Assembly (NCBI GenBank): GCA_018436095.1
Contig: JAHDMJ010000003.1
Location: 1-64,000 of the forward strand
Length of the DNA stretch: 64,000 bases
Reading direction: 5' to 3'
Source of the DNA: Clostridia bacterium
GTDB taxonomy: Bacteria > Bacillota > Peptococcia > DRI-13 > UBA5745
Of this stretch, positions 1-64,000 are shown one piece after another. Each line of letters opens with the position of its first letter. Within the stretch, counting starts at the first letter, position 1. Position numbers and translations under genes: made by a program. The notes beneath the pieces were generated by a model. That model worked only from the letters and a program-made list of their open reading frames with translations. It ran no database searches and was not told the origin of the DNA.

Positions 1-480
1 CCCTAGAGTTATGACGGCTCAAAAAATAAGTAGAAATGTATGCCTTGGCTGTATCTAGTGCCCTGGCAGAAACAAGTTCACTACCAAACTGCTGAAAGTG
101 CTTAAAGCGTTCTCCTATTTCCTCTGATAGGGTCTCTAGACGTAGACAAACCTGCAATTTTGCACAGAGGGGGACCTATAATAAGCCACCCACCCCCTGC
201 CGGTGGGGGAGTATGCCCATTTCTTTCCATTAGAAATATGCCAATATAGTTTGAAAACCCACTTAGCCCCGCCGGCGGATCAGTGTGCAAAGGTGGGGGG
301 GAGCGGAAATAACCAAAAATGCAAGTTTAAAGTGTCCGGATTTTTTCGAAATAAAGTTAACTATCATCTTTGCTCTATATATAGTGTTTCGTTGTAGTAA
401 GAAACACTGTCGCATGGAGAATTTCCCACTACCATAGAGAAACGATCCACTTTAAACCTGCAATTTTGTCTGCCGGCTCC
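1..480. repeat. Non-coding IS-end-like repeat, copy 1
   Basis: No convincing gene is visible. About 380 bases (1-383) closely match 37421-37783. Inside are spaced copies of a short motif around CCTGCAATTTTG: about 146-165, the inverse orientation at 313-333, and 448-468. Repeated internal copies of a terminal motif in both orientations are typical of the ends of IS21-type elements, but no transposase is present, so this is at most a remnant or a non-autonomous element. The assignment to a family is inference. Confidence 0.6.
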
Positions 481-634
481 CGGCCCCTTACGCCAAGGTA
501 GAGTATATTATCCTATACAGCTTTTGGGATAAGAATCTGATTAACTCTTATTGATCAAGGATCCTGGGATTGTATGGTTTTTGCGGGAACTCAGGTTTCA
601 CCGCCGGGTTACCCCTCCATGCCGGACCCGCGGC

Positions 635-671
635 AAAAAGCAGAGCTTGGCTTTGGCCGGCTCTGCTTTTT
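635..671 (-). terminator. Hairpin terminator below the small gene at 715-1005
   Basis: A 12-bp perfect stem (AAAAAGCAGAGC with GCTCTGCTTTTT) flanks a 13-base loop, with A and T runs on either side, so it could stop transcription in both directions. It lies just past the 3' end of the minus-strand gene at 715-1005. The remaining bases of 480-714 show nothing else convincing. Confidence 0.7.
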
Positions 672-714
672 GTTTGACTTAAATGTGGACTATATTCTGT
701 AATTGGGTTGGAAA

Positions 715-1005
715 TTAGGCAACGGTGTAGATTTTAACATCGGGAGCAGCAGCCAAAAGGGGCTTTAAGCCGACGAAAACGTCATTCTTGAACATTTCGC
801 TTTCCAGATAGGATTGGACATTTTCAATACTGTCGAATCCGTGGAGTACTTGTACATCTTCGGTACGGATCAGCAGTTCTTTTGATACGGCACCTTTAAT
901 TTGGCTTAAAAAAGGCTGGCGGTAATCGGTATAGACCTTTGCGGCTGCGGGACGGTTGGCATCGTCAATGACCATGGTGATTTCTAAATATGCTTTTGTA
1001 CTCAT
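715..1005 (-). CDS. Small uncharacterised protein downstream of HxlR regulator
   Basis: A 96-residue soluble protein with no signal peptide or membrane segment. The ATG at 1005 is chosen because GGAGGT lies 7 bases upstream; an in-frame TTG at 1020 would overlap that site. Alternating strands and helices and its small size recall dimeric alpha-beta-barrel (ferredoxin-fold) proteins, but I see no diagnostic motif. It lies 124 bases downstream of an HxlR-type regulator on the same strand, a common arrangement in which the regulator controls its neighbour. Function unknown. Confidence 0.7.
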   Translation of the reverse strand: MSTKAYLEITMVIDDANRPAAAKVYTDYRQPFLSQIKGAVSKELLIRTEDVQVLHGFDSIENVQSYLESEMFKNDVFVGLKPLLAAAPDVKIYTVA

Positions 1006-1129
1006 CGTATCTACCTCCAAATATTTTTAACGGTATACGTTATGGCAAGAATACCAAAGATACTTGGAGGAATAAATATATTAGCAAATTTGTAAGTGAC
1101 TAATAAATTTCATAGTGTAAGATTCCCGC

Positions 1130-1504
1130 TCACTGCTGACAGGTTTTGCATGGCGGCAGCTTACGGTTCAGCTCTTCTTTTGTTTGCTGCCGTGACCAAA
1201 TACAGATGCTTTGCAAAATAGGCAAAACCGACCTGCCTTGGGCCGTCAATGAGTATTCCACCTTGGGCGGTATTTCATTATATTGGGTGCGGTTTATTAA
1301 ATTGTCGGCGATGAGCTCTTTTAATGCCGCTGCAAGCACCGCGTCAGTAATATTGCCCAGCTCTTTTTTGATTTGATTGTAGCGCATCACATCACATGAA
1401 GATAGTACGCAAATAATCCTGGATTTCCACTTGCCTCCAAAAATATCGAGACCGTATTCAAGAGGACAAAGAATTTCTTTTTCGATTTTGTATTCATATT
1501 TCAT
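1130..1504 (-). CDS. HxlR-family winged-helix transcriptional regulator
   Basis: 124 residues, normal for the HxlR/DUF24 family. The N-terminal part has the family pattern CPLEYGLDIFGGKWK (about residues 13-27), followed by the helix-turn-helix (RYNQIKKELGNIT) and wing (VEYSLTAQGRSV). A cysteine at the start of the domain and a CKTC pair at the C-terminus could allow redox sensing, as in HypR/YodB-type members, but this is inference. It is followed on the same strand by the small gene at 715-1005, its likely target. It is not part of the phage-like cluster that starts upstream. Confidence 0.9.
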   Translation of the reverse strand: MKYEYKIEKEILCPLEYGLDIFGGKWKSRIICVLSSCDVMRYNQIKKELGNITDAVLAAALKELIADNLINRTQYNEIPPKVEYSLTAQGRSVLPILQSICIWSRQQTKEELNRKLPPCKTCQQ

Positions 1505-1543
1505 CTTAATCCCAACTTTGCTTTTTAAATATAGGGCTTTTGC

Positions 1544-2068
1544 TTACCTCTGCTGATTCTCCTCACGATTCAGGAAAGCAGTCATTTTTTTATTTAAACG
1601 GTAAATCTTTTTCACTTGCTTAGGCACAGCTTGAGGCTTGTCTATAGTGCCGGCTGCCGGCAAATCCCCTTTGCGCCGGTAATACTCCAGGGCATTTTTC
1701 AACAGCTCTTCAGGCAGGCCGATATACTCGGAAAGCTCCCAAGTAGAACGGCAACCGGAAGCCAGGGCTTTTTTCAGCTTCTCCAAGGGGCAAAGGGCCT
1801 TGGCTGCCCAGGCGCTGGCCCTGTACTCGCAGCGGCTGCGCAGCTCATAAGGAGCGCTCAACTGATGGAGGGAGCCGGTAAAGTAGTGGCCCAGCTCGTG
1901 CCAGAGCAGGCAGGCTTCTTCTTCCTGGCTCTCGATCTGTGACTTGTCCAGGATCAGGGCATAGCCTGAGTCGCTGAGAATAGCGGACTTGGCTACAGTT
2001 AAAGGATAATCGATGACCTCGATGCCTTCGGCTTCAGCCGTATAGATAGCTCGTTCATTCAGATTCAT
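1544..2068 (-). CDS. ImmA/IrrE-family metallo-endopeptidase
   Basis: 174 residues. The zinc-protease signature HELGH is at residues 57-61, preceded by the usual core strand, with a downstream glutamate-containing helix (YRASAWAAKAL). Proteins of this family cleave the adjacent XRE repressor and so switch on ICEBs1-type elements and prophages. Here it lies directly downstream of an XRE repressor on the same strand, about 100 bases away. That places it as the likely induction switch of the tail cluster that runs the other way from 2788. The C-terminal 40 residues are lysine-rich and not recognised. Confidence 0.9.
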   Translation of the reverse strand: MNLNERAIYTAEAEGIEVIDYPLTVAKSAILSDSGYALILDKSQIESQEEEACLLWHELGHYFTGSLHQLSAPYELRSRCEYRASAWAAKALCPLEKLKKALASGCRSTWELSEYIGLPEELLKNALEYYRRKGDLPAAGTIDKPQAVPKQVKKIYRLNKKMTAFLNREENQQR

Positions 2069-2164
2069 CTGGCGATACCTCGTCTACGATAGGCTTTGAT
2101 TTAAATATAGCAAAACAGCTATACGATTGTATGTACAGTAAAAATTCGAGTTTTTTCTTGTTTT

Positions 2165-2512
2165 TTAATTCTGATTCTCCTGTTTTCTTTGCTGCCTCAG
2201 GGTCTTGACCATATTGAGCAATAATTCTTTGTCAGAGCTGGAAAGCTCCCGTACCTCGCCGGAAAAAGCAATCATAAACTCGTCTTCCCCTAAGGGGGCT
2301 TCGGTGCCGGGATAGACGGATTCCGCAGTCCGCCCCAATAAATAATCGGTAGTGACGCCAAAAAGGTCGGCCATCTGGGTCAGCAAATGCAGATCCGGGG
2401 TGGTGCGGCCTTTTTCCCATTGGCTCACTGCAGTCTGGTGGACATTTAATAGGGCGGCCAGCTCGGCTTGAGACAGGCCTTTAGATTGACGCAATGCCTT
2501 GATCGGCAGCAT
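2165..2512 (-). CDS. XRE-family repressor (ImmR-like)
   Basis: 115 residues. A Cro/CI-type helix-turn-helix occupies residues 6-60 (KGLSQAELAALLNVHQTAVSQWEKG), followed by a short C-terminal tail. It is divergent from the tail cluster, with a shared intergenic region (2513-2787) containing a strong plus-strand promoter at 2592-2620. With the ImmA-like protease it forms the classical immR/immA pair; repression of the tail cluster with relief by proteolysis is the expected logic, inferred from family knowledge. Confidence 0.9.
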   Translation of the reverse strand: MLPIKALRQSKGLSQAELAALLNVHQTAVSQWEKGRTTPDLHLLTQMADLFGVTTDYLLGRTAESVYPGTEAPLGEDEFMIAFSGEVRELSSSDKELLLNMVKTLRQQRKQENQN

Positions 2513-2591
2513 AGTGGATCACCTCGCCACTATAATAATAGATATGCTCATTTTTGGCAAGGGCTTTTTCAAAAATAAAATAGTTAATCTA

Positions 2592-2620
2592 TTGACAGTC
2601 TGATGGATTAAGGATAAAAT
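2592..2620 (+). promoter_or_regulatory. Sigma-A-type promoter, start of tail-cluster early genes
   Basis: TTGACA at 2592-2597 and TAAAAT at 2615-2620 with a 17-base spacer. It lies in the divergent region between the XRE repressor and the gene at 2788 and is the natural target of that repressor. The leader from about 2627 to 2787 has no ORF that I trust. Confidence 0.7.
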
Positions 2621-2787
2621 AATAGTGAAACTAATATAAAATGATAAATGGCAATAATGTCGCTATTGAACAGTAAAAAGATGCCGCTGCCCAGGCAAGC
2701 CAAGAGGCATGAGGCCTAAAGGGCAGGCTTAATGAATGGAGCGATGGAGCCATAAGGTTAAGTCTGATGAATTGCTGAGGGATAATA

Positions 2788-3195
2788 ATGAAAGAGGAAA
2801 AAAACAGTGAACTTTGTTTAGGAGAGAGGATGGCTTTGCTTTATGCACCGGACTGCAAACCTGCCGTAATAATCAAGCTGCCGGGAAAGGACCCCCTGGC
2901 CCGTTTGCGGAAAGGCGTATTCGGTAAAAGCATTATCAAAGAGGCGTTAACCTGGCTGAACCTAACACCCAGACTATTATTGATTTTTGATGCTCAGGCG
3001 GAGAAAAAGCAGATGAAGCCAAATGCTTTTTTGATCAAAAAAAGAAATGAAATGGACCGGGTTATCTATGGCAATTATGTAATCTGCAAAATCGTAGAAG
3101 GTTCTTTTGATGAAGAGGATCGGGCGGCCATTCGCAAAAAGATTGAACGGATTTGGTTGTATCGAAGGATAAAGGAGGATCGGGATGAGCAGTAA
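2788..3195 (+). CDS. Uncharacterised phage-associated protein
   Basis: 135 residues, basic, predicted soluble, family not recognised. It is the first gene behind the strong promoter at 2592-2620, and its end overlaps the start of the putative late activator (3185) by 11 bases, so the two are translationally coupled. The second half is rich in Lys/Arg/Glu and probably helical. Position suggests an early regulatory role or an accessory protein for the activator; nothing in the sequence proves this. Confidence 0.7.
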   Translation: MKEEKNSELCLGERMALLYAPDCKPAVIIKLPGKDPLARLRKGVFGKSIIKEALTWLNLTPRLLLIFDAQAEKKQMKPNAFLIKKRNEMDRVIYGNYVICKIVEGSFDEEDRAAIRKKIERIWLYRRIKEDRDEQ

Positions 3196-3613
3196 AATGA
3201 CGGCGGCAACTATATCAATAGGAAAGCATGAGCTGGAAGAATACCTCAATCTGGTCCGGGAAGCGGCGGAATTAGAGGAAGATATCAAGGATTTGGAGAC
3301 AAGGAGTCAGGCCCGGTTTTGGACTGAGGGCAGACGCAGCAGCTTCGGCAGGGATCGTATCGGCAACCTGGTAGCTAAGATCGTGGAATTGCAGAGCCTG
3401 CTGGAAAGAAAACAGGCAGACATTCTCCAAAAAAGACTTTTAGTGGAAAGAGCCATTGAAGAGTTGGAGCCGGGGGATAGGCGGCTGATCCGTTTGCGGT
3501 ACGTCCGGGGGCTGGCCTGGAATGAGGTGGCAGAGGCGCTGGGATATTGTACCCGGCAGGTAATACGGATCCATCAGCAGGTTCTCCACAAGATGTCAAC
3601 CAATGTCGCTTAG
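3185..3613 (+). CDS. Putative phage late-gene activator (DUF1492/ArpU-like, sigma-region-4 HTH)
   Basis: 142 residues. Residues about 15-95 are a heptad-rich helical region (ELEEYL...ELEEDIKDLE, IVELQSLLERKQADIL). Residues about 100-138 form a sigma-70 region-4-like helix-turn-helix (RRLIRLRYVRGLAWNEVAEALGY). This layout is typical of late transcription activators of Gram-positive phages (DUF1492, ArpU, RinA). The start ATG at 3185 has AAGGAGG upstream and overlaps the previous gene. The last codons carry a tandem ATGTCA site (3593-3608) that recurs in front of fibre genes far downstream, consistent with this protein binding there; that link is inference. Confidence 0.75.
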   Translation: MSSKMTAATISIGKHELEEYLNLVREAAELEEDIKDLETRSQARFWTEGRRSSFGRDRIGNLVAKIVELQSLLERKQADILQKRLLVERAIEELEPGDRRLIRLRYVRGLAWNEVAEALGYCTRQVIRIHQQVLHKMSTNVA

Positions 3614-3627
3614 GGCTATGGTATATT
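3593..3627 (+). promoter_or_regulatory. Candidate late promoter with tandem ATGTCA sites (copy 1)
   Basis: ATGTCA at 3593-3598 and ATGTCG at 3603-3608 are direct half-sites one helical turn (10 bp) apart. An extended -10 (TG-g-TATATT, hexamer 3622-3627) starts 19 bases after the second half-site begins. No -35 consensus is present, as expected for an activator-dependent promoter. It overlaps the 3' end of the activator gene and points into the tail genes. Three more copies of this architecture occur at 23805, 30136 and 32982. Confidence 0.7.
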
Positions 3628-3723
3628 GGTATTGTAGAGAATGCTGCACTTGAGAATCCGGAGACGGGCAGGGGGAACCCGCCAGGGGCCCCCTTCTCCC
3701 GTAAGCATCTTTCTAATAGATGG

Positions 3724-3756
3724 GAGAGCCGCCGTAGGAGGTGGCTCTCTTTATTT
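3724..3756 (+). terminator. Strong hairpin between late promoter and tail genes
   Basis: A 10-bp stem (GAGAGCCGCC, 3724-3733, with GGTGGCTCTC, 3740-3749) and 6-base loop is followed by TTTATTT. It lies after the candidate late promoter and before the first tail gene, so it would end leftover early transcription or act as an attenuator. A 100-codon open frame across 3547-3849 has no start signal or family resemblance and is not called. Confidence 0.7.
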
Positions 3757-3867
3757 GGAGGAAGGCAGGCTCTCTACGGCGATCGCCGTTTCATTATAAA
3801 GCGGCAGGGGACTTGGCCAGTCCGCCTGTCAATATCTGAAAAGCTTTAGTAAAAGAAAGGAAATGAA

Positions 3868-4329
3868 ATGAAGGGTGGGAGCATGCTAGGATATCATTTG
3901 ATCATGGAGAAGGTTAAGTCCCTTTGGACTATGGAATACCCCTCGATTCCCCTTTATACAGGCCGGTGGCCTGACAGCTTCACGGGACCGGGGATTTTGA
4001 TGCAGTACAGCAAAGGGTCCCAAGAGGCAGCTACTTGCCGGACGGTAAAGCATGAAGTGCACCTGCGGCTGATCTGCGCCGGTTCGGAGACGAAGGCTGC
4101 CGATGAATTGCAGCAGGAGCTTTTGGCTTTATTTGACCAGAACTATCTTGCGGTAGCCGACCGCTGCATTGAGATGAAGACCGAAGCCGGGTTGGTGGAA
4201 AAAGAGGATATACCCGTGGGCTTAGAGCCGCCTTTTGTAGGCTTGCAATTCACTTATTTTGACGACAGGGGCAAGCCGGAAGAATACCAGGTAATGCAAA
4301 AGATTCAAACAAAGATGATAAAGGAGTGA
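3868..4329 (+). CDS. Tail terminator/completion protein, XkdJ-like (DUF6838 type)
   Basis: 153 residues (or 148 if the ATG at 3883 is used; both starts have weak Shine-Dalgarno sequences). Size, position directly before the sheath gene and the pattern of a small beta-rich protein (PSIPLYTGRWP, FVGLQFTYFDD) match XkdJ of PBSX-like tails, which probably caps the tail. It is followed by the sheath gene after 5 bases. The family assignment rests partly on synteny. Confidence 0.65.
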   Translation: MKGGSMLGYHLIMEKVKSLWTMEYPSIPLYTGRWPDSFTGPGILMQYSKGSQEAATCRTVKHEVHLRLICAGSETKAADELQQELLALFDQNYLAVADRCIEMKTEAGLVEKEDIPVGLEPPFVGLQFTYFDDRGKPEEYQVMQKIQTKMIKE

Positions 4330-4334
4330 TTTTC

Positions 4335-5408
4335 ATGGGTTTACCCAATATCAATATTGCTTTTAAAACACAGGCTGCCAGTGCTGTCAGCCGTTCCGAA
4401 AAAGGCGTTTTAGCTATTATTATTAAAGACGCCGCCGTCGAAGCCAAAGGCTTTCACGTACTGACCGGCGCCACTCAAATTCCTACGCTTTTGGATGTAA
4501 CCAATAAAGAATATATTGCCGACAGCTTTGTGGGCTATTTGAACCAACCCCGCAAGGTCCTGGTCTATGTGCTGCCCGCCGACGCCGGCGATGATTACAG
4601 TGAAGCCTTAGACTTTTTTGCAACCCAATCCTTTGACTATCTGGTGGGACCCGCTGATTGCTCGGCTGCCGGCGCTGCCGGCATTGCTTCCTGGATTGCC
4701 GGCCAGCGAAATAATGATCTTACCCCTAAGGCCGTATTGCCCGAATTGGCAGCGGATAGTGAAGCTATTATTCATTTCTCTGCCGACAAGATCAAAGTAG
4801 GCGGCAAGGAGAAAACGGCGGCGGCTTATTGCAGCCGTATGGCCGGCCTTATCGCCGGGACCCCTCTGACCATTAGCTGCACCTTTGCTCCCCTGCCGGA
4901 AGTGACGGATGTGGAACGGCTGACGAAAGAGCAAATGGATCAGGCCATTGATGCCGGCAAGCTGATTATTTTACACGACGGCGACAAAGTAAAAGTTGGC
5001 CGGGGCATCAACAGCCTGGTTACGACCACCGCCGATAAAGGAGAGGCTTTCCGCAAAATCAAGATTGTGGAAGCCCTGGATATGATCAAAACCGATATTC
5101 GCAAAACGGCTCAGGACAGCTACATCGGCAAATATGCCAATAGCTACGACAATAAGTGCCTGCTGATTTCCGCTATTAAGGGCTATTTCAGCCAGTTGGA
5201 GCTGGAGGGTATTCTCCAGGCCGGTGCTTCTCACGTGGGCATCGACATGGCCGGGCAGACCGCTTATCTGCAGTCCACCGGCACAGACGTATCCCTGATG
5301 AACGAGCAGCAGATCAAGGAAGCCAATACGGCGGATAAAGTGTTTCTGGAAGCCAGGATCAAGATATTGGACGCCATCGAGGATATTGCCCTGAATATCG
5401 TGATTTAA
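4335..5408 (+). CDS. Phage contractile tail sheath protein (XkdK-like)
   Basis: 357 residues, close to XkdK. The ATG at 4335 is chosen because AAAGGAG ends 9 bases upstream. The N-terminus (GLPNINIAFKTQAASAV) and C-terminal region (DIRKTAQDSYIGKYANSYDNK, followed by IDMAGQTAYL and the DIALNIVI-type end) match myovirus-type sheath proteins. The sheath polymerises around the tube and contracts to drive the tube through the target envelope. Its presence marks the particle as contractile rather than siphovirus-like. Immediately followed by the tube gene. Confidence 0.92.
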   Translation: MGLPNINIAFKTQAASAVSRSEKGVLAIIIKDAAVEAKGFHVLTGATQIPTLLDVTNKEYIADSFVGYLNQPRKVLVYVLPADAGDDYSEALDFFATQSFDYLVGPADCSAAGAAGIASWIAGQRNNDLTPKAVLPELAADSEAIIHFSADKIKVGGKEKTAAAYCSRMAGLIAGTPLTISCTFAPLPEVTDVERLTKEQMDQAIDAGKLIILHDGDKVKVGRGINSLVTTTADKGEAFRKIKIVEALDMIKTDIRKTAQDSYIGKYANSYDNKCLLISAIKGYFSQLELEGILQAGASHVGIDMAGQTAYLQSTGTDVSLMNEQQIKEANTADKVFLEARIKILDAIEDIALNIVI

Positions 5409-5477
5409 TTTCACCGTCAGCGGCGATTTATAGCAAAATTGAAAAATAAACGAAAATGAAACAGGAGGATTATGAAT

Positions 5478-5906
5478 ATGGACAGTGCAAAACGAGTGAT
5501 GTCCGGTACCTGGGGCGAGGTCTGGCTGGACAATGAATACGTGGGGGAGTGCTACGGCTTGCAGGCCAAGTCTTCCTTTGAAAAAGAAGATGTGATGATG
5601 TGCGGCCGCATGGCGGTGGATAAGAAGATCAAAAGCATTTCCAACACCGGTTCTCTGAAAATGCATAAGGTTTCCAGCCGCATGGCCGTGGCCATCGGCG
5701 GAGCGGTGCAGGCCGGCCGGGACCTGCGGTTTACCATTATCTCCAAACTGAACGATCCCGACGCCTATGGCGCCGAGCGGGTAGTGCTGCGGAATGTGTC
5801 TTTTGACGACCTGACTCTGGCCGATTGGGAAGTGGCCGTCTCCGGCAAGGTGGAGGCCCCCTTCACTTTCACGGATTACGAATTCTTGGACGTAGTAAGA
5901 AACTAA
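5478..5906 (+). CDS. Tail tube protein (XkdM-like)
   Basis: 142 residues. Of two ATGs (5472, 5478) the second has ideal spacing (9 bases) from AGGAGG. The protein is beta-rich with the usual tube-protein pattern (GTWGEVWLDNEYV near the N-terminus, FTFTDYEFLDVV at the end), as in XkdM and gp19-like proteins. It forms the inner tube that the sheath surrounds. The close sheath-tube pairing is diagnostic of a contractile tail. Confidence 0.9.
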   Translation: MDSAKRVMSGTWGEVWLDNEYVGECYGLQAKSSFEKEDVMMCGRMAVDKKIKSISNTGSLKMHKVSSRMAVAIGGAVQAGRDLRFTIISKLNDPDAYGAERVVLRNVSFDDLTLADWEVAVSGKVEAPFTFTDYEFLDVVRN

Positions 5907-6147
5907 CCGAAAGTTAATCTGGATCCAGACCAAATACAGATCAAAACTAGAGGAAGTCTAGCCAGATCTGAGCTAGCCTGGAGCCTATAAAAAGATGACA
6001 CAACAGAAATCCAGCAGTAGGAAGTTGCATAAGCCATGGGAATAGTGCAGGCGGGCCAAAGCTGCCAGGGGCTGGGAAGCCGGAATGCCGGGATTTCCTA
6101 TCTCCTGGCGGCCCCTCTGGCCCCTAAAGAAAGGATGATAGAAAAGA
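5907..6147 (+). other. 240-base gap in the tail operon with imperfect inverted repeats
   Basis: No ORF. It contains several small palindromes (TCTGGATCCAGA near 5920-5931) and a longer imperfect hairpin at about 6053-6125, pairing a GGGCCA...GCCAGGGG arm with a CCTGGC...TCTGGCCC arm, without a T-run. The hairpin lies just upstream of the tail chaperone gene and might adjust expression of that gene relative to the sheath and tube genes. Confidence 0.4.
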
Positions 6148-6671
6148 ATGACGGAAGTAATGGAACTGCTCTTAAAAGCGGCAATGCCGGATCTACCTAG
6201 TAAGGAAATAAAAATCAAGCGGCTTAGCGATATTTGCGGCGGTCCGGTGGTCTTTTCCCTGAAAGCCCTGACCTTTAGCCAGGTAGCAGAATTGAAGGAA
6301 GCCCATAACGGGGACAATCTGACCCTCCATATTATTCTGGCGGGAGTCGTATCTCCCGATTTAAAAGCCAAGGAGCTGCTGGCCAAGTATAATGCCGCTA
6401 CCCCCCTGGAGATGCTGAAAAAGATGCTGCTGCCCGGAGAGCTTGAGGATATCTCCCGGGAGGTAGAGAAGCTTAGCGGCTACCGCAGCAGTACTCTGGA
6501 AGAGATTAAAAAAAAATAGACACCGACGCTGACGTTCAGCTGATGTACTATCTGTTCAGAGAAAAAAGCGTAATGCCCGGCTCTTATTACAAGCTGTCTC
6601 CCGGGGAGAAAGCTGTGATAAGAGCTTTTTTTGAACAGGATATGGAGGATCGGCTGAAAAGGACCAGGTAA
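6148..6671 (+). CDS. Tail assembly chaperone (XkdN-like) with -1 frameshift extension
   Basis: Frame 0 (6148-6519) encodes 123 residues ending in a run of lysines. Its last codons are AAA AAA AAA TAG on a run of nine A (6508-6516). A -1 slip reads on from 6516 for 51 further codons to TAA at 6669-6671, giving a 174-residue product with a plausible helical C-terminus (LMYYLFREK...FFEQDMEDRLK). This is the G/G-T arrangement of tail assembly chaperones, always placed between tube and tape measure genes, as here. The downstream frame has no start codon of its own, so the extension can only be made by frameshifting. Confidence 0.85.
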
Positions 6672-6687
6672 GGAAGGAGGAATGGGA

Positions 6688-8160
6688 ATGGCGACAATTA
6701 CTACACCATTTATCGCATTTAAGAAGGAATATATTTTACAGTTTGATACAACCAGTGAAATTAGGGGAGTAATAGACGATACAAAGAAAGAAGTATTAAG
6801 ATTAGGCGGTTGTCTAGAAGAACTATCTGATAAGGTTAACCATTTAGCAAACAGCTTCTCATATATGGGAAAGCAAATCAGACAGACCAATAGAGAAATA
6901 CAAGAGACACTGGGATTGCTAAATAAGCTGGCTGGCACAGAATACAGCATAAAAATCCACACCAGTACTACGATATCAAGCGATGAAAACGTAAACGGAT
7001 TATTGCAGCCGGGCCTTATTAATAATAATACAAAAACAGATGTTAGTAAAACTTCTTTATTGCAGCCGAGCCTTATTAATAATACAAAAACAGATGTCAG
7101 TAAAAATTCTTTAAACCAAGTGAATTCTGTAATTCAAGGTATGGGGAGTATAGTAGCGGGAGCGCCGCAATTAGCTGTACCCGCAGCCATATTGTCATTG
7201 ATTATGACAGGTTATGAAATATCTACAAAAGAAGAGCGTAATCAAGTGGAGCTTTTCGTTCAAGGTATAGTAGATCAATTCTCAACCTTACAAAGCTATT
7301 ATGGTGAAGGTAATAATCCTAATCTGCGGGGAGATTTATCTCCGGAAGAGTTAGAAAATGAGCAGTACCTTGATCAGCAGTTAGCCTCATACAATAACTA
7401 TATGGTTGGTTTGCAAGACACCATGCATCGAGGGATCAGGCATGCTGTTTTATCTGGTAAAGGCAGTAAAGCTTTGGAAAGCTTAGATGTGGATGATAAT
7501 GTAAAGGCAAGGGTTAATGAGTTGGCTGAAGAATTTCAAGCTGCTAAAAACGAAATAGAAAGGTTACAAGTTCAATCAGTAAGAACAGGAGCAAATCTTA
7601 ATGAGAAAATCAGAGAGCAACAGGAAAAAATGAGATTTATATCAATGCAGGCCGACGGAATAGGCCAAGATGAATTCTTATACTCTGATGAATATCAACG
7701 TAGGGTTGACCAAGAACAACAGCTTTTCAAGGACTTAATAAATAATAGGGAATTACAGGAATCATATCGAAACTATGCTTATGAAATGCAAGTACTAGTT
7801 GAAAATAGTATAAAAATGGGCATAGATAAGGCTTTAAAATATGAACCATATGGAGGTAGTATTTTCGATCAAACTCTTATTACTGATAGTGAAGGGAGGG
7901 TAATTGGGTATAAAGAAACACGAAAGAGCAACGCCTTCGGCATGGCCTACGTTCCTTATGATAACTTTCCAGCTTTGCTGCATCAAGGGGAGCGGGTGCT
8001 CACCGCTGGCCAGGCCAGGACTGCCGACGGCCAGGCCCGCCGCCGGGAGGGCGTGGTGGTCAATATCGGTGATGTCTACGGCAACACCAAGAATGACGCC
8101 TACGATATTGCCCGTATCTTAGTTTCCGAGATCACAAGAGCTTGCGAGGTGATGGTATGA
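6688..8160 (+). CDS. Short tape measure protein, chimeric composition
   Basis: 490 residues from the ATG at 6688 (7 bases from GGAGG; the ATG at 6682 is too close). It is helical with one hydrophobic stretch near residues 145-170 (MGSIVAGAPQLAVPAAILSLIM) and a C-terminal motif common in tape measures (YDNFPALLHQGERVLTAGQAR). Roughly 0.15 nm of tail per residue predicts a tail near 70 nm. The first ~410 codons are strikingly AT-rich, while the last ~80 return to the composition of the neighbours, with the change near 7920. This suggests the body was replaced by recombination. A tandem repeat sits at about 7006-7113. Confidence 0.85.
   Translation: MATITTPFIAFKKEYILQFDTTSEIRGVIDDTKKEVLRLGGCLEELSDKVNHLANSFSYMGKQIRQTNREIQETLGLLNKLAGTEYSIKIHTSTTISSDENVNGLLQPGLINNNTKTDVSKTSLLQPSLINNTKTDVSKNSLNQVNSVIQGMGSIVAGAPQLAVPAAILSLIMTGYEISTKEERNQVELFVQGIVDQFSTLQSYYGEGNNPNLRGDLSPEELENEQYLDQQLASYNNYMVGLQDTMHRGIRHAVLSGKGSKALESLDVDDNVKARVNELAEEFQAAKNEIERLQVQSVRTGANLNEKIREQQEKMRFISMQADGIGQDEFLYSDEYQRRVDQEQQLFKDLINNRELQESYRNYAYEMQVLVENSIKMGIDKALKYEPYGGSIFDQTLITDSEGRVIGYKETRKSNAFGMAYVPYDNFPALLHQGERVLTAGQARTADGQARRREGVVVNIGDVYGNTKNDAYDIARILVSEITRACEVMV
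7006..7113 (+). repeat. Tandem repeat inside the tape measure gene
   Basis: Two adjacent units of about 57 and 54 bases encode the pattern LLQPxLINN(N)TKTDVSKxSL twice. The units differ by one codon in an asparagine run and a few substitutions, so the duplication is fairly recent. Changes in repeat number would alter tail length by small steps. Confidence 0.8.
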
Positions 8161-8792
8161 TCAGGAAGTTTATTTTCAAATACAAAGAAGTCATGGAATG
8201 GGCCCTGCCGGTGACGCCGGAGGGCTTTTCTATTAGCTATGGCAACAAGATAGAGATTATTGATATACACAACCTGGGAGACGTCAGCGTCTGCGGCGGC
8301 AAAACCCTGGCTACCATCCAAATCGATTGCTTGCTGCCCAGGCAAAATTACGCTTTCGCCAGTACCCAAGATAATGACCCCTACAATAATGTGGCAACAA
8401 TCAAAAGCTGGATCAATGAAAAAGCGGTGCTCCGCTTTATTATCTCCGATACCGGCATCAATCTGCCGGTGCTGATCACCAGCATCAGCTACGGAGAAAA
8501 TGACGGCACCAACGACATTTACGCAACCTTGGTATTGCAGGAGTACCGGGAGGTCAAGGCGGAAACAGAATATACTACCAACACCGGCAATAACCCCCGG
8601 GAAGGGGACAGTCAGCCTGTTAAAAGCGATAGTTACCTAGTGGAAAAAGGCGATACCTTAAGCGCCATCTGCAAGGATCGTTACGGCAAGGCCAGCCTTT
8701 ATCATAAAGTGGCGGCCTATAACGAAATCAAAAATCCTGATCTTATCTTTATCGGCCAAACCATTAAATTACCCGACGAAAGTCAGCTATAG
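8157..8792 (+). CDS. LysM-containing tail/baseplate protein (XkdP-like)
   Basis: 211 residues; ATG at 8157 overlaps the tape measure stop (ATGA). Residues 1-140 match XkdP/gp53-type tail proteins. Residues about 162-208 are a LysM domain (YLVEKGDTLSAICKDRYG...IFIGQTIKLP), which in contractile tails forms part of the hub and may contact peptidoglycan. Alternative in-frame TTG at 8142 is unlikely because ATGA coupling is the rule in this operon. Confidence 0.88.
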   Translation: MIRKFIFKYKEVMEWALPVTPEGFSISYGNKIEIIDIHNLGDVSVCGGKTLATIQIDCLLPRQNYAFASTQDNDPYNNVATIKSWINEKAVLRFIISDTGINLPVLITSISYGENDGTNDIYATLVLQEYREVKAETEYTTNTGNNPREGDSQPVKSDSYLVEKGDTLSAICKDRYGKASLYHKVAAYNEIKNPDLIFIGQTIKLPDESQL

Positions 8793-8805
8793 GAGGCGGT
8801 TGAAG

Positions 8806-9780
8806 ATGATCAAGATTACCTGCTCCGATAAAAAGGGTAAAACTCAGGATATCACCCAGTTGCTTCAAAGCATCAATTGGTCCGGCGACGACCGGCAATG
8901 CTGCCGTACTCTGCAATTCACCCTTTTGTCAAATGGCAATGATCCCCGAATACCTGGGGCGGAATGCAATTTGGGAGACCGGGTTCTATTCCAAAAAGAT
9001 GAACAGCTGCTTTTTGACGGCTTCATCTTTACCCGGCAAAAGGAAACCGGCAGCAGCCTCATGGATATTACCTGCTATGACCGGGGGATTTACCTGAAAA
9101 AGAACAGCGCTTCCTACAAATTCACCAAGCAGACGCCGGAGGCTATTGTCGGCATCATCGCCCACGAATTTGACATCAAAACGGGAACCATAGCCGCAAC
9201 CGGCAGTCCGGTTTCCCAGAACTTTTTCGGCAGCTCTCTGTATGAAATCATCGAGAGAGTTTACCAAATGGCAGGAAAGAAAACCGGCAAGGAGTATCAA
9301 ATTACCTTTGTTGGCGATGAGCTGCAGGTGCTGGAAAAAGAAATCATTGCGGAAAAGGTTCCGCTGATCCGGCCCGGCGGGCCCTTGATCAGCGCCTCGG
9401 TGACGGAATCCCTGGAGAATATGATCAATCAAGTGAAGATCTACAACAAAAACGAGGAGTTTCTTAAACCGGCGGTAAGCGATGATGAACTGATTAAAGC
9501 CTATGGCTTGATGCAGGCTTACTTGAAAGAGCAAGAAGGTGAGGATAACCGGGCCCTGGCCCAAAAAATGCTGGAGGATAATGGGGTGGAGCAAAGAATC
9601 ACCATCGATAATTTTGGCAATGTCCAGCATATCAGCGGCAGGGCCGTGATGCTGCAGGAACCATATACCGGCCTGGAAGGTTTGTTTTTTATCGACTCAG
9701 ACCGCCACAAATGGGCCAATGGCGTCTACAAAAACAGCTTGGTTTTACGTTTTGGTAAAATGAAAGAAGGAAAGAGGTGA
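8806..9780 (+). CDS. Baseplate hub protein (XkdQ-like)
   Basis: 324 residues from the ATG at 8806, 9 bases after AGGAGG. Length and position between the LysM protein and the DUF2577 protein match XkdQ of PBSX, a gpD/gp27-like hub that forms the ring at the end of the tube. The N-terminal region is beta-rich (VLFQKDEQLLFDGFIF) and the C-terminal part contains an alpha/beta domain. No enzymatic motif seen. Confidence 0.85.
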   Translation: MIKITCSDKKGKTQDITQLLQSINWSGDDRQCCRTLQFTLLSNGNDPRIPGAECNLGDRVLFQKDEQLLFDGFIFTRQKETGSSLMDITCYDRGIYLKKNSASYKFTKQTPEAIVGIIAHEFDIKTGTIAATGSPVSQNFFGSSLYEIIERVYQMAGKKTGKEYQITFVGDELQVLEKEIIAEKVPLIRPGGPLISASVTESLENMINQVKIYNKNEEFLKPAVSDDELIKAYGLMQAYLKEQEGEDNRALAQKMLEDNGVEQRITIDNFGNVQHISGRAVMLQEPYTGLEGLFFIDSDRHKWANGVYKNSLVLRFGKMKEGKR

Positions 9781-9786
9781 GCCTGA

Positions 9787-10182
9787 ATGGAGGATAATCC
9801 TTATGCCGTTTTTGTCCAATCCATGCGGCAGGAGGCAAAGCGGGTCAACGGCCCAGGCTTTCGTCTGGGTCAAGTAGTGAGCCTGGCGCCTTTAAGGGTG
9901 CGCTGCGGCAGTATTGTGCTGAGCGGTGAGGACTTGTTGGTCAACGCCATGCTAAAGCCGGAATACAGCCGGCAAATAGAGATAAAAGAACTCAGCGGCT
10001 CCTTTACCGCCAACTGCCTTTGTCCTGACAGCGCAAGCGGCGCCAGAACCATCAGCAGCGGCAGCCTGCAAGGCCAAGGTATAGCAAAGGACCAGGCTCT
10101 CAAGGCCGGCGACCAGGTAGTGATGCTGGCTATGGATGGCGATCAGCGTTTCATTATATTATGCAAGGTGGTGGCAGCATGA
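9787..10182 (+). CDS. Baseplate/spike-associated protein, DUF2577 (XkdR-like)
   Basis: 131 residues. A small OB-like beta domain (FRLGQVVSLAPLRVRCGSIVL) and a C-terminal strand motif (AGDQVVMLAMDGDQRFIILCKV) match DUF2577, the family of XkdR. It probably forms the central spike or its base. It overlaps the next gene by 4 bases (ATGA), so translation is coupled. Confidence 0.88.
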   Translation: MEDNPYAVFVQSMRQEAKRVNGPGFRLGQVVSLAPLRVRCGSIVLSGEDLLVNAMLKPEYSRQIEIKELSGSFTANCLCPDSASGARTISSGSLQGQGIAKDQALKAGDQVVMLAMDGDQRFIILCKVVAA

Positions 10183-10598
10183 CATTATTCCCTTTGATCC
10201 AGTCCCAGCAAAGCGTGGCGGTAAACAGAGCTTTACCATTATGTAAAGAGGTGGACTGGGATTTTCAAAAGAATATTCCTATTTATAAGAAAGGCTCTCC
10301 TTCCATTATTACTGGATTGAGAGCCGTTCTCGTCTGGGCTTGGAAAGCTCTGCATACCCAGCGCTTTCGCCATGAAATCTACTCCTGGGATTACGGCTGT
10401 GAGCTGGAAGCCTTGGTTGGCCGGCCTTTTACGGAGGAACTGAAGCGTTCCGAGGCTGTGCGCTACGTCCGGGAATGCTTGATGGTCAATCCCTACATTT
10501 CCGAAGTCAACCAAATCAATGTGGATTTCCGGGACGAGAGATTGACGATAACCTGCAAACTGAAAACAATTTACGGGGAGGTGAACCTTGATGTTTGA
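10179..10598 (+). CDS. Baseplate wedge protein, DUF2634 / gp25-like (XkdS-like)
   Basis: 139 residues from the ATG at 10179 in the ATGA overlap. The core (ALVWAWKALHTQRFRHEIYSWDYG...VGRPF) and the C-terminal half resemble gp25/DUF2634, a wedge component that primes sheath assembly in contractile tails. It ends inside the start of the baseplate J gene (10591), so the two are coupled. Confidence 0.88.
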   Translation: MTLFPLIQSQQSVAVNRALPLCKEVDWDFQKNIPIYKKGSPSIITGLRAVLVWAWKALHTQRFRHEIYSWDYGCELEALVGRPFTEELKRSEAVRYVRECLMVNPYISEVNQINVDFRDERLTITCKLKTIYGEVNLDV

Positions 10599-11637
10599 AG
10601 AGAAAACCCCTGAGCTTATCAAAGGGGAAATATTGAACCAAATGGTCAGTGACATTGATAAACGGGAAGGCAGTTATACCAGTGATATGGTAGGGCCGGT
10701 GGCCTACGAGCTCTGGCGTATGTATGACAGTTTAAAGGCTTTGGAGCCGATGGTTTTTGTGGACGAAACCTCCGGTGAATATATTGACCGCAAGTGTGCC
10801 GATTACGGTATTGCTAGAAAACCGGGGCTGAAGGCCAAGACTGTTATGACTTTTACCGGTGATGAAGGAGTAAGAATCCCGGCCAAGACCTTATTTCTGA
10901 CGGAAGACGGTCTGGAATTCGAGACGGAAAAGACCATTGCCATCAGCGGCGGCCAGGCTCAGGCAACGGCCGTTGCCCGGCAAGTGGGGGATGCTTTTAA
11001 CGTACCTGCCAATACCATCCGGCATCAAATGGTATCCATCAGCGGCCTCAATGGGATCAGCCATCCTGCCGCCCAAGGCGGGGCCGATCCGGAAAGTGAC
11101 GGCAGTCTGGTGAACCGGCTCTATGCTTATTTGCGGATGCCGGCCACCAGCGGCAATGTCTACCACTATGAGCAATGGGCCCTGGCGGTAAACGGTGTAG
11201 GCGGCGTCAAGGTGGTGCCCCTTTGGAACGGCCCCGGTACGGTGAAGGTCATCGTTGTTGGTCCCAACAAAGAGCCGGTGTCTGAAGAAATTCAGCAAAA
11301 CTGCCTGGCCTGCATTGAAGAAAACCGGCCTATTGGCGCCGAAGTAACGGTAGTCAGCGCCGAAGGCTTGACCATCGATATTGACGCCCAGGTAGCCATC
11401 GATGGCTCTACCACTGCAGAAGAGGTCCGCACTGCCTTTATGGCCAATCTGGCCCAGTATTTACAGGAGATTTCCTTTAACCGCTATTCCTTACTGTACA
11501 ACAGGATTGCTTTTATGCTGCTGGATGTGCCGGGAGTAGTGGATTACCAGTCTCTCAGCCTCAACGGCGGCGAAGCCAACATTAACCTGGCAGATAACCA
11601 GGTGCCTGTCTTAGGGACGGTGGTGGTCAGGTTATGA
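10591..11637 (+). CDS. Baseplate J-like protein (XkdT-like)
   Basis: 348 residues; the ATG at 10591 follows GGGGAGGTG with good spacing and overlaps the preceding gene. The sequence shows the baseplate J/gp47/XkdT pattern (EYIDRKCADYGIAR near residue 65, GGADPESDGSLVNRLYAYLR in the middle, then an alternating strand region). This forms the wedge body of the baseplate that opens when fibres bind. The stop overlaps the next start (ATGA at 11634-11637). Confidence 0.92.
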   Translation: MFEEKTPELIKGEILNQMVSDIDKREGSYTSDMVGPVAYELWRMYDSLKALEPMVFVDETSGEYIDRKCADYGIARKPGLKAKTVMTFTGDEGVRIPAKTLFLTEDGLEFETEKTIAISGGQAQATAVARQVGDAFNVPANTIRHQMVSISGLNGISHPAAQGGADPESDGSLVNRLYAYLRMPATSGNVYHYEQWALAVNGVGGVKVVPLWNGPGTVKVIVVGPNKEPVSEEIQQNCLACIEENRPIGAEVTVVSAEGLTIDIDAQVAIDGSTTAEEVRTAFMANLAQYLQEISFNRYSLLYNRIAFMLLDVPGVVDYQSLSLNGGEANINLADNQVPVLGTVVVRL

Positions 11638-12167
11638 GCCTGATGAAGTTTATGCCGCCCTATTACCGGGAGAGTCCCGTCGTGGTTGACCTGCAAGGAG
11701 CTTTTGGCAGCCAAACCGAGGCCCTGGCGGCGGCAAAGGAGGATTTATTTAAACAGTTTACTTTAGATACTGCCACTTGGGGCTTAGCCAATTGGGAAAA
11801 AGCTTACGGCCTGGAAGTGGAGGTAACGAAGGATCATGAATACCGGCGGTCCAGGGTCCGCAGCAAAATGCGGTCCACCAGCACCACTACCCTGGCCATG
11901 ATTAAAAATGTGGCGGAGAGTTTCAGCAATGGTTCGGTGGAACTCATTGAGGAGCCCGGCAGCCATCACTTTGAGATTAAATTCGTAGGCAATATCGGTA
12001 TTCCGCCGAATATGGAGGATCTGCAAGGGGCGGTAGAGGAGCTAAAGCCCGCCCATTTAGCGGTGGATTATACGGTAATCTACCGGACCCATTTGGTGCT
12101 GCGGCAGTTTACCCATGCCCAGCTCAGCGCTTTCACCCACAGGCAGATCCGGGAAGAAGACATTTAA
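11634..12167 (+). CDS. Tail protein I-like, DUF2313 (YmfQ-like)
   Basis: 177 residues. N-terminal MPPYYRESPVV and the DTATWGLANWEKAYGLEV motif, with RRSRVRSKMRS following, match YmfQ/DUF2313 proteins, which link the baseplate to the tail fibre. In most related clusters the fibre gene follows immediately. Here the next 168 bases (12168-12335) are non-coding and the holin gene follows, so the fibre has been lost or moved. Confidence 0.85.
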   Translation: MSLMKFMPPYYRESPVVVDLQGAFGSQTEALAAAKEDLFKQFTLDTATWGLANWEKAYGLEVEVTKDHEYRRSRVRSKMRSTSTTTLAMIKNVAESFSNGSVELIEEPGSHHFEIKFVGNIGIPPNMEDLQGAVEELKPAHLAVDYTVIYRTHLVLRQFTHAQLSAFTHRQIREEDI

Positions 12168-12335
12168 ATAAGGCATAGCCTAAAGGGATGTTTTGGTAAG
12201 TTTATGAACACTTCGTCAGGTACGGCTATATACTATGTAGTGAGGGGCCTGTTTATTTTTGAAAACTAAAATTGAATAACGAACAACAGTTTTTCTCATA
12301 GCTGTTTTAAATAAAAATTTACGAAAGGACTTACC
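12168..12335 (+). other. Gap where a fibre gene would be expected
   Basis: AT-rich, no ORF and no tandem ATGTCA site. A possible -10 (TATACT) occurs near 12228 without a clear -35. The sequence gives no remnant of a fibre gene that I can recognise. Confidence 0.4.
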
Positions 12336-12875
12336 ATGTTAAGCGAATGGAAAAAGATTCAGGCCGTCATTACCGCAATGGCAGCAGCTATAGCCGTCAG
12401 ACTAGGCATTCTGGCGCTGCCGATCTTTCTGCTGTTGGGGCTGAATATTACCGATTATTTCACCGCCATTATGGCGGCTCCCCGCCGGGGAGAGAAGGTT
12501 AGTTCAGATCGGGGTATGGCCGGAATTAAGAAAAAAATCAGCATGTACATATTGGTCTGCCTCGGTGCAGTAGTCGATATTCTGTTAACCGTATCTACGG
12601 CAGGGCTCACCATTCCTACCCGCTGGGTTTTTGCCCTGTTGGTTACGATTTGGCTCATTTGTAACGAAGTAATCAGCATTCTGGAAAATCTCATTGATAT
12701 GGGGGTGGCCATTCCCCCCTTCCTTTTGCCTTTGGCAGAATGTATTCGGGAAAGCATTGAAGGCGGCGGCGAGGCCGCCGGTAAATGCGGCCTGGGTCAG
12801 GGCCGGGGTCAGGGCGGCGGCAACGAGGTAAAGGATTTGCCGGCCGGCAGTAATCCTGATGAGGAGGATAAATAA
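12336..12875 (+). CDS. Phage holin, superfamily 6-like (copy 1)
   Basis: 179 residues. Three hydrophobic stretches at about 11-45, 68-95 and 100-120, with the family pattern GLNITDYFTAIMA and KKISMYILVCLGAVVDILL. The C-terminal tail is Gly-rich and charged and longer than in the two paralogues at 25623 and 31834. It makes the membrane lesion that releases the endolysin and tail particles. It is directly upstream of the endolysin gene, 3 bases apart. Confidence 0.9.
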   Translation: MLSEWKKIQAVITAMAAAIAVRLGILALPIFLLLGLNITDYFTAIMAAPRRGEKVSSDRGMAGIKKKISMYILVCLGAVVDILLTVSTAGLTIPTRWVFALLVTIWLICNEVISILENLIDMGVAIPPFLLPLAECIRESIEGGGEAAGKCGLGQGRGQGGGNEVKDLPAGSNPDEEDK

Positions 12876-12878
12876 ACT

Positions 12879-13505
12879 ATGGTGATAAAGAAATATTCCA
12901 AAAGCAAAAACGGCGGAGAACGGCTTTCTCCGAATTTTACGGTTAGGGAATTTGCCTGCAAAGACGGTACGGACCTTATATTGATCGACGACGAACTGGT
13001 AAATTTATTGCAGCAGGTCAGAGATCATTTCCAAGTCCCGGTGACGGTCAACAGTGCCTATCGCACCGCCGCTTACAATGCTAAAATTGGCGGTGTTAAA
13101 AACAGCCAGCATGTGCTGGGTATGGCTGCCGATATCGTAGTCAAGGACGTAACGCCTATTGCTGTTGCCCAATATGCCGAATACCTGGGAGCTAAAGGCA
13201 TCGGCTTATATAGTGATTTTGTGCATTTGGATACGAGAAAAGGGGCAAAAAGCCGCTGGATCAATAAAGGGAAGGAAGTTGCGGTAAGCGGCTTTCCCGG
13301 CTACCAGGAGCCCCAGGCGCCTGCAGCGCCGGCAGCCAAGGATTCCCTGTCAATAGAAATCTATGATGGGTCCGGCGAGCTGGTGACGGCCTTGCAAGGA
13401 CGGCTGGATGGCGGTACAACCTGGGCGCCGCTGCGGCAAGTAGCGGAGGCTTTGAAAGCCACTGTGATTTTTGATCAAGAAACAATAAGGATCATTGCAC
13501 CGTAA
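12879..13505 (+). CDS. Endolysin, peptidase M15-type with C-terminal stalk-like domain (intact copy)
   Basis: 208 residues. Residues about 20-135 are an M15A D-Ala-D-Ala carboxypeptidase-like domain: SAYRTAAYN, then the zinc ligands in SQHVLGMAADIVV and VHLDTR. Residues about 165-208 (LQGRLDGGTTWAPLRQVAEAL...VIFDQETIRI) resemble the Cu-amine-oxidase-N/stalk repeat, perhaps a wall-binding piece. It follows the holin and would cleave peptide cross-bridges. Of three copies in the window, only this one has an unbroken reading frame through both domains. Confidence 0.88.
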   Translation: MVIKKYSKSKNGGERLSPNFTVREFACKDGTDLILIDDELVNLLQQVRDHFQVPVTVNSAYRTAAYNAKIGGVKNSQHVLGMAADIVVKDVTPIAVAQYAEYLGAKGIGLYSDFVHLDTRKGAKSRWINKGKEVAVSGFPGYQEPQAPAAPAAKDSLSIEIYDGSGELVTALQGRLDGGTTWAPLRQVAEALKATVIFDQETIRIIAP

Positions 13506-13543
13506 AGTTGCCCTGCCATAAGGAAAGAATGCTGTAAATGCTG

Positions 13544-13590
13544 AAACCGCAGATGATTTAGGTCTTTGCCTGATTGATCTGCGGTTTTTT
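13544..13590 (+). terminator. Terminator after the tail cluster
   Basis: AAACCGCAGAT (13544-13554) pairs with ATCTGCGGTTT (13577-13587), followed by a T-run. It closes the tail/lysis transcription unit. Confidence 0.85.
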
Positions 13591-13721
13591 GTATTTTAAA
13601 AAGGATTTCGGGAAACCTTACTAGCATATTAATCAGTGATAAAGTTTAATTTACTCCTGATTAAATTTGATCTTCCTTTTCTCCGGCGAGTCATTTAAAA
13701 TAACCATAAGGAGGTGTTGAA

Positions 13722-14813
13722 ATGGAAAGGTTACCTATTGGCAAAGTAATCTATAGCATGCGAAAGGAGCGGGGGGCAACCCAGGAGGATCTGGCCCTGT
13801 CCGTGGGCGTATCCGTACCGGCAGTGTCGAAATGGGAAAGCAGCCAGGCTTATCCGGACATAACGCTTTTGCCTTCCATTGCCCGCTATTTTAATACGAC
13901 TATCGATCACTTGCTGAACTATGAACTGGATATTACGGATGAGGAAGTCATGGCCCTGATGAAATCCTGCGGTCAGGTTTTTGAAGAAGAAGGCGTGACG
14001 GCGGGCGTGGCTCTTTGCGAGCAGTATTTATACCGCTATCCCAACAATTTATTTTTAAAACTAAGGACAGGCGCCTTGTATTTGACCTATCTCAGCCGGG
14101 CTATGGACGAGGCTGCGGCGGAGGAGCTGGCTTGGAAAGCCATTCATCTATTGGAAATGGCCTCGGAAAGCAAAAACGATGAAATCTCCTACAGCGCCTA
14201 TTACTTATTGAGCGCTCTATACGCTTTTGTGGGCCAGGCCGAAAAATCAGAGGCTGTTTTATCCCGGATTCCCAAAAATCCCATTAATCCCGAAGATATG
14301 CTGGTGCCTTTATATATCCGGCAAGGCCGTTTTGAGGAGGCAAAAAAATTGCTGCAGACCAATATGCTCAGCCGGCTGCAGCACGTAAGCAGAGCTTTAG
14401 GGAGCTACAGCATGATCTGCGGCAAGGAAGGCCGTCAGGATCTAGCCAAGGCTTTGCTGCACCAGGCAGAAAGGGTGGCGGAAATGTTCTCGCTGGATGC
14501 CGGCGCCCGCATCAACTGTTATTTAGAGCTGGCGGAGTTTTACGCCGGGGAGGAAAGGGGCCCTCAGGTCTTGTTTTATATGAATAAGCTGGGGGATTGC
14601 CTGCTTGAATTAAGCCGGAAAGATCCTAAAGAGTATTACCGGGAAAACCCCTTGTTTACCCATGTGGAGATTTTACAGCCTGTCCAATCCCTGCCTTATT
14701 TCCGGAGCCTGTTGATCAAGATATTCGAGTACGGCGAGGAATTTGATTTTCTGCGGCAGAACCCGGAGTTTTTGGCTCTGGTGGAGCGGCTGAGTACGAT
14801 TTGGAGCGAATAA
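13722..14813 (+). CDS. XRE-family regulator with helical repeat C-terminal domain
   Basis: 363 residues. An XRE helix-turn-helix occupies residues 5-62 (GATQEDLALSVGVSVPAVSKWE). The remainder is a helical array resembling tetratricopeptide repeats (ELAWKAIHLLEMASESKNDE, YSAYYLLSALYAFVGQAEKSEAVL), as in RRNPP-type or stress-responsive regulators. The start has AAGGAGG 8 bases upstream. No partner peptide gene is visible. It stands alone between the tail cluster and the GntR gene; target unknown. Confidence 0.85.
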   Translation: MERLPIGKVIYSMRKERGATQEDLALSVGVSVPAVSKWESSQAYPDITLLPSIARYFNTTIDHLLNYELDITDEEVMALMKSCGQVFEEEGVTAGVALCEQYLYRYPNNLFLKLRTGALYLTYLSRAMDEAAAEELAWKAIHLLEMASESKNDEISYSAYYLLSALYAFVGQAEKSEAVLSRIPKNPINPEDMLVPLYIRQGRFEEAKKLLQTNMLSRLQHVSRALGSYSMICGKEGRQDLAKALLHQAERVAEMFSLDAGARINCYLELAEFYAGEERGPQVLFYMNKLGDCLLELSRKDPKEYYRENPLFTHVEILQPVQSLPYFRSLLIKIFEYGEEFDFLRQNPEFLALVERLSTIWSE

Positions 14814-14816
14814 AGA

Positions 14817-14844
14817 TTGACAGGCTTATAAATGCTGATAAAAT
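14817..14844 (+). promoter_or_regulatory. Promoter of the GntR-family gene
   Basis: TTGACA at 14817-14822 and TAAAAT at 14839-14844, 16-base spacer. It starts within 4 bases of the upstream gene's stop codon. A TGTACT-n-TA motif just downstream (14846-14853) recurs in the promoter of the glutamate mutase operon and may be the operator. Confidence 0.6.
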
Positions 14845-14879
14845 TGTACTATATTAATTTGAGAGAAGATGTATGTATT

Positions 14880-15872
14880 ATGAAACTTCTTATTGATAGT
14901 ACTGCGGAAACACCAATTTATCAGCAAATTATCGATGGCTTAAAAAGAGCCATCCAAAGCGGTATCCTGCCCCCCGGCAGCCAGTTGCCTACGGTCCGGG
15001 AGCTGGCGGAGGAAAACCTGATTGCCCGGGGAACGGTTAAGCACGCTTACGATATGCTGGAGCTGGAGGGGCTGATCAAAAAGCAGCAGGGCAAGGGTAC
15101 CTTTGTGTATCAGCAGCCGGAAGAAAAGACTTTGGGCAAAAAAGAACAGGCCACTTTAGCCATGGACCGTTTGCTTGAACAGCTGGAAGAGTTGGGCTTT
15201 TCTTTACGGGATATCCGGATTATTTTGGATTTAAAGCTCAGGGAAAGGGAAGAGTCCTACCGTCATGTCAGGATCGGTGCAGTGGATTGTTCGCCGGAGG
15301 CTTTATCCGTGATTATGGATCAGCTAGCCGGCTTTCCCGGCGCCGATGTTTTTGAATATTTACTGCAGCCGATTTTGGATTCTCCTTCCCAGTTTAATCC
15401 CGGCTGGGACATTTACATTACTACTCCTACTCATTATCAGGAGCTTAGCGAAAAAATGCCTGCCGGCAGCCGCCTGATTCAAGTTGTTTTGTCGGTATCG
15501 GCCGAGACTATCTTGGAGCTGGCCAGGATCCCGAGAGAAAAAAAGGTAGGGATATTATGCAGCAGCCGGCGCTTTGGCGACATTATTAAAAGAGCCTGCC
15601 GGCGCTACTGCCGGCTGGATCAGGAGCCGCAGGTTTATTACTTTGGCGATCCGGAGGCTGAGGCAACGGCAGCTTTCCTTAAAGATACTGAGCAATTGAT
15701 CCTGCCTCTTAATTATCTGAGGTTTTCCTCGGCCAGGGAACAAAACCTGCTGGCCCAATATACCGCCAACAATAAACCGGTTATCTTCCAATACCAGATG
15801 GAGCAAGGCTCTTTGCTTTATTTGGCCGAACAGATACAACGGGTCCGGAGCCTGATTCGGGGCTTGGAATAA
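14880..15872 (+). CDS. GntR-family transcriptional regulator, likely of the glutamate mutase operon
   Basis: 330 residues from the ATG at 14880 (an in-frame ATG at 14832 lies inside the promoter). The N-terminal 75 residues are a classical GntR winged helix (PIYQQIIDGLKRAIQSGILPPG, RELAEENLIARGTVKHAYDMLE). The C-terminal ~230 residues are an alpha/beta domain with a possible ligand fold, not one of the usual FadR, HutC or aminotransferase types. It precedes the glutamate mutase operon on the same strand, separated by a terminator and a strong promoter. Control of that operon is inferred from position and the shared motif. Confidence 0.85.
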   Translation: MKLLIDSTAETPIYQQIIDGLKRAIQSGILPPGSQLPTVRELAEENLIARGTVKHAYDMLELEGLIKKQQGKGTFVYQQPEEKTLGKKEQATLAMDRLLEQLEELGFSLRDIRIILDLKLREREESYRHVRIGAVDCSPEALSVIMDQLAGFPGADVFEYLLQPILDSPSQFNPGWDIYITTPTHYQELSEKMPAGSRLIQVVLSVSAETILELARIPREKKVGILCSSRRFGDIIKRACRRYCRLDQEPQVYYFGDPEAEATAAFLKDTEQLILPLNYLRFSSAREQNLLAQYTANNKPVIFQYQMEQGSLLYLAEQIQRVRSLIRGLE

Positions 15873-15913
15873 GAGTTAAAAATACTGCAATAATAAATAA
15901 GGATTAAACGAAG

Positions 15914-15952
15914 CAGGGAGTACAGCGGTTTCGGCGTTCTCCCTGTTTTTTT
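15914..15952 (+). terminator. Terminator after GntR gene
   Basis: CAGGGAG (15914-15920) pairs with CTCCCTG (15939-15945), followed by seven T. It separates the regulator from the glutamate mutase operon. Confidence 0.8.
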
Positions 15953-15994
15953 ATGTACTTCATCATGAAATGGGGAAGAATTCCATTTTAATGA

Positions 15995-16023
15995 TTGACA
16001 AATGTACTGTAACTATTTATGAT
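15995..16023 (+). promoter_or_regulatory. Promoter of the glutamate mutase operon
   Basis: TTGACA at 15995-16000 and TATGAT at 16018-16023, 17-base spacer. The spacer contains TGTACTGTAACTA, sharing TGTACT-n-TA with the GntR gene promoter, so GntR repression is plausible. Confidence 0.75.
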
Positions 16024-16083
16024 AATAGATATAGAACAATAGATTTTTAATGTTATAAAAACGTTGGAGAGGACGGGAGAGCG

Positions 16084-16494
16084 ATGCAGGGGAAAACTCT
16101 TATCCTAGGCGTAATTGGCGCTGATGTTCATGCGGTGGGCAACAAGATTCTTTATCATGCATTTAGGCAAGCCGGATTTGAGGTGGTCAATCTGGGCGTA
16201 ATGGTATCCCAGGAGGAGTTTATTGAAGCCGCTATTGAGACGGCGGCATCGGTCATCATTGTGGCCTCCCTTTATGGCCATGGTGAGCTGGATTGCCGGG
16301 GCATGCGGGAGAAGTGCCAGGAAGCGGGGCTGGCCGATATATTGCTATATGTAGGCGGCAATATCGTCGTAGGCAAGCAGCCCTTTGAAGAAGTTGAGCA
16401 GCGTTTTAGCGAGATGGGCTTTGACCGGGTTTTTCCGCCGGGAACCCTGCCTGATGCCGTCATCAATGCGTTAGAGGAGGATCTGCAGCCGTGA
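16084..16494 (+). CDS. glmS: Glutamate mutase sigma subunit (cobalamin-binding)
   Basis: 136 residues, the usual size. The B12-binding signature DxHxxG is seen as D14, H16 and G19, and the GG near VGGN ([11 protein letters not shown]) matches the base-off, His-on binding site. With GlmE it forms glutamate mutase (EC 5.4.99.1), converting L-glutamate to (2S,3S)-3-methylaspartate using adenosylcobalamin. It is the first gene of the operon and overlaps glmL by 4 bases (GTGA). Confidence 0.95.
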
Positions 16495-17894
16495 GCCTTG
16501 TCCTGCTCATCGATTTTGGCAGCACCTATACAAAGGTAACGGCTGTAGACAGAAAGGCCAGAGCCCTGTTGGGGACGGCGGCGGCTTACACCACGGTGGC
16601 TACAGATATCAATGAAGGCTTGGAAAAGGCTCTGGCTGACTTGCAGGCAATGCTGCCGGCCACTGTAGATTTAAAGAATATCCAGAGATTTGCCTGTTCC
16701 AGCGCAGCCGGCGGCTTGCGTATGGTTACCAGCGGCCTGGTGCCTGCTTTAACGGCAGAGGCGGCCCGTTTGGCTTCTTTGGGGGCCGGCGCTAAAGTGG
16801 TTAAGGTCTTTTCCTATGAATTAACGGAAGAAGACATCGAAGAAATCGATAGCCTGCGGCCTGATATTTTTCTGCTGACCGGGGGCACCGATGGAGGCAA
16901 TAAGGCTTGCAGTCTTCACAATGCAGCTATGCTGGCCCGGTGCAAAAGCGAATTTCCCATACTCATCGCCGGCAACCGTTCCTGCGCTAAAGAATGTGAA
17001 GCCTTGCTGGCAGGCAGGGAGATATACCGCTGCGAAAATGTGATGCCCAGGATGAACCAATTAAATATCGAACCGGTACAAAACAAGATCAGGGAGATTT
17101 TTTTGCATAAGATTATTCGGGCCAAGGGCTTAAGTCAAGCCAGGGAGCTGATTTCCGGTATTTTGATGCCTACGCCGGCAGCTTTGATGGCGGCCATGGA
17201 GCTTCTGGCCAAGGGCACTGCCAGTCAAGAGGGATTGGGTGATCTGATGGCCGTAGATTTGGGAGGGGCCACTACCGACGTATATTCCATGGCTCAGGGC
17301 CTGCCCCAAAGCGAGGATACGGTAATGAAAGGCTTGCCGGAGCCTTATGCCAAAAGGACGGTTGAAGGAGATATCGGTATGCGCTACAGCGCCGGCGGTA
17401 TATTGGCGGCAGCGGGAGCGGATAAGCTGGCGGCTTTATCGGGCCTTTCTCCCGGTGAAGTGGAGGAGCTGGTGGAATATGTGACCAGCCATACCGATGT
17501 GCTGCCCCAAAGTCCGGAGTCAGATCCCAGACTGGGGCCCCTGGACTTTGCTTTGGCAGCGGCGGCAGTGGAAACGGCGGTGACCCGCCATGCCGGCAGT
17601 TTGGAGCAAATCTATACGCCCATGGGACTGTCCTATATCCAGACAGGCAAAGACTTGAGGGATATCAAACAGTTGGTGGCTACCGGCGGCGCTATTATCC
17701 ACACCGAAAACACCGCGGCCATCATCAACCGGGCTCTCTACAGCCGGGATAATCCCTTTTCCTTAAAGCCCAAAAAGGTAAATGTCTTTATCGACCGCAG
17801 ATATATATTGGCAGCCATGGGACTTTTAGCGGATAAAGATCCCGATTGCGCACTGGCCATCATGAGAGAGGAGTTGGAGTTTCATGGAGCTTAA
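16491..17894 (+). CDS. glmL: MutL-type ATPase, glutamate mutase reactivation/accessory protein
   Basis: 467 residues, starting with GTG in the GTGA overlap. The N-terminal phosphate-binding loop ([15 protein letters not shown]) and second nucleotide motif ([15 protein letters not shown]) put it in the MutL family of actin-fold ATPases. It sits between glmS and glmE as in Clostridium tetanomorphum and C. cochlearium. A role in reactivating or assembling the mutase is proposed for the family; the sequence shows only the ATPase fold. Confidence 0.95.
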
Positions 17895-19347
17895 AAACAA
17901 GCGGATTGCAGACGAGGAGTTTCAGGAAATCAGAAAAACCGTATTGCAGCAATGGCCTACCGGCAAGGATGTGAATTTGGAGGAAGGCTTTGCCTACCAT
18001 AAGGCTTTACCTGGTCATAAGATTTTTTCCGATAAGCTCAATAAAGCCAAGGCTCAGGGCATCACCTTGATTCAGCCCCGGGCAGGCGTGGCCTTAATCC
18101 ATGAGCATATTGAATTATTGACCTACTTGCAGGATAAGGGTGAGGCGGATCTGCTGCCTACCACCATCGACAGCTATACCAGGCAGAACCGTTACCAAAA
18201 GGCGGAGATGGGCATTGAAGAATCCGTGAAAGCCGGCACTTCCAAGCTCAACGGCTTTCCGGCAGTCAATCACGGTGTAGCCGCCTGCCGCCAGATCATT
18301 GAAGCCTTAGATACCCCGGTGCAGATTCGGCACGGTACTCCCGACGCCCGCCTGCTGGCGGAGATTAGTTTGGCCGGCGGTTTCACCAGCTTTGAGGGCG
18401 GCGGTATATCTTACAACATTCCTTATGCCAAGTCCGCCCAGCCGGAGCAGACGGTAAGAGACTGGCAATACATAGACCGGCTGACGGGTATTTATGAAGA
18501 AGCCGGCATTGCTATCAACCGGGAGCCCTTCGGCCCTTTAACCGGCACCTTGGTACCCCCTTGCGTTTCCCACTCGGTAGCCGTTATTGAAGCCTTGCTG
18601 GCAGCGGAGCAGGGTGTGAAGAACATCACCGTAGGCTACGGCCAGTGCGGCAATTTAATGCAGGATGTGGCAGCCATGCAGAGCCTGATGGCTTTGACGG
18701 AGGCTTATCTTAAAGAATACGGTTACGGCAATGTAGCCGTAACCACAGTGCTGCACCAATGGATGGGAGGTTTCCCCCAGGATGAGGCTAAAGCCTTTGC
18801 CGTTATTTCCTGGGGCAGCGCCGCCGCGGCTTTATCTAACGCTACAAAAGTTATTGTTAAGACGCCCCACGAGGCTTTAGGCGTACCTACCATGGAAGCT
18901 AACGCCCAGGGTTTACGCTGCACCAAACAGATGATTTCCATGCTGCGGGAACAACAGATAAGCCCCAAAATCCTGGACGAAGAAAAAGAGATCATCGAAA
19001 AAGAAACCCGCTGCATCGTCGATAAATGCTTCGAACTGGGGGGCGGCGACATCGCTAAAGGCGCAGTGGCCGCTCTGCAGGCCGGCGTTATCGACGTGCC
19101 TTTTGCTCCCAGCAAGTTTAATGCCGGCAGGCTGCTGCCTGCCCGGGATAATGAAGGCGCCGTCCGGATCATCGACGCCGGTTCGGTACCTCTGTCTAAG
19201 GAACTGATGGAGTTTCACAAAGCGAAAATCGCGGAGCGGGCAAAGGCGGAGAAGCGCCAGCCCTCTTTCCAAATGGTAATTGACGATGTTTACGCCATAA
19301 GCAAAGGCCGTTTAGTGGGCCGGCCCGCTGGTTTTGGCCAGCAATAG
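17884..19347 (+). CDS. glmE: Glutamate mutase epsilon subunit (catalytic)
   Basis: 487 residues, typical of the epsilon subunit. It overlaps glmL by 11 bases. TIM-barrel features are clear: [49 protein letters not shown] and [15 protein letters not shown] near the active site, where conserved arginines hold the glutamate carboxylates. With GlmS it carries out the carbon-skeleton rearrangement that opens the methylaspartate route of glutamate fermentation. Confidence 0.96.
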
Positions 19348-19383
19348 CAGATAAAACGCAAATTATTGAGGAGGCGCAAGATC

Positions 19384-20619
19384 ATGAAAGTTGTCAAAGC
19401 AGTGTGTGCACCGGGGCGGACAGGTTTTTATTTTGACGATCAGCGTGCTATCAAAGGCGGCGCTATAGCCGACGGTTCCTACTATAAGGGGCAGCCGGTG
19501 ACTCCCGGCTTTTCCGCTGTACGGCAGGCCGGAGAAAGCATTTCCGTATTGCTGACTCTGGAAGACGGCCAGGTGGCCTGGGGCGACTGCTGTGCCGTCC
19601 AATATTCCGGCTGCGGCGGACGGGATCCCTTGTTTTTGGCAAAGGATTTCATTCCCATGATTGAAAAGCATATTTTCCCCAAACTGGTGGGTGTGGAAAT
19701 GGAGGATTTCCGCCAATTGGCGGACATGATCGAAAAGATGGCGGTGGAAGGCAAACCCCTTCATACCGCTATCCGCTATGGCGTCTCCCAGGCTTTGCTG
19801 GATGCGGTGGCCAAGTCGAAGAAAAAGCTGATGTGCGAGATTATTGCCGATGAATATGGCACTACCGTTGCCGACAAGGAACTGCCGATTTTCACCCAGT
19901 CCGGCGACGACCGCCACAGTAATGCGGACAAAATGATTATGAAGCATGCCCAGGTGCTGCCCCATGCCCTGATCAATAATGTAGAAACCAAGCTGGGCAA
20001 AAAAGGCGAGATTCTCCTGGAATACATAGGCTGGCTGCGGGACCGGATTCTGGAGCTGCGGTTGGACGAAAGCTACGTACCTACTATGCATATCGACGTT
20101 TACGGTACTATCGGCCAGTTGCTGGGCAATACTAATTACGAAGACATGGCCGACTATTTGGCTGTTTTGGGCGAGGCGGCCAAACCCTTTGCTCTGAGAA
20201 TCGAAGGCCCTATGGACGAAGAAGAACGGGAGAAGCAAATGATTGCTTTGAGCACCCTCACTAAGCTGCTGGATGAGAGGAAGATCCCCGTGGAGCTGGT
20301 GGCCGACGAATGGTGCAATACTTTGGAGGATATCAAGTATTTTGCGGATCATAAGGCGGGCCATATGATTCAAATTAAAACTCCTGATTTAGGAGGTATC
20401 GGCAATATCGTGGAAGCCGTGCTGTATTGCAAAGAAAAAGGGGTTCTGGCCTATCAGGGCGGCAGCTGCAATGAAACGGACCGCTCGGCCCAGGTTTGCG
20501 CCCATCTGGCCATGGCCAGCCAGCCTGTGCAGATTTTAGCTAAACCCGGCATGGGCGTGGATGAGGGTTATATGATTGTTTACAATGAGATGCAAAGGAT
20601 TCTGGCGTTGCGCAAATAA
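19384..20619 (+). CDS. mal: Methylaspartate ammonia-lyase
   Basis: 411 residues, the family length. The ATG at 19384 follows GAGGAGG; the alternative GTG at 19366 adds residues that do not fit. The enolase-superfamily pattern is visible, with the metal-binding acids (HIDVYG, EGPMD, VADEW) and the catalytic lysine in QIKTPDLGG. The enzyme (EC 4.3.1.2) eliminates ammonia from 3-methylaspartate to give mesaconate, the next step after glutamate mutase. Confidence 0.96.
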   Translation: MKVVKAVCAPGRTGFYFDDQRAIKGGAIADGSYYKGQPVTPGFSAVRQAGESISVLLTLEDGQVAWGDCCAVQYSGCGGRDPLFLAKDFIPMIEKHIFPKLVGVEMEDFRQLADMIEKMAVEGKPLHTAIRYGVSQALLDAVAKSKKKLMCEIIADEYGTTVADKELPIFTQSGDDRHSNADKMIMKHAQVLPHALINNVETKLGKKGEILLEYIGWLRDRILELRLDESYVPTMHIDVYGTIGQLLGNTNYEDMADYLAVLGEAAKPFALRIEGPMDEEEREKQMIALSTLTKLLDERKIPVELVADEWCNTLEDIKYFADHKAGHMIQIKTPDLGGIGNIVEAVLYCKEKGVLAYQGGSCNETDRSAQVCAHLAMASQPVQILAKPGMGVDEGYMIVYNEMQRILALRK

Positions 20620-20639
20620 AGAAAGGCAGGAATGCTGGT

Positions 20640-22001
20640 ATGAGAGAGGAATTTCGTATTTTATCAACTACCGCTATTTTAGGCTACGGCTTTCCGCTGC
20701 AATCTTTCGAGGAAGGGATGAAACGCCGTCCCCATTTAATTGCGGTAGATGCCGGGTCCACTGACCCGGGACCCTATTATTTGGGGGCCGGAGTTTCCTT
20801 CACCGACCGGGATGCGGTGAAACGGGACCTGGAAATTATGCTGAAAGCAGGGATGCCCAATAAGATCCCGGTAGTCATCGGCACCGCCGGCGGCTCCGGC
20901 GGCAGGCCCCATCTTGACTGGTGCCGGCAAATTATCGAAGAGATTGCGGCCGAAAATCAGCTCCATTTCAAAATGGCCTTGATCGACGCCGAGTTTGACA
21001 AGGAAGAGATCAAAAAAGCTCTGGCTGAAGGCCTTATTGCACCCCTTGAGCCGGCGCCGCCTTTGACTCCGGAAATGGTGGAGGCTTCCAGCCATATTGT
21101 AGGGCAGATGGGGATAGAGCCCTTTATTAAAGCTTTAGAGGAGGAGCCGGCGGTAATTCTGGCCGGCCGGGCCTATGATCCCACGGTTTTTGCTGCCTTA
21201 GCCATAAAAAAAGGCTATGACCGGGGCCTATCCATTCATTTGGGTAAGATCCTGGAATGCGCTTCTATTTGCGCTACCCCCGGCAGCGGCTCTGACTGCA
21301 TGTTCGGCTATATTGGCGAAGATTATTTCCGGGTGGAGCCTCTTAATCCCATTCGCAAATGCACCACCCTCTCGGTGGCCGCCCATACCTTGTATGAGAA
21401 AACCAACCCTTACATTTTGCCCGGTCCCGGAGGCCATCTGGATCTGACGGATTGTATCTTTGAGCAAGAGACGGACAATATCGTCCGGGTTAAAGGCAGC
21501 CGTTTTGTGCCGGCGCAGCAGTACACCATCAAGCTGGAGGGGGCTAAGCGTATTGGCTACCGAACGGTGTCTATTGCCGGCGCCCGGGATCCCGTGATGA
21601 TCGCCGCTATCGATGAGATTATTGCAGGCGTGAAGGAGCGGGTAGCCGACAATTTCCGGGAAAAGCAATGGGAATACCATCTGCGTTTTAATATTTACGG
21701 CCGGGACGGGGTAATGGGTTCCCTGGAACCGACGCCTGCCACCACAGGAGTTCATGAGCTGGGCATCATTATCGAAGCCACAGCCCCTACACAGAAGCAG
21801 GCCGACACCATCTGCTCCTTTGCCCGTTCTACTATGCTGCACTACGGCTACAGAGGCCGCCGGGCCACTGCCGGCAATCTGGCCTTCCCTTATTCGCCCA
21901 GTGACTTCCATGCCGGTGAAGTCTATGTGTTCAGTGTTTATCACTTGCTGAAAACGGAAGACCCGGCAGGTTGCTTCCCCATTAGCTTTGTGAATCTGTA
22001 G
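20640..22001 (+). CDS. AtuA-family (DUF1446) protein
   Basis: 453 residues, full length for the acyclic terpene utilisation AtuA/DUF1446 family (VDAGSTDPGPYYLGAG near residue 38, GTAGGSGGRPHLDW near residue 80, GRAYDPTVFAALAI in the middle). It is 20 bases behind mal and 15 bases before a DUF4387 gene. The AtuA-DUF4387 pair recurs beside catabolic operons. Because the next known step converts mesaconate to citramalate, a hydratase-like or CoA-handling role is conceivable, but no activity can be deduced from the sequence. Confidence 0.9.
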   Translation: MREEFRILSTTAILGYGFPLQSFEEGMKRRPHLIAVDAGSTDPGPYYLGAGVSFTDRDAVKRDLEIMLKAGMPNKIPVVIGTAGGSGGRPHLDWCRQIIEEIAAENQLHFKMALIDAEFDKEEIKKALAEGLIAPLEPAPPLTPEMVEASSHIVGQMGIEPFIKALEEEPAVILAGRAYDPTVFAALAIKKGYDRGLSIHLGKILECASICATPGSGSDCMFGYIGEDYFRVEPLNPIRKCTTLSVAAHTLYEKTNPYILPGPGGHLDLTDCIFEQETDNIVRVKGSRFVPAQQYTIKLEGAKRIGYRTVSIAGARDPVMIAAIDEIIAGVKERVADNFREKQWEYHLRFNIYGRDGVMGSLEPTPATTGVHELGIIIEATAPTQKQADTICSFARSTMLHYGYRGRRATAGNLAFPYSPSDFHAGEVYVFSVYHLLKTEDPAGCFPISFVNL

Positions 22002-22016
22002 GAAGGAGAGGGCAAA

Positions 22017-22334
22017 ATGAAAATCAGCCTTTTAGATATCACCGATGTGATCCGCAGCAAAAATTCCGGCCCTTATGAGCTGACCTTCGATATTATGTTT
22101 AAGGATCAGGAGTCTTTTCAAAAGGTTTGCGACGCCAAAATCATCAATGAAGAGTTGATTTGCCGCTTGTATCGGATTCCGGCTTCGGATATTATAAATA
22201 TTGTGGAGTTTAAGCCGGCTAAAGCCATCAAGGTTACAATTAAGCGGCCTATCTGCTCCGGCGACCTGGGAGAAACCGACGTTTACGGCGCCCAGCAGCA
22301 CGCCCCTTTATTGGATATAAGCTTTGAGTTGTAG
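22017..22334 (+). CDS. DUF4387 protein, partner of AtuA-like protein
   Basis: 105 residues. The start KISLLDITDVIRSKNSGPYELTFD... and the DVYGAQQHAPLLDISFE end match DUF4387, which usually follows, or is fused to, AtuA-type proteins. This supports a two-subunit complex with the preceding gene product. Function unknown. Confidence 0.88.
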   Translation: MKISLLDITDVIRSKNSGPYELTFDIMFKDQESFQKVCDAKIINEELICRLYRIPASDIINIVEFKPAKAIKVTIKRPICSGDLGETDVYGAQQHAPLLDISFEL

Positions 22335-22350
22335 TTTTTAAGGAGATTTT

Positions 22351-23289
22351 ATGGCATACTCTGATCCAGTAGAAAAAAGTCATCTTTATTCTGTGTTTTT
22401 TGCCCCCAGAGGCTATACCCGTATGGCTAGCCTGGGCATGCAGATTGCGGCCAGCTATCTCAGCCCTTTTGACAAGCTGATCGGTGTGGTAGGGGAGGGA
22501 GGCTCCGGCAAAAGCATGCTGATCAAAGGCATGTTCCCCGGCCTGGAACTGACAAACGACGATGAGGGGGTCAATGTCCGGCCCTTGCCCATCCTCAGCG
22601 TGGGGGAAAGCCCCAGTGGTTTTTACAGCACCCATACGTATCATCTGGATATCCGTTTTGAGGCAGCTTTCACCCAGATGCATGTGCTGGCTGCCGCTAT
22701 TTTGGAAGCAGTAGAAATGGGTAAGCGGGTAATCGTCGAGCATTTTGAGCTGGTTTATCCTTTTTTGGAGAGAAACGCTAATTTGCTGATTGGCATCGGT
22801 GAAGAGGTGATCATTACCCGTCCCACCCTATTCGGCCCGGAGCCTCAGGATATTGCCGAAATCGTTTTCCGCTCTATCAAGTTCAGGCGGATGACTCATA
22901 CTGCCGAAGATTTATGCGAATATTATTTAAAGCATACGGCTAAAAGCAAAGAACCCTACATTCATTCCGACGTCCGCCACGGTTTTGTACTCAGCTTCCA
23001 AAACAAGCCGGAGGTGGATTTGGATGATATGGAAAAAGCCATCAATGATATAATTGCTGAGGACATCACTATTTCTTATAAGGATGACCAGCATATCCTG
23101 ATTGGCGACCGGGAGCATGCCTGTACCGGCCCCCGCATCCATGTGAGCAGCACTGCGGAAATCCGCAAGTTTGCTTTAAATAAGGAGTTTATGATCGAAC
23201 CAGGCACCGGCCGCTATTTGATGGTGGGTATAGTGGGCAATCACGCCCCTATGAAAATCAAAGATTTGAACAAAATCATGCTGGCCTGA
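22351..23289 (+). CDS. P-loop NTPase fused to an AlaRS-like second additional domain
   Basis: 312 residues. A Walker A motif GEGGSGKS is at residues 48-55. The C-terminal third (about 205-300) resembles the tRNA-synthetase SAD/editing domain: CTGPRIHVSS around residue 258 corresponds to the CxGTHV-type metal motif of AlaRS. The protein has no synthetase body. It is the last gene of the glutamate mutase operon, 16 bases after DUF4387. It might be a metal-dependent esterase or a regulator sensing an amino-acid intermediate; this is inference. Confidence 0.75.
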   Translation: MAYSDPVEKSHLYSVFFAPRGYTRMASLGMQIAASYLSPFDKLIGVVGEGGSGKSMLIKGMFPGLELTNDDEGVNVRPLPILSVGESPSGFYSTHTYHLDIRFEAAFTQMHVLAAAILEAVEMGKRVIVEHFELVYPFLERNANLLIGIGEEVIITRPTLFGPEPQDIAEIVFRSIKFRRMTHTAEDLCEYYLKHTAKSKEPYIHSDVRHGFVLSFQNKPEVDLDDMEKAINDIIAEDITISYKDDQHILIGDREHACTGPRIHVSSTAEIRKFALNKEFMIEPGTGRYLMVGIVGNHAPMKIKDLNKIMLA

Positions 23290-23365
23290 ATTAATCAGAA
23301 GAAACCATTGACTTTCCCAGCGTTTCATATTATTATTTTTGATGTCGCTATATTCATGGCGGCAA

Positions 23366-23451
23366 GCCCGAGTGGCGGAACAGGCAGACGCACAGGACTT
23401 AAAATCCTGCGAGGGTTAAACCTCGTACCGGTTCGACCCCGGTCTCGGGCA
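23366..23451 (+). tRNA. tRNA-Leu (anticodon TAA)
   Basis: 86 bases with all elements of a class II tRNA: acceptor GCCCGAG/CTCGGGC, D-arm, anticodon loop CTTAAAA (TAA), long variable arm (GAGGGTTAAACCTC), T-arm with GGTTCGACCCC, and discriminator A. CCA is not encoded. Its 3' half is copied at 27289-27344 and 35463-35516, marking it as the attachment site of the downstream units. Confidence 0.97.
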
Positions 23452-23466
23452 CTGCATATATAAAGG

Positions 23467-23492
23467 AAACCCTTGAGAAATCAAGGGTTTTT
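23467..23492 (+). terminator. Terminator after tRNA-Leu (copy 1)
   Basis: AAACCCTTGA (23467-23476) and TCAAGGGTTT (23481-23490) around a GAAA loop, followed by TTGCTTTT. The same hairpin follows both tRNA 3' copies (27360-27383 and 35532-35555), so it is part of the duplicated attachment region. Confidence 0.85.
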
Positions 23493-23641
23493 GCTTTTGT
23501 TGGATAATTGTTATTGGATTATTATGGTATCGCTGGAGCCGATGAAAACGCTGTTTTGGGGTGTTTCTGTTCCAGTTTGGCACCAAAATGGCACCGTTGG
23601 GCAGGTCGATTATTTGTTGCTGCGCAACACTTAAAAAACTA

Positions 23642-23793
23642 TTGGGCATTTATTTTTGGTTTAAAATATCAAGAGGTACTATGAGAGGGGCCTTTATACC
23701 GAGGCTGACCTGGATGTTTTCGTCGCTGCAATATATATCAGCAAAGCGCAAAAAAACCAGATAATGGGCGGCCAGACAGCAACAGAGGAATAG
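23642..23793 (+). pseudogene. XkdX-like small protein, frameshifted
   Basis: The open codons ending at TAG 23791-23793 read KRYYERGLYTEADLDVFVAA and then a short C-terminus, the pattern of XkdX proteins (about 45-50 residues), which sit between fibre and holin genes in PBSX-like elements. The expected N-terminus (IYFWFKI) is in a neighbouring frame just upstream, so a single-base deletion near 23665 appears to have broken the gene. No in-frame start is left. Confidence 0.55.
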
Positions 23794-23804
23794 CTCAATT
23801 AAAC

Positions 23805-23839
23805 ATGTCAACCAATGTCACTTTCCCTTTTGCTATAGT
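23805..23839 (+). promoter_or_regulatory. Candidate late promoter with tandem ATGTCA sites (copy 2)
   Basis: ATGTCA at 23805-23810 and 23815-23820; extended -10 TG-c-TATAGT with hexamer 23834-23839, 19 bases after the second half-site begins. It drives the fibre gene at 23893. The sequence from 23803 to the start codon is nearly identical to that before the fibre at 30224. Confidence 0.75.
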
Positions 23840-23892
23840 AATGCCAAGCAAACCGGTAAGCTTGAGTATAAGAGCAGAAAGGAAAGAAGGGC

Positions 23893-25152
23893 ATGGCAAA
23901 ACATACAGAACATTATGGCTTTACTAAGCCAGAACTTAATGACTTCTATGATATAGAAGTAGGGAATAACAACTTAGATGTAATCGATGAATTGATTAAA
24001 GGGAACGAGGACGCAATTGAGGATGTAGCTGGCCCCGGACGCACAACAGAAACTGTGGTAGGCGCTTACGCCATGGCCGAAGCGGCAGCCGGGCAAGTCG
24101 GCAGCGTGGATAGCAAGATAGGCTCCACAGGTGATACCGGCGGAACTACCACGGCCGGTAGCGTCTTTGCCAAGTTGAATGCGCTGCTGCAAAAGTTTGT
24201 ATCAGCCTGGACGGATGCCCGGGCGGCGAAGCTGGACAATTTAGATACGACGGTTAGCAGCCGGGCGAGTCAGACCAGCATTACCACGCTACAAACGACA
24301 GCTAACGCCATCAACGATACCAAGATCGGCGCTACAAACAACACCGGCGGCAGCACCACGGCAGGCACCGTGATGGCTAAGTTGAATGCGATTTTGGCAA
24401 GGGTACTAGGGCTTTCTGGTAGCGGCAAGCGAGTCTTTACAGCCAACGGCACATTTGTGGTGCCGGCGGGCGTGACTACGCTATATATAACTGCTTGTGG
24501 CGGCGGCGGCGGTGGCGCCGGCGGTGGTGGTGGAGGATATGGAATTAGTAGTAACACCGGCTCTGGCGGTGGAGGAGGCAGCAGCGGTGGAGGAGCTGCT
24601 GCTATTATAGGAAAAAGCTATTCCGTAACTCCAGGGTCAACTTTAAATATAACGGTTGGTGCAGGCGGTGCTGGTGGTGACGGTGGTACTGGTGGTGTTT
24701 ATACATCAAGTCAGTATGGTACGGCTGGTAGCGGCTCTTCCGGAGGAACTACTGTTATAGGAGGGCTAGTATCTTTACCTGGAGGAACCTCTAATGGTGG
24801 TGCTGGTGGTGCTGGCACAGGAAGTCCAGGCGCCGGCGGGGCTACTTCTGGTACTGCCGGAGGAAGCGGCGGCAGTGCCGGTAGGGGTGGAACTAATGGA
24901 GCTACTAGCGGAAACGCCGGGGGTGGTGGAGGATATGGTGGTGCTAGCTTAGGAAATGGAGCGATAGAAAGACAAGGTGGAGTTGGTTCTAGTTCAGGCG
25001 GTGCTGCTGGCACTGTAGGTGGCGTTGGTGCTGGTTTTGGAGCAGGTGGCGTTGGTGGCGATGGTGGGAGGGGAGGATCTCCATCTTCAAATGGCTATAA
25101 TGGTCAAGCAGGCATGTCTGGTGGATCAGGTATCGTTATTATCGAATGGTAG
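23893..25152 (+). CDS. Tail fibre 1 with glycine-rich C-terminal adhesin
   Basis: 419 residues. Residues 1-40 (HTEHYGFTKPELNDFYDIEV, then LDVIDELIKGNEDAI) form a baseplate-attachment segment shared with fibre 3 at 30224. Residues about 60-165 contain repeats of the type KIGxTxxTGGxTTAGxVxAKLNA. The last ~240 residues are glycine-rich runs with interspersed strands, as in Gly-rich phage adhesins, and end in GIVIIEW. The Gly-rich part is the likely receptor-binding tip. Expressed from the late promoter at 23805. Confidence 0.85.
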   Translation: MAKHTEHYGFTKPELNDFYDIEVGNNNLDVIDELIKGNEDAIEDVAGPGRTTETVVGAYAMAEAAAGQVGSVDSKIGSTGDTGGTTTAGSVFAKLNALLQKFVSAWTDARAAKLDNLDTTVSSRASQTSITTLQTTANAINDTKIGATNNTGGSTTAGTVMAKLNAILARVLGLSGSGKRVFTANGTFVVPAGVTTLYITACGGGGGGAGGGGGGYGISSNTGSGGGGGSSGGGAAAIIGKSYSVTPGSTLNITVGAGGAGGDGGTGGVYTSSQYGTAGSGSSGGTTVIGGLVSLPGGTSNGGAGGAGTGSPGAGGATSGTAGGSGGSAGRGGTNGATSGNAGGGGGYGGASLGNGAIERQGGVGSSSGGAAGTVGGVGAGFGAGGVGGDGGRGGSPSSNGYNGQAGMSGGSGIVIIEW

Positions 25153-25164
25153 GAGGTTAAAAAT

Positions 25165-25500
25165 ATGCGATTTGCACAAATTTTATATGATAAAGCTCAT
25201 TGGATATTTGAGGCGGAGGATAAACCTGAATGGCCACCGGGACCAGATGGTGAAGCAATTATCATTGTTGATATCACCACCATGCCTGAGGTGCAGGAGG
25301 GCTGGGATTATAATGCCGATACTGGCGAATTTGCTCCGCCTCCTACACCCGATCCCCAGCCCCTGCCGCCGGAGCCTGATTTCACGCCGGTCAGCCAGCC
25401 AATGGTGGCCGAAGACACAACGGCTCTGCAAGCTGAGGTAAAGGCATTAAGGGAGCAAATGTCAACGCTGATCAATCTGCTCCAGCAAAAGGGTGCCTAA
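25165..25500 (+). CDS. Fibre-associated small protein
   Basis: 111 residues. An N-terminal globular part (MRFAQILYDKAHWIFEAED) is followed by a proline/acid-rich linker and a short coiled coil (LQAEVKALREQMSTLINLL). It sits 12 bases after the fibre gene. Genes at 29808 and 31462 hold the same place behind the other fibres but have different N-termini. A role in fibre folding or attachment is likely from position only. Confidence 0.7.
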   Translation: MRFAQILYDKAHWIFEAEDKPEWPPGPDGEAIIIVDITTMPEVQEGWDYNADTGEFAPPPTPDPQPLPPEPDFTPVSQPMVAEDTTALQAEVKALREQMSTLINLLQQKGA

Positions 25501-25557
25501 CTATAAAGCCTAACTATAAATCTAAACTAAATCTAAACTAAATATCAATACCTATTA

Positions 25558-25592
25558 CAAGGCAGGATACTTAAACGGTCCTGCCTTGTTGC
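25558..25592 (+). terminator. Hairpin between fibre gene pair and holin
   Basis: CAAGGCAGGA (25558-25567) pairs perfectly with TCCTGCCTTG (25579-25588). The T-tract is weak, so termination may be partial. Upstream, 25501-25545 has short AT-rich repeats (CTAAACTAAAT). Confidence 0.6.
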
Positions 25593-25622
25593 TGTAATTT
25601 AATAATGAGAGGCGGTCGAGAC

Positions 25623-26078
25623 ATGGACACAATCAAAAGTATCAAAATCGTAGTAACAGCGGTGGGAACGGCCATAGCAGCGCAGCTTGGCATATTGGCC
25701 CTGCCGGTTTTTACGCTGCTAGGGTTGAACATCACGGATTATGCCACGGCGATTTTGGCAGCGAAGAGCCGGGGCGAAAAGGTTAGCTCTGGAAAAGGCA
25801 TTAGGGGGATCATCAAAAAGTTGGGTATGTACATCCTGGTGTGCCTGGGTGGCGTAGTCGATATCCTCCTGGCCCATGGTGGGGATAGTATTGGCCTTGT
25901 CTTGCCAGGGTCATGGATATTTGCGTCCTTAGTCGCAGTGTGGCTCATTTGCAATGAGCTGATCAGTATACTGGAGAATCTTATTGACCTTGGCACACCT
26001 ATCCCGCCTTTTTTGATGCCGCTGGCCAGAAAGATTAAAGATACGATTGAAGCCAAAGGGGGTAGTAGCAATGGTTAA
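25623..26078 (+). CDS. Phage holin (copy 2)
   Basis: 151 residues from the ATG at 25623, behind GAGGCGGTCGAGAC, the same leader as copy 3 at 31834. Hydrophobic segments at about 8-38 and 60-110, with GLNITDYATAIL and KKLGMYILVCLGGVVDILL, match the holins at 12336 and 31834. The end overlaps the endolysin start (26071) by 8 bases. Confidence 0.88.
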   Translation: MDTIKSIKIVVTAVGTAIAAQLGILALPVFTLLGLNITDYATAILAAKSRGEKVSSGKGIRGIIKKLGMYILVCLGGVVDILLAHGGDSIGLVLPGSWIFASLVAVWLICNELISILENLIDLGTPIPPFLMPLARKIKDTIEAKGGSSNG

Positions 26079-26727
26079 GCAGTATAGCCTTGTGAAGTTG
26101 GGCAGGGGTTATAAGCTATCCAAGAACATCACCCTGGGCGAATTTGCATCAAAAGGCGCAGATGGCTCCGAGCCAACCCTGGTCGATCCAGAGCTGATAG
26201 AAAAAATCCAGCAGATGCGTGATTTGTTGGGGGCCCCGGTCCATTTTAACTCCGGCTTTCGCACGGTAAAGCATAATGCGGCCGTAGGCGGTGTGGCCGG
26301 CAGCTACCACACTAAAGGCATGGCAGCAGACATCTGGTTTGGTAACACATTTGCCGATAGAATACCGGATGAAGAGGCTGCCCGGTGTGCCGAATATGTC
26401 AGCTTCGGCGGCATTGGGCTGTACCCTGGCCGCATCCATGTCGATACCCGGCCCGGGCGGTATCGTTACCGCAAGCCTGGTAAGGACTATATTACCGTAG
26501 CCGGCTTCCCGGGCTATGTGCCGCCGGCAGCGCCGGAACCGGAACCTATCGTTGATCCTGCTCCAGCCGCCGCTGTGCCTGTGCGTGTACTCTGTCGCTG
26601 TGGTGACCTGATTGAATCTCTGTAGGGCATACGCATTAACGGCAGTATTTATGGGCCTGTACGGCAGCTTTGCGAAAGCCTAGGCCATGTCGTAGAGTGG
26701 GATGGGGACAAAGTGACGGTAAAATAG
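26071..26727 (+). pseudogene. Endolysin M15 (copy 2) with a premature TAG before the C-terminal domain
   Basis: From ATG 26071 the frame encodes an M15-type peptidase domain (FNSGFRTVKHNAAVGGVAGSY, then HTKGMAADIWF and IHVDTR). TAG at 26623-26625 then stops translation at 184 residues. Reading on in the same frame to 26727 gives the stalk-like domain seen in the other copies (GPVRQLCESLGHVVEWDG). The aligned position in copy 3 is Glu (GAG), so a single G-to-T change explains the stop. The catalytic domain is complete, so a truncated enzyme might still be active. Confidence 0.8.
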
Positions 26728-26738
26728 GTGGACATAGC

Positions 26739-26789
26739 AAAGCCGCTTCCAGGTGTGATTTTTTGTCACGTCCGGAGGCGGCTTTTTTT
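26739..26789 (+). terminator. Terminator after endolysin copy 2
   Basis: AAAGCCGCTTCC (26739-26750) pairs with GGAGGCGGCTTT (26774-26785), followed by T residues. A near-identical hairpin follows endolysin copy 3 (32921-32972). Confidence 0.85.
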
Positions 26790-26887
26790 GGTTGGCTTTT
26801 ATTACCTCTTGCCCATCAGGGTCTTTTAATCGTATAATCGTTTCACCAAAACCAGAAATAACTTTCCGGAAAGGAGAGAATAATTTT

Positions 26888-27118
26888 ATGATTATACCGG
26901 AACAACTGAAAAAGCCCTTGCGTCAACATTTGGAGGAGCTTAACATAGCAGCAGCTACCCGCCGATGGGACCAGATAAGAGAGGCCATGGATACGCTACA
27001 GTATGTGATAACCTGCGGGCAATCCTATTATGGCCTGTCGCCCAGTTTGGCGGTAAAGCAAAGCTTTGGCGAGTATCAGCTTGTGGACCGGCGAAGCGGG
27101 GCCGTGGTGGAGCTGTAG
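26888..27118 (+). CDS. Small uncharacterised protein at the cassette end
   Basis: 76 residues from the ATG at 26888, with AAAGGAGA 11-18 bases upstream. Soluble, helical N-terminal half, ending LVDRRSGAVVEL. Not recognised. Its last ~100 bases are duplicated at 35219-35325 at the end of unit 2, so it was a standard component of both cassettes before unit 2 was rearranged. Confidence 0.65.
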   Translation: MIIPEQLKKPLRQHLEELNIAAATRRWDQIREAMDTLQYVITCGQSYYGLSPSLAVKQSFGEYQLVDRRSGAVVEL

Positions 27119-27288
27119 GGGGCTATTTAATTCCTTCGCCAACTTGGCACCATTTTGGCACCAAAATAGATGAGGAGAGAAATAGCAAGGACCAGAACAA
27201 AGATCAGAAGTTGAAAAAACCTAATAAAATCAAGGCTTTCGGGACATAGTATTAAATTATCTGAAAAACAAACTGATGCAATTTGTAA

Positions 27289-27344
27289 GACTTAAAATCC
27301 TGCGAGGGTTAAACCTCGTACCGGTTCGACCCCGGTCTCGGGCA
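27289..27344 (+). repeat. Attachment-site repeat 2 (3' half of tRNA-Leu)
   Basis: 56 bases identical to 23396-23451, from the anticodon loop to the discriminator. The 5' half of the tRNA is absent, so this is not a tRNA gene. The match continues through the terminator hairpin to about 27420. It marks the junction of units 1 and 2. Confidence 0.92.
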
Positions 27345-27359
27345 CTGCATACATAAAGG

Positions 27360-27388
27360 AAACCCTTGAGCAATCAAGGGTTTTTGCT
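27360..27388 (+). terminator. Terminator hairpin (copy 2, within the att repeat)
   Basis: AAACCCTTGA (27360-27369) and TCAAGGGTTT (27374-27383) around a GCAA loop, followed by TTGCTTTT. Duplicate of the hairpin after tRNA-Leu. Confidence 0.8.
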
Positions 27389-27495
27389 TTTGTTGGACAA
27401 TTGTTATTGGATTATTATGGGAACGCTGTAGCCGATGGAAACGCTGTTTTGGGGTTGGTTCAATGCATTATGGCAGTTTTATGGCAGTTTTTAAA

Positions 27496-27795
27496 TCACT
27501 TTGCAGCCTTGATAGTAAAGGGCGAAGAGGCAATGGCTGCCTTTTTTTCGTGCTTTAAAACATGCCCATACGTGTCCCACGTCACAGCAGCAGTTTGATG
27601 CCCCGCCAACTCCTGCACTACGCTGACTCGTGTCTGGCGCATCATCTGGTAGGTGATAAAAGCGTGCCTAACGTCATGTAGCCGCATTTTAATACCGAAT
27701 TCCCGGGAATACTCTGCCATCTTAGCAGAAAAGTAATCTGGGTTTGTGGGCTTGCCATCAGGATGACAGAATAAAAAATCCATGCCAAAATAAGC
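27496..27795 (-). pseudogene. Tyrosine recombinase (phage integrase), 3' remnant
   Basis: About 100 C-terminal residues on the minus strand: CHPDGKPTNPDYFSAKM, then the box II pattern LHDVRHAF, AGHQTA, and the catalytic tyrosine region WDTYGHV. The N-terminal two thirds are missing. At about 27790 the sequence switches to a tail gene on the other strand. Its 3' end lies about 150 bases from the attachment repeat, the expected place for the integrase of a tRNA-Leu element. Confidence 0.85.
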
Positions 27796-28383
27796 AGCAC
27801 CGGCCGATATACGCTGACGCTGGATAATCAAGCCTACACGCTTTATATCGATGCATCGGTGACATCTGCACAGTGGTATAACGAGATACATATTATTGTC
27901 GATCGAATGAAGCCTGCAAACATCGTCTACATCAACCGCCCGCTGATCGAAATGGGCATAGCTGTGTCCGAGGAGATCAGGCACAGCGGAATAAATTATC
28001 AATATCAGCTGGGGACGAGATGGGTTTTAGGCAAGAACCCGTTTGCCCAGTTTGAGAACCTGGGAGTGATTAAAATGGCAGAGACAAAAAGCATAAAGCC
28101 ACTATTTTTAAACGATCTGGCCAATTTCACAGCGGATGATGTTGCCACTGTATTAATTAACGATAGCCTGGTGGTTACCGATTTCGATCTAAAGGCTGCT
28201 GCTGACAGCGTAGCCAACATCGAATATTCGCTGCCGATAGGTGCTGCTGATGTCATTACGGACATTAAGCTGCGAAAGGCTGATGCGTCGGTGCTTACCG
28301 AGTCTGTGGTATACGTTCCGCTGACGACCGGTGCCGTAATCAAACACAAAATACCAATCAAGGAGGTAGTGGTAAATGGTTAA
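27790..28383 (+). CDS. Tail protein preceding fibre 2, 5'-truncated
   Basis: The frame is open from about 27790 (a GTG at 27859 is the first usable start) and encodes about 197 residues. Early residues (TLTLDNQAYTLYIDASVTSA) and WYNEIHIIVDRMKPANIVYI look like the internal part of a longer protein. The second half (KPLFLNDLANFTADDVATVL..., TTGAVIKHKIPIKEV) resembles proteins found between YmfQ-type and fibre genes. It was cut when joined to the integrase stub. It overlaps the start of fibre 2. Confidence 0.6.
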   Translation: MSSTGRYTLTLDNQAYTLYIDASVTSAQWYNEIHIIVDRMKPANIVYINRPLIEMGIAVSEEIRHSGINYQYQLGTRWVLGKNPFAQFENLGVIKMAETKSIKPLFLNDLANFTADDVATVLINDSLVVTDFDLKAAADSVANIEYSLPIGAADVITDIKLRKADASVLTESVVYVPLTTGAVIKHKIPIKEVVVNG

Positions 28384-29794
28384 CCCCTTGCCTGCAGACT
28401 TACCGGAAAACTGGTCGCTTGATCAAATCGTGTCGCCCTCGGGCACCGACGTGGGCCTGACGGCAAAACACGGCTATAACTATTTAATGAAGCAGGTCAA
28501 CGATGCCCAGCGAGCGGTTAGTGATAAGACTGGGTATGGATTGGGCGAAGCGTCCAAAGATATCTCAAATCAAGACTGGCTGGATGTGTTATCTCAAAAT
28601 GCGGGTGGATGGTACAGCGGCCACAATGTTACAAATGCTCCTACAACTGGTTTGGGCGGGACATTTTGGTACACCTTTATAGTTAGTCCGCTAAGCGAAG
28701 GCAATAAATACCAGACTTGCATTGCTACACATGTGTATTCCGGGAAAACATATACAGGGTATCGTTATAACGGCGTATGGGGCGGATGGTCAGAAATTGC
28801 GAAAACCTATACTTCGTTGGGCAGCATGGGGCTGTCCGATGCAAATATGAGCCCAAGCGATTTCGGGGCCAACGTGCTGGCCATGATTAATGCAACAGCC
28901 CATTACTCAGCGGCTAGATTTGTCGTCGGTAGTAGCTCTCCTAATTTGCTGGCAAGCATAAAAGCCTACCTGAATGACACCAACAATGATTATTTTTTTG
29001 AACTTTTCCGTTCCACGTCGGCCAGTCTTCCCAATAAAATTTTTATCGTGCGTAATCAGGCAAATTCTTTGCAACCGCTTTGGTACAGCACCTATGACGA
29101 CGGACTACCGCCACCGATCAACCTGTCAACGGGATTTGTCAGCAAGACAGTAACAACCCCGCAAGACATAGCGGGTATGCTTAGGGCACCAATTGACGGT
29201 TTCTATGCAAAAAATGCCGGCACAGCGAACAGGCTTAACGGCGGTAGAGTTTTATTACAAAATTGTGTTGACAGCAAACTTGGTGGGTCCGGGCATTGCA
29301 CCGTGGACAATTATAACGACATGATATATTTAGCTGTAGCTGGAGTTAGTAACAAGTCTATCTTTTTTAAGATGAGAGATTTGACAGGCTCTAGAGAGGC
29401 TTGGCACAGCGGCAATTTCCCGGTAGAGGAAGGGACATTTACACCACAATTTAATTTAGATACTATTAACGGCAACAGGTATGGGTACTATTACCGAAGG
29501 GGCAATCGTGTCTGTGTTGAATTTGGTTTAGAAGCCCAAACGAATCCCGGAACCGATAATACTATTGTAATAACTGGATTGCCTTTTGCACCTGCCTGGA
29601 ATAGAAGACAATATCTTACGGCGTTTTGCCTCGTTTTGAATAGAAGTGGCTACCATCCGCAGGAAACACTTGTTTTTTCATTGGCTTCTGGTGAAATCGC
29701 ATCGCACTTAACTAACGTGTCGCTAAAATACAGCGATTTTGCAACCGGAAACAGTATCTTTATACGCATCTATGGCGAGTATGCCATCGCATAA
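28376..29794 (+). CDS. Tail fibre 2
   Basis: 472 residues. The N-terminus (NPLPADLPENWSLDQIVSPS) differs from fibres 1 and 3 and is of the kind that follows YmfQ-linked proteins. The middle (about residues 143-258) is almost the same as part of fibre 3 (DFGANVLAMINATA, LLASIKAYLNDTNNDYFFEL). The last ~200 residues, ending IFIRIYGEYAIA, are unique and probably form the receptor-binding tip. Translationally coupled to the preceding tail gene; no tandem ATGTCA site precedes it. Confidence 0.82.
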   Translation: MVNPLPADLPENWSLDQIVSPSGTDVGLTAKHGYNYLMKQVNDAQRAVSDKTGYGLGEASKDISNQDWLDVLSQNAGGWYSGHNVTNAPTTGLGGTFWYTFIVSPLSEGNKYQTCIATHVYSGKTYTGYRYNGVWGGWSEIAKTYTSLGSMGLSDANMSPSDFGANVLAMINATAHYSAARFVVGSSSPNLLASIKAYLNDTNNDYFFELFRSTSASLPNKIFIVRNQANSLQPLWYSTYDDGLPPPINLSTGFVSKTVTTPQDIAGMLRAPIDGFYAKNAGTANRLNGGRVLLQNCVDSKLGGSGHCTVDNYNDMIYLAVAGVSNKSIFFKMRDLTGSREAWHSGNFPVEEGTFTPQFNLDTINGNRYGYYYRRGNRVCVEFGLEAQTNPGTDNTIVITGLPFAPAWNRRQYLTAFCLVLNRSGYHPQETLVFSLASGEIASHLTNVSLKYSDFATGNSIFIRIYGEYAIA

Positions 29795-29807
29795 TAAGGA
29801 GGCTTTT

Positions 29808-30125
29808 ATGATGCAGACAGAAATCAAAACACGAATCAGTATAACCGATATAAACGCAGACGGTGACTGCTCTGTTTTAACGCAGCAGTATATTGCTGTC
29901 GCAGACCAGGAGCACATCATCAGCAATCACCGGGAGGCTCTTATCCCAGGCCAGTTCGACCGGGCGCAGGAAATATTACCGCCTAACCTCTTCGCCGCTA
30001 TCCAGGCTATATGGACACTAGAGGTCATCGCTGCTTACGAAGCTAAGATTGCAGCAATTGAGGCAGCCATGGCTCCGCCTGCGCCTGAGCCGGAAGAACC
30101 AGAGGAACCAGCAATAGAGGAATAG
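29808..30125 (+). CDS. Fibre-associated small protein (behind fibre 2)
   Basis: 105 residues; ATG at 29808 (or 29811) follows AAGGAGG. N-terminal beta-rich part (TRISITDINADGDCSVLT), then a helix shared with the gene at 31462 (IWTLEVIAAYEAKIAAIEAA) and an acidic/proline tail (PPAPEPEEPEEP). It holds the chaperone position after a fibre gene. Function inferred only from place. Confidence 0.7.
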   Translation: MMQTEIKTRISITDINADGDCSVLTQQYIAVADQEHIISNHREALIPGQFDRAQEILPPNLFAAIQAIWTLEVIAAYEAKIAAIEAAMAPPAPEPEEPEEPAIEE

Positions 30126-30135
30126 CCACTTAAAC

Positions 30136-30170
30136 ATGTCAACCAATGTCACTTTCCCTTTTGCTATAGT
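30136..30170 (+). promoter_or_regulatory. Candidate late promoter with tandem ATGTCA sites (copy 3)
   Basis: ATGTCA at 30136-30141 and 30146-30151, extended -10 TG-c-TATAGT with hexamer 30165-30170, 19 bases after the second half-site begins. Nearly identical to copy 2 over the whole leader to the start of fibre 3. Confidence 0.75.
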
Positions 30171-30223
30171 AATGCCAAGCAAACCGGTGAGCTTGAGTAT
30201 AAGAGCAGAAAGGAAAGAAGGGC

Positions 30224-31444
30224 ATGGCAAGACATACAGAACATTACGGCCTTAATAAGCCTGAACCTAATGATTTTTATGATGTAGGAATAGGGAATGA
30301 CAACTTAGATGTAATCGATGAGCTGATTAAAGGGAACGAGGATGCTATAGCAACCAAAGCATCCAAAGCCGTACCCGCCGCAGCTAACAACTTGGCCGGT
30401 CTGGCCCTTAGTGGTGATCCTGTTGACACAGGCATCCACAAAGACTTGGTAGGCCGGGTATATACCAGCCTGGCCAGCATGGGGCTGTCTGATGAGGATA
30501 TGTCGCCAACGGATTTCGGGGCCAACGTGCTGGCCATGATTAATGCAACAGCCCAATATTCAACGGCTAGATTTGCCGTTGGCAGTGCATATCCCAATTT
30601 ACTGGCAAGCATAAAAGCCTATCTGAATGACACCAACAATGATTATTTTTTTGAACTTTTACGTTCCACGTCGGCCAGTCTTCCAAATAAAATTTTTATC
30701 GTGCGTAATCAGGCAAATTCTTTGCAACCGCTTTGGTACAGCACCTATGACGACGGACTGCCGCCACCGGTAAATCTATCTACAGGATTTGTCAGCAAGG
30801 CGGCAATGGTTCCGCAGGAAGTGTCTGCACCATTGATAATAAGCTATCCACCAATTCCATATCTCGAATTAAAAGCCTCAGAGAGTTTTAAATCTACTTT
30901 TATCAAAAACGCAAACGGGGGTGCCGGAGTAGATTTAGGCACTTATATTACAGACAAAAATGGAGCAAACGAGACGTCCTTAATAGTATTTGCCAAAGAA
31001 TCTAGGGTAGGATGCGTTTTTAATGGACTTAGCTACGACATGTGGCACGGAGGCAATTTTCCCAAGGATGCAATGACGAATTGGCCGCTAACTGTTGTCG
31101 GCAGTAATCAAGGCGCTGCTACAATATTGCACCAATATACTTACTACAAGCGGCAAGGGGACTTCGTATACATAAGTCTTAATGTGGGTTTTACTAGGGG
31201 CACCATGGACGGGAATGTACAGATACAAAATTTGCCGTATGTAGCCAAGCAAGGAAGGAATACCGTAAATTTTGGATATTTTGACAGAATTGGCACGATA
31301 ACAAATCTACAGGGAAACATTGGCGGATATGAAAATTATATGGCGCTTAGGTATAATGGCAACACCGCTGTCACAAGCACTATGATTAGTCTTACGGAAC
31401 AAGCAATGATTCAGGGAAGCGCAATCTACGAAATTGCATTATAA
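30224..31444 (+). CDS. Tail fibre 3
   Basis: 406 residues. Residues 1-42 match fibre 1 (HTEHYGLNKPEPNDFYDVGI), residues about 79-192 match fibre 2, and the C-terminal ~190 residues (KQGRNTVNFGYFDRIGT, ending AMIQGSAIYEIAL) are unique. This is a mosaic of an attachment module, a shared shaft and a distinct tip. It is driven by the late promoter at 30136 and followed by its own associated gene after 17 bases. Confidence 0.82.
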   Translation: MARHTEHYGLNKPEPNDFYDVGIGNDNLDVIDELIKGNEDAIATKASKAVPAAANNLAGLALSGDPVDTGIHKDLVGRVYTSLASMGLSDEDMSPTDFGANVLAMINATAQYSTARFAVGSAYPNLLASIKAYLNDTNNDYFFELLRSTSASLPNKIFIVRNQANSLQPLWYSTYDDGLPPPVNLSTGFVSKAAMVPQEVSAPLIISYPPIPYLELKASESFKSTFIKNANGGAGVDLGTYITDKNGANETSLIVFAKESRVGCVFNGLSYDMWHGGNFPKDAMTNWPLTVVGSNQGAATILHQYTYYKRQGDFVYISLNVGFTRGTMDGNVQIQNLPYVAKQGRNTVNFGYFDRIGTITNLQGNIGGYENYMALRYNGNTAVTSTMISLTEQAMIQGSAIYEIAL

Positions 31445-31461
31445 GCATAAGGAGGATAAGC

Positions 31462-31785
31462 ATGGAAATCTTTAAGAAAGAACACATATCCGATATTACC
31501 CCGGAGGGAATTTGTCATGTATCCACTAGGTATTACACGATGGTTGGCGAATATGAGGTATCCTTATCAGGCCATCCGGATTATCGAGATAGTGGTACAA
31601 GCTATACGCCATTACAACAGGAAAAGGCGGGGGCTGATGTTGATCCTGAAACATTCCGCCGCTTACAGGCGATCTGGACGCCGGAAGTCATCGCCGCATA
31701 CGAAGCCAAGATTGCGGCAATGCAGGCAGCCATGGCTCCACCTGCGCCGGAGCCGGAAGAACCAGAGCAAACCGAAAATGACTAA
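31462..31785 (+). CDS. Fibre-associated small protein (behind fibre 3)
   Basis: 107 residues, AGGAGG upstream. The N-terminal half (EIFKKEHISDITPEGICHVS) is unlike that behind fibre 2, but the C-terminal half is nearly the same (LQAIWTPEVIAAYEAKIAAM and a Pro/Glu tail). Variable N-termini and constant C-termini suggest each small protein is matched to its fibre tip. Confidence 0.7.
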   Translation: MEIFKKEHISDITPEGICHVSTRYYTMVGEYEVSLSGHPDYRDSGTSYTPLQQEKAGADVDPETFRRLQAIWTPEVIAAYEAKIAAMQAAMAPPAPEPEEPEQTEND

Positions 31786-31789
31786 GTAA

Positions 31790-31812
31790 GCCGCCTTCGG
31801 GCGGTATTTTTA
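31790..31812 (+). terminator. Terminator before holin copy 3
   Basis: GCCGCC (31790-31795), TTCG tetraloop and GGCGGT (31800-31805), followed by ATTTTTATT. Compact and strong; readthrough or a separate promoter must supply the holin. Confidence 0.8.
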
Positions 31813-31833
31813 TTATAGAGAGGCGGTCGAGAC

Positions 31834-32295
31834 ATGGACACAATTAAAAGCATCAAAATCGTAGTAACGGCGGTGGGGACGGCCATAGCAGCGCAGTTGG
31901 GGGTATTGGCAATCCCCTTATATATACTGCTGGGGCTGAATATTACGGATTATGCCACGGCTATCATGGCAGCTCCTCACCGTGGTGAAAAGGTTAGCTC
32001 GGATAAAGGTCTGGCGGGTATCAAGAAAAAAATCAGCATGTACATCCTGGTTTGCCTGGGCGCAGTGGTTGATATCTTGCTGACCTATGCGGCAGGGGTG
32101 GCCGGGATCACGCTGCCGGCAGCCTGGGTGTTTGCCTTGCTTGTGACGATCTGGCTTGTTTGCAATGAAGTGATTAGTATATTGGAAAATCTTATTGATA
32201 TTGGCGGGCCGATACCGCCTTTTTTAATGCCTATCGTGCAGCAGATTAAGAAAACGGTAGAGGCAAAGGCAGAGGAGGGGCGAAGGGATGGTTAA
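31834..32295 (+). CDS. Phage holin (copy 3)
   Basis: 153 residues. The N-terminal 14 codons equal copy 2 (MDTIKSIKIVVTAVG), while the middle (TAIMAAPHRGEKVSSDKGLAGI) is closer to copy 1, so this copy looks recombinant. Same hydrophobic layout as the others. It overlaps the endolysin start at 32288. Confidence 0.88.
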   Translation: MDTIKSIKIVVTAVGTAIAAQLGVLAIPLYILLGLNITDYATAIMAAPHRGEKVSSDKGLAGIKKKISMYILVCLGAVVDILLTYAAGVAGITLPAAWVFALLVTIWLVCNEVISILENLIDIGGPIPPFLMPIVQQIKKTVEAKAEEGRRDG

Positions 32296-32907
32296 GCAGT
32301 ATAGCCTTGCCAAAGACGGTAATAAAAAGCTTTCGGCCAACTTCACAGTGCGGGAATTCGCCTGCAAGGACGGCAGCGATTTAATCCTTATCGACGATGC
32401 CTTGGTGGACGTATTGCAAAAAATCCGTGACCATTTCGGCGTGCCAGTGACGATCACCAGTGCATACCGCACTGCTGCCCACAACGTCAAAGTAGGCGGT
32501 AGCCCAAGCAGCCAGCATTTGCAGGGGACGGCGGTTGATATCACGTTACCCGGCATCAGCCCGCTGGCCGTGGCGCAGTACGCCGAATACCTGATGCCCG
32601 GCAGCGGCGGCATAGGTGTCTACGGTACCTTTACGCACGTCGATGTCCGGCAGAACCGTAGCAGGTGGGATCAGCGGTCTGGCAGGCAGTAGTTGCAGGG
32701 TGGCCAGGCTACCAGGCCCCGGAGCCTGTTGTTGATCCGGCGCCGGCAGAGGCCGTCCCGGTGGAGTTGCTTTGCCGGTGTGGGGGCTTGATTGCTACCG
32801 TCGAGGGGGTAAGGCTTGACGGCGCCGTTTATGTGCCTGTGAGGCAGCTTAGTGAGGCCCTGGGCTATGTCGTAGAGTGGGATGGCAGCAAGGTAACAGT
32901 AAAATAG
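32288..32907 (+). pseudogene. Endolysin M15 (copy 3), frameshifted at the domain linker
   Basis: From 32288 the frame encodes the M15 domain (SAYRTAAHNVKVGG, SQHLQGTAVDITL, HVDVRQN) and stops at 32692. The C-terminal stalk-like domain continues in another frame to TAG at 32905-32907 (VVAGWPGYQ, YVPVRQLSEALGYVVEWDG). A single-base indel around 32660-32690 separates them. Copy 2 is broken at the same inter-domain point by a different mutation. Confidence 0.85.
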
Positions 32908-32920
32908 AGATGGTTATACC

Positions 32921-32972
32921 AAAGCTGCTTCCAGGCGCTTAGTACGAGCGTATCCGGAGGCGGCTTTTTTTG
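32921..32972 (+). terminator. Terminator after endolysin copy 3
   Basis: AAAGCTGCTTCC (32921-32932) pairs with GGAGGCGGCTTT about 24 bases on, followed by a T-run. It ends the lysis unit just before the next late-promoter-like site. Confidence 0.8.
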
Positions 32973-32981
32973 TTTTGAAAC

Positions 32982-33016
32982 ATGTCAACCAATGTCACTT
33001 AGGAATATGATAGCGT
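32982..33016 (+). promoter_or_regulatory. Candidate late promoter with tandem ATGTCA sites (copy 4), before the ATPase operon
   Basis: ATGTCA at 32982-32987 and 32992-32997; a weaker extended -10 (TG-a-TAGCGT) has its hexamer at 33011-33016, again 19 bases after the second half-site begins. A possible TATGAT lies at 33006-33011. The 235 bases to the next gene hold no ORF of note. This places the ATPase/STAS operon where a further fibre cassette would be expected. Confidence 0.6.
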
Positions 33017-33251
33017 AATAAATAAGAAATGCTAAAAGAAAGTAAGGTTTTCAGGTTAGATGAATGTGTGGCCGGAGGGAAAATAAGTATAGGCAAGACA
33101 CAACAACAGGATCAATGTGTTCTAATACTACCAGTATAGCTTTAGATCAAATTTTCAAGAAGGTGATTATTTAAGATGATTATTCAGACTTGTGATTAAA
33201 AGGTAAATGGGGTAATATTACTAATAACTAGGTGCGTGCGTTTTTCTGGAG

Positions 33252-34307
33252 GTGATTTGCATTAAGATTAAAAGCGTTGAATATAATATATGGCTTGAGC
33301 GTAGAAATGTAAAAAACCTTCGGAGGAGAAGCAAGCATAAAGAAAAGATTAAAGGGAAAAAGAAAAGGCGATTGCAATTAAAAATACAAACGAGGAGATC
33401 GGCAGAATACGACAAGAAGTATAAACGGTATGAGTTTTGTGCACCACAGAATTTCTCATTTATGAAAAATCCAAAGGAAACTATTGATTTTTTTTACAAA
33501 GTGATATCCTTCATATCTAGCGACTCTAACTATGGAAAGCACTTATTCTTCGATATCAGCCGTATACAGAATTTAAGCATAGACGCCTTGATGTATTTAC
33601 TGGCCATTATAAAGAATTTAAGAAGTCATTATAGAAAGTATACTTTTTCCGGAAATGAACCTCAAAATGAAAAAATAAGAAAAATGTTTAAGGAGTCTGG
33701 TTTTTATAATTATGTGGGTTATAACGGAAATGAGCCATTAACTAGAAGTAAAGACAACATTCAAATTTTATGTGGAAATAATGCTGACCCTAAATCGGCA
33801 AAAACTATCCTAGACTACGTGTCGGGCATAACGTCAAAGAAACAAAGAGAACTTTCGTATTTATACGATATTATAGTTGAATTAATGTCTAACACCTATT
33901 CACATGCGTATCAAGGAAAAAACTTAGCATTATTAAGGAATTGGTATTGCTTTATTGAGTATAATAAAGACGAAAATAGATTAGTGTTTTCTTTTCTAGA
34001 CACTGGAGAAGGTATACCTAAGACAGTAAGAAAGAAATGGAAAGAGAAACTCGACTTTTTGGGTATAATTAAGGAAAGTGAATATGTAATATCGGCCTTA
34101 TCTGGGGATTTTAGAACTAGTACTAATGACAAAAAACACGGAAAAGGACTTCCTGCAATAAAGAAATATTGCAACGATGGTCTAATTTCAGAGCTGCGAA
34201 TACTCTCCAGTCGAGCGTTTATTCGTGTCACCGAAAGAGAATTGGAGAGTGAAGAGTTAAATGCCGCTTTAGTGGGAACAATATTTAACTGGAGCATATA
34301 TGTATAA
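33252..34307 (+). CDS. GHKL-type ATPase, unknown system
   Basis: 351 residues from GTG 33252; the ribosome site GGAGGTGAT overlaps that GTG, so an ATT at 33261 may be the true start. Residues 1-60 are very basic (RRRSKHKEKIKGKKKRR). The C-terminal ~150 residues carry the Bergerat fold: N-box ELMSNTYSHAY (about 209-219), G1 FLDTGEGIP (about 249-257) and G2 KHGKGLPAIKKY (about 296-307). No histidine phosphorylation domain is seen, so it resembles an anti-sigma-type or Hsp90-like ATPase rather than a sensor kinase. AT-rich codons differ from the surroundings. It heads a three-gene operon with a STAS-like partner. Confidence 0.8.
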   Translation: MICIKIKSVEYNIWLERRNVKNLRRRSKHKEKIKGKKKRRLQLKIQTRRSAEYDKKYKRYEFCAPQNFSFMKNPKETIDFFYKVISFISSDSNYGKHLFFDISRIQNLSIDALMYLLAIIKNLRSHYRKYTFSGNEPQNEKIRKMFKESGFYNYVGYNGNEPLTRSKDNIQILCGNNADPKSAKTILDYVSGITSKKQRELSYLYDIIVELMSNTYSHAYQGKNLALLRNWYCFIEYNKDENRLVFSFLDTGEGIPKTVRKKWKEKLDFLGIIKESEYVISALSGDFRTSTNDKKHGKGLPAIKKYCNDGLISELRILSSRAFIRVTERELESEELNAALVGTIFNWSIYV

Positions 34308-34337
34308 AAATGCTATTTAAGAAAGGTGTTGAGCAAA

Positions 34338-34655
34338 ATGGAAATATCTATTGTGAAGGATTTTACCGACACTCCTGGCGCACGATATAGAGAGCAGGGT
34401 GATTTCTCCGGGCAGCAGTTCAGGGAAGAAGTGCTCTTGCCTATGTTTGAAGAAGCTGAGAAAAATAAAGAAAAGCTAAACATAAACCTCGATGGTGGGT
34501 ATGGTTATCCTACGTCTTTCTTAGAAGAGGCGTTTGGGGGCTTATCTCGGCTGAAAGGGAAAGACAAAGTGTTATCTATATTAAGTTTTACCTCGGAAGA
34601 CGAACCTGCATTAGTTGATGCAATAAAAAAATATATTCTAAATGCAGATAAGTAG
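34338..34655 (+). CDS. STAS-like DUF4325 protein
   Basis: 105 residues from the ATG at 34338 (AAAGGTG 9 bases upstream). The signature GGYGYPTSFLEEAFGG (about 53-68) is the core of DUF4325, a STAS-like domain that often accompanies a GHKL ATPase. By analogy with SpoIIAB/SpoIIAA, the ATPase may bind or phosphorylate this protein; no serine in the usual STAS position is certain. 30 bases behind the ATPase gene and 11 before the membrane protein gene. Confidence 0.82.
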   Translation: MEISIVKDFTDTPGARYREQGDFSGQQFREEVLLPMFEEAEKNKEKLNINLDGGYGYPTSFLEEAFGGLSRLKGKDKVLSILSFTSEDEPALVDAIKKYILNADK

Positions 34656-34666
34656 GTAATTTATAT

Positions 34667-35218
34667 ATGGATGATAAAATTAAGAGAATAGGCAAGAATA
34701 TTGCCATAGGTTTTTTCATTTTAGTTGTTGTTATTGTGATAATTTTCAATATTAAAAACAATACCGAATTCTGGTCTTATTCTTTCACTAATGTCGTGTC
34801 CACTGTGATAGCAGTTGTTGTGGCGTATTGTTTTGTCCAAGAGAAAAACAATGAAAGAAAAATGAAGGAGAAGGCTGATCAACTAATAGAAAAAGTGGAG
34901 GAGATGGTTCTAGCGGAGGATTTTTATAATATCTCTGCTGATGCCGACATCCAAATTTTAATGCTAAATATCAGAAGGTTAAAGAATAAGATGAAGCTTC
35001 TAGAACAATGCGCCGAAAAACTAAATTTTGTTAGCGATATAGAGTATATAAGCAAACAGGTAGAGAATTATGATGAGATGGTTGGAGAACATATATCTGA
35101 CTTAGGGCAGTTGAGCGATGCTAGTAAAAAAATGCAAAAAATTGCACATAATATTGAGCAAAGATGCGAAACGATTAAGATAAACCTGTGTGGGTTTTGC
35201 AAGATAGTTGATAAATAA
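34667..35218 (+). CDS. Two-TM coiled-coil membrane protein of the ATPase/STAS operon
   Basis: 183 residues. Hydrophobic segments at about 12-29 (IAIGFFILVVVIVIIF) and 40-57 (NVVSTVIAVVVAYCFV), then a long charged helical region (about 60-175) with coiled-coil character. It ends with cysteines (CGFCKIV). No family recognised. Its place as third gene suggests a membrane effector or sensor operated by the ATPase/STAS pair. This is inference; the topology is clear. Confidence 0.75.
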   Translation: MDDKIKRIGKNIAIGFFILVVVIVIIFNIKNNTEFWSYSFTNVVSTVIAVVVAYCFVQEKNNERKMKEKADQLIEKVEEMVLAEDFYNISADADIQILMLNIRRLKNKMKLLEQCAEKLNFVSDIEYISKQVENYDEMVGEHISDLGQLSDASKKMQKIAHNIEQRCETIKINLCGFCKIVDK

Positions 35219-35325
35219 GCGCTGCGTCAATCCTATTACGGCCTGCCGCCGGGCCTGGCGGTGAAGCAAAGCTTTGGCGAGTATCAGCTTGTAGACCGGA
35301 GGAGTGGGGCTGTGGTGGAGTTGTA
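35219..35325 (+). pseudogene. 3' fragment of the cassette-end gene (copy of 27014-27118)
   Basis: About 100 bases match the last third of the gene at 26888-27118 and keep its frame (SFGEYQLVDRRSGAVVEL, then TAA). The 5' two thirds are absent; the ATPase operon abuts it directly. This shows the operon replaced or inserted into a standard cassette end. Confidence 0.85.
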
Positions 35326-35462
35326 AACCTTCGGCGTTATGGCAGTTTTGTGGCAGATTTCATGATTTATTACCCTATGATTATTTTCACCGCACGGCAA
35401 GATTGGCTTAAAATATGAGTTTCTCAATATTATTATACTAATAAAAGATGTACTAATCAGGG

Positions 35463-35516
35463 CTTAAAATCCTGCGAGGGTTAAACCTCGTACCGGTTCG
35501 ACCCCGGTCTCGGGCA
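35463..35516 (+). repeat. Attachment-site repeat 3 (3' half of tRNA-Leu)
   Basis: 54 bases identical to 23398-23451. The downstream terminator hairpin is also copied (35532-35555), but similarity ends soon after. It is the right-hand boundary of unit 2. Confidence 0.92.
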
Positions 35517-35531
35517 CTAAGGAAATAAAGG

Positions 35532-35558
35532 AAACCCTTGAGAAATCAAGGGTTTTTT
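35532..35558 (+). terminator. Terminator hairpin (copy 3, within the att repeat)
   Basis: AAACCCTTGA (35532-35541) and TCAAGGGTTT (35546-35555) around a GAAA loop, then T residues. Confidence 0.8.
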
Positions 35559-35627
35559 GCTTTTGTTCGACAATTTTTCAGACCATTACCAGTATTGATA
35601 TAGGTAGCACTGACGGTCCCTTTTTAT

Positions 35628-35655
35628 TGTTTTTCGGCTTATCTTGTGCTATTAT
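35628..35655 (+). promoter_or_regulatory. Promoter of holin-like toxin gene
   Basis: TTGTTT at 35628-35633 and extended -10 TG-c-TATTAT (hexamer 35650-35655), 16-base spacer. It gives a leader of about 55 bases before the toxin start. Confidence 0.5.
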
Positions 35656-35716
35656 ATGGATGGCGTTACCAGTGTGTACGGTAGGCGGTTAGCCCCCTTG
35701 AAAGGGGGTGGTGCCC

Positions 35717-35806
35717 ATGAATGTGTCATATGCAGAATTGTTTCAATTTTGCCTTGTCCTCATTGGCCTTGTGGCTCTGGTTATCCAGATACACAAAAAG
35801 AAATAG
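35717..35806 (+). CDS. Putative holin-like toxin, type I toxin-antitoxin system
   Basis: 29 residues: one hydrophobic helix (YAELFQFCLVLIGLVALVIQ) and a basic end (HKKK), with AAAGGGGGTGG upstream of the ATG. Size, single membrane span and lysine tail match the small holin-like toxins of type I systems. A hairpin (AATAGCCG 35802-35809, CGGCTATT 35827-35834) overlaps the stop. A consensus promoter on the other strand at 35888-35916 would make an antisense RNA over the 3' part of the mRNA. A truncated second copy is at 37784. Confidence 0.7.
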   Translation: MNVSYAELFQFCLVLIGLVALVIQIHKKK

Positions 35807-35887
35807 CCGCCAACTTTCCCGAGCCACGGCTATTCCTTAGCTAAAACTGGGGCAACCGTCTACCGGTAACGCCCTTTTTATGTTTCC

Positions 35888-35916
35888 ATTATAGTCGTAT
35901 TTTATGCAATTGTCAA
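35888..35916 (-). promoter_or_regulatory. Antisense promoter (candidate RNA antitoxin)
   Basis: On the minus strand TTGACA (35916 to 35911) and TATAAT (35893 to 35888) are separated by 17 bases, a perfect sigma-A consensus. Transcription would run leftwards across the toxin 3' end, as expected of an RNA antitoxin. The degenerate copy at 37904-37932 keeps the same spacing. Confidence 0.75.
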
Positions 35917-35995
35917 AGGCAAAGTGCAATGTTGTGCAATAGGTCAATCTCTCAAATCGAGGTTTCTTTATTTCTATTTTTGTTTGGAGAAATAT

Positions 35996-36241
35996 ATGAA
36001 TTGGTTAATGGTGATTCTGGGCATTGGTATCGCAATATACTCCATATACAATTTAAAAATACTGAAGCGTGGTGAGATTTATGGAAGGAATAAATTATTC
36101 TACATTTCATATGCCGTACTGGGAGTTTGCAGTGCTGCAGCAGGTGCCGCTGTATTTAGCGGCCAAACAAATAAATATTTAATTTGGGCAATGCTTGTTT
36201 TACATATTATTGCATTATTTCTTGTGCCTAAGAAAAGGTGA
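35996..36241 (+). CDS. Small three-helix membrane protein
   Basis: 81 residues from the ATG at 35996 (GGAGA upstream). Three hydrophobic segments at about 2-19, 33-52 and 58-76, with a basic loop (KILKRGEIYGRNK). Not recognised. Accessory gene between the toxin and an acetyltransferase. Confidence 0.6.
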   Translation: MNWLMVILGIGIAIYSIYNLKILKRGEIYGRNKLFYISYAVLGVCSAAAGAAVFSGQTNKYLIWAMLVLHIIALFLVPKKR

Positions 36242-36340
36242 TATTGCCCGGTAATATCGGTAAGAGGGTCAGTAAATTTGCTCATAACCGGAAAATCTGC
36301 TCAGGTTCAAAGTAAATAACTTTGGCTGGAGGTGAGAGAC

Positions 36341-37012
36341 ATGTCTAATAAAATAGATATCATATTGCGGAGAGAACGGCCGGAAGACTATAGAGCAGTT
36401 GAAGAATTGACCAGGGAGGCCTTTTGGAATCATCATGTGCCGGGTTGTGATGAACATTATCTCCTGCATATTATGAGAGACGCCGATTGCTTTATACAAG
36501 AACTGGATGTGGTTGCAGAAGCCGGGGGAAAAATCGTTGGCAATATTGTTTACACCAAAGCAATCATATTGGATGACGACGATAAATCTCATGAAGTGAT
36601 TTCATTTGGTCCCCTTTCAGTTCTACCCCAGTATCAAGGCAGCGGTATTGGGAGTGCCCTCATCGAATTTACCAAAAACGCAGCCAAAGAACTTGGACAT
36701 AGAGCAATTTTGATTTATGGAGATCCCTTATACTATAGTAGGTTTGGTTTTATAGCGGCCGAGAGTTTTAAAATCGCAACGGCTGATAATATGTATATGC
36801 CTGCATTACAAGCATTGGAGCTGGTTCCCGGAGTCCTGTCAAATATAGAGGGCAGATTTATGGAAGACGAGATTTATAATGTGAATGAATTGGCTGCGAA
36901 GGCCTTTGACAGGGATTTTGCAGAAAAAGAGTTGCGGAATGATTTGCCTTCACAGGCAAGATTCCGCTATTTGTCCGGCATAAGGATTGGCAAAGAAAGA
37001 CCGTATGAATAA
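36341..37012 (+). CDS. GNAT-family N-acetyltransferase
   Basis: 223 residues from the ATG at 36341, after GGAGGTGAG. The acetyl-CoA-binding motif is visible (GPLSVLPQYQGSGIGSALIE, about 85-104), followed by GHRAILIYGDPLYYSRFGF, typical of the YhbS-like group. Substrate unknown. The open frame after its stop (37016-37195) belongs to a different, broken protein. Confidence 0.9.
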   Translation: MSNKIDIILRRERPEDYRAVEELTREAFWNHHVPGCDEHYLLHIMRDADCFIQELDVVAEAGGKIVGNIVYTKAIILDDDDKSHEVISFGPLSVLPQYQGSGIGSALIEFTKNAAKELGHRAILIYGDPLYYSRFGFIAAESFKIATADNMYMPALQALELVPGVLSNIEGRFMEDEIYNVNELAAKAFDRDFAEKELRNDLPSQARFRYLSGIRIGKERPYE

Positions 37013-37015
37013 GCA

Positions 37016-37195
37016 GACCTGCAATATTGTCAAGCTGTTATATATCAAGACCAGGAACGCTATTGGGTAATTGAATCCCGGGAAGAGCATACTAATTCCT
37101 TGCTTCTTAATACAACAATCCAAAAAATTATAGAAACCAATGGTGTTGAGCTCAAAATAAAGAACTATAAAGAAGTTACGATTTTGTACGAATAA
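37016..37195 (+). pseudogene. C-terminal remnant of an unidentified protein
   Basis: 59 open codons in the same frame as the acetyltransferase, directly after its TAA, with protein-like character (QDQERYWVIESREEHTNSLL) and a stop at 37193-37195, but no start codon or ribosome site. It looks like the end of a gene lost by deletion. Family unknown. Confidence 0.45.
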
Positions 37196-37356
37196 GCAGC
37201 CTGGCGGTCAAGCTTAATCTGTAGGAGCTGTGTAGCCTGAGTTCCCGCAAAATTAAACCATACATCGAGAAAAGATGCCAATGATCAGGTTTGTCTTGCC
37301 AAGCTTGACTCGGAATTCGCTTTCATCTGCTCTGTAGGTTTTATCCGCCCCCCCTG

Positions 37357-37783
37357 TGCAAAAATGCAGGTTTGTATCCAATAAGAGCGCCAGTTGAGCA
37401 AAAATGCAGGTTTGTAGACACCCCCTAGAATTATGGCGGACCCCAAAACAGGTGGAAAGGTATGCCTCGACTATATCTAGTGTCCTGGCAGAAACGAGTT
37501 CGCTACCAAACTGCTAAAAGTGCTTAAAGCGTTCTCCTATTTCCTCTGACAGGGGTTCTAGACGTAGACAAACTTGCAATTTTGCACAGAGGGGGACCTA
37601 TAATAAGCTAACCACCCCCAGCCGGTGAGGGGGTACCTATTTCTTTCCATTAGGGATAGGCCAATATAGTTTGAACCCCCCCTTATTCGCCGGCGAATCA
37701 GCGTAGGGGAGCGGAAATAACCAAAAATGCAAGTTTAAAGTGTCCGGATTTTTTTTGAATAAAGTTAAATATCATCTTTACTC
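37357..37783. repeat. Non-coding IS-end-like repeat, copy 2
   Basis: From 37421 this matches 1-383 closely, with differences in short indels. Direct copies of GCAAAAATGCAGGTTTGTA lie at about 37357-37376 and 37397-37416, and related motifs at 37566-37588 and 37721-37740. It joins a truncated toxin copy at 37784. At 37238-37266 there is an inverted match to 567-591. No transposase gene. Confidence 0.6.
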
Positions 37784-37932
37784 TGTGGCTCTGGTTATCC
37801 AGATACACAAAAAGAAATAGCCGCCCGCTTCTCCAAGCCACGGCTATTTCTTAGCTAATCCTAGGGGCTAACCTTCTGCCGGTAACGCCCTTTTTATGTT
37901 TTCATCATAACCATATTTTATACGATTGTTAA
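37784..37932 (+). pseudogene. Truncated second copy of the holin-like toxin locus
   Basis: Begins at the codons for VALVIQIHKKK and continues through the stop, the 3' hairpin and the antisense promoter (TTAACA and TATGAT on the minus strand, 37932-37904, 17-base spacer). The toxin's start and leader are replaced by the repeat ending at 37783. The antisense RNA could still be made; its role, if any, is unknown. Confidence 0.7.
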
Positions 37933-37993
37933 AAGGAATGTGCTACAGGCCCCCTTAGAGAGCCGTTTACCTATCGCTGATTAGGCCCTTATA

Positions 37994-39964
37994 TTATTTA
38001 CCGCTGAGGGCTTCCTCCATGATATGCGGGTCGTCGAAACTGCGGGCGGTGGCTGCCGCTTCGGCGGTGGCATTTAAGGCCCGGCGGGCTTTTACCGCAT
38101 CACCAAAGGCAAACCAGGGGATGCCCAGCTTCCGGCAGGTTTTTTCTAATTCCGAGGAATCCCGGGATTTGGCGCCTATTGCGATAACGGCGGCGTCACA
38201 GGGGACTTCCTCCAGCTTGCCTTCCCGCTCAATGACTACGGCCCCTTCTTTGATTTCTATGCATTTGGCATTGGTGATCATTTCAATCTTGCCAAAAAGA
38301 TTGGTCATTACGGCAGCTTTACGGGTGTCGCCCAAGTCGGCGGCCACCTCAGGCAACATCTCCAGGATGGTGATGGTGGCGCCTTTTTCCCGCAGATATT
38401 CGGCAACCTCCAGACCGACCAGGCCGCCGCCAATAACGACCACCTTGCCCGAAGGCTGGCTGCGTCCGTCCAGAACGTCGTGACTGTCGCAGACAAAGGG
38501 CAGATCCGCCCCCGGTACCAGCAGAATGCTGGGAACGGAGCCAATGGCGCAGAAAACTGCGTCAGGCTGCAGCTTTTTAATTATCTCCGGCGTCGCCGGC
38601 GTTTTGAGATGAATCTCCACACCCAGCTTTTCCGCCTGCCGCCCCATATGGATGGCGGCTTCTTTCATTTCCAGCTTGCGGGGGGCCTCGCCGGCCAGCA
38701 GGAACTGGCCGCCCAGCCGGTTGCCGGCTTCAAAGAGAATGGGATTGTGACCCCGTTTTTTCAAGGTGATGGCAGCCTCCAGGCCGGCAGGACCGCCGCC
38801 GGCAATCAGGACGGTTTTGGGCCACAAAGCGGGCTTTAGCACATATTCTGTCTCCCGGCCTACTGCGGGATTGCGCAGACAGGTAATATGGGGGCTATTC
38901 TTATTGGCAAAGCCGTCGTAGCAGCCTTGATTACAGCCGATGCAGCGGACGATATCATCCACTTCCCCGGCCTGGGCTTTGTTGCAGAATTCGGCGTCGG
39001 CAAGCTGGGCCCGGCCCATGACCACCATGTCCACTTTATCGGCGGCCAAAATATCCTCAGCCTGCTGTGGATCATTGATGCGGCCTACGCCGATGGTAAA
39101 CATGCCGGTTTCCTTCCGGATACGGGAAGCGTTTTCGATATTAAAGCCCCGGGGCAGATCCAGGGGCGGTACCTCAAATTGGATGGCAGGCCCTACAATA
39201 TTGCCCCGGGAGACGTCTAAGGCGTCCACACCGGCTTCGCCGGCCAGCTTGCAGAAAGCGATGATATCCTCGATGGTCAGGCCGCCTTCCAGGAAATCGT
39301 CGTGGGCGTCCACCCGCATCAGGATAGGAATTTCCGGCGGCATATTTTGCCGCACAGCCCTTACTACGGCCAGGGGAAAGCGTACCCGGTTTTCAAAGGA
39401 GCCGCCATACTCATCGGTGCGGTGGTTAAAATAGGGGGAGAGGAAGCTATGAATCATATAATTATGGGCAGCATGGATTTCCACGCAATCAAAACCGGCC
39501 TCGGCCGCCCGGCGGGCAGCGGCGCCATAGCATTCTACAATTTCTTCGATCAGGCTTTTTTCGGCGGCGGGAAGAGTTATCTCGGCGGATATCGGCATAG
39601 GGCTGGGCAGGATAATCTGGCAGGTCTCGTCAAAGCTGGCGGCCAGGCCTCCTTGCCAAAGCTGCAATCCGGCTTTGCCCCCTGCCTGGTGGATAGCGCC
39701 GGTAAGCTTCTTTAAACCAGGGATGTATTTATCGCTGCAGATAGCGACAAATTTCCGGGGAGCAGAAGGGCAGTGGATACTGGCTACCTCCACCATGTTG
39801 AGACCGCAGCCCCCTCTGACCCGGGCCACGTGGTAATCAATCAACTGCTGGCTAACCGTGCGATCCTCATTTGCAAATTTTGTACCCATGGCAGGCAGCA
39901 TGATGCGGTTTTTCAGCTTCATTTTGCCGATAGCAACGGGGGAAAATAACTTAGGAAATGCCAT
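37994..39964 (-). CDS. NADH:flavin oxidoreductase / 2,4-dienoyl-CoA reductase-like (old yellow enzyme family)
   Basis: 656 residues from the ATG at 39964 (GGATGA upstream). Residues 1-340 form the FMN TIM barrel (HAAHNYMIHSFLSPYFNHRT with the catalytic His pair). A 4Fe-4S motif follows (CIGCNQGCY, then a fourth Cys in ITCLRNP). The C-terminal half binds FAD and NAD(P)H (VLIAGGGPAGLEAAI, VVVIGGGLVGLEVAE). Such enzymes reduce activated C=C bonds such as 2-enoates or 2,4-dienoyl-CoA. Single gene; substrate not deducible. Confidence 0.93.
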   Translation of the reverse strand: MAFPKLFSPVAIGKMKLKNRIMLPAMGTKFANEDRTVSQQLIDYHVARVRGGCGLNMVEVASIHCPSAPRKFVAICSDKYIPGLKKLTGAIHQAGGKAGLQLWQGGLAASFDETCQIILPSPMPISAEITLPAAEKSLIEEIVECYGAAARRAAEAGFDCVEIHAAHNYMIHSFLSPYFNHRTDEYGGSFENRVRFPLAVVRAVRQNMPPEIPILMRVDAHDDFLEGGLTIEDIIAFCKLAGEAGVDALDVSRGNIVGPAIQFEVPPLDLPRGFNIENASRIRKETGMFTIGVGRINDPQQAEDILAADKVDMVVMGRAQLADAEFCNKAQAGEVDDIVRCIGCNQGCYDGFANKNSPHITCLRNPAVGRETEYVLKPALWPKTVLIAGGGPAGLEAAITLKKRGHNPILFEAGNRLGGQFLLAGEAPRKLEMKEAAIHMGRQAEKLGVEIHLKTPATPEIIKKLQPDAVFCAIGSVPSILLVPGADLPFVCDSHDVLDGRSQPSGKVVVIGGGLVGLEVAEYLREKGATITILEMLPEVAADLGDTRKAAVMTNLFGKIEMITNAKCIEIKEGAVVIEREGKLEEVPCDAAVIAIGAKSRDSSELEKTCRKLGIPWFAFGDAVKARRALNATAEAAATARSFDDPHIMEEALSGK

Positions 39965-40205
39965 AAACTTCATCCTTTCTTTGGGGAAATTGATTGGTAT
40001 CCGGCATCTTAACAAAGCCAATGGGATAAAGCCGATGTGGCTGGCCCACAGCTTATGAATAGTATGACAGACAAAGGAAGATTTATCTAGTCATTTTTTG
40101 TTATTTGCCGGTAAACTATGCATTCAGGTATTCTTGCCGCCTCAACTATGCAGCGGAACCAATCCATAGTATAATTAAATAAAAGCGACGGAGAGGAGAG
40201 TGCCT

Positions 40206-40886
40206 ATGAAAATCATTTATCACGGCCATGCGGCTTTCAGCTTGATCACCGGCGATTTTCACCTTATTATCGATCCTTTTCTCAATGGCAATCCTTCGGC
40301 CAAAATCAAGGCTGAGGATGTCCACCCCAGCCACATTCTGCTGACCCACGGTCACAGCGATCATTTAGGAGATGCTCTGGAGCTGGCCGCCGCCAATCAG
40401 GCGCTGATCATCGCTCCTACGGAACTGGCTAATTGGTGTGCCGCCAAGGGAGTCCAAAGCCATGGCATGTATATGGGCAGAATGAAATTTCCTTTTGGCT
40501 GCTGCTTAATGGTTCCGGCTTTTCACGGCTCTTCCATAAAAGATAATGGCCAGACCCTTTACGGAGGCCTGGCCTGCGGTTACGTGCTGGAGTTAGAGGG
40601 CAAAATAATCTATCATGCCGGGGATACCGGTATATTCGGCGATATGGCTAATCTCAGCCGCAGGGCAAAAATTGATTGTGCGCTCTTGCCTATCGGCGGC
40701 AATTATACCATGGACCCCATCGACGCTTTAGCCGCTGCCAAGATGATCGGAGCAGCTCTAACCATTCCTATGCACTATAATACTTTCCCCATAATCCGCC
40801 AGGATCCTCATGCTTTTGTGGATAGGCTCGGCAAGCAAGGCCTGGCAGGCCAGGTTCTTGAACCGGAAAAAAGCATAGAGCTGTAG
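40206..40886 (+). CDS. Metal-dependent hydrolase, UPF0173 (beta-lactamase fold)
   Basis: 226 residues from the ATG at 40206 (GGAGAGGAGAG upstream). The metallo-beta-lactamase motif is clear: LLTHGHSDHLGDA (about 51-63), with YHAGDTG and PMHYNTFP providing further ligands. This matches UPF0173/YtkL-like L-ascorbate-6-phosphate lactonase relatives. Physiological substrate unknown. Confidence 0.92.
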   Translation: MKIIYHGHAAFSLITGDFHLIIDPFLNGNPSAKIKAEDVHPSHILLTHGHSDHLGDALELAAANQALIIAPTELANWCAAKGVQSHGMYMGRMKFPFGCCLMVPAFHGSSIKDNGQTLYGGLACGYVLELEGKIIYHAGDTGIFGDMANLSRRAKIDCALLPIGGNYTMDPIDALAAAKMIGAALTIPMHYNTFPIIRQDPHAFVDRLGKQGLAGQVLEPEKSIEL

Positions 40887-40912
40887 AATACATAAAGCGG
40901 CAATAACGCCAG

Positions 40913-40963
40913 GGCTGTCATTAGATTGTCATAGGCTGTCATTAGGTTGTCATAGGCTGTCAT
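40913..40963. repeat. Short tandem repeat
   Basis: Two 21-base units (GGCTGTCATTAGrTTGTCATA) and a partial third in the gap between two convergent genes. No other element is visible in this gap. Confidence 0.8.
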
Positions 40964-40988
40964 GAGGCGGGGGTATACCCTGCCTTTT

Positions 40989-42014
40989 CTATTGGCTCAT
41001 GACAAGCTGGCTTGCCGGTACTACCGCTGTGGCGCCATCCAGGGTTTTCACCAGGTATTCATGCTGGCTGCTATAAAAGGGAGCCTCCAGCTCCTGGGCA
41101 AGATCCTGCAGCAGCAATACAGGAATGGAGTTGCTGTCCGCCTTGGGCCGCCAGGCCCCTTCACCGATGCCAAAGGCCAGGTAGGCAGGATAAAAAGTGT
41201 ATTGTTGACGAATAGTCCTGCCAAGAGACGGCAAAGGTTTAAGGTTGCCGGTGCTGTCCCGCCGGAGGGCCGGTTCTGCCCCTTCAAAATATTCCTGGTA
41301 GCCTTCAATTTCCAAAGACAGGTCCCTGCCTTTGATCTGGTATTGCTGCCGGGCGGTAATCCAAATTTTCTCCTGGGGAAAAGATAGCTGCCAGCGGGTA
41401 TTGGTTTGAAAAACTTGCTGCAGCTTATTATCGTGCCACAACCAAAGGGAGAAACGCTCCACTGATGAAAAAGCGCCCATACTCTCATCATGATCTTCCC
41501 AAAGAGCAATCAGCTCGGGGGGAAGATGGTTTTCCGAAGAAGCGGCAAAAGGCCAGGAGGCCATGTGCTTAATCGGCAGTAGATTTTTTTCCGCATAAAA
41601 GAAGGTATAGCCTTGGCGGCCGGGCTCCAAAAGGCAGAGATAACCCTGTTCCGGAGCTAAAGACAGAGCCACGGCTACCAAAGCCTCTTCCGGCTGTGCC
41701 CCGGCCTGCAAAGGCAGTCTGAGGGCCTGAATATTCCATTGCTCCCCGGCCAGCTCCGGCTGCAGCCTTTCGGCCAGGGCCTTGGCAGTAAGGGCCAGGG
41801 CATCCCGGCGCAGGCTTTCCTGGCTGCTGAACAGCATCTGCACCTGGACCTCCGGCAGCGTAAGCAACGGCGGCGCTAAGCGAAAAACAGCAAGAGAGGG
41901 ATCCAGACCCTGAGGTAATTGCTGGGGCAATAAGGCTGCCGCTGCCAGCAGGCAGAAGAAGGTGCCGAGACGCAGTCCCAGTTTGAGGGCAGACCCATAT
42001 TGGCGGAAGAACAT
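40989..42014 (-). CDS. Uncharacterised membrane-anchored or secreted protein
   Basis: 341 residues from the ATG at 42014 (GGAGCGG upstream). A basic start and hydrophobic helix (LGLRLGTFFCLLAAAALL, about 12-29) indicate a signal anchor or uncleaved signal peptide; the rest is extracytoplasmic and strand-rich (KTLDGATAVVPASQL near the end). Not recognised. It is alone on its strand between UPF0173 and UPF0237 genes. Confidence 0.7.
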   Translation of the reverse strand: MFFRQYGSALKLGLRLGTFFCLLAAAALLPQQLPQGLDPSLAVFRLAPPLLTLPEVQVQMLFSSQESLRRDALALTAKALAERLQPELAGEQWNIQALRLPLQAGAQPEEALVAVALSLAPEQGYLCLLEPGRQGYTFFYAEKNLLPIKHMASWPFAASSENHLPPELIALWEDHDESMGAFSSVERFSLWLWHDNKLQQVFQTNTRWQLSFPQEKIWITARQQYQIKGRDLSLEIEGYQEYFEGAEPALRRDSTGNLKPLPSLGRTIRQQYTFYPAYLAFGIGEGAWRPKADSNSIPVLLLQDLAQELEAPFYSSQHEYLVKTLDGATAVVPASQLVMSQ

Positions 42015-42116
42015 AGTTATTGCCGCTCCTTCCCATATTAATGAAATGAATGCTTGCAAAAATCAAGAGGAAAAGTTAGTATTATAAGATGATTATCGAA
42101 TAGGGGGGCAATAGAA

Positions 42117-42395
42117 ATGGAGACAAAACGGGTTATTGTCACGGTTATCGGTAAAGACCGTGTAGGTATAATCGCAGCAGTTGCAAAAACCTTGTCGGAA
42201 AATCAGGTAAATATTCTTGATATCAGCCAGACAATCTTGCAAGAATTCTTTACCATGATGATGATTGTGGATATCTCCCAAAGCCGGCTGGGAATACAAG
42301 AACTTCAGGATATCTTAGGGGAGCTGGGCAAAGAAATCGGTATGCAGATTCAGGCTCAGCATGAGGATATTTTTCGTTTTATGCACAGAATATAA
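42117..42395 (+). CDS. ACT-domain protein, UPF0237
   Basis: 92 residues, essentially one ACT domain (VTVIGKDRVGIIAAVAKTLS, then ILDISQTIL). UPF0237 members are small amino-acid-binding regulators and usually sit before a UPF0210 gene, as here (43 bases). Ligand unknown. Confidence 0.92.
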   Translation: METKRVIVTVIGKDRVGIIAAVAKTLSENQVNILDISQTILQEFFTMMMIVDISQSRLGIQELQDILGELGKEIGMQIQAQHEDIFRFMHRI

Positions 42396-42437
42396 TTCTA
42401 ATGTGATAATCCATTGTATGCAGAAGGAGTCAGTGAT

Positions 42438-43805
42438 ATGGCCTTGAATTATACAGCAGAAGAAATCATGCAGACCATTCGGATGGTGCAGTCGGAGAAT
42501 CTGGACATTCGCACCATCACTATGGGCATCAGTCTGAGGGATTGCGCCCATGAGGATATGGCTGTCTGCTGCCGGAAGGTTTATGATAAAATAACCCGCA
42601 AAGCAGAAAAATTAGTTGAGACGGGAGAGGCTATCTCCCGGGAATACGGCATACCTATTATTAATAAGCGAATCGCCGTCACCCCCATAGCTATGGTGGG
42701 AGAGGCCTGCAGCGGCGGCAGCTTCGTGGAGCTGGCCAAAGCTATGGATAAAGCGGCGGAGGCTACCGGCGTTAATTTTATCGGCGGCTTTTCCGCTTTG
42801 GTTCATAAAGGCTATACCAGTGGCGACCGGAGATTAATCGAGGCCATCCCCGAGGCCTTGGCCGTGACAGAGCGTGTTTGCTCTTCGGTAAATATCGGCA
42901 CCACAAAAGCCGGCATCAATATGGATGCCGTAGCGCAAATGGGCCATATTATCAAGGCGGCGGCAGAGCTTACCAAAGAGCGGGACGCTATCGGCTGCGC
43001 CAAGCTGGTGGTTTTCTGCAATGTGCCGGAGGATAATCCTTTTATGGCCGGCGCTTTCCATGGCGTAGGCGAGCCGGAAACCGTCATCAATGTAGGCGTG
43101 TCCGGTCCCGGCGTAGTATTGGCTGCTATCCGCAACCATCCGGAATGGGATTTCAGCACCCTGGCCTCTATTATTAAAAGAACGGCTTTCAAAATCACCC
43201 GGATGGGCGAGTTGGTAGGCCGGGAAGCCGGCAGGAGGCTAGACGTGCCTTTTGGCATCGTAGATTTGTCCCTGGCTCCTACACCGGCCATTGGAGATAG
43301 TGTGGCGGATATCCTGGAAGCTATGGGCCTGGAGCGGGTTGGCGGCCACGGCACCACAGCGGCCCTGGCTATGTTGAATGACGCCGTCAAAAAAGGCGGA
43401 GCTATGGCTTCTTCTCACGTCGGCGGCTTATCGGGGGCCTTTATCCCCGTAAGCGAGGACGCCGGCATGATCCGGGCAGTGACAGAAGGCGCTTTGAGCC
43501 TGGATAAGCTGGAAGCCATGACCTGTGTTTGCTCCGTAGGGTTAGATATGTTTGCCGTTCCGGGGGATACTACGGCAGAAGTGCTGTCGGCCATCATTGC
43601 CGACGAAGCCGCCATCGGCATGATCAATAAAAAGACTACGGCCGTCCGGGTAATTCCGGTACCGGGAAAAAAGGTAGGCGATGAAGTGGAGTTTGGCGGT
43701 TTGCTGGGCCGGGCGCCCGTTATGGCTCTGCATACCTATGACCCCGCCGTGTTTATTGGCAGAGGCGGCAGAATTCCGGCCCCCATTCATGCTCTGACCA
43801 ATTAA
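42438..43805 (+). CDS. UPF0210 / DUF711 family protein
   Basis: 455 residues from the ATG at 42438 (AGAAGGAG upstream). Full-length match in pattern to UPF0210 ([52 protein letters not shown]), a glycyl-radical/PFL-like barrel without the radical glycine. Conserved next to the ACT protein across Bacillota and archaea. Biochemical role not established. Confidence 0.92.
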
Positions 43806-43878
43806 AATCAGAGTAAGTTGGACAGAGCCAAGATGCGTTGATTATTCAGAAGGTAAGGCCGGCGGGAAGGAAGGGAAA

Positions 43879-44322
43879 ATGGATCAAAAAAAGAGCCCTT
43901 TGGAAAACGAGGCAGCCTTATTGGCGGAGATGGAAAAAGCTTTGCAGGATAAAATCTGTGTAGCCCCTGTAAATGCTTTAAAAAAAGCGGAAGAACAAGT
44001 TGAAGCGGAGAGCAAGGCCGTAGAGGAACAGCGAGCGGTGGTAGATAAAGCCATCGGCCAGTTGGAAGCCTTTGCCCTGCGCCTGGAGCAGAGCAAGATT
44101 GCGGAGTACATGGATTACCTCAGCAAACCCGGCCGTCTGATCCGGATGAATTTCCTGATGGGGGCTGCCCGGGGGTTCGGTTTTGCCGTAGGCCTTACGG
44201 TTCTCGGCGCAGTAATTATTTACTTTTTGCAGTACCTGGTCCGGCTTAATCTGCCGGTGATCAGCAAATTTATTGCAGATATATTTGTATTGGCCAATCA
44301 ATATTTGGAGTACCGGCGATGA
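43879..44322 (+). CDS. DUF5665-like membrane protein
   Basis: 147 residues. The N-terminal half is a coiled coil (ALKKAEEQVEAESKAVEEQR). The second half (MDYLSKPGRLIRMNFLMGAA, then a hydrophobic helix near 107-126) matches DUF5665, small proteins with one or two membrane segments found in sporulating Bacillota. It overlaps lspA by 4 bases. Function unknown. Confidence 0.8.
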   Translation: MDQKKSPLENEAALLAEMEKALQDKICVAPVNALKKAEEQVEAESKAVEEQRAVVDKAIGQLEAFALRLEQSKIAEYMDYLSKPGRLIRMNFLMGAARGFGFAVGLTVLGAVIIYFLQYLVRLNLPVISKFIADIFVLANQYLEYRR

Positions 44323-44849
44323 TGATGGAAAGCAGAAGCATAAAATACGGCAACAAAAGAAAAAGTGACGCTAAAGGCAAAATTGGCTTTTTGCTTGGCG
44401 CCCTCTTCGTTTTGCTTGCCGATCAAATCAGCAAATATGCTGTTCTTACGAATATGGAACTTTATGAGACGATCCCCGTAATCCCCGATTTTTTTCATTT
44501 GACCTACATTTTAAATAGCGGCGCTTCTTTCGGCATGCTGCAGCAGAGAACAATGCTATTTATCCTATTGACCAGCTTGGTGATTCTCTTCATGGTCTGG
44601 ATGGTCTTTTTCTGGCAGGGTCTGGACAAACCTATCAGGATTTTGTTGGGATTTATTGCCGGCGGTGCTTTAGGCAATCTGGTGGATCGTATCCGTTTTG
44701 GGGCTGTGGTGGATTTTGTGGATTTCCGGGGCATTTGGCCTTATATATTTAACGTAGCGGACGTGGCGGTGGTTTGCGGCGGCATCCTTTTGGCCATTAT
44801 ATATATGTATGCAGAATGGGAAAAGGGTAGCGGCAAGCCGAAACATTGA
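44319..44849 (+). CDS. lspA: Lipoprotein signal peptidase (signal peptidase II)
   Basis: 176 residues, four transmembrane helices. Conserved regions are present: DQISKYAVL, NSGASFGML, and the two catalytic aspartates in GNLVDRIRFGAVVDFVDF and FNVADVAVV. It cleaves the lipid-modified signal peptide of prolipoproteins in the membrane. Overlaps the upstream gene (ATGATG) and is followed by rluD, the usual lspA-rluD pair. Confidence 0.96.
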   Translation: MMMESRSIKYGNKRKSDAKGKIGFLLGALFVLLADQISKYAVLTNMELYETIPVIPDFFHLTYILNSGASFGMLQQRTMLFILLTSLVILFMVWMVFFWQGLDKPIRILLGFIAGGALGNLVDRIRFGAVVDFVDFRGIWPYIFNVADVAVVCGGILLAIIYMYAEWEKGSGKPKH

Positions 44850-44870
44850 CGATTGGTAAAGGAGAAAAAT

Positions 44871-45854
44871 TTGCTGGAGAGTATGGAAAGCAATTGTACA
44901 TTTGCGGTGGAAGCAGAAGATGAGGGTCAAAGAGCCGACGTTTATCTGGCTTCTATGCTGCCGGATTTTAGCCGCAGCCGTATCCAGAGCCTGATCAAAA
45001 GCGGCGATATCCTGCTCAATGGCCAGGCTATTAAAGCCGGCAAAAAGCTGGAGGAAGGGGACGAGCTTTCTTGCCGTATTCCCGCCCCGGCCCATTTGCA
45101 GGTTGAGCCCTACCCCATGGAGCTGGCTGTCGTCTATGAGGATGCTTCTATCCTGGTGATCAACAAACCTCAAGGCTTAGTGGTTCATCCTGCCCCCGGC
45201 AGCCCCGAAAAAACCCTGGTTCATGGCCTCTTGGCTCATTGCCGGGACCTATCCGGCATCAACGGCGTCTTGCGGCCCGGTATTGTGCATAGATTAGATA
45301 AAGATACCTCGGGCCTCTTGGTGGTAGCTAAAAACGATGCCGCCCACAGAAGTCTGGCGGAGCAGATCCAAGCCAGAACCATGAAGCGGCAATACCTTGC
45401 CCTGGTATGGGGTACTATCGGTGAACCGGCAGGCATTATTGAGGCGCCCATCGGCAGAGACCCTAAGGACCGCCAAAAAATGGCGGCCATTGCCGGCGGC
45501 AAGCCTGCCACCACCACCTATACGGTTTTGGACCGGCTGGCGGATAAAACGGCGGTGCAATGCGATTTGCATACGGGGCGCACCCATCAGATCCGGGTGC
45601 ATCTGCGGTTTTTGGGCTATCCGGTAGTCGGTGATACTAAGTACGGCCGCCGCAAGGACGATAGCCTGTGGCCCGGTCAGGCTCTCCACGCCTGGAGTCT
45701 GGAGCTTTGCCATCCGGTAAACAATGAAGTAATGAAGTTTTTTGCATCTGTACCTGATTATTTCCGTAATGCCTTAGAAAGAGAAGGAGCAGTCAATACC
45801 TTGGCAAGAATGAAGGAGCTAGAGGCGGCGGAGCCGGCCAAAGGAAAGGAATAA
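44871..45854 (+). CDS. rluD: Ribosomal large subunit pseudouridine synthase D
   Basis: 327 residues. The TTG at 44871 is 6 bases from GGAG and is the best-supported start (an ATG at 44883 has no site). An S4 RNA-binding domain (RADVYLASMLPDFSRSRIQS, about 21-80) precedes the RluA-family catalytic domain with the aspartate in HRLDKDTSGLLV and the TGRTHQIRVHL motif. It modifies uridines in 23S rRNA helix 69. Confidence 0.95.
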   Translation: MLESMESNCTFAVEAEDEGQRADVYLASMLPDFSRSRIQSLIKSGDILLNGQAIKAGKKLEEGDELSCRIPAPAHLQVEPYPMELAVVYEDASILVINKPQGLVVHPAPGSPEKTLVHGLLAHCRDLSGINGVLRPGIVHRLDKDTSGLLVVAKNDAAHRSLAEQIQARTMKRQYLALVWGTIGEPAGIIEAPIGRDPKDRQKMAAIAGGKPATTTYTVLDRLADKTAVQCDLHTGRTHQIRVHLRFLGYPVVGDTKYGRRKDDSLWPGQALHAWSLELCHPVNNEVMKFFASVPDYFRNALEREGAVNTLARMKELEAAEPAKGKE

Positions 45855-45860
45855 TTACAA

Positions 45861-46937
45861 ATGGATATTGAGAGGCAAAAGAGATTCATCATTCAATTTA
45901 TTTATTGGCTGTTGGCTGCAGGTATCGTTTACGTTTTGCTGAAATATGCCGTGCCTTTACTGATGCCTTTTGTCATTGGCTCCCTGGTGGCTATTATATT
46001 GCGGCCCCTTACGGAGTGGCTGGCCAGGGTAACCAGAATTAACCGCAAGGTCATGGCCATTTTGATCCTTTTGCTTTTCTATGCCACCATGGGTATATTG
46101 CTTTTCTTATCCGGCGCCAAAATTGTAACTCTGGTCAGAGGCTTCATCGTCACCATACCCAATTATTACATTTTCAATATCGAGCCTGCCTTGCAGAAGT
46201 TATTTTATGATCTCACCCTTTTGCTTAACAATCTGGATCCTTCCCTTCAGGCCACTATTCAGGGCCTGGCCGGCAATGTCATTTCTTCCTTGGCCAATAT
46301 GGTGACTTCCTTTTCCAGTTCGGCCTTAAATTGGCTGACCGGTTTTGCCGGGGCCGTGCCGGGCTTCATGATCAATTTTATCTTTACTATTGTTACATCT
46401 TTTTTCCTCTCCATAGATTTTCCCGTGGTCAAAACCTTTATTTTGCGGCAACTGGGTGTCCGGCAATTGCAGATCCTGCGGATGATCAGGGACAATGCCT
46501 TAGGTGCCATAGGAAAATACATCAAAGCTTACGCCATGCTGATGACCTTGACCTTTGTGGAGCTTGCCATAGGAATGTGGCTGGCCGGCGTTCACCGGCC
46601 GGGATTGGTTGCCTTGGGGATTGCCATATTCGATGTTCTGCCCGTACTGGGTACCGGCGGCATTTTGGTGCCTTGGGTGATCATTGATCTGATTATCGGC
46701 AATACGGCAAGGGCCGTCAAAATATTGATTCTCTATGCTGTGGTGACTACGGTCCGCAATACCCTGGAGCCTAAAGTAGTAGGGGAGCAGATCGGTCTTC
46801 ATCCATTGATTACGTTGCTATGCATGTACATTGGTACCTCTCTCTTTGGCATGGTAGGGCTTTTAGGCTTGCCCATAGCGGCCACCATAGCCAAAAACCT
46901 CAACGATAACGGCACCATCAAACTATTTAAAAGATAA
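45861..46937 (+). CDS. ytvI: Sporulation-type integral membrane protein YtvI (AI-2E transporter family)
   Basis: 358 residues with about eight hydrophobic segments, beginning YWLLAAGIVYVLLKYAVPLL and ending in the family motif ...LEPKVVGEQIGLHPLITLL. This matches YtvI-type members of the AI-2E/PerM permease family, found in spore formers. Six bases after rluD. A role in sporulation is known only by association. Confidence 0.85.
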   Translation: MDIERQKRFIIQFIYWLLAAGIVYVLLKYAVPLLMPFVIGSLVAIILRPLTEWLARVTRINRKVMAILILLLFYATMGILLFLSGAKIVTLVRGFIVTIPNYYIFNIEPALQKLFYDLTLLLNNLDPSLQATIQGLAGNVISSLANMVTSFSSSALNWLTGFAGAVPGFMINFIFTIVTSFFLSIDFPVVKTFILRQLGVRQLQILRMIRDNALGAIGKYIKAYAMLMTLTFVELAIGMWLAGVHRPGLVALGIAIFDVLPVLGTGGILVPWVIIDLIIGNTARAVKILILYAVVTTVRNTLEPKVVGEQIGLHPLITLLCMYIGTSLFGMVGLLGLPIAATIAKNLNDNGTIKLFKR

Positions 46938-46944
46938 GGCGGCG

Positions 46945-47160
46945 TTATATAACGCTAAGAGCATGAGTAACAATCAGCGAACACTGTGGGAAGGCGTCTG
47001 AAGAAAAGGCCATGCCGGCTATAGCGAACATTCGTAGCCTGCTAAATTTCCTTGATCAATAGATCATTTAGTAATTTAGCAGGCGGAGAGTGAGCGTAGC
47101 TGATTTGGCCTTTTTGCAAAGCCGTCCTTCTTGCTTACCGATTGTTTACTCATGCATTTG
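46945..47160. repeat. Long imperfect inverted repeat between convergent genes
   Basis: Outer arms GCATGAGTAACAATC (46961-46975) and GATTGTTTACTCATGC (47140-47155), middle arms around AAAAGGCC and GGCCTTTTT, and an inner stem CCTGCTAAATT (47038-47048) with AATTTAGCAGG (47073-47083). The whole gap could fold as one long hairpin. It probably ends transcription from both sides and may be a small repeat element. Confidence 0.65.
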
Positions 47161-47168
47161 TTTTGGCG

Positions 47169-49064
47169 TTATGATAATAGCCGCTCTATTTCCTCTTCAT
47201 CGGTGGTGACGTAGATGGTCTGGTATTGCTCATAAAGAACCATGCCGGGCTTGGCGCCTTTGGGCTTCCAGACGTTTTGCCTTTTAGCAAAGTCCACAGC
47301 CGTCCGGCCGGCGGCTTTGGCTTGGGAATGCCAGAGGCAAATCTTGGCCGCCGCTTCAATAACCCGCTCCGGAATGTCCAGCTTGTCGGGATTGCGGATG
47401 ATCACATGGCTGCTGGGGATTTTTTGGGCATGGAGCCAAAGATCGCCGCTTTTGGCCACTTTCATAGTCAAGTGATCGTTTTGACGGTTGTTATGACCGT
47501 AAAGAATAGTAAAACCTTCGTAAGACAGAGAACCTAAGGAAGGTTCCTTAGTTTTGTCCGCAGTTTTATGGCCGGCGTTTTTAGCGCCGGTTTTTTTGTT
47601 GGCGTTCTTATTGCGGCTCCCTTTTTGGCGGTCTTCTTTATCGGCGGACTTGATATAGCCGGCCTCCTGCAGCTCGCTCCGCACCTCCGCCAATTCCGGC
47701 AGGCCGGTCACGGTGGTCAGAGACAGGGCCAGGCTGTCCAAATAAGCCAGCTCCTCCATGGTTTCTTCATAGTAGATACGGGCTTTCTCCGCCTTTTGCC
47801 GGGCCTTCTGATAGCGGTGGAAATAAGCCTGGGCATTTTCCAGGGGACTTAGCTGAGGATCCATGGGTATGGTCACCGTCTTGCCTTCGGGATCATAGAA
47901 ATCTGTGACCGCAGCCTCCGGGCCCTGTTTTAGCTGGTAGTGGCTGGCCATTAGAAGCTGGCCGTGAAGCTGCCATTTTTGGGCTTCCTGACCCTCCAGT
48001 ACGGCTTCTGCCTGAAGACCCGCTTTTTTGCGGCAGCGCTCTTGCTCCCGGCGGATGATTTGCTCCAGATCGCTTTGCTTTTGGCGGAACAGGTTAGCGG
48101 TGCCCCGGCCCCGGAAATAAGCATCCAGCATTTCATTGAGGGAGGAAAACCTTTGGCGCTGCTTTTCCGGATACAAGGTGAGGGCTATAGCGGAAAAATC
48201 TTTGGGCGTACCGCTTTGACCGGGCAGAACAGCCTGGCTGAATTGACCGGGCTGTCCGGGTTGTCCGGCCTGGCTGGTTTGACCGGATTGGAAGTAAATC
48301 TCCGGCTGGTAAATACCTTCCTGAAGCTCCCCGCCCAGAGCGGCTATGGCTTGAAACAGGCGGAGGTAATCAGCTTGGCCGAAATACTCCAGAGTATCCA
48401 CCGGGCTTTTGCCGGCCCGGTGAATCAGCTCCTGGGCGCTTAAAGGACCTAAGCCGTCATAAGTGGAGAGAATCACCTGGTCAAGGGCTTTGCTCAAGCC
48501 GGCAGCCATCAGCCGGCCGGCAACGGCTTCTTCCGTTTCCAGCCAAAGGGGCAGCTTTTCCTTGGAGGGGGGCGGCAAATACTGCTCGCCGGGCAGCACT
48601 TGGCGGTAGCGGCTGACGGCGGCGGTAATCCGGCGCAGGCTGTCGATGATGCGGCCTTTTGCGGGGTCCACTAAAATCAGATTGCTGTGCTTGCCCATGA
48701 TCTCGGCAATCAGCCGTTTTTCTTTTAAATCGCCAAACTCATCCAAGGACTGGATATTGATATAAAGAATTCTGTCTAAGCCTTGTTGCTCGAAAGAAAG
48801 AACCCGGCCGCCTTCCAGATGCTTGCGCAAAACCATGCAGAACACCGGGGGCTGATCGGGATTGGGGGCAGTGGTGGACGTCAGATGGATTCGGGCCTCC
48901 TGGGCTAAAGCCGATAAAAGCAGTTTGTGATTTTTCCCCTGGCTGCGGATATGAAGAATAATTTCGTTTTTATTGGGCTGGGTGACTTTGTCTACCCGGC
49001 CCCCGGCTAAAAGTTTATTGCATTCCTGGGTGATGCCTCTCATAACCAGGCCGTCGTATGCCAT
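47169..49064 (-). CDS. rqcH: RqcH/NFACT-family ribosome quality control protein
   Basis: 631 residues, ATG 49064 with AAAGGAG. NFACT-N domain at the start (MAYDGLVMRGITQECN), a helical middle, and the NFACT-R domain near residue 515 (LSYEGFTILYGHNNRQND, followed by DLWLHAQKIPSSHVII). RqcH recruits tRNA-Ala to add alanine tails to stalled nascent chains on 50S subunits. Two low-complexity inserts are unusual: a Gly/Gln/Pro-rich stretch near residues 262-290 and a Lys/Asn-rich linker just before NFACT-R. Confidence 0.93.
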   Translation of the reverse strand: MAYDGLVMRGITQECNKLLAGGRVDKVTQPNKNEIILHIRSQGKNHKLLLSALAQEARIHLTSTTAPNPDQPPVFCMVLRKHLEGGRVLSFEQQGLDRILYINIQSLDEFGDLKEKRLIAEIMGKHSNLILVDPAKGRIIDSLRRITAAVSRYRQVLPGEQYLPPPSKEKLPLWLETEEAVAGRLMAAGLSKALDQVILSTYDGLGPLSAQELIHRAGKSPVDTLEYFGQADYLRLFQAIAALGGELQEGIYQPEIYFQSGQTSQAGQPGQPGQFSQAVLPGQSGTPKDFSAIALTLYPEKQRQRFSSLNEMLDAYFRGRGTANLFRQKQSDLEQIIRREQERCRKKAGLQAEAVLEGQEAQKWQLHGQLLMASHYQLKQGPEAAVTDFYDPEGKTVTIPMDPQLSPLENAQAYFHRYQKARQKAEKARIYYEETMEELAYLDSLALSLTTVTGLPELAEVRSELQEAGYIKSADKEDRQKGSRNKNANKKTGAKNAGHKTADKTKEPSLGSLSYEGFTILYGHNNRQNDHLTMKVAKSGDLWLHAQKIPSSHVIIRNPDKLDIPERVIEAAAKICLWHSQAKAAGRTAVDFAKRQNVWKPKGAKPGMVLYEQYQTIYVTTDEEEIERLLS

Positions 49065-49181
49065 ATGTACTCCTTTGATTCTTGGTTTTTTATCTGGGGT
49101 TATTATACCATATAACGAAAAGTCTTTGTCATTTTTTTGCTCTCATGGACATAGATTGCAACGGACAAGGAGGTATGCGCA

Positions 49182-52148
49182 ATGAGGGCTAAAGGGCAAT
49201 GGCATGAAATGACGGCTGCCGAGGCAGTGGAAAAACTTCAAAGCGACGGCGAAAAGGGGCTTTCGGTGCGGGAAGCGGCTATCCGGCTGGGAGAGGGCGG
49301 CATGAACCGGCTGGCTGCCAAGCCGAAGCGAAACCGGCTTTTGGTGTTTCTGGATCAGTTTAAAGACTTTATGGTTCTCGTTCTTTTGGCGGCGGCCATC
49401 GTCTCCGGTTTTGTAGGCGAATTGGCGGATACGGTAACCATATTGGCCATCGTTTTATTAAATGGTTTTTTGGGCTATGTACAGACCAATAAGGCTGAAG
49501 AATCCTTGGAAAAGCTAAAAAACTTATCGGCCCGTCATGCTCAGGTGCTGCGGGGCGGTATGATCACCGAAATCAACAGTGAAGAGCTGGTCAAAGGTGA
49601 CATTGTGCTTTTAGAAACAGGGGTGATTGTGCCCGCTGATCTGCGGCTTTTGGAAACCCACCGGGCCGCCATCGACGAAGGGGTGCTGACAGGGGAATCT
49701 CTGCCCGTAGAGAAAAATGCCAAAACCCTTTTCGGTGCTGCCGCCTCCTTAGGCGACAGGGCTAATATGGCTTATATGGGCACCACCATGGTTCAGGGCA
49801 AGGCCAGGGGCATCGTGGTAGGCACCGGTATGGGGACAGAAATGGGCCTGATCGCTGTCAGCATCCAGGAGGCCGGCCAGGAGCCTACGCCTTTGGAAAA
49901 AAGGCTGGATCAAATGGGCCGCCGTCTGGTCTTTATCTGCGGCGTTATCGTAGCTGTGGTGGTTCTTTTAGGCTGGCTGCGGGGAGAAAGCTTCCAGCTA
50001 ATGTTTTTAACGGGCATCAGCCTGGCTGTGGCGGCGGTGCCCGAGGGCCTGCCGGCTATTGTAACGGTGGCCCTGGCCATCGGTATTCAGAGGATGGCTA
50101 AACGCAATGCCATTGTCCGTCATTTGCCGGCAGTGGAAACCTTGGGCTGCGCTACCGTCATTTGCTCCGATAAAACGGGCACATTGACCCAAAGCGCCAT
50201 GATGGTTACCGAATATTATTGCGCCGACGCCGTCGTCAAATTTAGCGGCAAAGGCTATGAACCGAAAGGTGAAATCGAATACCCTGATGACGGCAGCTGG
50301 CTGGAAGAAAATAGAGAGGGACTGAAGCTGGCTTTGACGGGAGCGGCCCTGTGCAGCAATGCCAGATTAGCCAGGGATCAACTGGCAGTGGATGGGTTAT
50401 TCCGCGGCGGCAGGGAAAAAGAATGGAGCCGCTGGCAGGTGATGGGCGACCCTACGGAAGGGGCAATGCTGGTAGCTTCGGCTAAAGCCGGGATTTGGCG
50501 GGAGAATCTGAGAGAAAAGAAACTGGATGAACTGCCCTTTGACTCCGACCGTAAGCGGATGAGCGTTTTGACGGAAAGGGAGGACGGCAGCCGGCGGATG
50601 TATTGCAAAGGTGCGCCGGATGTGCTGCTTGCCCGCTGCAGCCATATTTGGTGGCGGGGGGAAGCCAGGCCTATGACGGAGGCCCTGGCCCGGGAGATTC
50701 TCAAGGCCAATGAAGCCATGGCCGGCCGGGCCCTGCGGGTTTTGGCCGTAGCCTACAAGAATTTTGACGGTGACACAAATGATAATAAGGCCGCCGCCGG
50801 TAGCGGAGCCGAGGCAGGCAAAGGTCTGACTATACGCAAAACTCAGGAAAAACCGAAGAACAGCGGCTGGGATAAGCTGAGCAAAACGCCGGTATTGTCC
50901 TTGCCCGGCAAGGTAAAGGTGCTTTTAGGAGGCAAGAGCTCCGGCAATGCTGAAGAAAAAAGCCGGCCAGAGGAGAGCGCCTTTACCGCCGAAGCAGTAA
51001 AAGAGGAACGCTGGCTTGACGAGGGCTCCGAAAACGGCCTGGTCTTTCTTGCCTTGGCCGGCATGATGGATCCCCCCAGAGAAGGGGTAAAGGAAGCCGT
51101 GGCCAAATGTCACCAGGCCGGCATCAGAACCTTAATGCTCACCGGCGACCATATTCTGACGGCGGAGGCCATTGCCCGCAAAATCGGCATAATGAAGAAG
51201 GGGCAACAAGCCGTTACCGGCAGTGAACTGGATGAGCTGACCGACGAAGAGCTGAAAGTAAAACTTCAGGAGGCCACGGTTTTTGCCAGAGTTTCTCCCC
51301 GCCATAAGATGCGGTTGGTACAATTGCTGAAGGAAAGAGGGGAAATCTGTGCCATGACCGGCGACGGTGTTAACGACGGGCCGGCGGTAAAAGCGGCGGA
51401 TATTGGAATTGCCATGGGGCAAACCGGTACCGATGTTACCCGGGAAGCGGCGGATTTGGTTTTGGCGGATGATAATTTCACCACCATTGCCGCAGCAGTA
51501 GAAGAAGGCCGAATTATCTATAACAATATCCGCCGGTTCATCCGTTATCTTCTGGCCAGCAACACCGGCGAGGTGCTGGTGATGCTGCTGACCACTTTGT
51601 TTGGGGTGCCGTTGCCCCTGTTGCCCATCCAGATATTATGGGTAAACCTGGTTACCGACGGCCTGCCGGCCATGGCTTTGGGACTGGATCCCGGCGACGA
51701 GCAGACCATGCTGCGCAAGCCCCGCCATCCCAAGGACGGCGTTTTCGCCGGCGGCCTGGGCAGCCGCATCGTCATTGACGGCATTATCATCGCGCTGGCC
51801 ACGCTGACGGCTTATTTCATCAGCATGCTTTATTTCCGGGATATCGCCGTAGCCAGAACCGTAGCTTTCTGCGCCCTGGTTTTTGCCCAGTTGGTTTACG
51901 TTTTTCGTTGTGCTGCCAGCCGGGGCATCTTCCGCAAATGCGCCCGCAATCCCTGGCTGCCGGCGGCGGTGCTCTGTTCCCTTTTAATGCAGCTGGCTGT
52001 GGTTTACCTGCCCTTTTTACAGAAATATTTCAATACCAGCTCTTTGAACGCCACCGCCTGGATGATGGTATTGCTGCCTATCGGTGTGGCTACCATATTG
52101 CAGCAGATTTTCCAAGCCCTCTCCGCTGCAGTCAGGAAGGAGAAATAA
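49182..52148 (+). CDS. Cation-translocating P-type ATPase (Ca2+/SERCA-like)
   Basis: 988 residues, AAGGAGG upstream. All signature motifs are present: TGES (about 169), PEGLPAIVTVALAIGIQRMA in M4, the phosphorylated Asp in SDKTGTLTQ, KGAPDVLL in the nucleotide domain, and TGDGVNDGPAVKAADIGIAMG in the hinge. The M4 PEGLPA and type II layout indicate Ca2+ transport. An extra ~80 residues, Lys/Gly/Ser-rich, lie at about 528-612 between the nucleotide and phosphorylation domains, so the protein is longer than the usual ~880-910. Confidence 0.92.
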   Translation: MRAKGQWHEMTAAEAVEKLQSDGEKGLSVREAAIRLGEGGMNRLAAKPKRNRLLVFLDQFKDFMVLVLLAAAIVSGFVGELADTVTILAIVLLNGFLGYVQTNKAEESLEKLKNLSARHAQVLRGGMITEINSEELVKGDIVLLETGVIVPADLRLLETHRAAIDEGVLTGESLPVEKNAKTLFGAAASLGDRANMAYMGTTMVQGKARGIVVGTGMGTEMGLIAVSIQEAGQEPTPLEKRLDQMGRRLVFICGVIVAVVVLLGWLRGESFQLMFLTGISLAVAAVPEGLPAIVTVALAIGIQRMAKRNAIVRHLPAVETLGCATVICSDKTGTLTQSAMMVTEYYCADAVVKFSGKGYEPKGEIEYPDDGSWLEENREGLKLALTGAALCSNARLARDQLAVDGLFRGGREKEWSRWQVMGDPTEGAMLVASAKAGIWRENLREKKLDELPFDSDRKRMSVLTEREDGSRRMYCKGAPDVLLARCSHIWWRGEARPMTEALAREILKANEAMAGRALRVLAVAYKNFDGDTNDNKAAAGSGAEAGKGLTIRKTQEKPKNSGWDKLSKTPVLSLPGKVKVLLGGKSSGNAEEKSRPEESAFTAEAVKEERWLDEGSENGLVFLALAGMMDPPREGVKEAVAKCHQAGIRTLMLTGDHILTAEAIARKIGIMKKGQQAVTGSELDELTDEELKVKLQEATVFARVSPRHKMRLVQLLKERGEICAMTGDGVNDGPAVKAADIGIAMGQTGTDVTREAADLVLADDNFTTIAAAVEEGRIIYNNIRRFIRYLLASNTGEVLVMLLTTLFGVPLPLLPIQILWVNLVTDGLPAMALGLDPGDEQTMLRKPRHPKDGVFAGGLGSRIVIDGIIIALATLTAYFISMLYFRDIAVARTVAFCALVFAQLVYVFRCAASRGIFRKCARNPWLPAAVLCSLLMQLAVVYLPFLQKYFNTSSLNATAWMMVLLPIGVATILQQIFQALSAAVRKEK

Positions 52149-52196
52149 TTGTGTACATTTCAGAAGCCGGCGTAAAAATGGTGCGAAATTGAATAT

Positions 52197-52268
52197 CGGG
52201 GTGTAGCGCAGTTGGTAGGGCGTCTGGTTTGGGACCAGGATGACGCAGGTTAGATCCTGTCACTTCGG
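52197..52268 (+). tRNA. Degenerate tRNA-Pro (TGG)
   Basis: Acceptor CGGGGTG pairs with CACTTCG through two G-T pairs. The anticodon loop TTTGGGA carries TGG. The D-stem is mispaired (GCGC against GGCG), the T-loop has 6 bases (TTAGAT) instead of 7 and lacks the TTC sequence. It is probably a decayed gene or a recombined tRNA end next to an island. Confidence 0.6.
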
Positions 52269-52274
52269 AGGCCG

Positions 52275-52579
52275 CTGAAAAAGTCGCAGTCCGTATAGTT
52301 GCTAAAATCGAATTCACTGTTGCCAACTGCACAAAAATCGAACTTGTGTGACGGCAGCAGGAGATTTTACCTGTTTTTCGCTTTCAGATGCACAAAAATC
52401 GAAGTTGTGTAACGGATTAGAGGACAATTCTTCCTAATCTGAACCAATTTGAAGGAAATAGTGCAACACAACCTCGATTTTTGTGCAGTTAGCCTCTGCT
52501 TTTAGCCTAAATTTGATGTCCGTTGCAACACAACTTCGGTTTTTGTGCACCTCTCCCGATTTGCCGCCGACTTTTTCAG
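52275..52579. mobile_element. MITE-like element with four internal copies of a 22-base motif
   Basis: Perfect 12-base terminal inverted repeats CTGAAAAAGTCG (52275-52286) and CGACTTTTTCAG (52568-52579). Inside, TGCACAAAAATCGAAsTTGT occurs twice in direct orientation (52328-, 52389-) and twice inverted (ending 52487 and 52549). No coding capacity. The paired-motif design recalls IS21 ends. Flanks carry CACTTCGGAG (52261-52270) and CACTCCGAG (52590-52598), a possible imperfect duplication. Confidence 0.65.
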
Positions 52580-52676
52580 TGCCCTCGTCACTCCGAGCAT
52601 TTTTCTGCGTTTTGTGTTTGTTTTTTTAGGAGCAATCCCAAATAGATTCGCCCGGTTTGGGATGAGAAATATTTTA

Positions 52677-52704
52677 CGGCGGCGGGAAAATTTCCGCCGC
52701 CGTA
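52677..52704. terminator. GC-rich hairpin at the left edge of the decayed island
   Basis: ACGGCGGCGG and CCGCCGCCGT separated by GAAAATTT make a near-perfect palindrome. It lies within a segment (52632-52704) that resembles 56560-56612 at the right edge. Confidence 0.5.
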
Positions 52705-52863
52705 AACGCAAATCTCTAACCCATCCCTAACGGGGTCAAAAATTCGATATTAGGTGTCAGGTCCGATGATTGCGTTGTGGAATCAGAGATTTTTCGTTAT
52801 AATGATGACAGTCCTAAAACTGATGGCAATTGCAGAAGTTTATCTTTTGTGAGTGAGGTAATT

Positions 52864-53190
52864 ATGAGTTTAACTGAAATCAGCCGGTTTATCAGTTTGA
52901 TACTGCGGCACAAACCGGAAACCATTGGGATCATACTTGATGAGCACGGTGAAAAGTACACGCAGTCTATCGAGGCTCAGGGGCTTCTTCCCAAATCGCG
53001 TTTGTATGTCCACCTGTCCAAAGACGAAGATACGGCGCACAAAGTCGGGGCCAGACACGGCAAGTCGGTCATTTACCGCATTCTGAGCGGCACCATGCAT
53101 CGTAACGGATTCAAATTTTACTGCTCAGTAAACGGAGTGTGGTTGACAAAAGCCGTTCCTACAATATACCTTCAAAACTACTCGCACTAA
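52864..53190 (+). pseudogene. kptA: RNA 2'-phosphotransferase (KptA/Tpt1) with internal deletion
   Basis: 108 residues where the family has about 180. The N-terminal ISRFISLILRHKPETIGI and the C-terminal LLPKSRLYVHLSKDEDTAHK and GFKFYCSVNGVWLT are well preserved. The ~70 residues between DEHG and the LLP segment, including the YHGT region of the NAD-binding fold, are missing in frame. The protein is unlikely to transfer phosphate to NAD+. Confidence 0.8.
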
Positions 53191-53230
53191 AATTGAATTG
53201 AGTAGATGATAGACTGGGAGGACGGTCATC

Positions 53231-53581
53231 GTGAACAATGATAAAGTATACCAAATGCACTTTTCAAAAATTTACCCGCTTCTTGTCAATAAGGCCCTGA
53301 AAAAGGGGCGAACCCAGAGCGAGGTGGATGAGGTCATTCGCTGGTTGACGGGGTATGATCAAGCGGCATTGGATACCATTCGGGAAAGCGATATGGACTA
53401 CGCCGCCTTTTTCCAAAACGCTCCTGCGCTGAATCCGAACAGAAATCTCATCAAGGGTGTGGTCTGCGGGGTCAGGGTTGAGGAAATCGAGGAGCCGTTG
53501 ATGCGGGAGATTCGCTATCTGGACAAGCTGATTGACGAACTGGCCAAGGGAAAGGCAATGGAGAAAATTTTACGCAGGTAG
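53231..53581 (+). CDS. DUF2200 family protein
   Basis: 116 residues starting at GTG 53231, with GGGAGG upstream. The [20 protein letters not shown] start and the [20 protein letters not shown] end match DUF2200 throughout. Function unknown. It is one of the few whole genes of the island. Confidence 0.9.
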
Positions 53582-53634
53582 ACGGTTTGCGTGCCTGTTT
53601 CCGTACAGAAATCTGATTTACAGGAGCCGTGAGT

Positions 53635-54240
53635 ATGGGGAAGCGAACCGAGCGTTCTAAAAAGACATACGACCAGATGGCGGCGGGGTACGACACGTCG
53701 CCTGAGGGCTATTACACCAAACCCCATAAAGCGGAGCTAATCAAGCGAGTCATCTTCCGTGACGGGGACAGCATTCTGGATGTGGCCTGCGGCAATGGCA
53801 CGCTGCTGGGGGAGCTTTCTAAGAAGGCAAGCATCCATGCGTTCGGCGTGGATTTGTCCGAAAACATGATTGCCGCCGCCAGAGAGCATTACCCCGACTG
53901 CACCTTTGCGGTGAGTTCCTGCGTTCCCCTTCCCTTTGAAAACGAAAGCATGGATGTCATCACGGTGTCCTGTGCATTCCACCATTTTGAGGACCCCCAT
54001 GCCTTTGCGGGTGAATGCATGCGAGTATTAAAGAAGAACGGAATGGTCTACATATCTGAACCGTTTTTCACGCCGGTAATACGGTGGCTCGCCAACACCG
54101 TGGTGTTTCCGTTTTCCAAGTCGGGCGACGTCAAGGTATACAGCCAACATGAGCTGCGCGGGATGTTTGAGGCGGCGGGGTTTCGTGGCGTAGAAACCTA
54201 CACAAAAGACAACGTGCTCTTCTTCTCGGCAAAAAAATAG
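53635..54240 (+). CDS. Class I SAM-dependent methyltransferase
   Basis: 201 residues from the ATG at 53635. Motif I is DVACGNGTLLGEL (about 44-56), followed by FGVDLSENMIAAAREHYPD and the DVITVSCAFHHFEDP motif common to UbiE/small-molecule methyltransferases. The substrate cannot be told. Island cargo. Confidence 0.9.
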   Translation: MGKRTERSKKTYDQMAAGYDTSPEGYYTKPHKAELIKRVIFRDGDSILDVACGNGTLLGELSKKASIHAFGVDLSENMIAAAREHYPDCTFAVSSCVPLPFENESMDVITVSCAFHHFEDPHAFAGECMRVLKKNGMVYISEPFFTPVIRWLANTVVFPFSKSGDVKVYSQHELRGMFEAAGFRGVETYTKDNVLFFSAKK

Positions 54241-54265
54241 TGTAAATGGAGCTGGAGGGCTGCTT

Positions 54266-54433
54266 ATGAACGAAACATTGAAATTCTCTAACCGGGTGGA
54301 GTTCCGGGCCTGGCTGGTGGAACATTGTGCCACCAGCAGCGGCGTGTGGCTGCTCTTTGGCAAGGCGGGCGGCCCCAAAACGATTACGGCAAACGGGGCG
54401 GTACAATCAAATCCTTCTTCAGACTGTCCGTAA
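54266..54433 (+). pseudogene. YdeI/OmdA-like protein, N-terminal fragment
   Basis: 55 codons from the ATG at 54266. The first ~43 residues (NETLKFSNRVEFRAWLVEHC, then GVWLLFGKAGGPKTITA) match the start of YdeI/OmdA proteins (about 190 residues). After that the sequence diverges at a deletion joint near 54395 and runs into a stop. Confidence 0.7.
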
Positions 54434-54459
54434 AACTGATTTTATCGGGAGGCAGTACC

Positions 54460-54957
54460 ATGGACTACAGAATCGAGAAAAAAGACACGTTCCAAATCAT
54501 CTGCAAGAAAAAACAGGTCACCAAACCCCAAGGGGACACCGCCACAGAAGAAATTTCGGCATTCTGGAATGAGTGCACCAAGGACGGCACCATGGAAGAC
54601 ATTTGCAAGTATGGCCGCTTTGAGAATCTGGGCGGCGTGCTGGGTATTTGCTTCTCCGGGGAGATGGCGGATTCCGGTTTCCCTTACGGTATCGGCGCGG
54701 AGTACAATGGTGCACCCCTTCATGGAGAAGCGCTGGAGGTTCTGAATATTCCCGCATACACCTTTGCGGTGTTCCAGTGCAAGGGTCGGATGCCCAAGGC
54801 ATTCACGACCACCTATCAGCGCATCGTCACCGAGTTCTTTCCCCAGAGCAACTACGAATACGGCAACGGCGTGGAGCTGGAGGTCTACCCCTCCGACAAG
54901 GTGGACGACCCCAATTACACCTGCGAAATCTGGATTGCGGTGAACGAGAAGGAGTAA
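54460..54957 (+). CDS. GyrI-like / AraC effector-binding domain protein
   Basis: 165 residues from the ATG at 54460 (GGGAGG upstream). The sequence (DYRIEKKDTFQIICKKKQVT ... EIWIAVNEKE) is the C-terminal effector domain of AraC-type regulators (GyrI-like, integron-associated cassette family). The codons before the ATG (FFRLSVKLILSGGS) read like the linker of such a regulator, so the DNA-binding part was probably deleted when this was joined to the YdeI fragment. A standalone ligand-binding protein may remain. Confidence 0.75.
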   Translation: MDYRIEKKDTFQIICKKKQVTKPQGDTATEEISAFWNECTKDGTMEDICKYGRFENLGGVLGICFSGEMADSGFPYGIGAEYNGAPLHGEALEVLNIPAYTFAVFQCKGRMPKAFTTTYQRIVTEFFPQSNYEYGNGVELEVYPSDKVDDPNYTCEIWIAVNEKE

Positions 54958-54978
54958 AAAAGCATGAGCTTATGGGCC

Positions 54979-55353
54979 AATGTCATTTAGTTAAGAGTCA
55001 AAATATGGAGGAAACCAGGGCAAATATCTTTTGAGAGCGCTGCCCCCTGACCGTGGCGGCATTGAGCGGTAGTGCTGACTTTGTTCAGTTTTTTCGTTTG
55101 TATACGGATTTTTGGTGGGCAGTGTGCAAATTTTCCACTTGTATGTAAATTCATTAGAAAAAAGCCCATTTTAGGCCAATTCCGTGCAGTTTTTACGGTT
55201 ATATGCAGATTTCTTCCCTGCATTTTACATACAAACGTAATTTTTGCTCAGCCTTCCTCACCGCTTTTCCTACAAACGTAATTTTTGCACAAGCAGTGCC
55301 GCTGCATCCTGTGGACAGCTGGGCACGGCCTCTTTTCTTAACTAAATGACATT
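54979..55353. mobile_element. MITE with perfect terminal inverted repeats and target duplication
   Basis: Terminal inverted repeats of 18 bases, AATGTCATTTAGTTAAGA (54979-54996) and its exact complement (55336-55353). The flanks are direct repeats AGCTTATGGGC (54967-54977 and 55354-55364), a likely 11-base target duplication. Inside are spaced copies of TACAAACGTAATTTTTGC (two direct, near 55231 and 55271) and related inverted copies near 55100-55140. No ORF. It has landed in the foot of a terminator hairpin. Confidence 0.8.
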
Positions 55354-55356
55354 AGC

Positions 55357-55395
55357 TTATGGGCTGGGCAGTTATTAACTGCCCAGCCCATATTT
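55357..55395 (+). terminator. Long hairpin terminator after the GyrI-like gene
   Basis: TATGGGCTGGGCAGTTA and TTAACTGCCCAGCCCATA are perfectly complementary and followed by TTTG. The MITE duplicated the foot of this hairpin on insertion. It may also serve the convergent tag gene. Confidence 0.85.
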
Positions 55396-55450
55396 GTTGC
55401 CAACCTTATGCCACGGCTTCTATTCTATTTCCTCTTTGGTGTTTTGTAAA

Positions 55451-56029
55451 TCAAAGAGATTTTTCCATCTCCTTATAAACAAAGCAATCTGAAATATGGT
55501 CATTCACCATACCTATAGCCTGCATAAACGCATAAATAATGGTTGAGCCGACAAACTTAAATCCCATTTTCTTTAGCTCCTTACTGATTCGATCCGAGAG
55601 GGGTGTGGTGGCCGGAACATCCTCAACGCTTTTCCAGTGGCCTATAATCGGCGTGTTATCCACATACCGCCATATAAACGCATCAAAGCTCCCGTGCTTT
55701 TCTGCAACCTCCAGAAAGGCTCTGGCATTGGTGATGGCGGAATTGATTTTCAGACGGTTTCGAATGATGCCCTCGTTTTGCATTAGCTCCTCGATTTTTT
55801 CTTCGCCGTAAAGAGCCACCTTTTGCGGCTCAAAGCCATCAAAGGCTTTCCGGTATGCCTGCCTTTTCTTCAGCACGGTAATCCACGAGAGCCCCGCCTG
55901 CATGCCCTCTAAAACAAGCATTTCAAACAGCTTGTTGTCATCATTGACCGGCCGTCCCCACTCATGGTCATGATAATCCACATAAATGGGAAGGTCGCCT
56001 GCCCAGGGGCATCGGATTATTTCATTCAT
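55451..56029 (-). CDS. tag: DNA-3-methyladenine glycosylase I
   Basis: 192 residues; ATG 56029 follows GGAG by 8 bases, and the upstream in-frame extension to 56119 lacks a site. Tag signatures are present: RCPWAGDLPIYVDYHDHEWG (with the zinc Cys and His), the helical WITVLKKRQAYRKAF, and the C-terminal HISDCFVY zinc ligands. It excises 3-methyladenine from alkylated DNA. Confidence 0.95.
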   Translation of the reverse strand: MNEIIRCPWAGDLPIYVDYHDHEWGRPVNDDNKLFEMLVLEGMQAGLSWITVLKKRQAYRKAFDGFEPQKVALYGEEKIEELMQNEGIIRNRLKINSAITNARAFLEVAEKHGSFDAFIWRYVDNTPIIGHWKSVEDVPATTPLSDRISKELKKMGFKFVGSTIIYAFMQAIGMVNDHISDCFVYKEMEKSL

Positions 56030-56218
56030 CGTGTTTTCTCCAATCGGACATCCATCATCATTGCATCCTATAAAACGTTTCTGATCAAAAGTATTGTAGC
56101 ATGAAATGCTGCTTTTCAAAAGACTTTACATGCTTATACTTTATCATTCATAGAGTACATGCTGTTTTGACAGACTGAGCAAGAGAGACGCACCTCGCGT
56201 CTCCCTTGCTGATTATTT

Positions 56219-56538
56219 TTACATCGTTTGGGCGAAAGGGATAACCCTGCATCCATTCTCCGGGCATCCATTCTCCGGCTCGGGTTCCGTTGCGCTCTGC
56301 ATGGGCTCGGGCGGTTCCGGTTCCGGTGTGGTTGCAGCCACGCTTTCCATAAATCCGCCGATCTTATCCGCTGCACCTTGCTGCATCTGGTGGGTCACGT
56401 GAGTATAGGTGTCCAGCGTAAACCCGGCGGAGTAATGTCCCAGCATGCTGGCCAGAGTCTTGGCATCCACACCGCTTTGCATGGCAAGGGTGGCAAAGGT
56501 GTGCCTGAGGTCGTGTTTACGCGGCCTTTCTGCTTTTT
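56219..56538 (-). pseudogene. Tyrosine recombinase, 3' remnant at island right edge
   Basis: C-terminal ~100 codons on the minus strand: KHDLRHTFATLAMQSGVD (box II Arg and His), LGHYSAGFTLDTYTHVT with the catalytic tyrosine, then a Pro/Glu-rich tail. The frame is open only up to about 56538; the rest of the integrase is gone. It shares no close resemblance with the stub at 27496. Confidence 0.85.
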
Positions 56539-56630
56539 AGATATGCTTTTTTGATGAGAGATCCCAAATTGATTTGCCGGTTTGGAATAAGAAAAATTTC
56601 AATGGGGCAGATTTTTCCCGCCAGCTTCTC

Positions 56631-56659
56631 TGTTAAACCCGGTTGGGATTTGCTATAAT
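56631..56659 (+). promoter_or_regulatory. Promoter of the yicC-remA-gmk-rpoZ run
   Basis: Extended -10 TGCTATAAT (hexamer 56654-56659) with TGTTAA at 56631-56636, spacer 17. It lies 32 bases before the yicC start. Confidence 0.65.
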
Positions 56660-56690
56660 TAAAATAAACGACAGGGTAGGAGGAGAGCCA

Positions 56691-57569
56691 TTGATTCAGA
56701 GTATGACCGGCTTTGGCCGGGGTGAAATTACTGCGAAAGGCCGTCAAATCACTGTTGAAATCAAATCCATCAACCACCGCTACTGCGAAATTCAGGTTAA
56801 GCTGCCCAAGAAGTACAATGCTCTGGAGGACAAGCTCAGGCAATATCTGACCGGGGCTTTGAGCCGGGGCAAAATTGATCTGTTTATAAAGATGGAAGAT
56901 CGGGAAGGCTCTGGTCAGGAAATGCGCATTGACAAGGGCCTGGCCCTCAAGTATCATAATGAGATACGGGATTTGGCTGTTTCCTTAAGTATACCCATGA
57001 ATCTTGGTGTGGCGGAGCTGATTGCCTTGCCGGGTATTATGGCTATAGAAGACGCAACCGAAGAGATGGAAGAGGCCTGGCAGATTCTGCAGTCTCCCTT
57101 GGATGGGGCTCTCAACCACCTCATTGAGATGCGTCAGGCAGAGGGGGCCCGGATAGCTTCCGACTTTTTTCAGCGTTTGTCCTATCTGGAAGAATTACGA
57201 AGCCAATTACTGGCCTTTGCTCCCACCGTGGTGGAAAATTACCGCCAGCGCCTGACCACGAGAATTAGTGAATTGCTGGGGCAGCAGCCCCTGGACGAAA
57301 ACCGGCTGGTCCAGGAAATCGCTATGTTTGCCGACCGGGCCAGCGTAGATGAGGAACTGGTTCGTTTAGACAGCCATTTTCACCAATTCCGGGAGCTTTT
57401 GGACTCGGGCCGGCCTGTGGGCCGGAAGCTGGACTTTCTTTGCCAGGAGATGAACCGGGAGATTAATACCGTAGGTTCCAAAGCGGGCGACCTGGCCATG
57501 ACGAAAATCGTGGTGGAAGTAAAAAGCGAACTGGAAAAACTGCGGGAGCAAGTGCAAAATATCGAATAA
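56691..57569 (+). CDS. YicC-family endoribonuclease
   Basis: 292 residues starting at TTG 56691 after AGGAGGAG, which gives the canonical N-terminus [11 protein letters not shown]. The C-terminal part ([20 protein letters not shown]) is the DUF1732 signature. YicC proteins are RNA-cleaving enzymes that act on small RNAs in E. coli. First gene of the conserved run with remA and gmk. Confidence 0.94.
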
Positions 57570-57582
57570 CGGGAGATCAGCC

Positions 57583-57837
57583 GTGGATGTTAAGTTAGCC
57601 AATATCGGTTATGGCAATATTATATCGGCCGGACGGCTTTTGGCCATCGTCAATCCGGAATCGGCGCCCATCAAGCGTTTAGTACAGGAGGCCAGAGAGG
57701 CCGGCAAGCTGATTGACGCCACTTTAGGCCGGCGAACCAGGGCCGTGGTGATCATGGACAGCGGCCATGTGATTCTATCGGCTTTGCAGACGGAGACGCT
57801 GGCGGCACGGATCGATAGCAGACCCAGTACTCTGTAA
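57583..57837 (+). CDS. remA: Extracellular matrix regulator RemA-like (DUF370)
   Basis: 84 residues from GTG 57583. [20 protein letters not shown] and [18 protein letters not shown] match RemA/DUF370, a small DNA-binding oligomer that activates matrix and osmoprotection genes in Bacillus. Position between yicC and gmk is conserved. Confidence 0.93.
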
Positions 57838-57975
57838 CTCCTAAAAGCTTACATCTGCTTGCCTATTTTCCCAATTGCAGCGTTGTCGTTCCTCACCATA
57901 GCTGCCGGCTATGCCTCGGTCCTCCGCCTTGCACTTGGAAAAATATTCAGCGCATCTGTGACAACTTTTAGGAGC
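57838..57975. repeat. Inverted-repeat element between remA and gmk
   Basis: Ends CTCCTAAAAG (57838-57847) and CTTTTAGGAG are inverted repeats; the centre has CATAGCTGCCGGCTATG, a second palindrome. It has no ribosome site, although the frame is open and in phase with gmk; the gmk start is 37 bases further on. Probably a small mobile repeat. Confidence 0.55.
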
Positions 57976-58011
57976 CACAAAGTACTAGGGAAAAACAGGG
58001 AGAGGAATAGA

Positions 58012-58629
58012 ATGACTGCTGAGGAGAGAAATCAAGAAAAGAGGGCCGGCGGCTTGCTGATCATCATTTCCGGCCCTTCCGGCGTAGGCAAGGGCACTAT
58101 CTGCAATGAGCTGCTGAAACGGGATAAGGATCTGGCTTTATCCATATCGGCTACTACCCGCAAGCCGGGGCCGGGAGAGGCCTTTGGCCGGGAATATTAT
58201 TTTTACAGCGACGAAGAATTTCAAGAGATATTGGATAAAGACGGCTTTCTGGAATGGGCCGAAGTTCATGGCCGGTATTACGGCACATTAAAAAGCCGGG
58301 TTCAGGAGATTATGGATACCGGCAAAGACTGTATTCTGGAGATTGACGTTCAGGGCGGCTTGCAAGTCTACCAAAAAATGCGGAACTCCTGCGTCATGAT
58401 TTTTGTTAAAGCCCCTTCGGAAGAAGAAATGCTGCGGCGCATTACCGGCCGCAACCGGGAAAAACCCGAAGAGATCAAGCGGCGGATGCAAACGGCCCGC
58501 TGGGAAATGACTCAGGAAGACAAATATCAATACACAGTGATCAATGATCAGCTGGATGAAGTCGTGGAAAATATTTTAGCCATAATCAGGGAGGAGAGAA
58601 AAGAACATGCGTCAGCCATCAATCGATAA
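58012..58629 (+). CDS. gmk: Guanylate kinase
   Basis: 205 residues from the ATG at 58012 (GGGAGAGG upstream). The P-loop is GPSGVGKGT, followed by the GMP-binding SATTRKPGPGE and FLEWAEVHGRYYGT motifs. It phosphorylates GMP to GDP. Its end overlaps rpoZ by 23 bases. Confidence 0.97.
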   Translation: MTAEERNQEKRAGGLLIIISGPSGVGKGTICNELLKRDKDLALSISATTRKPGPGEAFGREYYFYSDEEFQEILDKDGFLEWAEVHGRYYGTLKSRVQEIMDTGKDCILEIDVQGGLQVYQKMRNSCVMIFVKAPSEEEMLRRITGRNREKPEEIKRRMQTARWEMTQEDKYQYTVINDQLDEVVENILAIIREERKEHASAINR

Positions 58630-58819
58630 GCTTACGGATCAATTGGATTCCAAATACGGGCTGGTAGTAGCCACCGCCAAACGGGCCAGGGAACTGACCG
58701 ACGGCAGCAAGCCCGCCATAGAGATTCAGCCGGATATGATTAAACCGGTAAGCATAGCTTTGGAGGAGATTGCCAGCGGTAAGATGGATATCGATGAGCC
58801 CAAAGGCGGTATCAAATAA
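58607..58819 (+). CDS. rpoZ: RNA polymerase omega subunit
   Basis: 70 residues, GGGAGGAG upstream. The N-terminal LTDQLDSKYGLVVATAKRAR is typical of omega. It stabilises beta-prime in the polymerase. Overlap with gmk is a conserved arrangement. Confidence 0.95.
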   Translation: MRQPSIDKLTDQLDSKYGLVVATAKRARELTDGSKPAIEIQPDMIKPVSIALEEIASGKMDIDEPKGGIK

Positions 58820-58977
58820 AACCTCGTCATAACGAGGCGTTCTATAGGCTGTCTCCATTACTTTTCGTTTTAAGTCAGTCATCACTATTCTACCGCCTCG
58901 TTGAAACACACAGAGGCAAGAAAAATTTCCGCAATCAAAATTTTTCTATTGAGGTGTTATAACGGGAGGGCCGGACC
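58820..58977. other. Intergenic region before coaBC with small palindromes
   Basis: Contains a hairpin CCTCGTcataACGAGG (58823-58838) and a second inverted repeat around AAGAAAAATTT and AAATTTTTCT (58918-58949). No ORF on the plus strand and no certain promoter. Confidence 0.4.
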
Positions 58978-60189
58978 ATGGTTGAAGGAAAAAAAGTCCT
59001 TTTAGGTATAAGCGGCAGCATTGCCGCTTATTTGGCCTGTGATTTAGTGCGGCGGCTGATCAAGGCCGGAGCTCAGGTTCAGGTGATCATGACAGCAGGA
59101 GCAAAGGAGTTTATTACGCCGCTGACCCTGCAGACCCTTACCGGCCGGCCGGTGATTCAAGGGCTTTTTGACGAAGTGAAGCAATGGGATGTGGAGCATG
59201 TGGGAGCGGCCCAATGGGCCGACGTATTCGTCATTGCTCCCGCCACTGCCAATGTCATGGCCAAACTGGCCCGGGGCCTGGCTGATGATTCCCTGAGCGC
59301 CACGTTTTTAGCCTGTACAAAACCAAAGGTCATTGCACCTGCTATGAATACGGCTATGTATGAAAACCCGGCCACCCGGGAAAATGAGGCCTTGTTAAAA
59401 AAACGAGGCTGCCTTATTGTGGAGCCGCAGTCCGGGCTTTTGGCCTGCGGCGATACCGGCAAAGGCAAGCTGGCGGATACGGATTTGATTTTCCAGCATA
59501 TTGAATACGCCCTGCAAAAAGAAAAACCCTTACAGGGCATTTCCCTTTTGGTAACTGCCGGTCCTACCCGGGAGACTATTGATCCTGTACGTTTTATTTC
59601 CAACCTTTCCAGCGGCCGCATGGGTTACGCCATAGCCTACCAGGCCTGGCTGCTGGGGGCAGAGGTGACCTTGGTCAGCGGCCCCGTTGATTTACCGCCT
59701 CCTCCCCCGTGCCGGATGATTAATGTGAATTCGGCAGCGGAGATGGCAGCGGCAGTTTTGCAGGCGGCGCCTTCGGCCCAGATCATCATCAAAGCGGCGG
59801 CGGTGGCGGACTACACACCAAAGATAAAGGCACAGCATAAGATAAAGAAGCAGGAAGGGGAGCTGTCCCTGGAGCTTACCCGGACTACCGACATTCTGGC
59901 AGCTTTAGGGCAGCAGAAGCAGCCGGGCCAGGTCTTGGTGGGCTTTGCCGCCGAAACGGAAGGCCTGCTGGAACATGCCAAGGCTAAGCTCATTAAGAAA
60001 AACGCCGATTTGCTGGCGGCTAATGATTTAACCAGCCCCGGTTCCGGCTTTGGGGTGGCTACCAATCAGTTGCTCTTGCTTTGGGCCGACGGCAAAAGCC
60101 GGGAATTGGCGTTGATGACCAAGGAAGAAGCCGCCCGGCAGTTGCTTTTGGCGGCCCGTGAAATATGGCAGAATAAAAACACGATATAA
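58978..60189 (+). CDS. coaBC: Bifunctional phosphopantothenoylcysteine decarboxylase / phosphopantothenate-cysteine ligase
   Basis: 403 residues. CoaC half: FMN-binding flavodoxin-like fold (LLGISGSIAAYLACDLVRRL), catalytic His in VEHVGAAQWAD, and PAMNTAMYENPAT with substrate-binding Asn. CoaB half from about 190: LLVTAGPTRETIDPVRFISN with the nucleotide site. It makes 4'-phosphopantetheine from phosphopantothenate, cysteine and CTP. Confidence 0.96.
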   Translation: MVEGKKVLLGISGSIAAYLACDLVRRLIKAGAQVQVIMTAGAKEFITPLTLQTLTGRPVIQGLFDEVKQWDVEHVGAAQWADVFVIAPATANVMAKLARGLADDSLSATFLACTKPKVIAPAMNTAMYENPATRENEALLKKRGCLIVEPQSGLLACGDTGKGKLADTDLIFQHIEYALQKEKPLQGISLLVTAGPTRETIDPVRFISNLSSGRMGYAIAYQAWLLGAEVTLVSGPVDLPPPPPCRMINVNSAAEMAAAVLQAAPSAQIIIKAAAVADYTPKIKAQHKIKKQEGELSLELTRTTDILAALGQQKQPGQVLVGFAAETEGLLEHAKAKLIKKNADLLAANDLTSPGSGFGVATNQLLLLWADGKSRELALMTKEEAARQLLLAAREIWQNKNTI

Positions 60190-60208
60190 GATAGAAAGGT
60201 GAAATGAA

Positions 60209-61393
60209 ATGGTGAGAAAATTATTTACCTCAGAATCCGTTACGGAAGGCCATCCGGATAAGCTGGCCGATCAGATCTCCGATGCGGTGCTGGACGCCTT
60301 GCTGGCCAGCGATCCCTATGCCCGGTCCGGCTGTGAGACGGCAGTAACTACCGGCTTAGCCCTGATCATGGGGGAAATATCCACCAGTACCTATGTGGAT
60401 ATACCGAAGATTGCCAGACAAACAATTTTGGATATCGGCTACGACCGGCCGGAATTAGGCTTTGACGGCCATACTTGCGCTGTTATTACCGCCATTGACG
60501 AGCAGTCTGCGGACATTGCTATGGGCGTGGATCATGCTTTGGAGGAGAAGGAAGGCACCAGCCAGAAAAAAGAACTGGGCGCCGGTGATCAAGGCATGAT
60601 GTTCGGCTATGCTACCGACGAGACGGAAGAATATATGCCTTTGACCATCAGTCTGGCCCATACCCTTTGCCGCCAGTTGACCCAGGCCCGCCGCCAAAAA
60701 AAGCTGGACTTTTTGCGGCCTGACGGTAAAGCTCAAGTCACGGTGGAATATGAAAACGGCTGTCCCGTAAGGCTTGATACGGTGTTGATTTCCGCTCAGC
60801 ACGATCAGCATGTGGAAATGGCGGAACTGCGCCATGAGATTATTGAAAAGGTCATTCGGCCGGCCCTGCCCTTAAATTTGCTGGATGATAAAACCAAATT
60901 TCTGGTGAACCCCACCGGCCGTTTCGTCATTGGCGGTCCCATGGGCGACGCCGGTCTTACCGGCCGCAAGATTATCGTAGATACTTACGGCGGTATGGCC
61001 CGCCATGGCGGCGGCTGCTTCTCCGGCAAAGATCCCACAAAAGTTGACCGCTCTGCCGCCTATGCCGCCCGCTATGCCGCTAAAAACGTTGTGGCCGCCG
61101 GCCTGGCCAAAAAATGTGAGCTGCAGCTTGCCTATGCCATTGGCGTATCCAGACCCGTCAGCATGATGGTGGACACCTTCGGTACCGCCAATGTAGACGA
61201 GGAAGAGATCGTCAAGGCCATCAGTGAGATTTTTGATTTTACGCCGTCCGGTATTATTTCTCATCTAAAGCTGCGTCAGCCTATTTACAGGCAAACGGCG
61301 GCCTACGGCCATTTTGGCCGCACGGATCTTGAGCTGCCCTGGGAGAAGCCGGATAAAGTAGCGGATCTGAAATCCTGGTTCAATGCAAAATAA
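60209..61393 (+). CDS. metK: S-adenosylmethionine synthetase
   Basis: 394 residues. Motifs: [19 protein letters not shown] (ATP), [12 protein letters not shown], and [20 protein letters not shown]. It makes SAM from methionine and ATP. The 19-base gap from coaBC has no SAM riboswitch, so it is probably cotranscribed. Confidence 0.98.
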
Positions 61394-61411
61394 TTTTAAA
61401 CTGGAGCCCCT

Positions 61412-63664
61412 ATGTTTGCAGTTGTATTGATACTTAATCCGGTATCCGCAAAAGAATTAATACTGACTTACGCTATCCGGGAAGGTCAATTATGCCTTCC
61501 CGGTATGTTATTTTCCGTAAAAGTCCGGGGCCGCAAGGAAGAGGCTTTGGTATTGCGCTTGCGGCGGCGGCGGCAGGAGAAGTTCAAAATACAGGATCTG
61601 GGGGAGGCCATCTTTCCTTATCCTGTAGTGCAAAGACAAGCTTTGGCTTTGGCCCGCTGGCTGGCCCGCTATTATATTTGCCCCCTTAACCGGGCGGCTG
61701 CTTTATTTTTGCCGCCGGCAGTGCGGCCGGTTCAAGAAATCCGCTATTTTTTAGAACCCCAGTCCGAGGCGGCTCTTTTTACGGATCCGGCCTGGCAGTT
61801 TCTCTGGGCAGCCTTAGCTAAGGCAGGCAGCCGGGGAATGACCCTGCAAAGGATCAGCCAGCGTTGGAATAAGCAGGCGGCGGAGCAGGCGGAAAGATGG
61901 TTTCAAGCCGGCTACCTGCGAAAGGAGCAAAGCTTTCGCCGCAGCCGTCAAAGCCCTCTAAAGGAGGCATTAGCTGCAACTATGGCGGCCAGTCTCAGCA
62001 TGTCATTATCACCGGCTCAGGGTCAAGCTTTTGACAGGATCAGAAGGGATATAGAAGAAGGTACAAGAAATCAGTATTTGCTCTTTGGGGTTACCGGCAG
62101 CGGCAAAACCGAGGTTTATCTGCGGCTGGCTGCCGCCGCCGCTGCCAAAGGCAAGCAGACGATCTATTTGGTGCCGGAAATCAGCCTGGTGCCTCAGTTG
62201 GCGGCCAAAGCCCGGCAATGGTTTGAGGGACAGGTGGCCATTTTGCACAGCAATTTAACGGCCAGCCAACGTTTTGCCGAATGGGAAAGAATCCGCCAGG
62301 GTGAAGTTAAGCTGATTATCGGACCCCGGTCAGCTCTGTTTGCACCGGTGGCCGGCCTGGGCTTGATCGTTATTGACGAAGAGCACGAGAACACTTATAA
62401 ACAAAGTGAGCCGGAGCCCCGCTATGACGCCAGAAAAACCGCGGAAACCCTGGCGCGAATCTGGCGGGTGCCCTTGGTACGGGGTTCTGCCACACCGGAT
62501 CTGGAAAGCCTTTACCGTTCGGAAAAGGGGCGGATCCAGCTTTTAACCTTACCGGAACGGGTAGAGGGCAGAGCTATGCCGCCCATTCAATGGGTCAACA
62601 TGAATAAAGAGATGAAAGAAGGCCATCCCCATCCCGTCAGCCGGCCCCTTCTGGAAGCCTTGCGGAATCGCAAGGCCAAAGGCGAGCAGGCCATTCTGCT
62701 GATGAACCGGCGGGGGTTTCACACCTACGTTTTATGCAGGGATTGCGGCAAGAGTCTGGAATGCCCCAGGTGCAGCATACCCTTAACCTACCACCGGGCC
62801 GAGGGCCCGCCGTCACAAAAAGGGGACAACAAGCTGCCGGGCCGCCTGCTCTGCCATTACTGCGATTATCAGAGCCCTATGTGGCAGTCTTGCAGCCATT
62901 GCGGCAGTACCATGCTGCAATATATGGGTACCGGCACCCAGCGGGTGGTGGATTATCTGGCCAAGGAAATACCTGAGCTGAGGATTTTGCGCCTGGACAT
63001 GGACAGTACCGGACGGGCCGGCAGCCATATGGAGATTTTGAAGGCTTTCCAGGAGGGCCGGGCCGATGTGCTGGTAGGCACCCAAATGGTGGCCAAAGGC
63101 TTTGACTTCCCGAAAGTAACCTTGTCTGCAGTGCTTCATATCGACGGTATTATCAATCTGCCGGATTATCAAAGCAGCGAAAGAGCCTTTCAGTTGATCC
63201 TGCAAACTGCCGGCCGGGCCGGCCGGGGAGAACGGCCCGGGGAAGTGATGGTCCAGACCTTTTATCCGGAAAACCCGGTATTTAAGCTGGTACAGGATCA
63301 TGATTACCTGAGCTTTTACCGCAATGAGATAGCCCTGCGCCAAGCCCTGGATTATCCGCCGGTCAAGAAAATTGCCAGAATATTAGTTACCGGACTGCAG
63401 GAGGATAAGGTAAAAGAGCGGCTGGAGGAAATCATGATCCGCTGCCGCCAAAGCCTGCCGGCAGAAAGCGGTGTGATTACCTGGCTGGGTCCCGCCAAAG
63501 CGCCTTTAGAGAAAATCAAAAACCGCTGGCGCTGGCACCTGATCCTTTTGGCGCCGACCTGGGCTCCCTTGGCTCATTGCCTGAGCTCCGTCAGAGCAAT
63601 AACGGCAGCCTGGCCTGAGGAACCCAGGATAATTTTGGATATGGAACCCAAGAGTTTATTATGA
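61412..63664 (+). CDS. priA: Primosomal protein N' (replication restart helicase)
   Basis: 750 residues. N-terminal 3'-DNA-binding domain, Walker A GVTGSGKTEVYL, DEEH box (IVIDEEHENTYKQ), zinc-binding cysteines in CRDCGKSLECPRC and CHYCDYQ...CSHCG, then the C-terminal helicase domain (AGRAGRGERPG). It reloads the replisome at stalled forks. The start ATG has CTGGAG upstream. Confidence 0.96.
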   Translation: MFAVVLILNPVSAKELILTYAIREGQLCLPGMLFSVKVRGRKEEALVLRLRRRRQEKFKIQDLGEAIFPYPVVQRQALALARWLARYYICPLNRAAALFLPPAVRPVQEIRYFLEPQSEAALFTDPAWQFLWAALAKAGSRGMTLQRISQRWNKQAAEQAERWFQAGYLRKEQSFRRSRQSPLKEALAATMAASLSMSLSPAQGQAFDRIRRDIEEGTRNQYLLFGVTGSGKTEVYLRLAAAAAAKGKQTIYLVPEISLVPQLAAKARQWFEGQVAILHSNLTASQRFAEWERIRQGEVKLIIGPRSALFAPVAGLGLIVIDEEHENTYKQSEPEPRYDARKTAETLARIWRVPLVRGSATPDLESLYRSEKGRIQLLTLPERVEGRAMPPIQWVNMNKEMKEGHPHPVSRPLLEALRNRKAKGEQAILLMNRRGFHTYVLCRDCGKSLECPRCSIPLTYHRAEGPPSQKGDNKLPGRLLCHYCDYQSPMWQSCSHCGSTMLQYMGTGTQRVVDYLAKEIPELRILRLDMDSTGRAGSHMEILKAFQEGRADVLVGTQMVAKGFDFPKVTLSAVLHIDGIINLPDYQSSERAFQLILQTAGRAGRGERPGEVMVQTFYPENPVFKLVQDHDYLSFYRNEIALRQALDYPPVKKIARILVTGLQEDKVKERLEEIMIRCRQSLPAESGVITWLGPAKAPLEKIKNRWRWHLILLAPTWAPLAHCLSSVRAITAAWPEEPRIILDMEPKSLL

Positions 63665-63720
63665 GGACGAAGCAGGAATTCCGGTTTCTTTGTCAAATAT
63701 ATTTTATTAACATGGGTTAG

Positions 63721-63754
63721 ATAGGGACCTGAATATTTCAAGGTTCCTATTTTT
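63721..63754 (+). terminator. Terminator after priA
   Basis: ATAGGGACCT (63721-63730) pairs with AGGTTCCTAT (63741-63750), one G-T pair, followed by TTTT. Confidence 0.8.
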
Positions 63755-63796
63755 CGGCCCATTTTGCCAAGCTGAAGGATTAGGAAGAAGGGAGTG

Positions 63797-64000
63797 ATGG
63801 CTATCAAACGCCTTTCTGTGGCGGCAGTCAGCCTGCGGCCGGAGATATGTACCATGCTGCAGCGCTATGTAGGAGGGATTTTAAAAGACCTGGCGGTAGT
63901 GGAGGCCTGCGATACGAAGCAGGCTTTGGCAAAACACTACGATCTTTATATAGTTTATACCATGGGTATCGTTTTCCGTCAGCTAAACAAGACCATTGAG
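63797..64000 (+). CDS. Start of an unidentified protein, cut by the window edge
   Basis: ATG 63797, with AAGGGAG upstream; 68 codons to the edge with no stop. The sequence (LSVAAVSLRPEICTMLQRYV, then LAVVEACDTKQALAKHYDLY) looks like an N-terminal alpha/beta sensor domain, such as that of PrpR-type sigma-54 activators. Too short to be sure. Confidence 0.5.
   Translation, partial: MAIKRLSVAAVSLRPEICTMLQRYVGGILKDLAVVEACDTKQALAKHYDLYIVYTMGIVFRQLNKTIE

Follow-up and report, generated by a model that had tools for sequence, protein, structure and literature searches.

The window, i.e., the stretch of 64,000 nucleotides that was analyzed, contains a methylaspartate operon of the order gntR-glmS-glmL-glmE-mal-atuA-DUF4387, with a gene for a 312-residue protein as its final member. 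This gene starts with ATG and is preceded by an AAGGAG ribosome-binding site. From glmS onward, the genes are tightly packed, with roughly −10 to +20 bp between neighbors. A strong promoter-like site (11/12) lies at 15995–16023 upstream of glmS, the frequency of such matches across the region being not above that in shuffled sequences. The genes are as follows:

14832–15872, forward strand: GntR-family regulator, upstream of the operon
16084–16494, forward strand: glmS, methylaspartate (glutamate) mutase subunit S (NCBIfam)
16491–17894, forward strand: glmL, mutase accessory protein (NCBIfam)
17884–19347, forward strand: glmE, mutase subunit E (NCBIfam)
19366–20619, forward strand: mal, methylaspartate ammonia-lyase (NCBIfam)
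20640–22001, forward strand: AtuA-family (formerly DUF1446) protein
22017–22334, forward strand: DUF4387 protein
22351–23289, forward strand: TsaE-like P-loop + SAD protein of 312 residues, the subject of this study

Since the gene follows DUF4387 in the run glmS-glmL-glmE-mal-atuA-DUF4387, its position as last gene of the methylaspartate operon, given by the initial annotation, was confirmed. The AtuA-family and DUF4387 pair (20640–22334) was present in 36 of 71 neighborhoods, with or without fumAB nearby. A replacement of class I fumarase by this pair was considered and dropped, as both are present in many clusters. PMC4682846 lists DUF1446 as of unknown function.

Just 3' of the operon lies a tRNA-Leu gene (23366–23451; anticodon TAA, read from the sequence). 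In the region from this tRNA gene to 32300, the genes after it looked phage-like by eye (tail-fibre-like, small membrane/holin-like and M15-type peptidase-like), with an integrase-like fragment among them at 27496–28002. Judged by eye, they are probably a prophage remnant at the tRNA.

Domain architecture and conserved motifs

With the window protein alone, searches of Pfam, NCBIfam and PDB sequences gave weak P-loop matches at most; no Pfam or NCBIfam match had a meaningful score, and a search of the source genome with the Pfam tRNA_SAD profile did not find the protein. Therefore, diverse relatives were needed. A scan of species genomes yielded 79 relatives (46–97% identity), and 147 were aligned when those from genome neighborhoods were added. 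In the tRNA_SAD profile check proposed with the initial annotation, the window protein gave no match, and the relative L089 (6177–7079) scored 25.7 bits (cut-off 24). This relative also matched Pfam TsaE (E-value 7e-4), as did L091 (4.7e-4). TsaE matches in divergent relatives (E-values 5e-4 to 0.02) remained below the cut-off, with a best score of 20.5 bits vs. a gathering threshold of 26.6. No family spanning the whole length was found in Pfam, NCBIfam or PDB.

The AlphaFold model of the protein (pLDDT 85.6, pTM 0.83) splits into two known folds. The initial annotation had described a P-loop NTPase joined to an AlaRS-type SAD fold without a synthetase domain. Fold comparison of the model, profile–profile alignment and the Pfam matches of relatives gave the same architecture, and a synthetase (aminoacylation) domain is absent. 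The TsaE/YjeE type of the P-loop domain is a point that the initial annotation did not contain. The domains and motifs are the following:

22381–22839, forward strand: N-terminal TsaE/YjeE-type P-loop fold, residues ~11–163 (fold comparison, hhalign, Pfam in relatives)
22492–22515, forward strand: Walker A motif GEGGSGKS, residues 48–55
22642–22650, forward strand: H98-x-D100, counterpart of the TsaE HxD motif
22738–22743, forward strand: E130-H131
22864–23250, forward strand: SAD aminoacyl-tRNA editing domain, residues ~172–300 (fold comparison, hhalign)
22897–22911, forward strand: H183-T-A-E-D187, counterpart of AlaRS HTATH and ThrRS HSAAH, with Asp for the second His
23122–23145, forward strand: C258-TGPRI-H264-V, counterpart of ThrRS CAGPHV plus two extra residues

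Residues 11–163 matched YjeE/TsaE structures with VIA Z of 9.6–10.4 (5np9, 1htw, 6n9a (chain E) and 6nak), and hhalign aligned residues 25–101 with TsaE at 86.6%; in four controls, for which unrelated profiles were used, the value was 0.1–2%. The Walker A motif reported near residue 50 is located at residues 48–55 and reads GxxxxGKS in all 147 aligned relatives, G48, G53, K54 and S55 each being conserved in 147/147. H98 and D100, which hhalign aligned with the TsaE HxD motif, are equally invariant (147/147), and E130 and H131 are found in 146 and 145 relatives, respectively. Placed by eye, E130 falls on the Mg/ATP-coordinating E108 of YjeE, H131 on W109 and R102 on Y82. Mutants have shown that Y82 and W109 control the ATPase activity of YjeE (PMC4330362). 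According to this by-eye alignment, these regulatory residues, which serve ATPase control by TsaB-TsaD, are not kept.

The protein therefore resembles TsaE (YjeE/YdiB; the t6A-synthesis ATPase, PF02367) in its fold over residues 11–163, its Walker A and HxD motifs and the glutamate of E108, but differs in the Y82/W109 positions and in its extra SAD domain. The true TsaE of the genome is encoded by a separate gene (G000:C17:202274-202657; 132.8 bits); the P-loop-SAD protein is a TsaE relative, not TsaE. It shares with the MeaB-type GTPases of B12 mutases that it is a P-loop NTPase encoded next to a B12 mutase, but this identity was rejected because the fold match is TsaE and the Pfam MeaB match of one relative was insignificant (E-value 0.19).

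The SAD fold, on which the initial proposal depended, was present in the predicted structure: residues ~172–300 matched the editing domains of AlaX-M, AlaRS and ThrRS with VIA Z of 11–13 (9iuw, 2e1b, 2zzg and 1nyq). By hhalign, the C-terminal part reached 96% with ThrRS N2 and 84–89% with AlaRS, ThrRS N2 and AlaX being the nearest editing domains. In the profile alignments, the ThrRS motif DLCAGPHVPSTGKIKAFKL pairs with ACTGPRIHVSSTAEIRKFAL, and AlaRS HTATHLL pairs with HTAEDLC. The CxGxxxHV motif noticed near residue 258 is matched exactly by C258-T-G-P-R-I-H264-V265. H183, E186, C258, P261 and H264 are each conserved in 146 of the 147 relatives, position 187 holds Asp in 143 relatives and Glu in three others, and position 248 is His in 133. 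Judging from the conservation in these relatives, neither the Walker A nor the CxGxxxHV motif is a chance occurrence.

The metal ligands expected of an editing site are partly present. Three of the four positions of the HxxxH and CxxxH set are kept (H183, C258 and H264). In HxxxH, Asp187 takes the place of the second His, giving H183-x3-D187, and CxxxH is stretched to Cx5H (C258-x5-H264). Because of these two changes, editing activity is not assured. Thus, the domain shares with the editing domains of AlaX, AlaRS and ThrRS (PF07973, tRNA_SAD) the fold, the Cys and His of CxGPH and the first His of HxxxH, whereas Asp in place of the second His, two extra residues separating GP from HV, and the N-terminal P-loop domain set it apart.

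Co-occurrence with glmE and gene neighborhoods

Among 398 genomes of the phylum, the gene was found in 74 and a clear glmE homologue in 87, with both present in 73 (Fisher p 3e-64, a statistic that ignores shared ancestry). The survey of operon conservation proposed earlier thus showed that the gene recurs with glm clusters, and its co-occurrence with glmE is near-exclusive (73/74). The sole gene-positive genome lacking glmE, G067, carries a stop-containing pseudogene next to what is left of glmE, with murI and rph on either side; the two have decayed jointly at this locus (L213:2022-4595). The pair lies within 20 kb in 68 of the 73 genomes, with glmE upstream and on the same strand in 68/68. 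In further genomes reached through the loci, glmE was present in 16 of 17, even where the contig of the gene was without it.

Glutamate-fermentation genes (counted as glm genes, mal, class I fumarase (mesaconase) and citramalate-lyase genes) occurred in the flanking sequence covered at 61 of the 79 loci, which come from Bacillota and Treponema. Cluster membership with glmS, glmE and mal holds across phyla, including clusters of Treponema and Prevotella. In Peptoclostridium acidaminophilum, the gene, whose product is WP_025436946.1, lies between citC and citX, and in Prevotella nigrescens (Bacteroidota), it is X in the order glmS-glmL-glmE-mal-atuA-DUF4387-X-fumAB; in both, it is annotated as 'hypothetical protein'. 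Kronen and Berg (PMC4682846) described glutamate-fermentation clusters, among them a C. kluyveri cluster with one mutase subunit alone. In the cluster descriptions consulted, the P-loop-SAD gene is not among the genes named.

Several loci deserve separate mention. Blautia genome G047 has two copies, L097 in the glm operon and L074 elsewhere, the latter being a diverged paralogue (46% identity). The use of Blautia copies far from glm as proof of unlinked co-occurrence is weakened, since G047 also has the operon copy. A 731-aa glmE frame in L206 was ruled out as a gene fusion, being a read-through of another upstream frame. A 2-hydroxyglutaryl-CoA dehydratase-like component (a double-cubane reductase relative) and an activator ATPase were observed in glutamate mutase clusters (L087:11408-13147, L091:8910-10652 and others).

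RNase PH trims the 3' ends of tRNAs. Its gene rph (TIGR01966, 392 bits) directly follows the P-loop-SAD gene in 51 of 71 neighborhoods, usually succeeded by rdgB and then yfcE (e.g., L091:11377-14081), also in cases with more than 10 kb between glmE and the gene. Since RNase PH acts on tRNA and its gene adjoins the P-loop-SAD gene, a role on the tRNA side gains support. The adjacency may also be gene-order inertia, murI-...-rph-rdgB being an old cluster. A gene with a metallo-beta-lactamase fold and sub-threshold similarity to RNase Z is often located upstream (L087, L091, L156-L159).

Orphan glmE lineages

In ten genomes (G080, G122, G159, G284, G305, G326, G110, G147, G092 and G131), the gene occurs alongside a glmE homologue with no GlmS over the cut-off, and methylaspartate is therefore not expected there. 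A MutL match over the cut-off is absent in the f30 family, which accounts for six of the ten, and in G092, and a true MAL is absent in nine of the ten, the one exception being G131. Their glmE homologues, without a recognizable glmS in the genome, were located in L082, L197, L203-L205, L099, L083, L085, L084 and G092. The divergent ones remain intact open reading frames; in f30 and G131, the P-loop-SAD gene follows glmE immediately. In a quick tree, judged by its topology, the P-loop-SAD proteins of the GlmS-less genomes fell in at least three places.

Seven residues, R66, R100, R149, E171, Y177, Y181 and K326, which we take to be the active site of GlmE, are all intact in the window GlmE and show little or no variation among 53 canonical copies. 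Most of them are lost in the eight more divergent orphan copies examined, while the GlmE of L084 (G131) has kept most. The full-length P-loop-SAD proteins of the GlmS-less genomes retain every catalytic-type residue. Within f30, they share 67–86% identity vs. 43–68% for the adjoining GlmE. In the complete genome G147, the P-loop half alone (165 aa; L085:9493-9990) is found beside a degenerate GlmE, the SAD domain being gone. As the gene is kept without glmS and beside degenerate GlmE, it appears to be partnered with GlmE itself and not just with methylaspartate chemistry.

The gene does not accompany every orphan glmE, as might be supposed. Fourteen glmE genomes are without it, ten with GlmS and four without GlmS over the cut-off (G097, G136, G169 and G137).

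Candidate functions

Based on sequence, the structural model and gene co-occurrence, we tentatively favor an ATP-gated editing-type hydrolase that would act on an aminoacyl ester, probably aminoacyl-tRNA, and would be tied to GlmE as a dedicated companion. The SAD domain would hydrolyze such an ester when it has been formed in error. In mutase-bearing organisms, the best candidate substrate would be tRNA carrying (2S,3S)-3-methylaspartate, the product of the mutase, which resembles aspartate. The TsaE-like domain, by binding and hydrolyzing ATP, may control when the substrate is released or when GlmE is contacted. Against editing stand the ten GlmS-less genomes, the SAD-less G147 and the 14 glmE genomes without the gene; moreover, SAD folds without editing activity exist, e.g., a mitoribosomal protein matched in the fold comparison. 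Clearance of misacylated tRNA, suggested in the initial annotation, is plausible, but clean-up of methylaspartyl-tRNA cannot be the sole role, since the intact gene is kept without a recognizable glmS and mostly without glmL or mal.

Nearly as likely, the protein would regulate or chaperone GlmE as its dedicated, ATP-driven helper; its TsaE-like domain would bind GlmE, by analogy with the tie of TsaE to TsaD-TsaB, while the SAD pocket would sense glutamate or methylaspartate with no tRNA involved. In favor of this reading, the gene is linked more strongly to glmE than to the pathway (73/74), and it persists in at least three places of the tree without GlmS and mostly without MAL or MutL, next to orphan GlmE copies that mostly lack R66, R100, R149, E171, Y177 and Y181. 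The joint decay of both genes in G067 and the P-loop part alone beside degenerate GlmE in G147 are also in line with it. However, the near-invariant catalytic-type SAD residues exceed the needs of a binding scaffold, the RNase PH adjacency is left unexplained, and both the four glmE genomes without GlmS and the ten with glmES do without the gene.

Reactivation of the B12 enzyme, also suggested in the initial annotation, is disfavored as the main role since the gene is kept in genomes without a recognizable GlmS. GlmL already fills this role according to its annotation and PMC4682846. GlmL/MutL likewise is a nucleotide-dependent accessory protein from the same operon, but belongs to an unrelated family (PF13941) and is present alongside. 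More speculatively, GlmE and the P-loop-SAD protein might form a two-part module separable from glutamate mutase, possibly for tRNA quality control or processing with RNase PH, GlmE being kept as a catalytically dead partner upon loss of the B12 subunit, which would give the large subunit of glutamate mutase a further function; we regard this as unlikely.

It is improbable that, instead of aminoacyl-tRNA, the SAD domain hydrolyzes a small molecule from the fermentation pathway, be it an ester, a thioester or an adenylate (e.g., in citramalate-lyase activation). The gene does adjoin citCDEF/citX or class I fumarase genes in many clusters, but the orphan genomes retain it without the pathway and, to our knowledge, aminoacyl-tRNA is the substrate of known SAD editing domains. 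A hitchhiker functionally unrelated to glutamate mutase, retained through gene order and whole-cluster transfer, would fit the recurrence of the window's entire operon in the same order in termite-gut Treponema, a sign of transfer as a unit, but is very improbable because co-occurrence persists through many gene orders, with the pair on separate contigs or more than 10 kb apart in several genomes.

Each of the two domains is known by itself. The libraries and literature searched did not show them fused, nor did they contain the modified editing motif or the tie to glmE, and searches on methylaspartate with AspRS, TsaE with AlaX, and DUF4387 returned nothing relevant. Glutamate fermentation via methylaspartate has been studied since the 1960s. 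The P-loop-SAD protein accompanies the first enzyme of this pathway in most clusters examined, yet is annotated as 'hypothetical'. If it is an editing hydrolase, it would serve as a dedicated editor for a non-protein amino acid that the cell mass-produces by its own catabolism, and it would carry an ATP switch that known AlaX-type editors are without. If it is instead a partner of GlmE, a classic B12 enzyme subunit would have a second, non-catalytic role.

Follow-up and report, generated by a model that had tools for sequence, protein, structure and literature searches.

PBSX-like defective prophages show the gene order of a tail module, encode a sigma-like late regulator and carry a holin and an endolysin at their end, and the loci of RcGTA are under common control. 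A tailocin is usually pictured as a single operon that includes its fibre, and its target range is read from that operon. According to the available excerpts of two reports, fibre mosaicism and localized fibre exchange are already known in tailocins (PMC6331570, PMC13195805). In Pseudomonas syringae, localized recombination replaces the receptor-binding protein and chaperone of the R-type syringacin, and the tailocin has been retargeted by a receptor-binding protein and chaperone supplied on a plasmid (excerpts of PMC6331570). The tail-fibre loci of carotovoricin from Pectobacterium recombine homologously, and the N-terminal half of the fibre is conserved (excerpts of PMC13195805). RcGTA of Rhodobacter capsulatus is a phage-like particle made from five loci, and its tail fibre co-evolves with the main cluster (excerpts of PMC10883770). 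Distantly related Alteromonas phages have a fibre and chaperone in common across families (excerpts of PMC10579305).

The DNA analyzed here, a stretch of 64,000 nucleotides from a Clostridia bacterium (the window), resembles each of these systems in part. With R-type syringacin it shares the localized replacement of fibres, and a supply in trans, there achieved by experiment, would be a second likeness; unlike the syringacin pair, which according to the excerpts of PMC6331570 lies inside the tailocin locus, no fibre is found in the locus here and the fibres are scattered. The homologous recombination of fibre loci and the conserved N-terminal half recall carotovoricin, whereas the fibre locus described in the excerpts of PMC13195805 lies in the cluster, with an invertase in some strains, and the fibres here are unlinked, with no inverted repeats in the fibre region. 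RcGTA is the nearest working analogue of the split particle proposed here; RcGTA is a gene transfer agent with a head, DNA and one fibre (excerpts of PMC10883770), whereas we propose a set of alternative fibres and found no head genes. The likeness to the Alteromonas phages lies in fibres common to different phages, and no link to a tailocin is seen in the excerpts of PMC10579305.

Fibre exchange by recombination is already known in kind. Novel here is that the shared front of the fibre genes most likely consists of a control element and a docking domain, which would link them to a tailocin some 20 kb upstream that has no fibre gene. No report of a natural tailocin with an empty slot and scattered, co-marked fibres was among the titles listed for the open-licence PMC literature searched, which is weak evidence of absence.

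The tailocin locus and the gene after gpI

The tail locus near the start of the window (Table 1) contains sheath, tube, tape measure and baseplate genes as well as lysis genes, and the XkdN-like chaperone matches PF08890. It is like PBSX-like prophages in its tail-module order, its sigma-like regulator and its terminal holin and endolysin, and differs from them in that no head genes and no XkdV-type fibre gene behind gpI were found. No head or packaging genes were recognized among the 16 proteins scanned, a set that leaves out small open reading frames. The operon has no fibre gene, the gap between gpI and the holin being 168 nt in the window and 132 nt in a sister species of the genus (G004, 98% complete).

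The sister species carries the same locus with the same neighbours, blocks of 4.4 and 5.4 kb aligning at 88%. For 11 tail, lysis and regulator genes the dN/dS between the two lies at 0.03-0.17 (0.083 for the regulator), compared with 0.037 for a neighbouring host gene, and these ratios indicate that the tailocin locus is under purifying selection. The tape measure has a dN/dS of 0.62 and a replaced middle: the two proteins (6682-8160 and, in the sister species, L047 10784-12451) measure 492 and 555 aa, and 6956-7929 has no DNA match, while the genes around it are conserved.

A gpI gene occurs nine times in seven of 25 genomes of the order. Leaving aside the two tailocins, all seven loci have a docking-type fibre front at the start of the gene after gpI, as seen in an alignment for five of them and by eye for G014 and the second locus of G022. 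Since the gpI locus of G009 is, by eye, a prophage with head genes, this comparison takes in phages as well as possible tailocins.

Table 1. Positions of the tailocin locus, the tRNA-Leu repeats, the fibre genes and the associated features in the window.
Feature	Position	Strand	Remarks
Tailocin / PBSX-like tail locus	2165-13505		PHROG and Pfam matches; no head genes recognized, no fibre gene
Tailocin genes, first part	repressor 2165 (-), regulator 3185, sheath 4326, tube 5472, XkdN-like 6148		
Tailocin genes, second part	tape measure 6682, LysM 8142, D 8800, J 10588		
Tailocin genes, third part	gpI 11634, holin 12336, endolysin 12879		
Sigma-70 region 4-like regulator	3185-3613	+	PF04545 E 3e-5; candidate activator of the element
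Element at the tailocin regulator	3593-3625	+	overlaps 3' end of regulator gene; candidate late promoter
tRNA-Leu gene	23366-23452		
Copies of the tRNA-Leu 3' end	23396; 27291-27385 (+); 35463		27291-27385 lies between remnants A and B
Element before fibre 1	23805-23837	+	0 mismatches to pattern
Fibre 1	23893-25152	+	docking domain (codons 1-42), repeated shaft, glycine-rich tip
Holin and endolysin, remnant A	25605-26625	+	early in-frame stop in endolysin
Integrase 3' fragment, remnant B	27496-28002	-	PF00589 E 9e-9
gpI-like tail protein fragment before fibre 2	27859-28383	+	phrog_521 E 8e-5, phrog_6293 E 5e-12
Fibre 2	28376-29794	+	other type of docking domain, shared shaft, own tip
Shaft module of fibre 2	28818-29146	+	counterpart in fibre 3: 30471-30799
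Small gene behind fibre 2	29808-30125	+	3' half common with 31462-31785
Element before fibre 3	30136-30168	+	0 mismatches to pattern
Fibre 3	30224-31444	+	tailocin-type docking domain, C33/C36-like linker, shared shaft, own tip
Small gene behind fibre 3	31462-31785	+	
Holin and frameshifted endolysin, remnant B	31834-32907	+	
Element before cargo genes of remnant B (33252-35218)	32982-33014	+	2 mismatches to pattern

The element and the docking domain of the scattered fibres

Three copies of the tRNA-Leu 3' end mark two tandem prophage remnants. Remnant A holds fibre 1, a small gene, a holin and an endolysin; remnant B holds the 3' end of an integrase, a gpI-like fragment, fibre 2, a small gene, fibre 3, a second small gene, a holin, a frameshifted endolysin and cargo genes. 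Treating 24-33 kb as a single fibre array was rejected, because the tRNA-Leu repeats split fibre 1 from fibres 2 and 3.

Fibres 1 and 3 had been described in the earlier note as having a leader and about 42 codons in common, and the alignment bears this out over 235 nt at 92%. Compared base by base, the two genes are near random until about 23799/30130, where 59 exact bases are followed by 80-98% identity per 40-nt block, and fall back to near random past codon 42. The common unit has a sharp start at an ATGTCA element, the leader beginning at AAAC-ATGTCA, and ends at codon 42. The conserved element is bipartite (ATGTCANCCAATGTC, 11 nt, TGNTATA) and spans 33 bp. A sigma-54 promoter in the fibre leader was also considered, and was dropped because of its spacing (by eye).

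Searching with ATGTCAACCAATGTCACTT-N7-TGNTATA at up to three mismatches gave nine matches in the genome of the window (G000) and four in G004, while the reversed control pattern gave none across the five genomes searched. An earlier, shorter pattern (a 19-mer, up to three mismatches) did no better than its control, with nine matches against nine, so the case for the element rests on the longer pattern. Over 13 sites, TGTCA, CCAATGTC, TT, TG and TA are invariant. The core of the tailocin site is 88-96% identical to those of seven other sites, whereas the flanks (58 nt upstream, 50 nt downstream) reach 24-40%, near chance. A scan at up to six mismatches over the window and 25 loci, themselves picked for fibres, gpI or the element, returned 14 sites and no further ones: before ten fibre genes, two tailocin regulators, a kelch-repeat protein on contig C12 and the cargo of remnant B. 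As the fibre leaders are homologous to one another, their sites are not independent, and there are about four independent contexts, namely the tailocin regulator, the fibre leaders, C12 together with G004 C11, and the remnant B cargo. Two sites, on C12 and at the cargo, precede genes without a docking domain. The C12 protein (L034 7713-9565) has 585 aa with kelch repeats and MucBP, and no phage gene was seen in its region.

A model of the docking domain found nine genes in G000 and G004, all of them already among its 13 rows, so that this search shows only that there are no additional ones. Eight are unlinked to gpI, and the element is present at eight of eight; the ninth, on contig C36, directly follows its own gpI and has no element. 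When the own genome was searched at the DNA level, C4 (twice), C13 and C37 proved to carry the front module or leader. Among the four other genomes of the genus, related fibres occur in one (G004), and the other three (80-85% complete) have neither fibres nor the element.

A proposed tail with fibres in trans, or the remains of prophages

The same element stands at the tailocin and at unlinked fibre genes, with a predicted role for the regulator, and it is on balance probable, from the DNA, that the shared front makes the scattered fibres a repertoire in trans for the tailocin. This reading starts from what is observed: the fibres are mosaics, an element is common to fibre genes and tailocin, the fibre slot is empty, and the tail locus is conserved. 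A contractile particle without a fibre of its own would be encoded by a head-less PBSX-like locus that is vertically inherited, and the scattered fibre genes would carry the element of the tailocin regulator and, behind it, a 42-codon docking domain like those encoded immediately after gpI at other loci of the order. Upon induction, the sigma-like regulator would bind the element, whose presumed promoter activity would bring the tail operon to expression together with the scattered fibres. Docking to gpI would then allow one type of tail to be assembled with several alternative fibres, and behind the docking domain shafts and tips would be traded with prophage fibre genes by homologous recombination. 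We propose more tentatively, as a possibility that falls somewhat short of probable, that the operon has lost its fibre gene and draws on a replaceable repertoire from the whole genome, one induction giving mixed particles whose killing would cover several target ranges. Counted against a split tailocin are the non-independent leaders, the element sites free of a docking domain, the controls of the short pattern and the three genomes without the element.

The main rival is ordinary prophage decay, according to which the islands are leftover 3' ends of related temperate phages with a common type of promoter, and the tailocin shares ancestry with them and has no functional link to them now. Remnants A and B, lying between copies of the tRNA-Leu 3' end, the latter with integrase and gpI fragments, speak for decay; since both are clearly remains of prophages at a tRNA-Leu gene, the element may be a legacy of phages, which weighs against a split tailocin. 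In addition, four islands have phage lysis genes after the fibre, and three of the eight lysis genes are broken. The tailocin-type fibre genes, on the other hand, are open in ten of ten cases, a count in which shortened tips would escape notice. Compared with the lysis genes this gives a Fisher p of about 0.07, in which assembly errors could also have broken frames, and we take it as a hint of selection on the fibres. Decay is further at odds with the phage contigs C33 and C36, which lack the element, and with C13, C37 and G004 C11, where fibre and element occur with no adjacent phage gene seen (by eye), and it leaves the empty fibre slot of both species unexplained. Decay as the full account appears unlikely, though it deserves serious weight.

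If fibres come in trans, strains of this kind would be scored as defective, one strain could have several specificities at once, and 'dead' prophages would supply fibres that are in working use. The element together with the docking domain would be a simple mark by which to assign fibres to a given tail, and the retention of prophage remnants for use becomes directly testable by means of this mark.

Modules, borders and tips of the fibre genes

Fibres 2 and 3 had been said to share about 110 codons nearly base for base. The sharing stands, over 330 nt (about 28818-29146 and 30471-30799), whereas the near-identity holds in the middle only, the stretch as a whole being 90.6% identical. Its longest exact run is 74 nt, and the pair is the longest direct repeat within 24000-36000, far beyond chance. 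Nucleotide identity per 20-codon block runs 0.62, 0.92, 0.83, 0.97, 1.00 and 0.80, and then 0.50, 0.42 and 0.45, falling to 0.32, so that the border is sharp. The dS rises from 0.28 in the shared shaft to about 1.94 in the tips; for the holins of remnants A and B it is 1.29. The C-terminal ends do all differ, as had been claimed; fibres 2 and 3 nevertheless have distantly homologous tips, at 15-40% amino-acid identity per 20-codon block, and the tip of fibre 1 is glycine-rich. The small genes after these two fibres likewise have common 3' ends (112 nt, 84%) and different 5' ends, as noted before. In fibre 3, tailocin-type fronts match until nt 119-127 and contig C33 matches from nt 118 onward; as front and remainder match different sources, fibre 3 is itself a recombinant.

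The own-genome search also found two contigs, C33 and C36, which both terminate inside fibre genes that have sequence in common with fibre 3. C36 carries portal and capsid genes, and C33 tail genes of another type (the latter by eye). Their terminal 141 nt (L013 1-141, L014 1-141) are identical, and beyond these they are unrelated, with 31 matches in the next 100 bases; two phage fibre genes therefore lead into an identical module, 141 nt or longer, and the assembly hides both its full extent and the 3' ends of the two genes. Such ends are as expected from a k-mer assembler halting at a repeat, and one of the two contigs may have been binned wrongly. The alignment of sister strains that the earlier note had suggested as a check was made at one syntenic locus in one usable sister species (C37 in G000, C64 in G004): the front is conserved, with flanking blocks at 81-92% and the leader at 87%, and behind the docking domain the fibres are unalignable.

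Near-identical DNA modules with unrelated flanks and sharp borders make up a recombinational mosaic, and shafts and tips have very probably been exchanged by recombination, as the DNA reads. What the earlier note had inferred, a recombination that swaps tips, is upheld as far as modules joined to different tips are concerned, by the borders, the dS values, the 141 nt of C33 and C36 and the comparison of C37 with C64. It does not extend to ongoing swapping: within 24000-36000 there are no pairs of inverted repeats, as an invertase-switched fibre locus would have, and no recombinase was recognized beyond the one 3' integrase fragment.

The remnants could also be a silent archive, donating shafts and tips to the intact prophages C33 and C36 via homologous recombination. 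Both the resemblance of their fibres to fibre 3 and the identical 141 nt fit such a role, and temperate phages are described as acquiring DNA from defective prophages in the part of PMC3945230 available; the element, its location at the tailocin regulator and the empty slot are left unexplained, and as a replacement for the split tailocin we consider the archive improbable, while it could operate alongside it. That fibres 2 and 3 arose by duplication and divergence without recombination is very improbable: their distantly homologous tips do imply an old common ancestor of the distal halves, yet at the border dS leaps from 0.28 to about 1.9, a jump that rates could explain only under strong synonymous constraint in the shaft, and the two fibres have docking domains of unlike type. 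A programmed switch, whether run by a site-specific invertase or by a diversity-generating retroelement, is hardly credible: nothing was found in its favour, and 24000-36000 has zero inverted repeats and an integrase fragment as the sole recognized recombinase.

The shaft module was found in one of 25 genomes of the order, the own genome. A tblastn search of phage records gave no relative of fibre 2 or fibre 3. Among viral contigs, one relative was found for the docking domain of fibre 2, and fibre 3, the shaft and the exact element had none. The one relative, on viral contig L026, is 78% identical and likewise stands after a gpI-like gene (by eye). Pfam and NCBIfam gave no match on fibres 1-3, and an AlphaFold model of fibre 3 from the single sequence was unusable (mean pLDDT 33.7). 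On G004 C1 (L027 3624-6963) the docking-domain protein is only 228 aa long, with a beta-propeller-like protein encoded separately behind it and then a small gene, and G021 has a similar split (both by eye), so some fibres may consist of two proteins.

The islands have a variable cargo slot after the lysis genes, closed in each case by the 3' end of one and the same small gene. The cargo of remnant B (33252-35218, with an element copy upstream) comprises three genes, one of them ATPase-like and another a DUF4325 gene, and PADLOC gave no clear defence family for this cargo; the slot on G004 C64 (L028 9337-10236) holds an AbiD-type gene (PADLOC E 6e-79). The tRNA-Leu site of G004, on C53, has no fibre, and 34 nt there (L069 about 7765-7798) are similar to the integrase end of remnant B and are a trace of an earlier insertion at this site.
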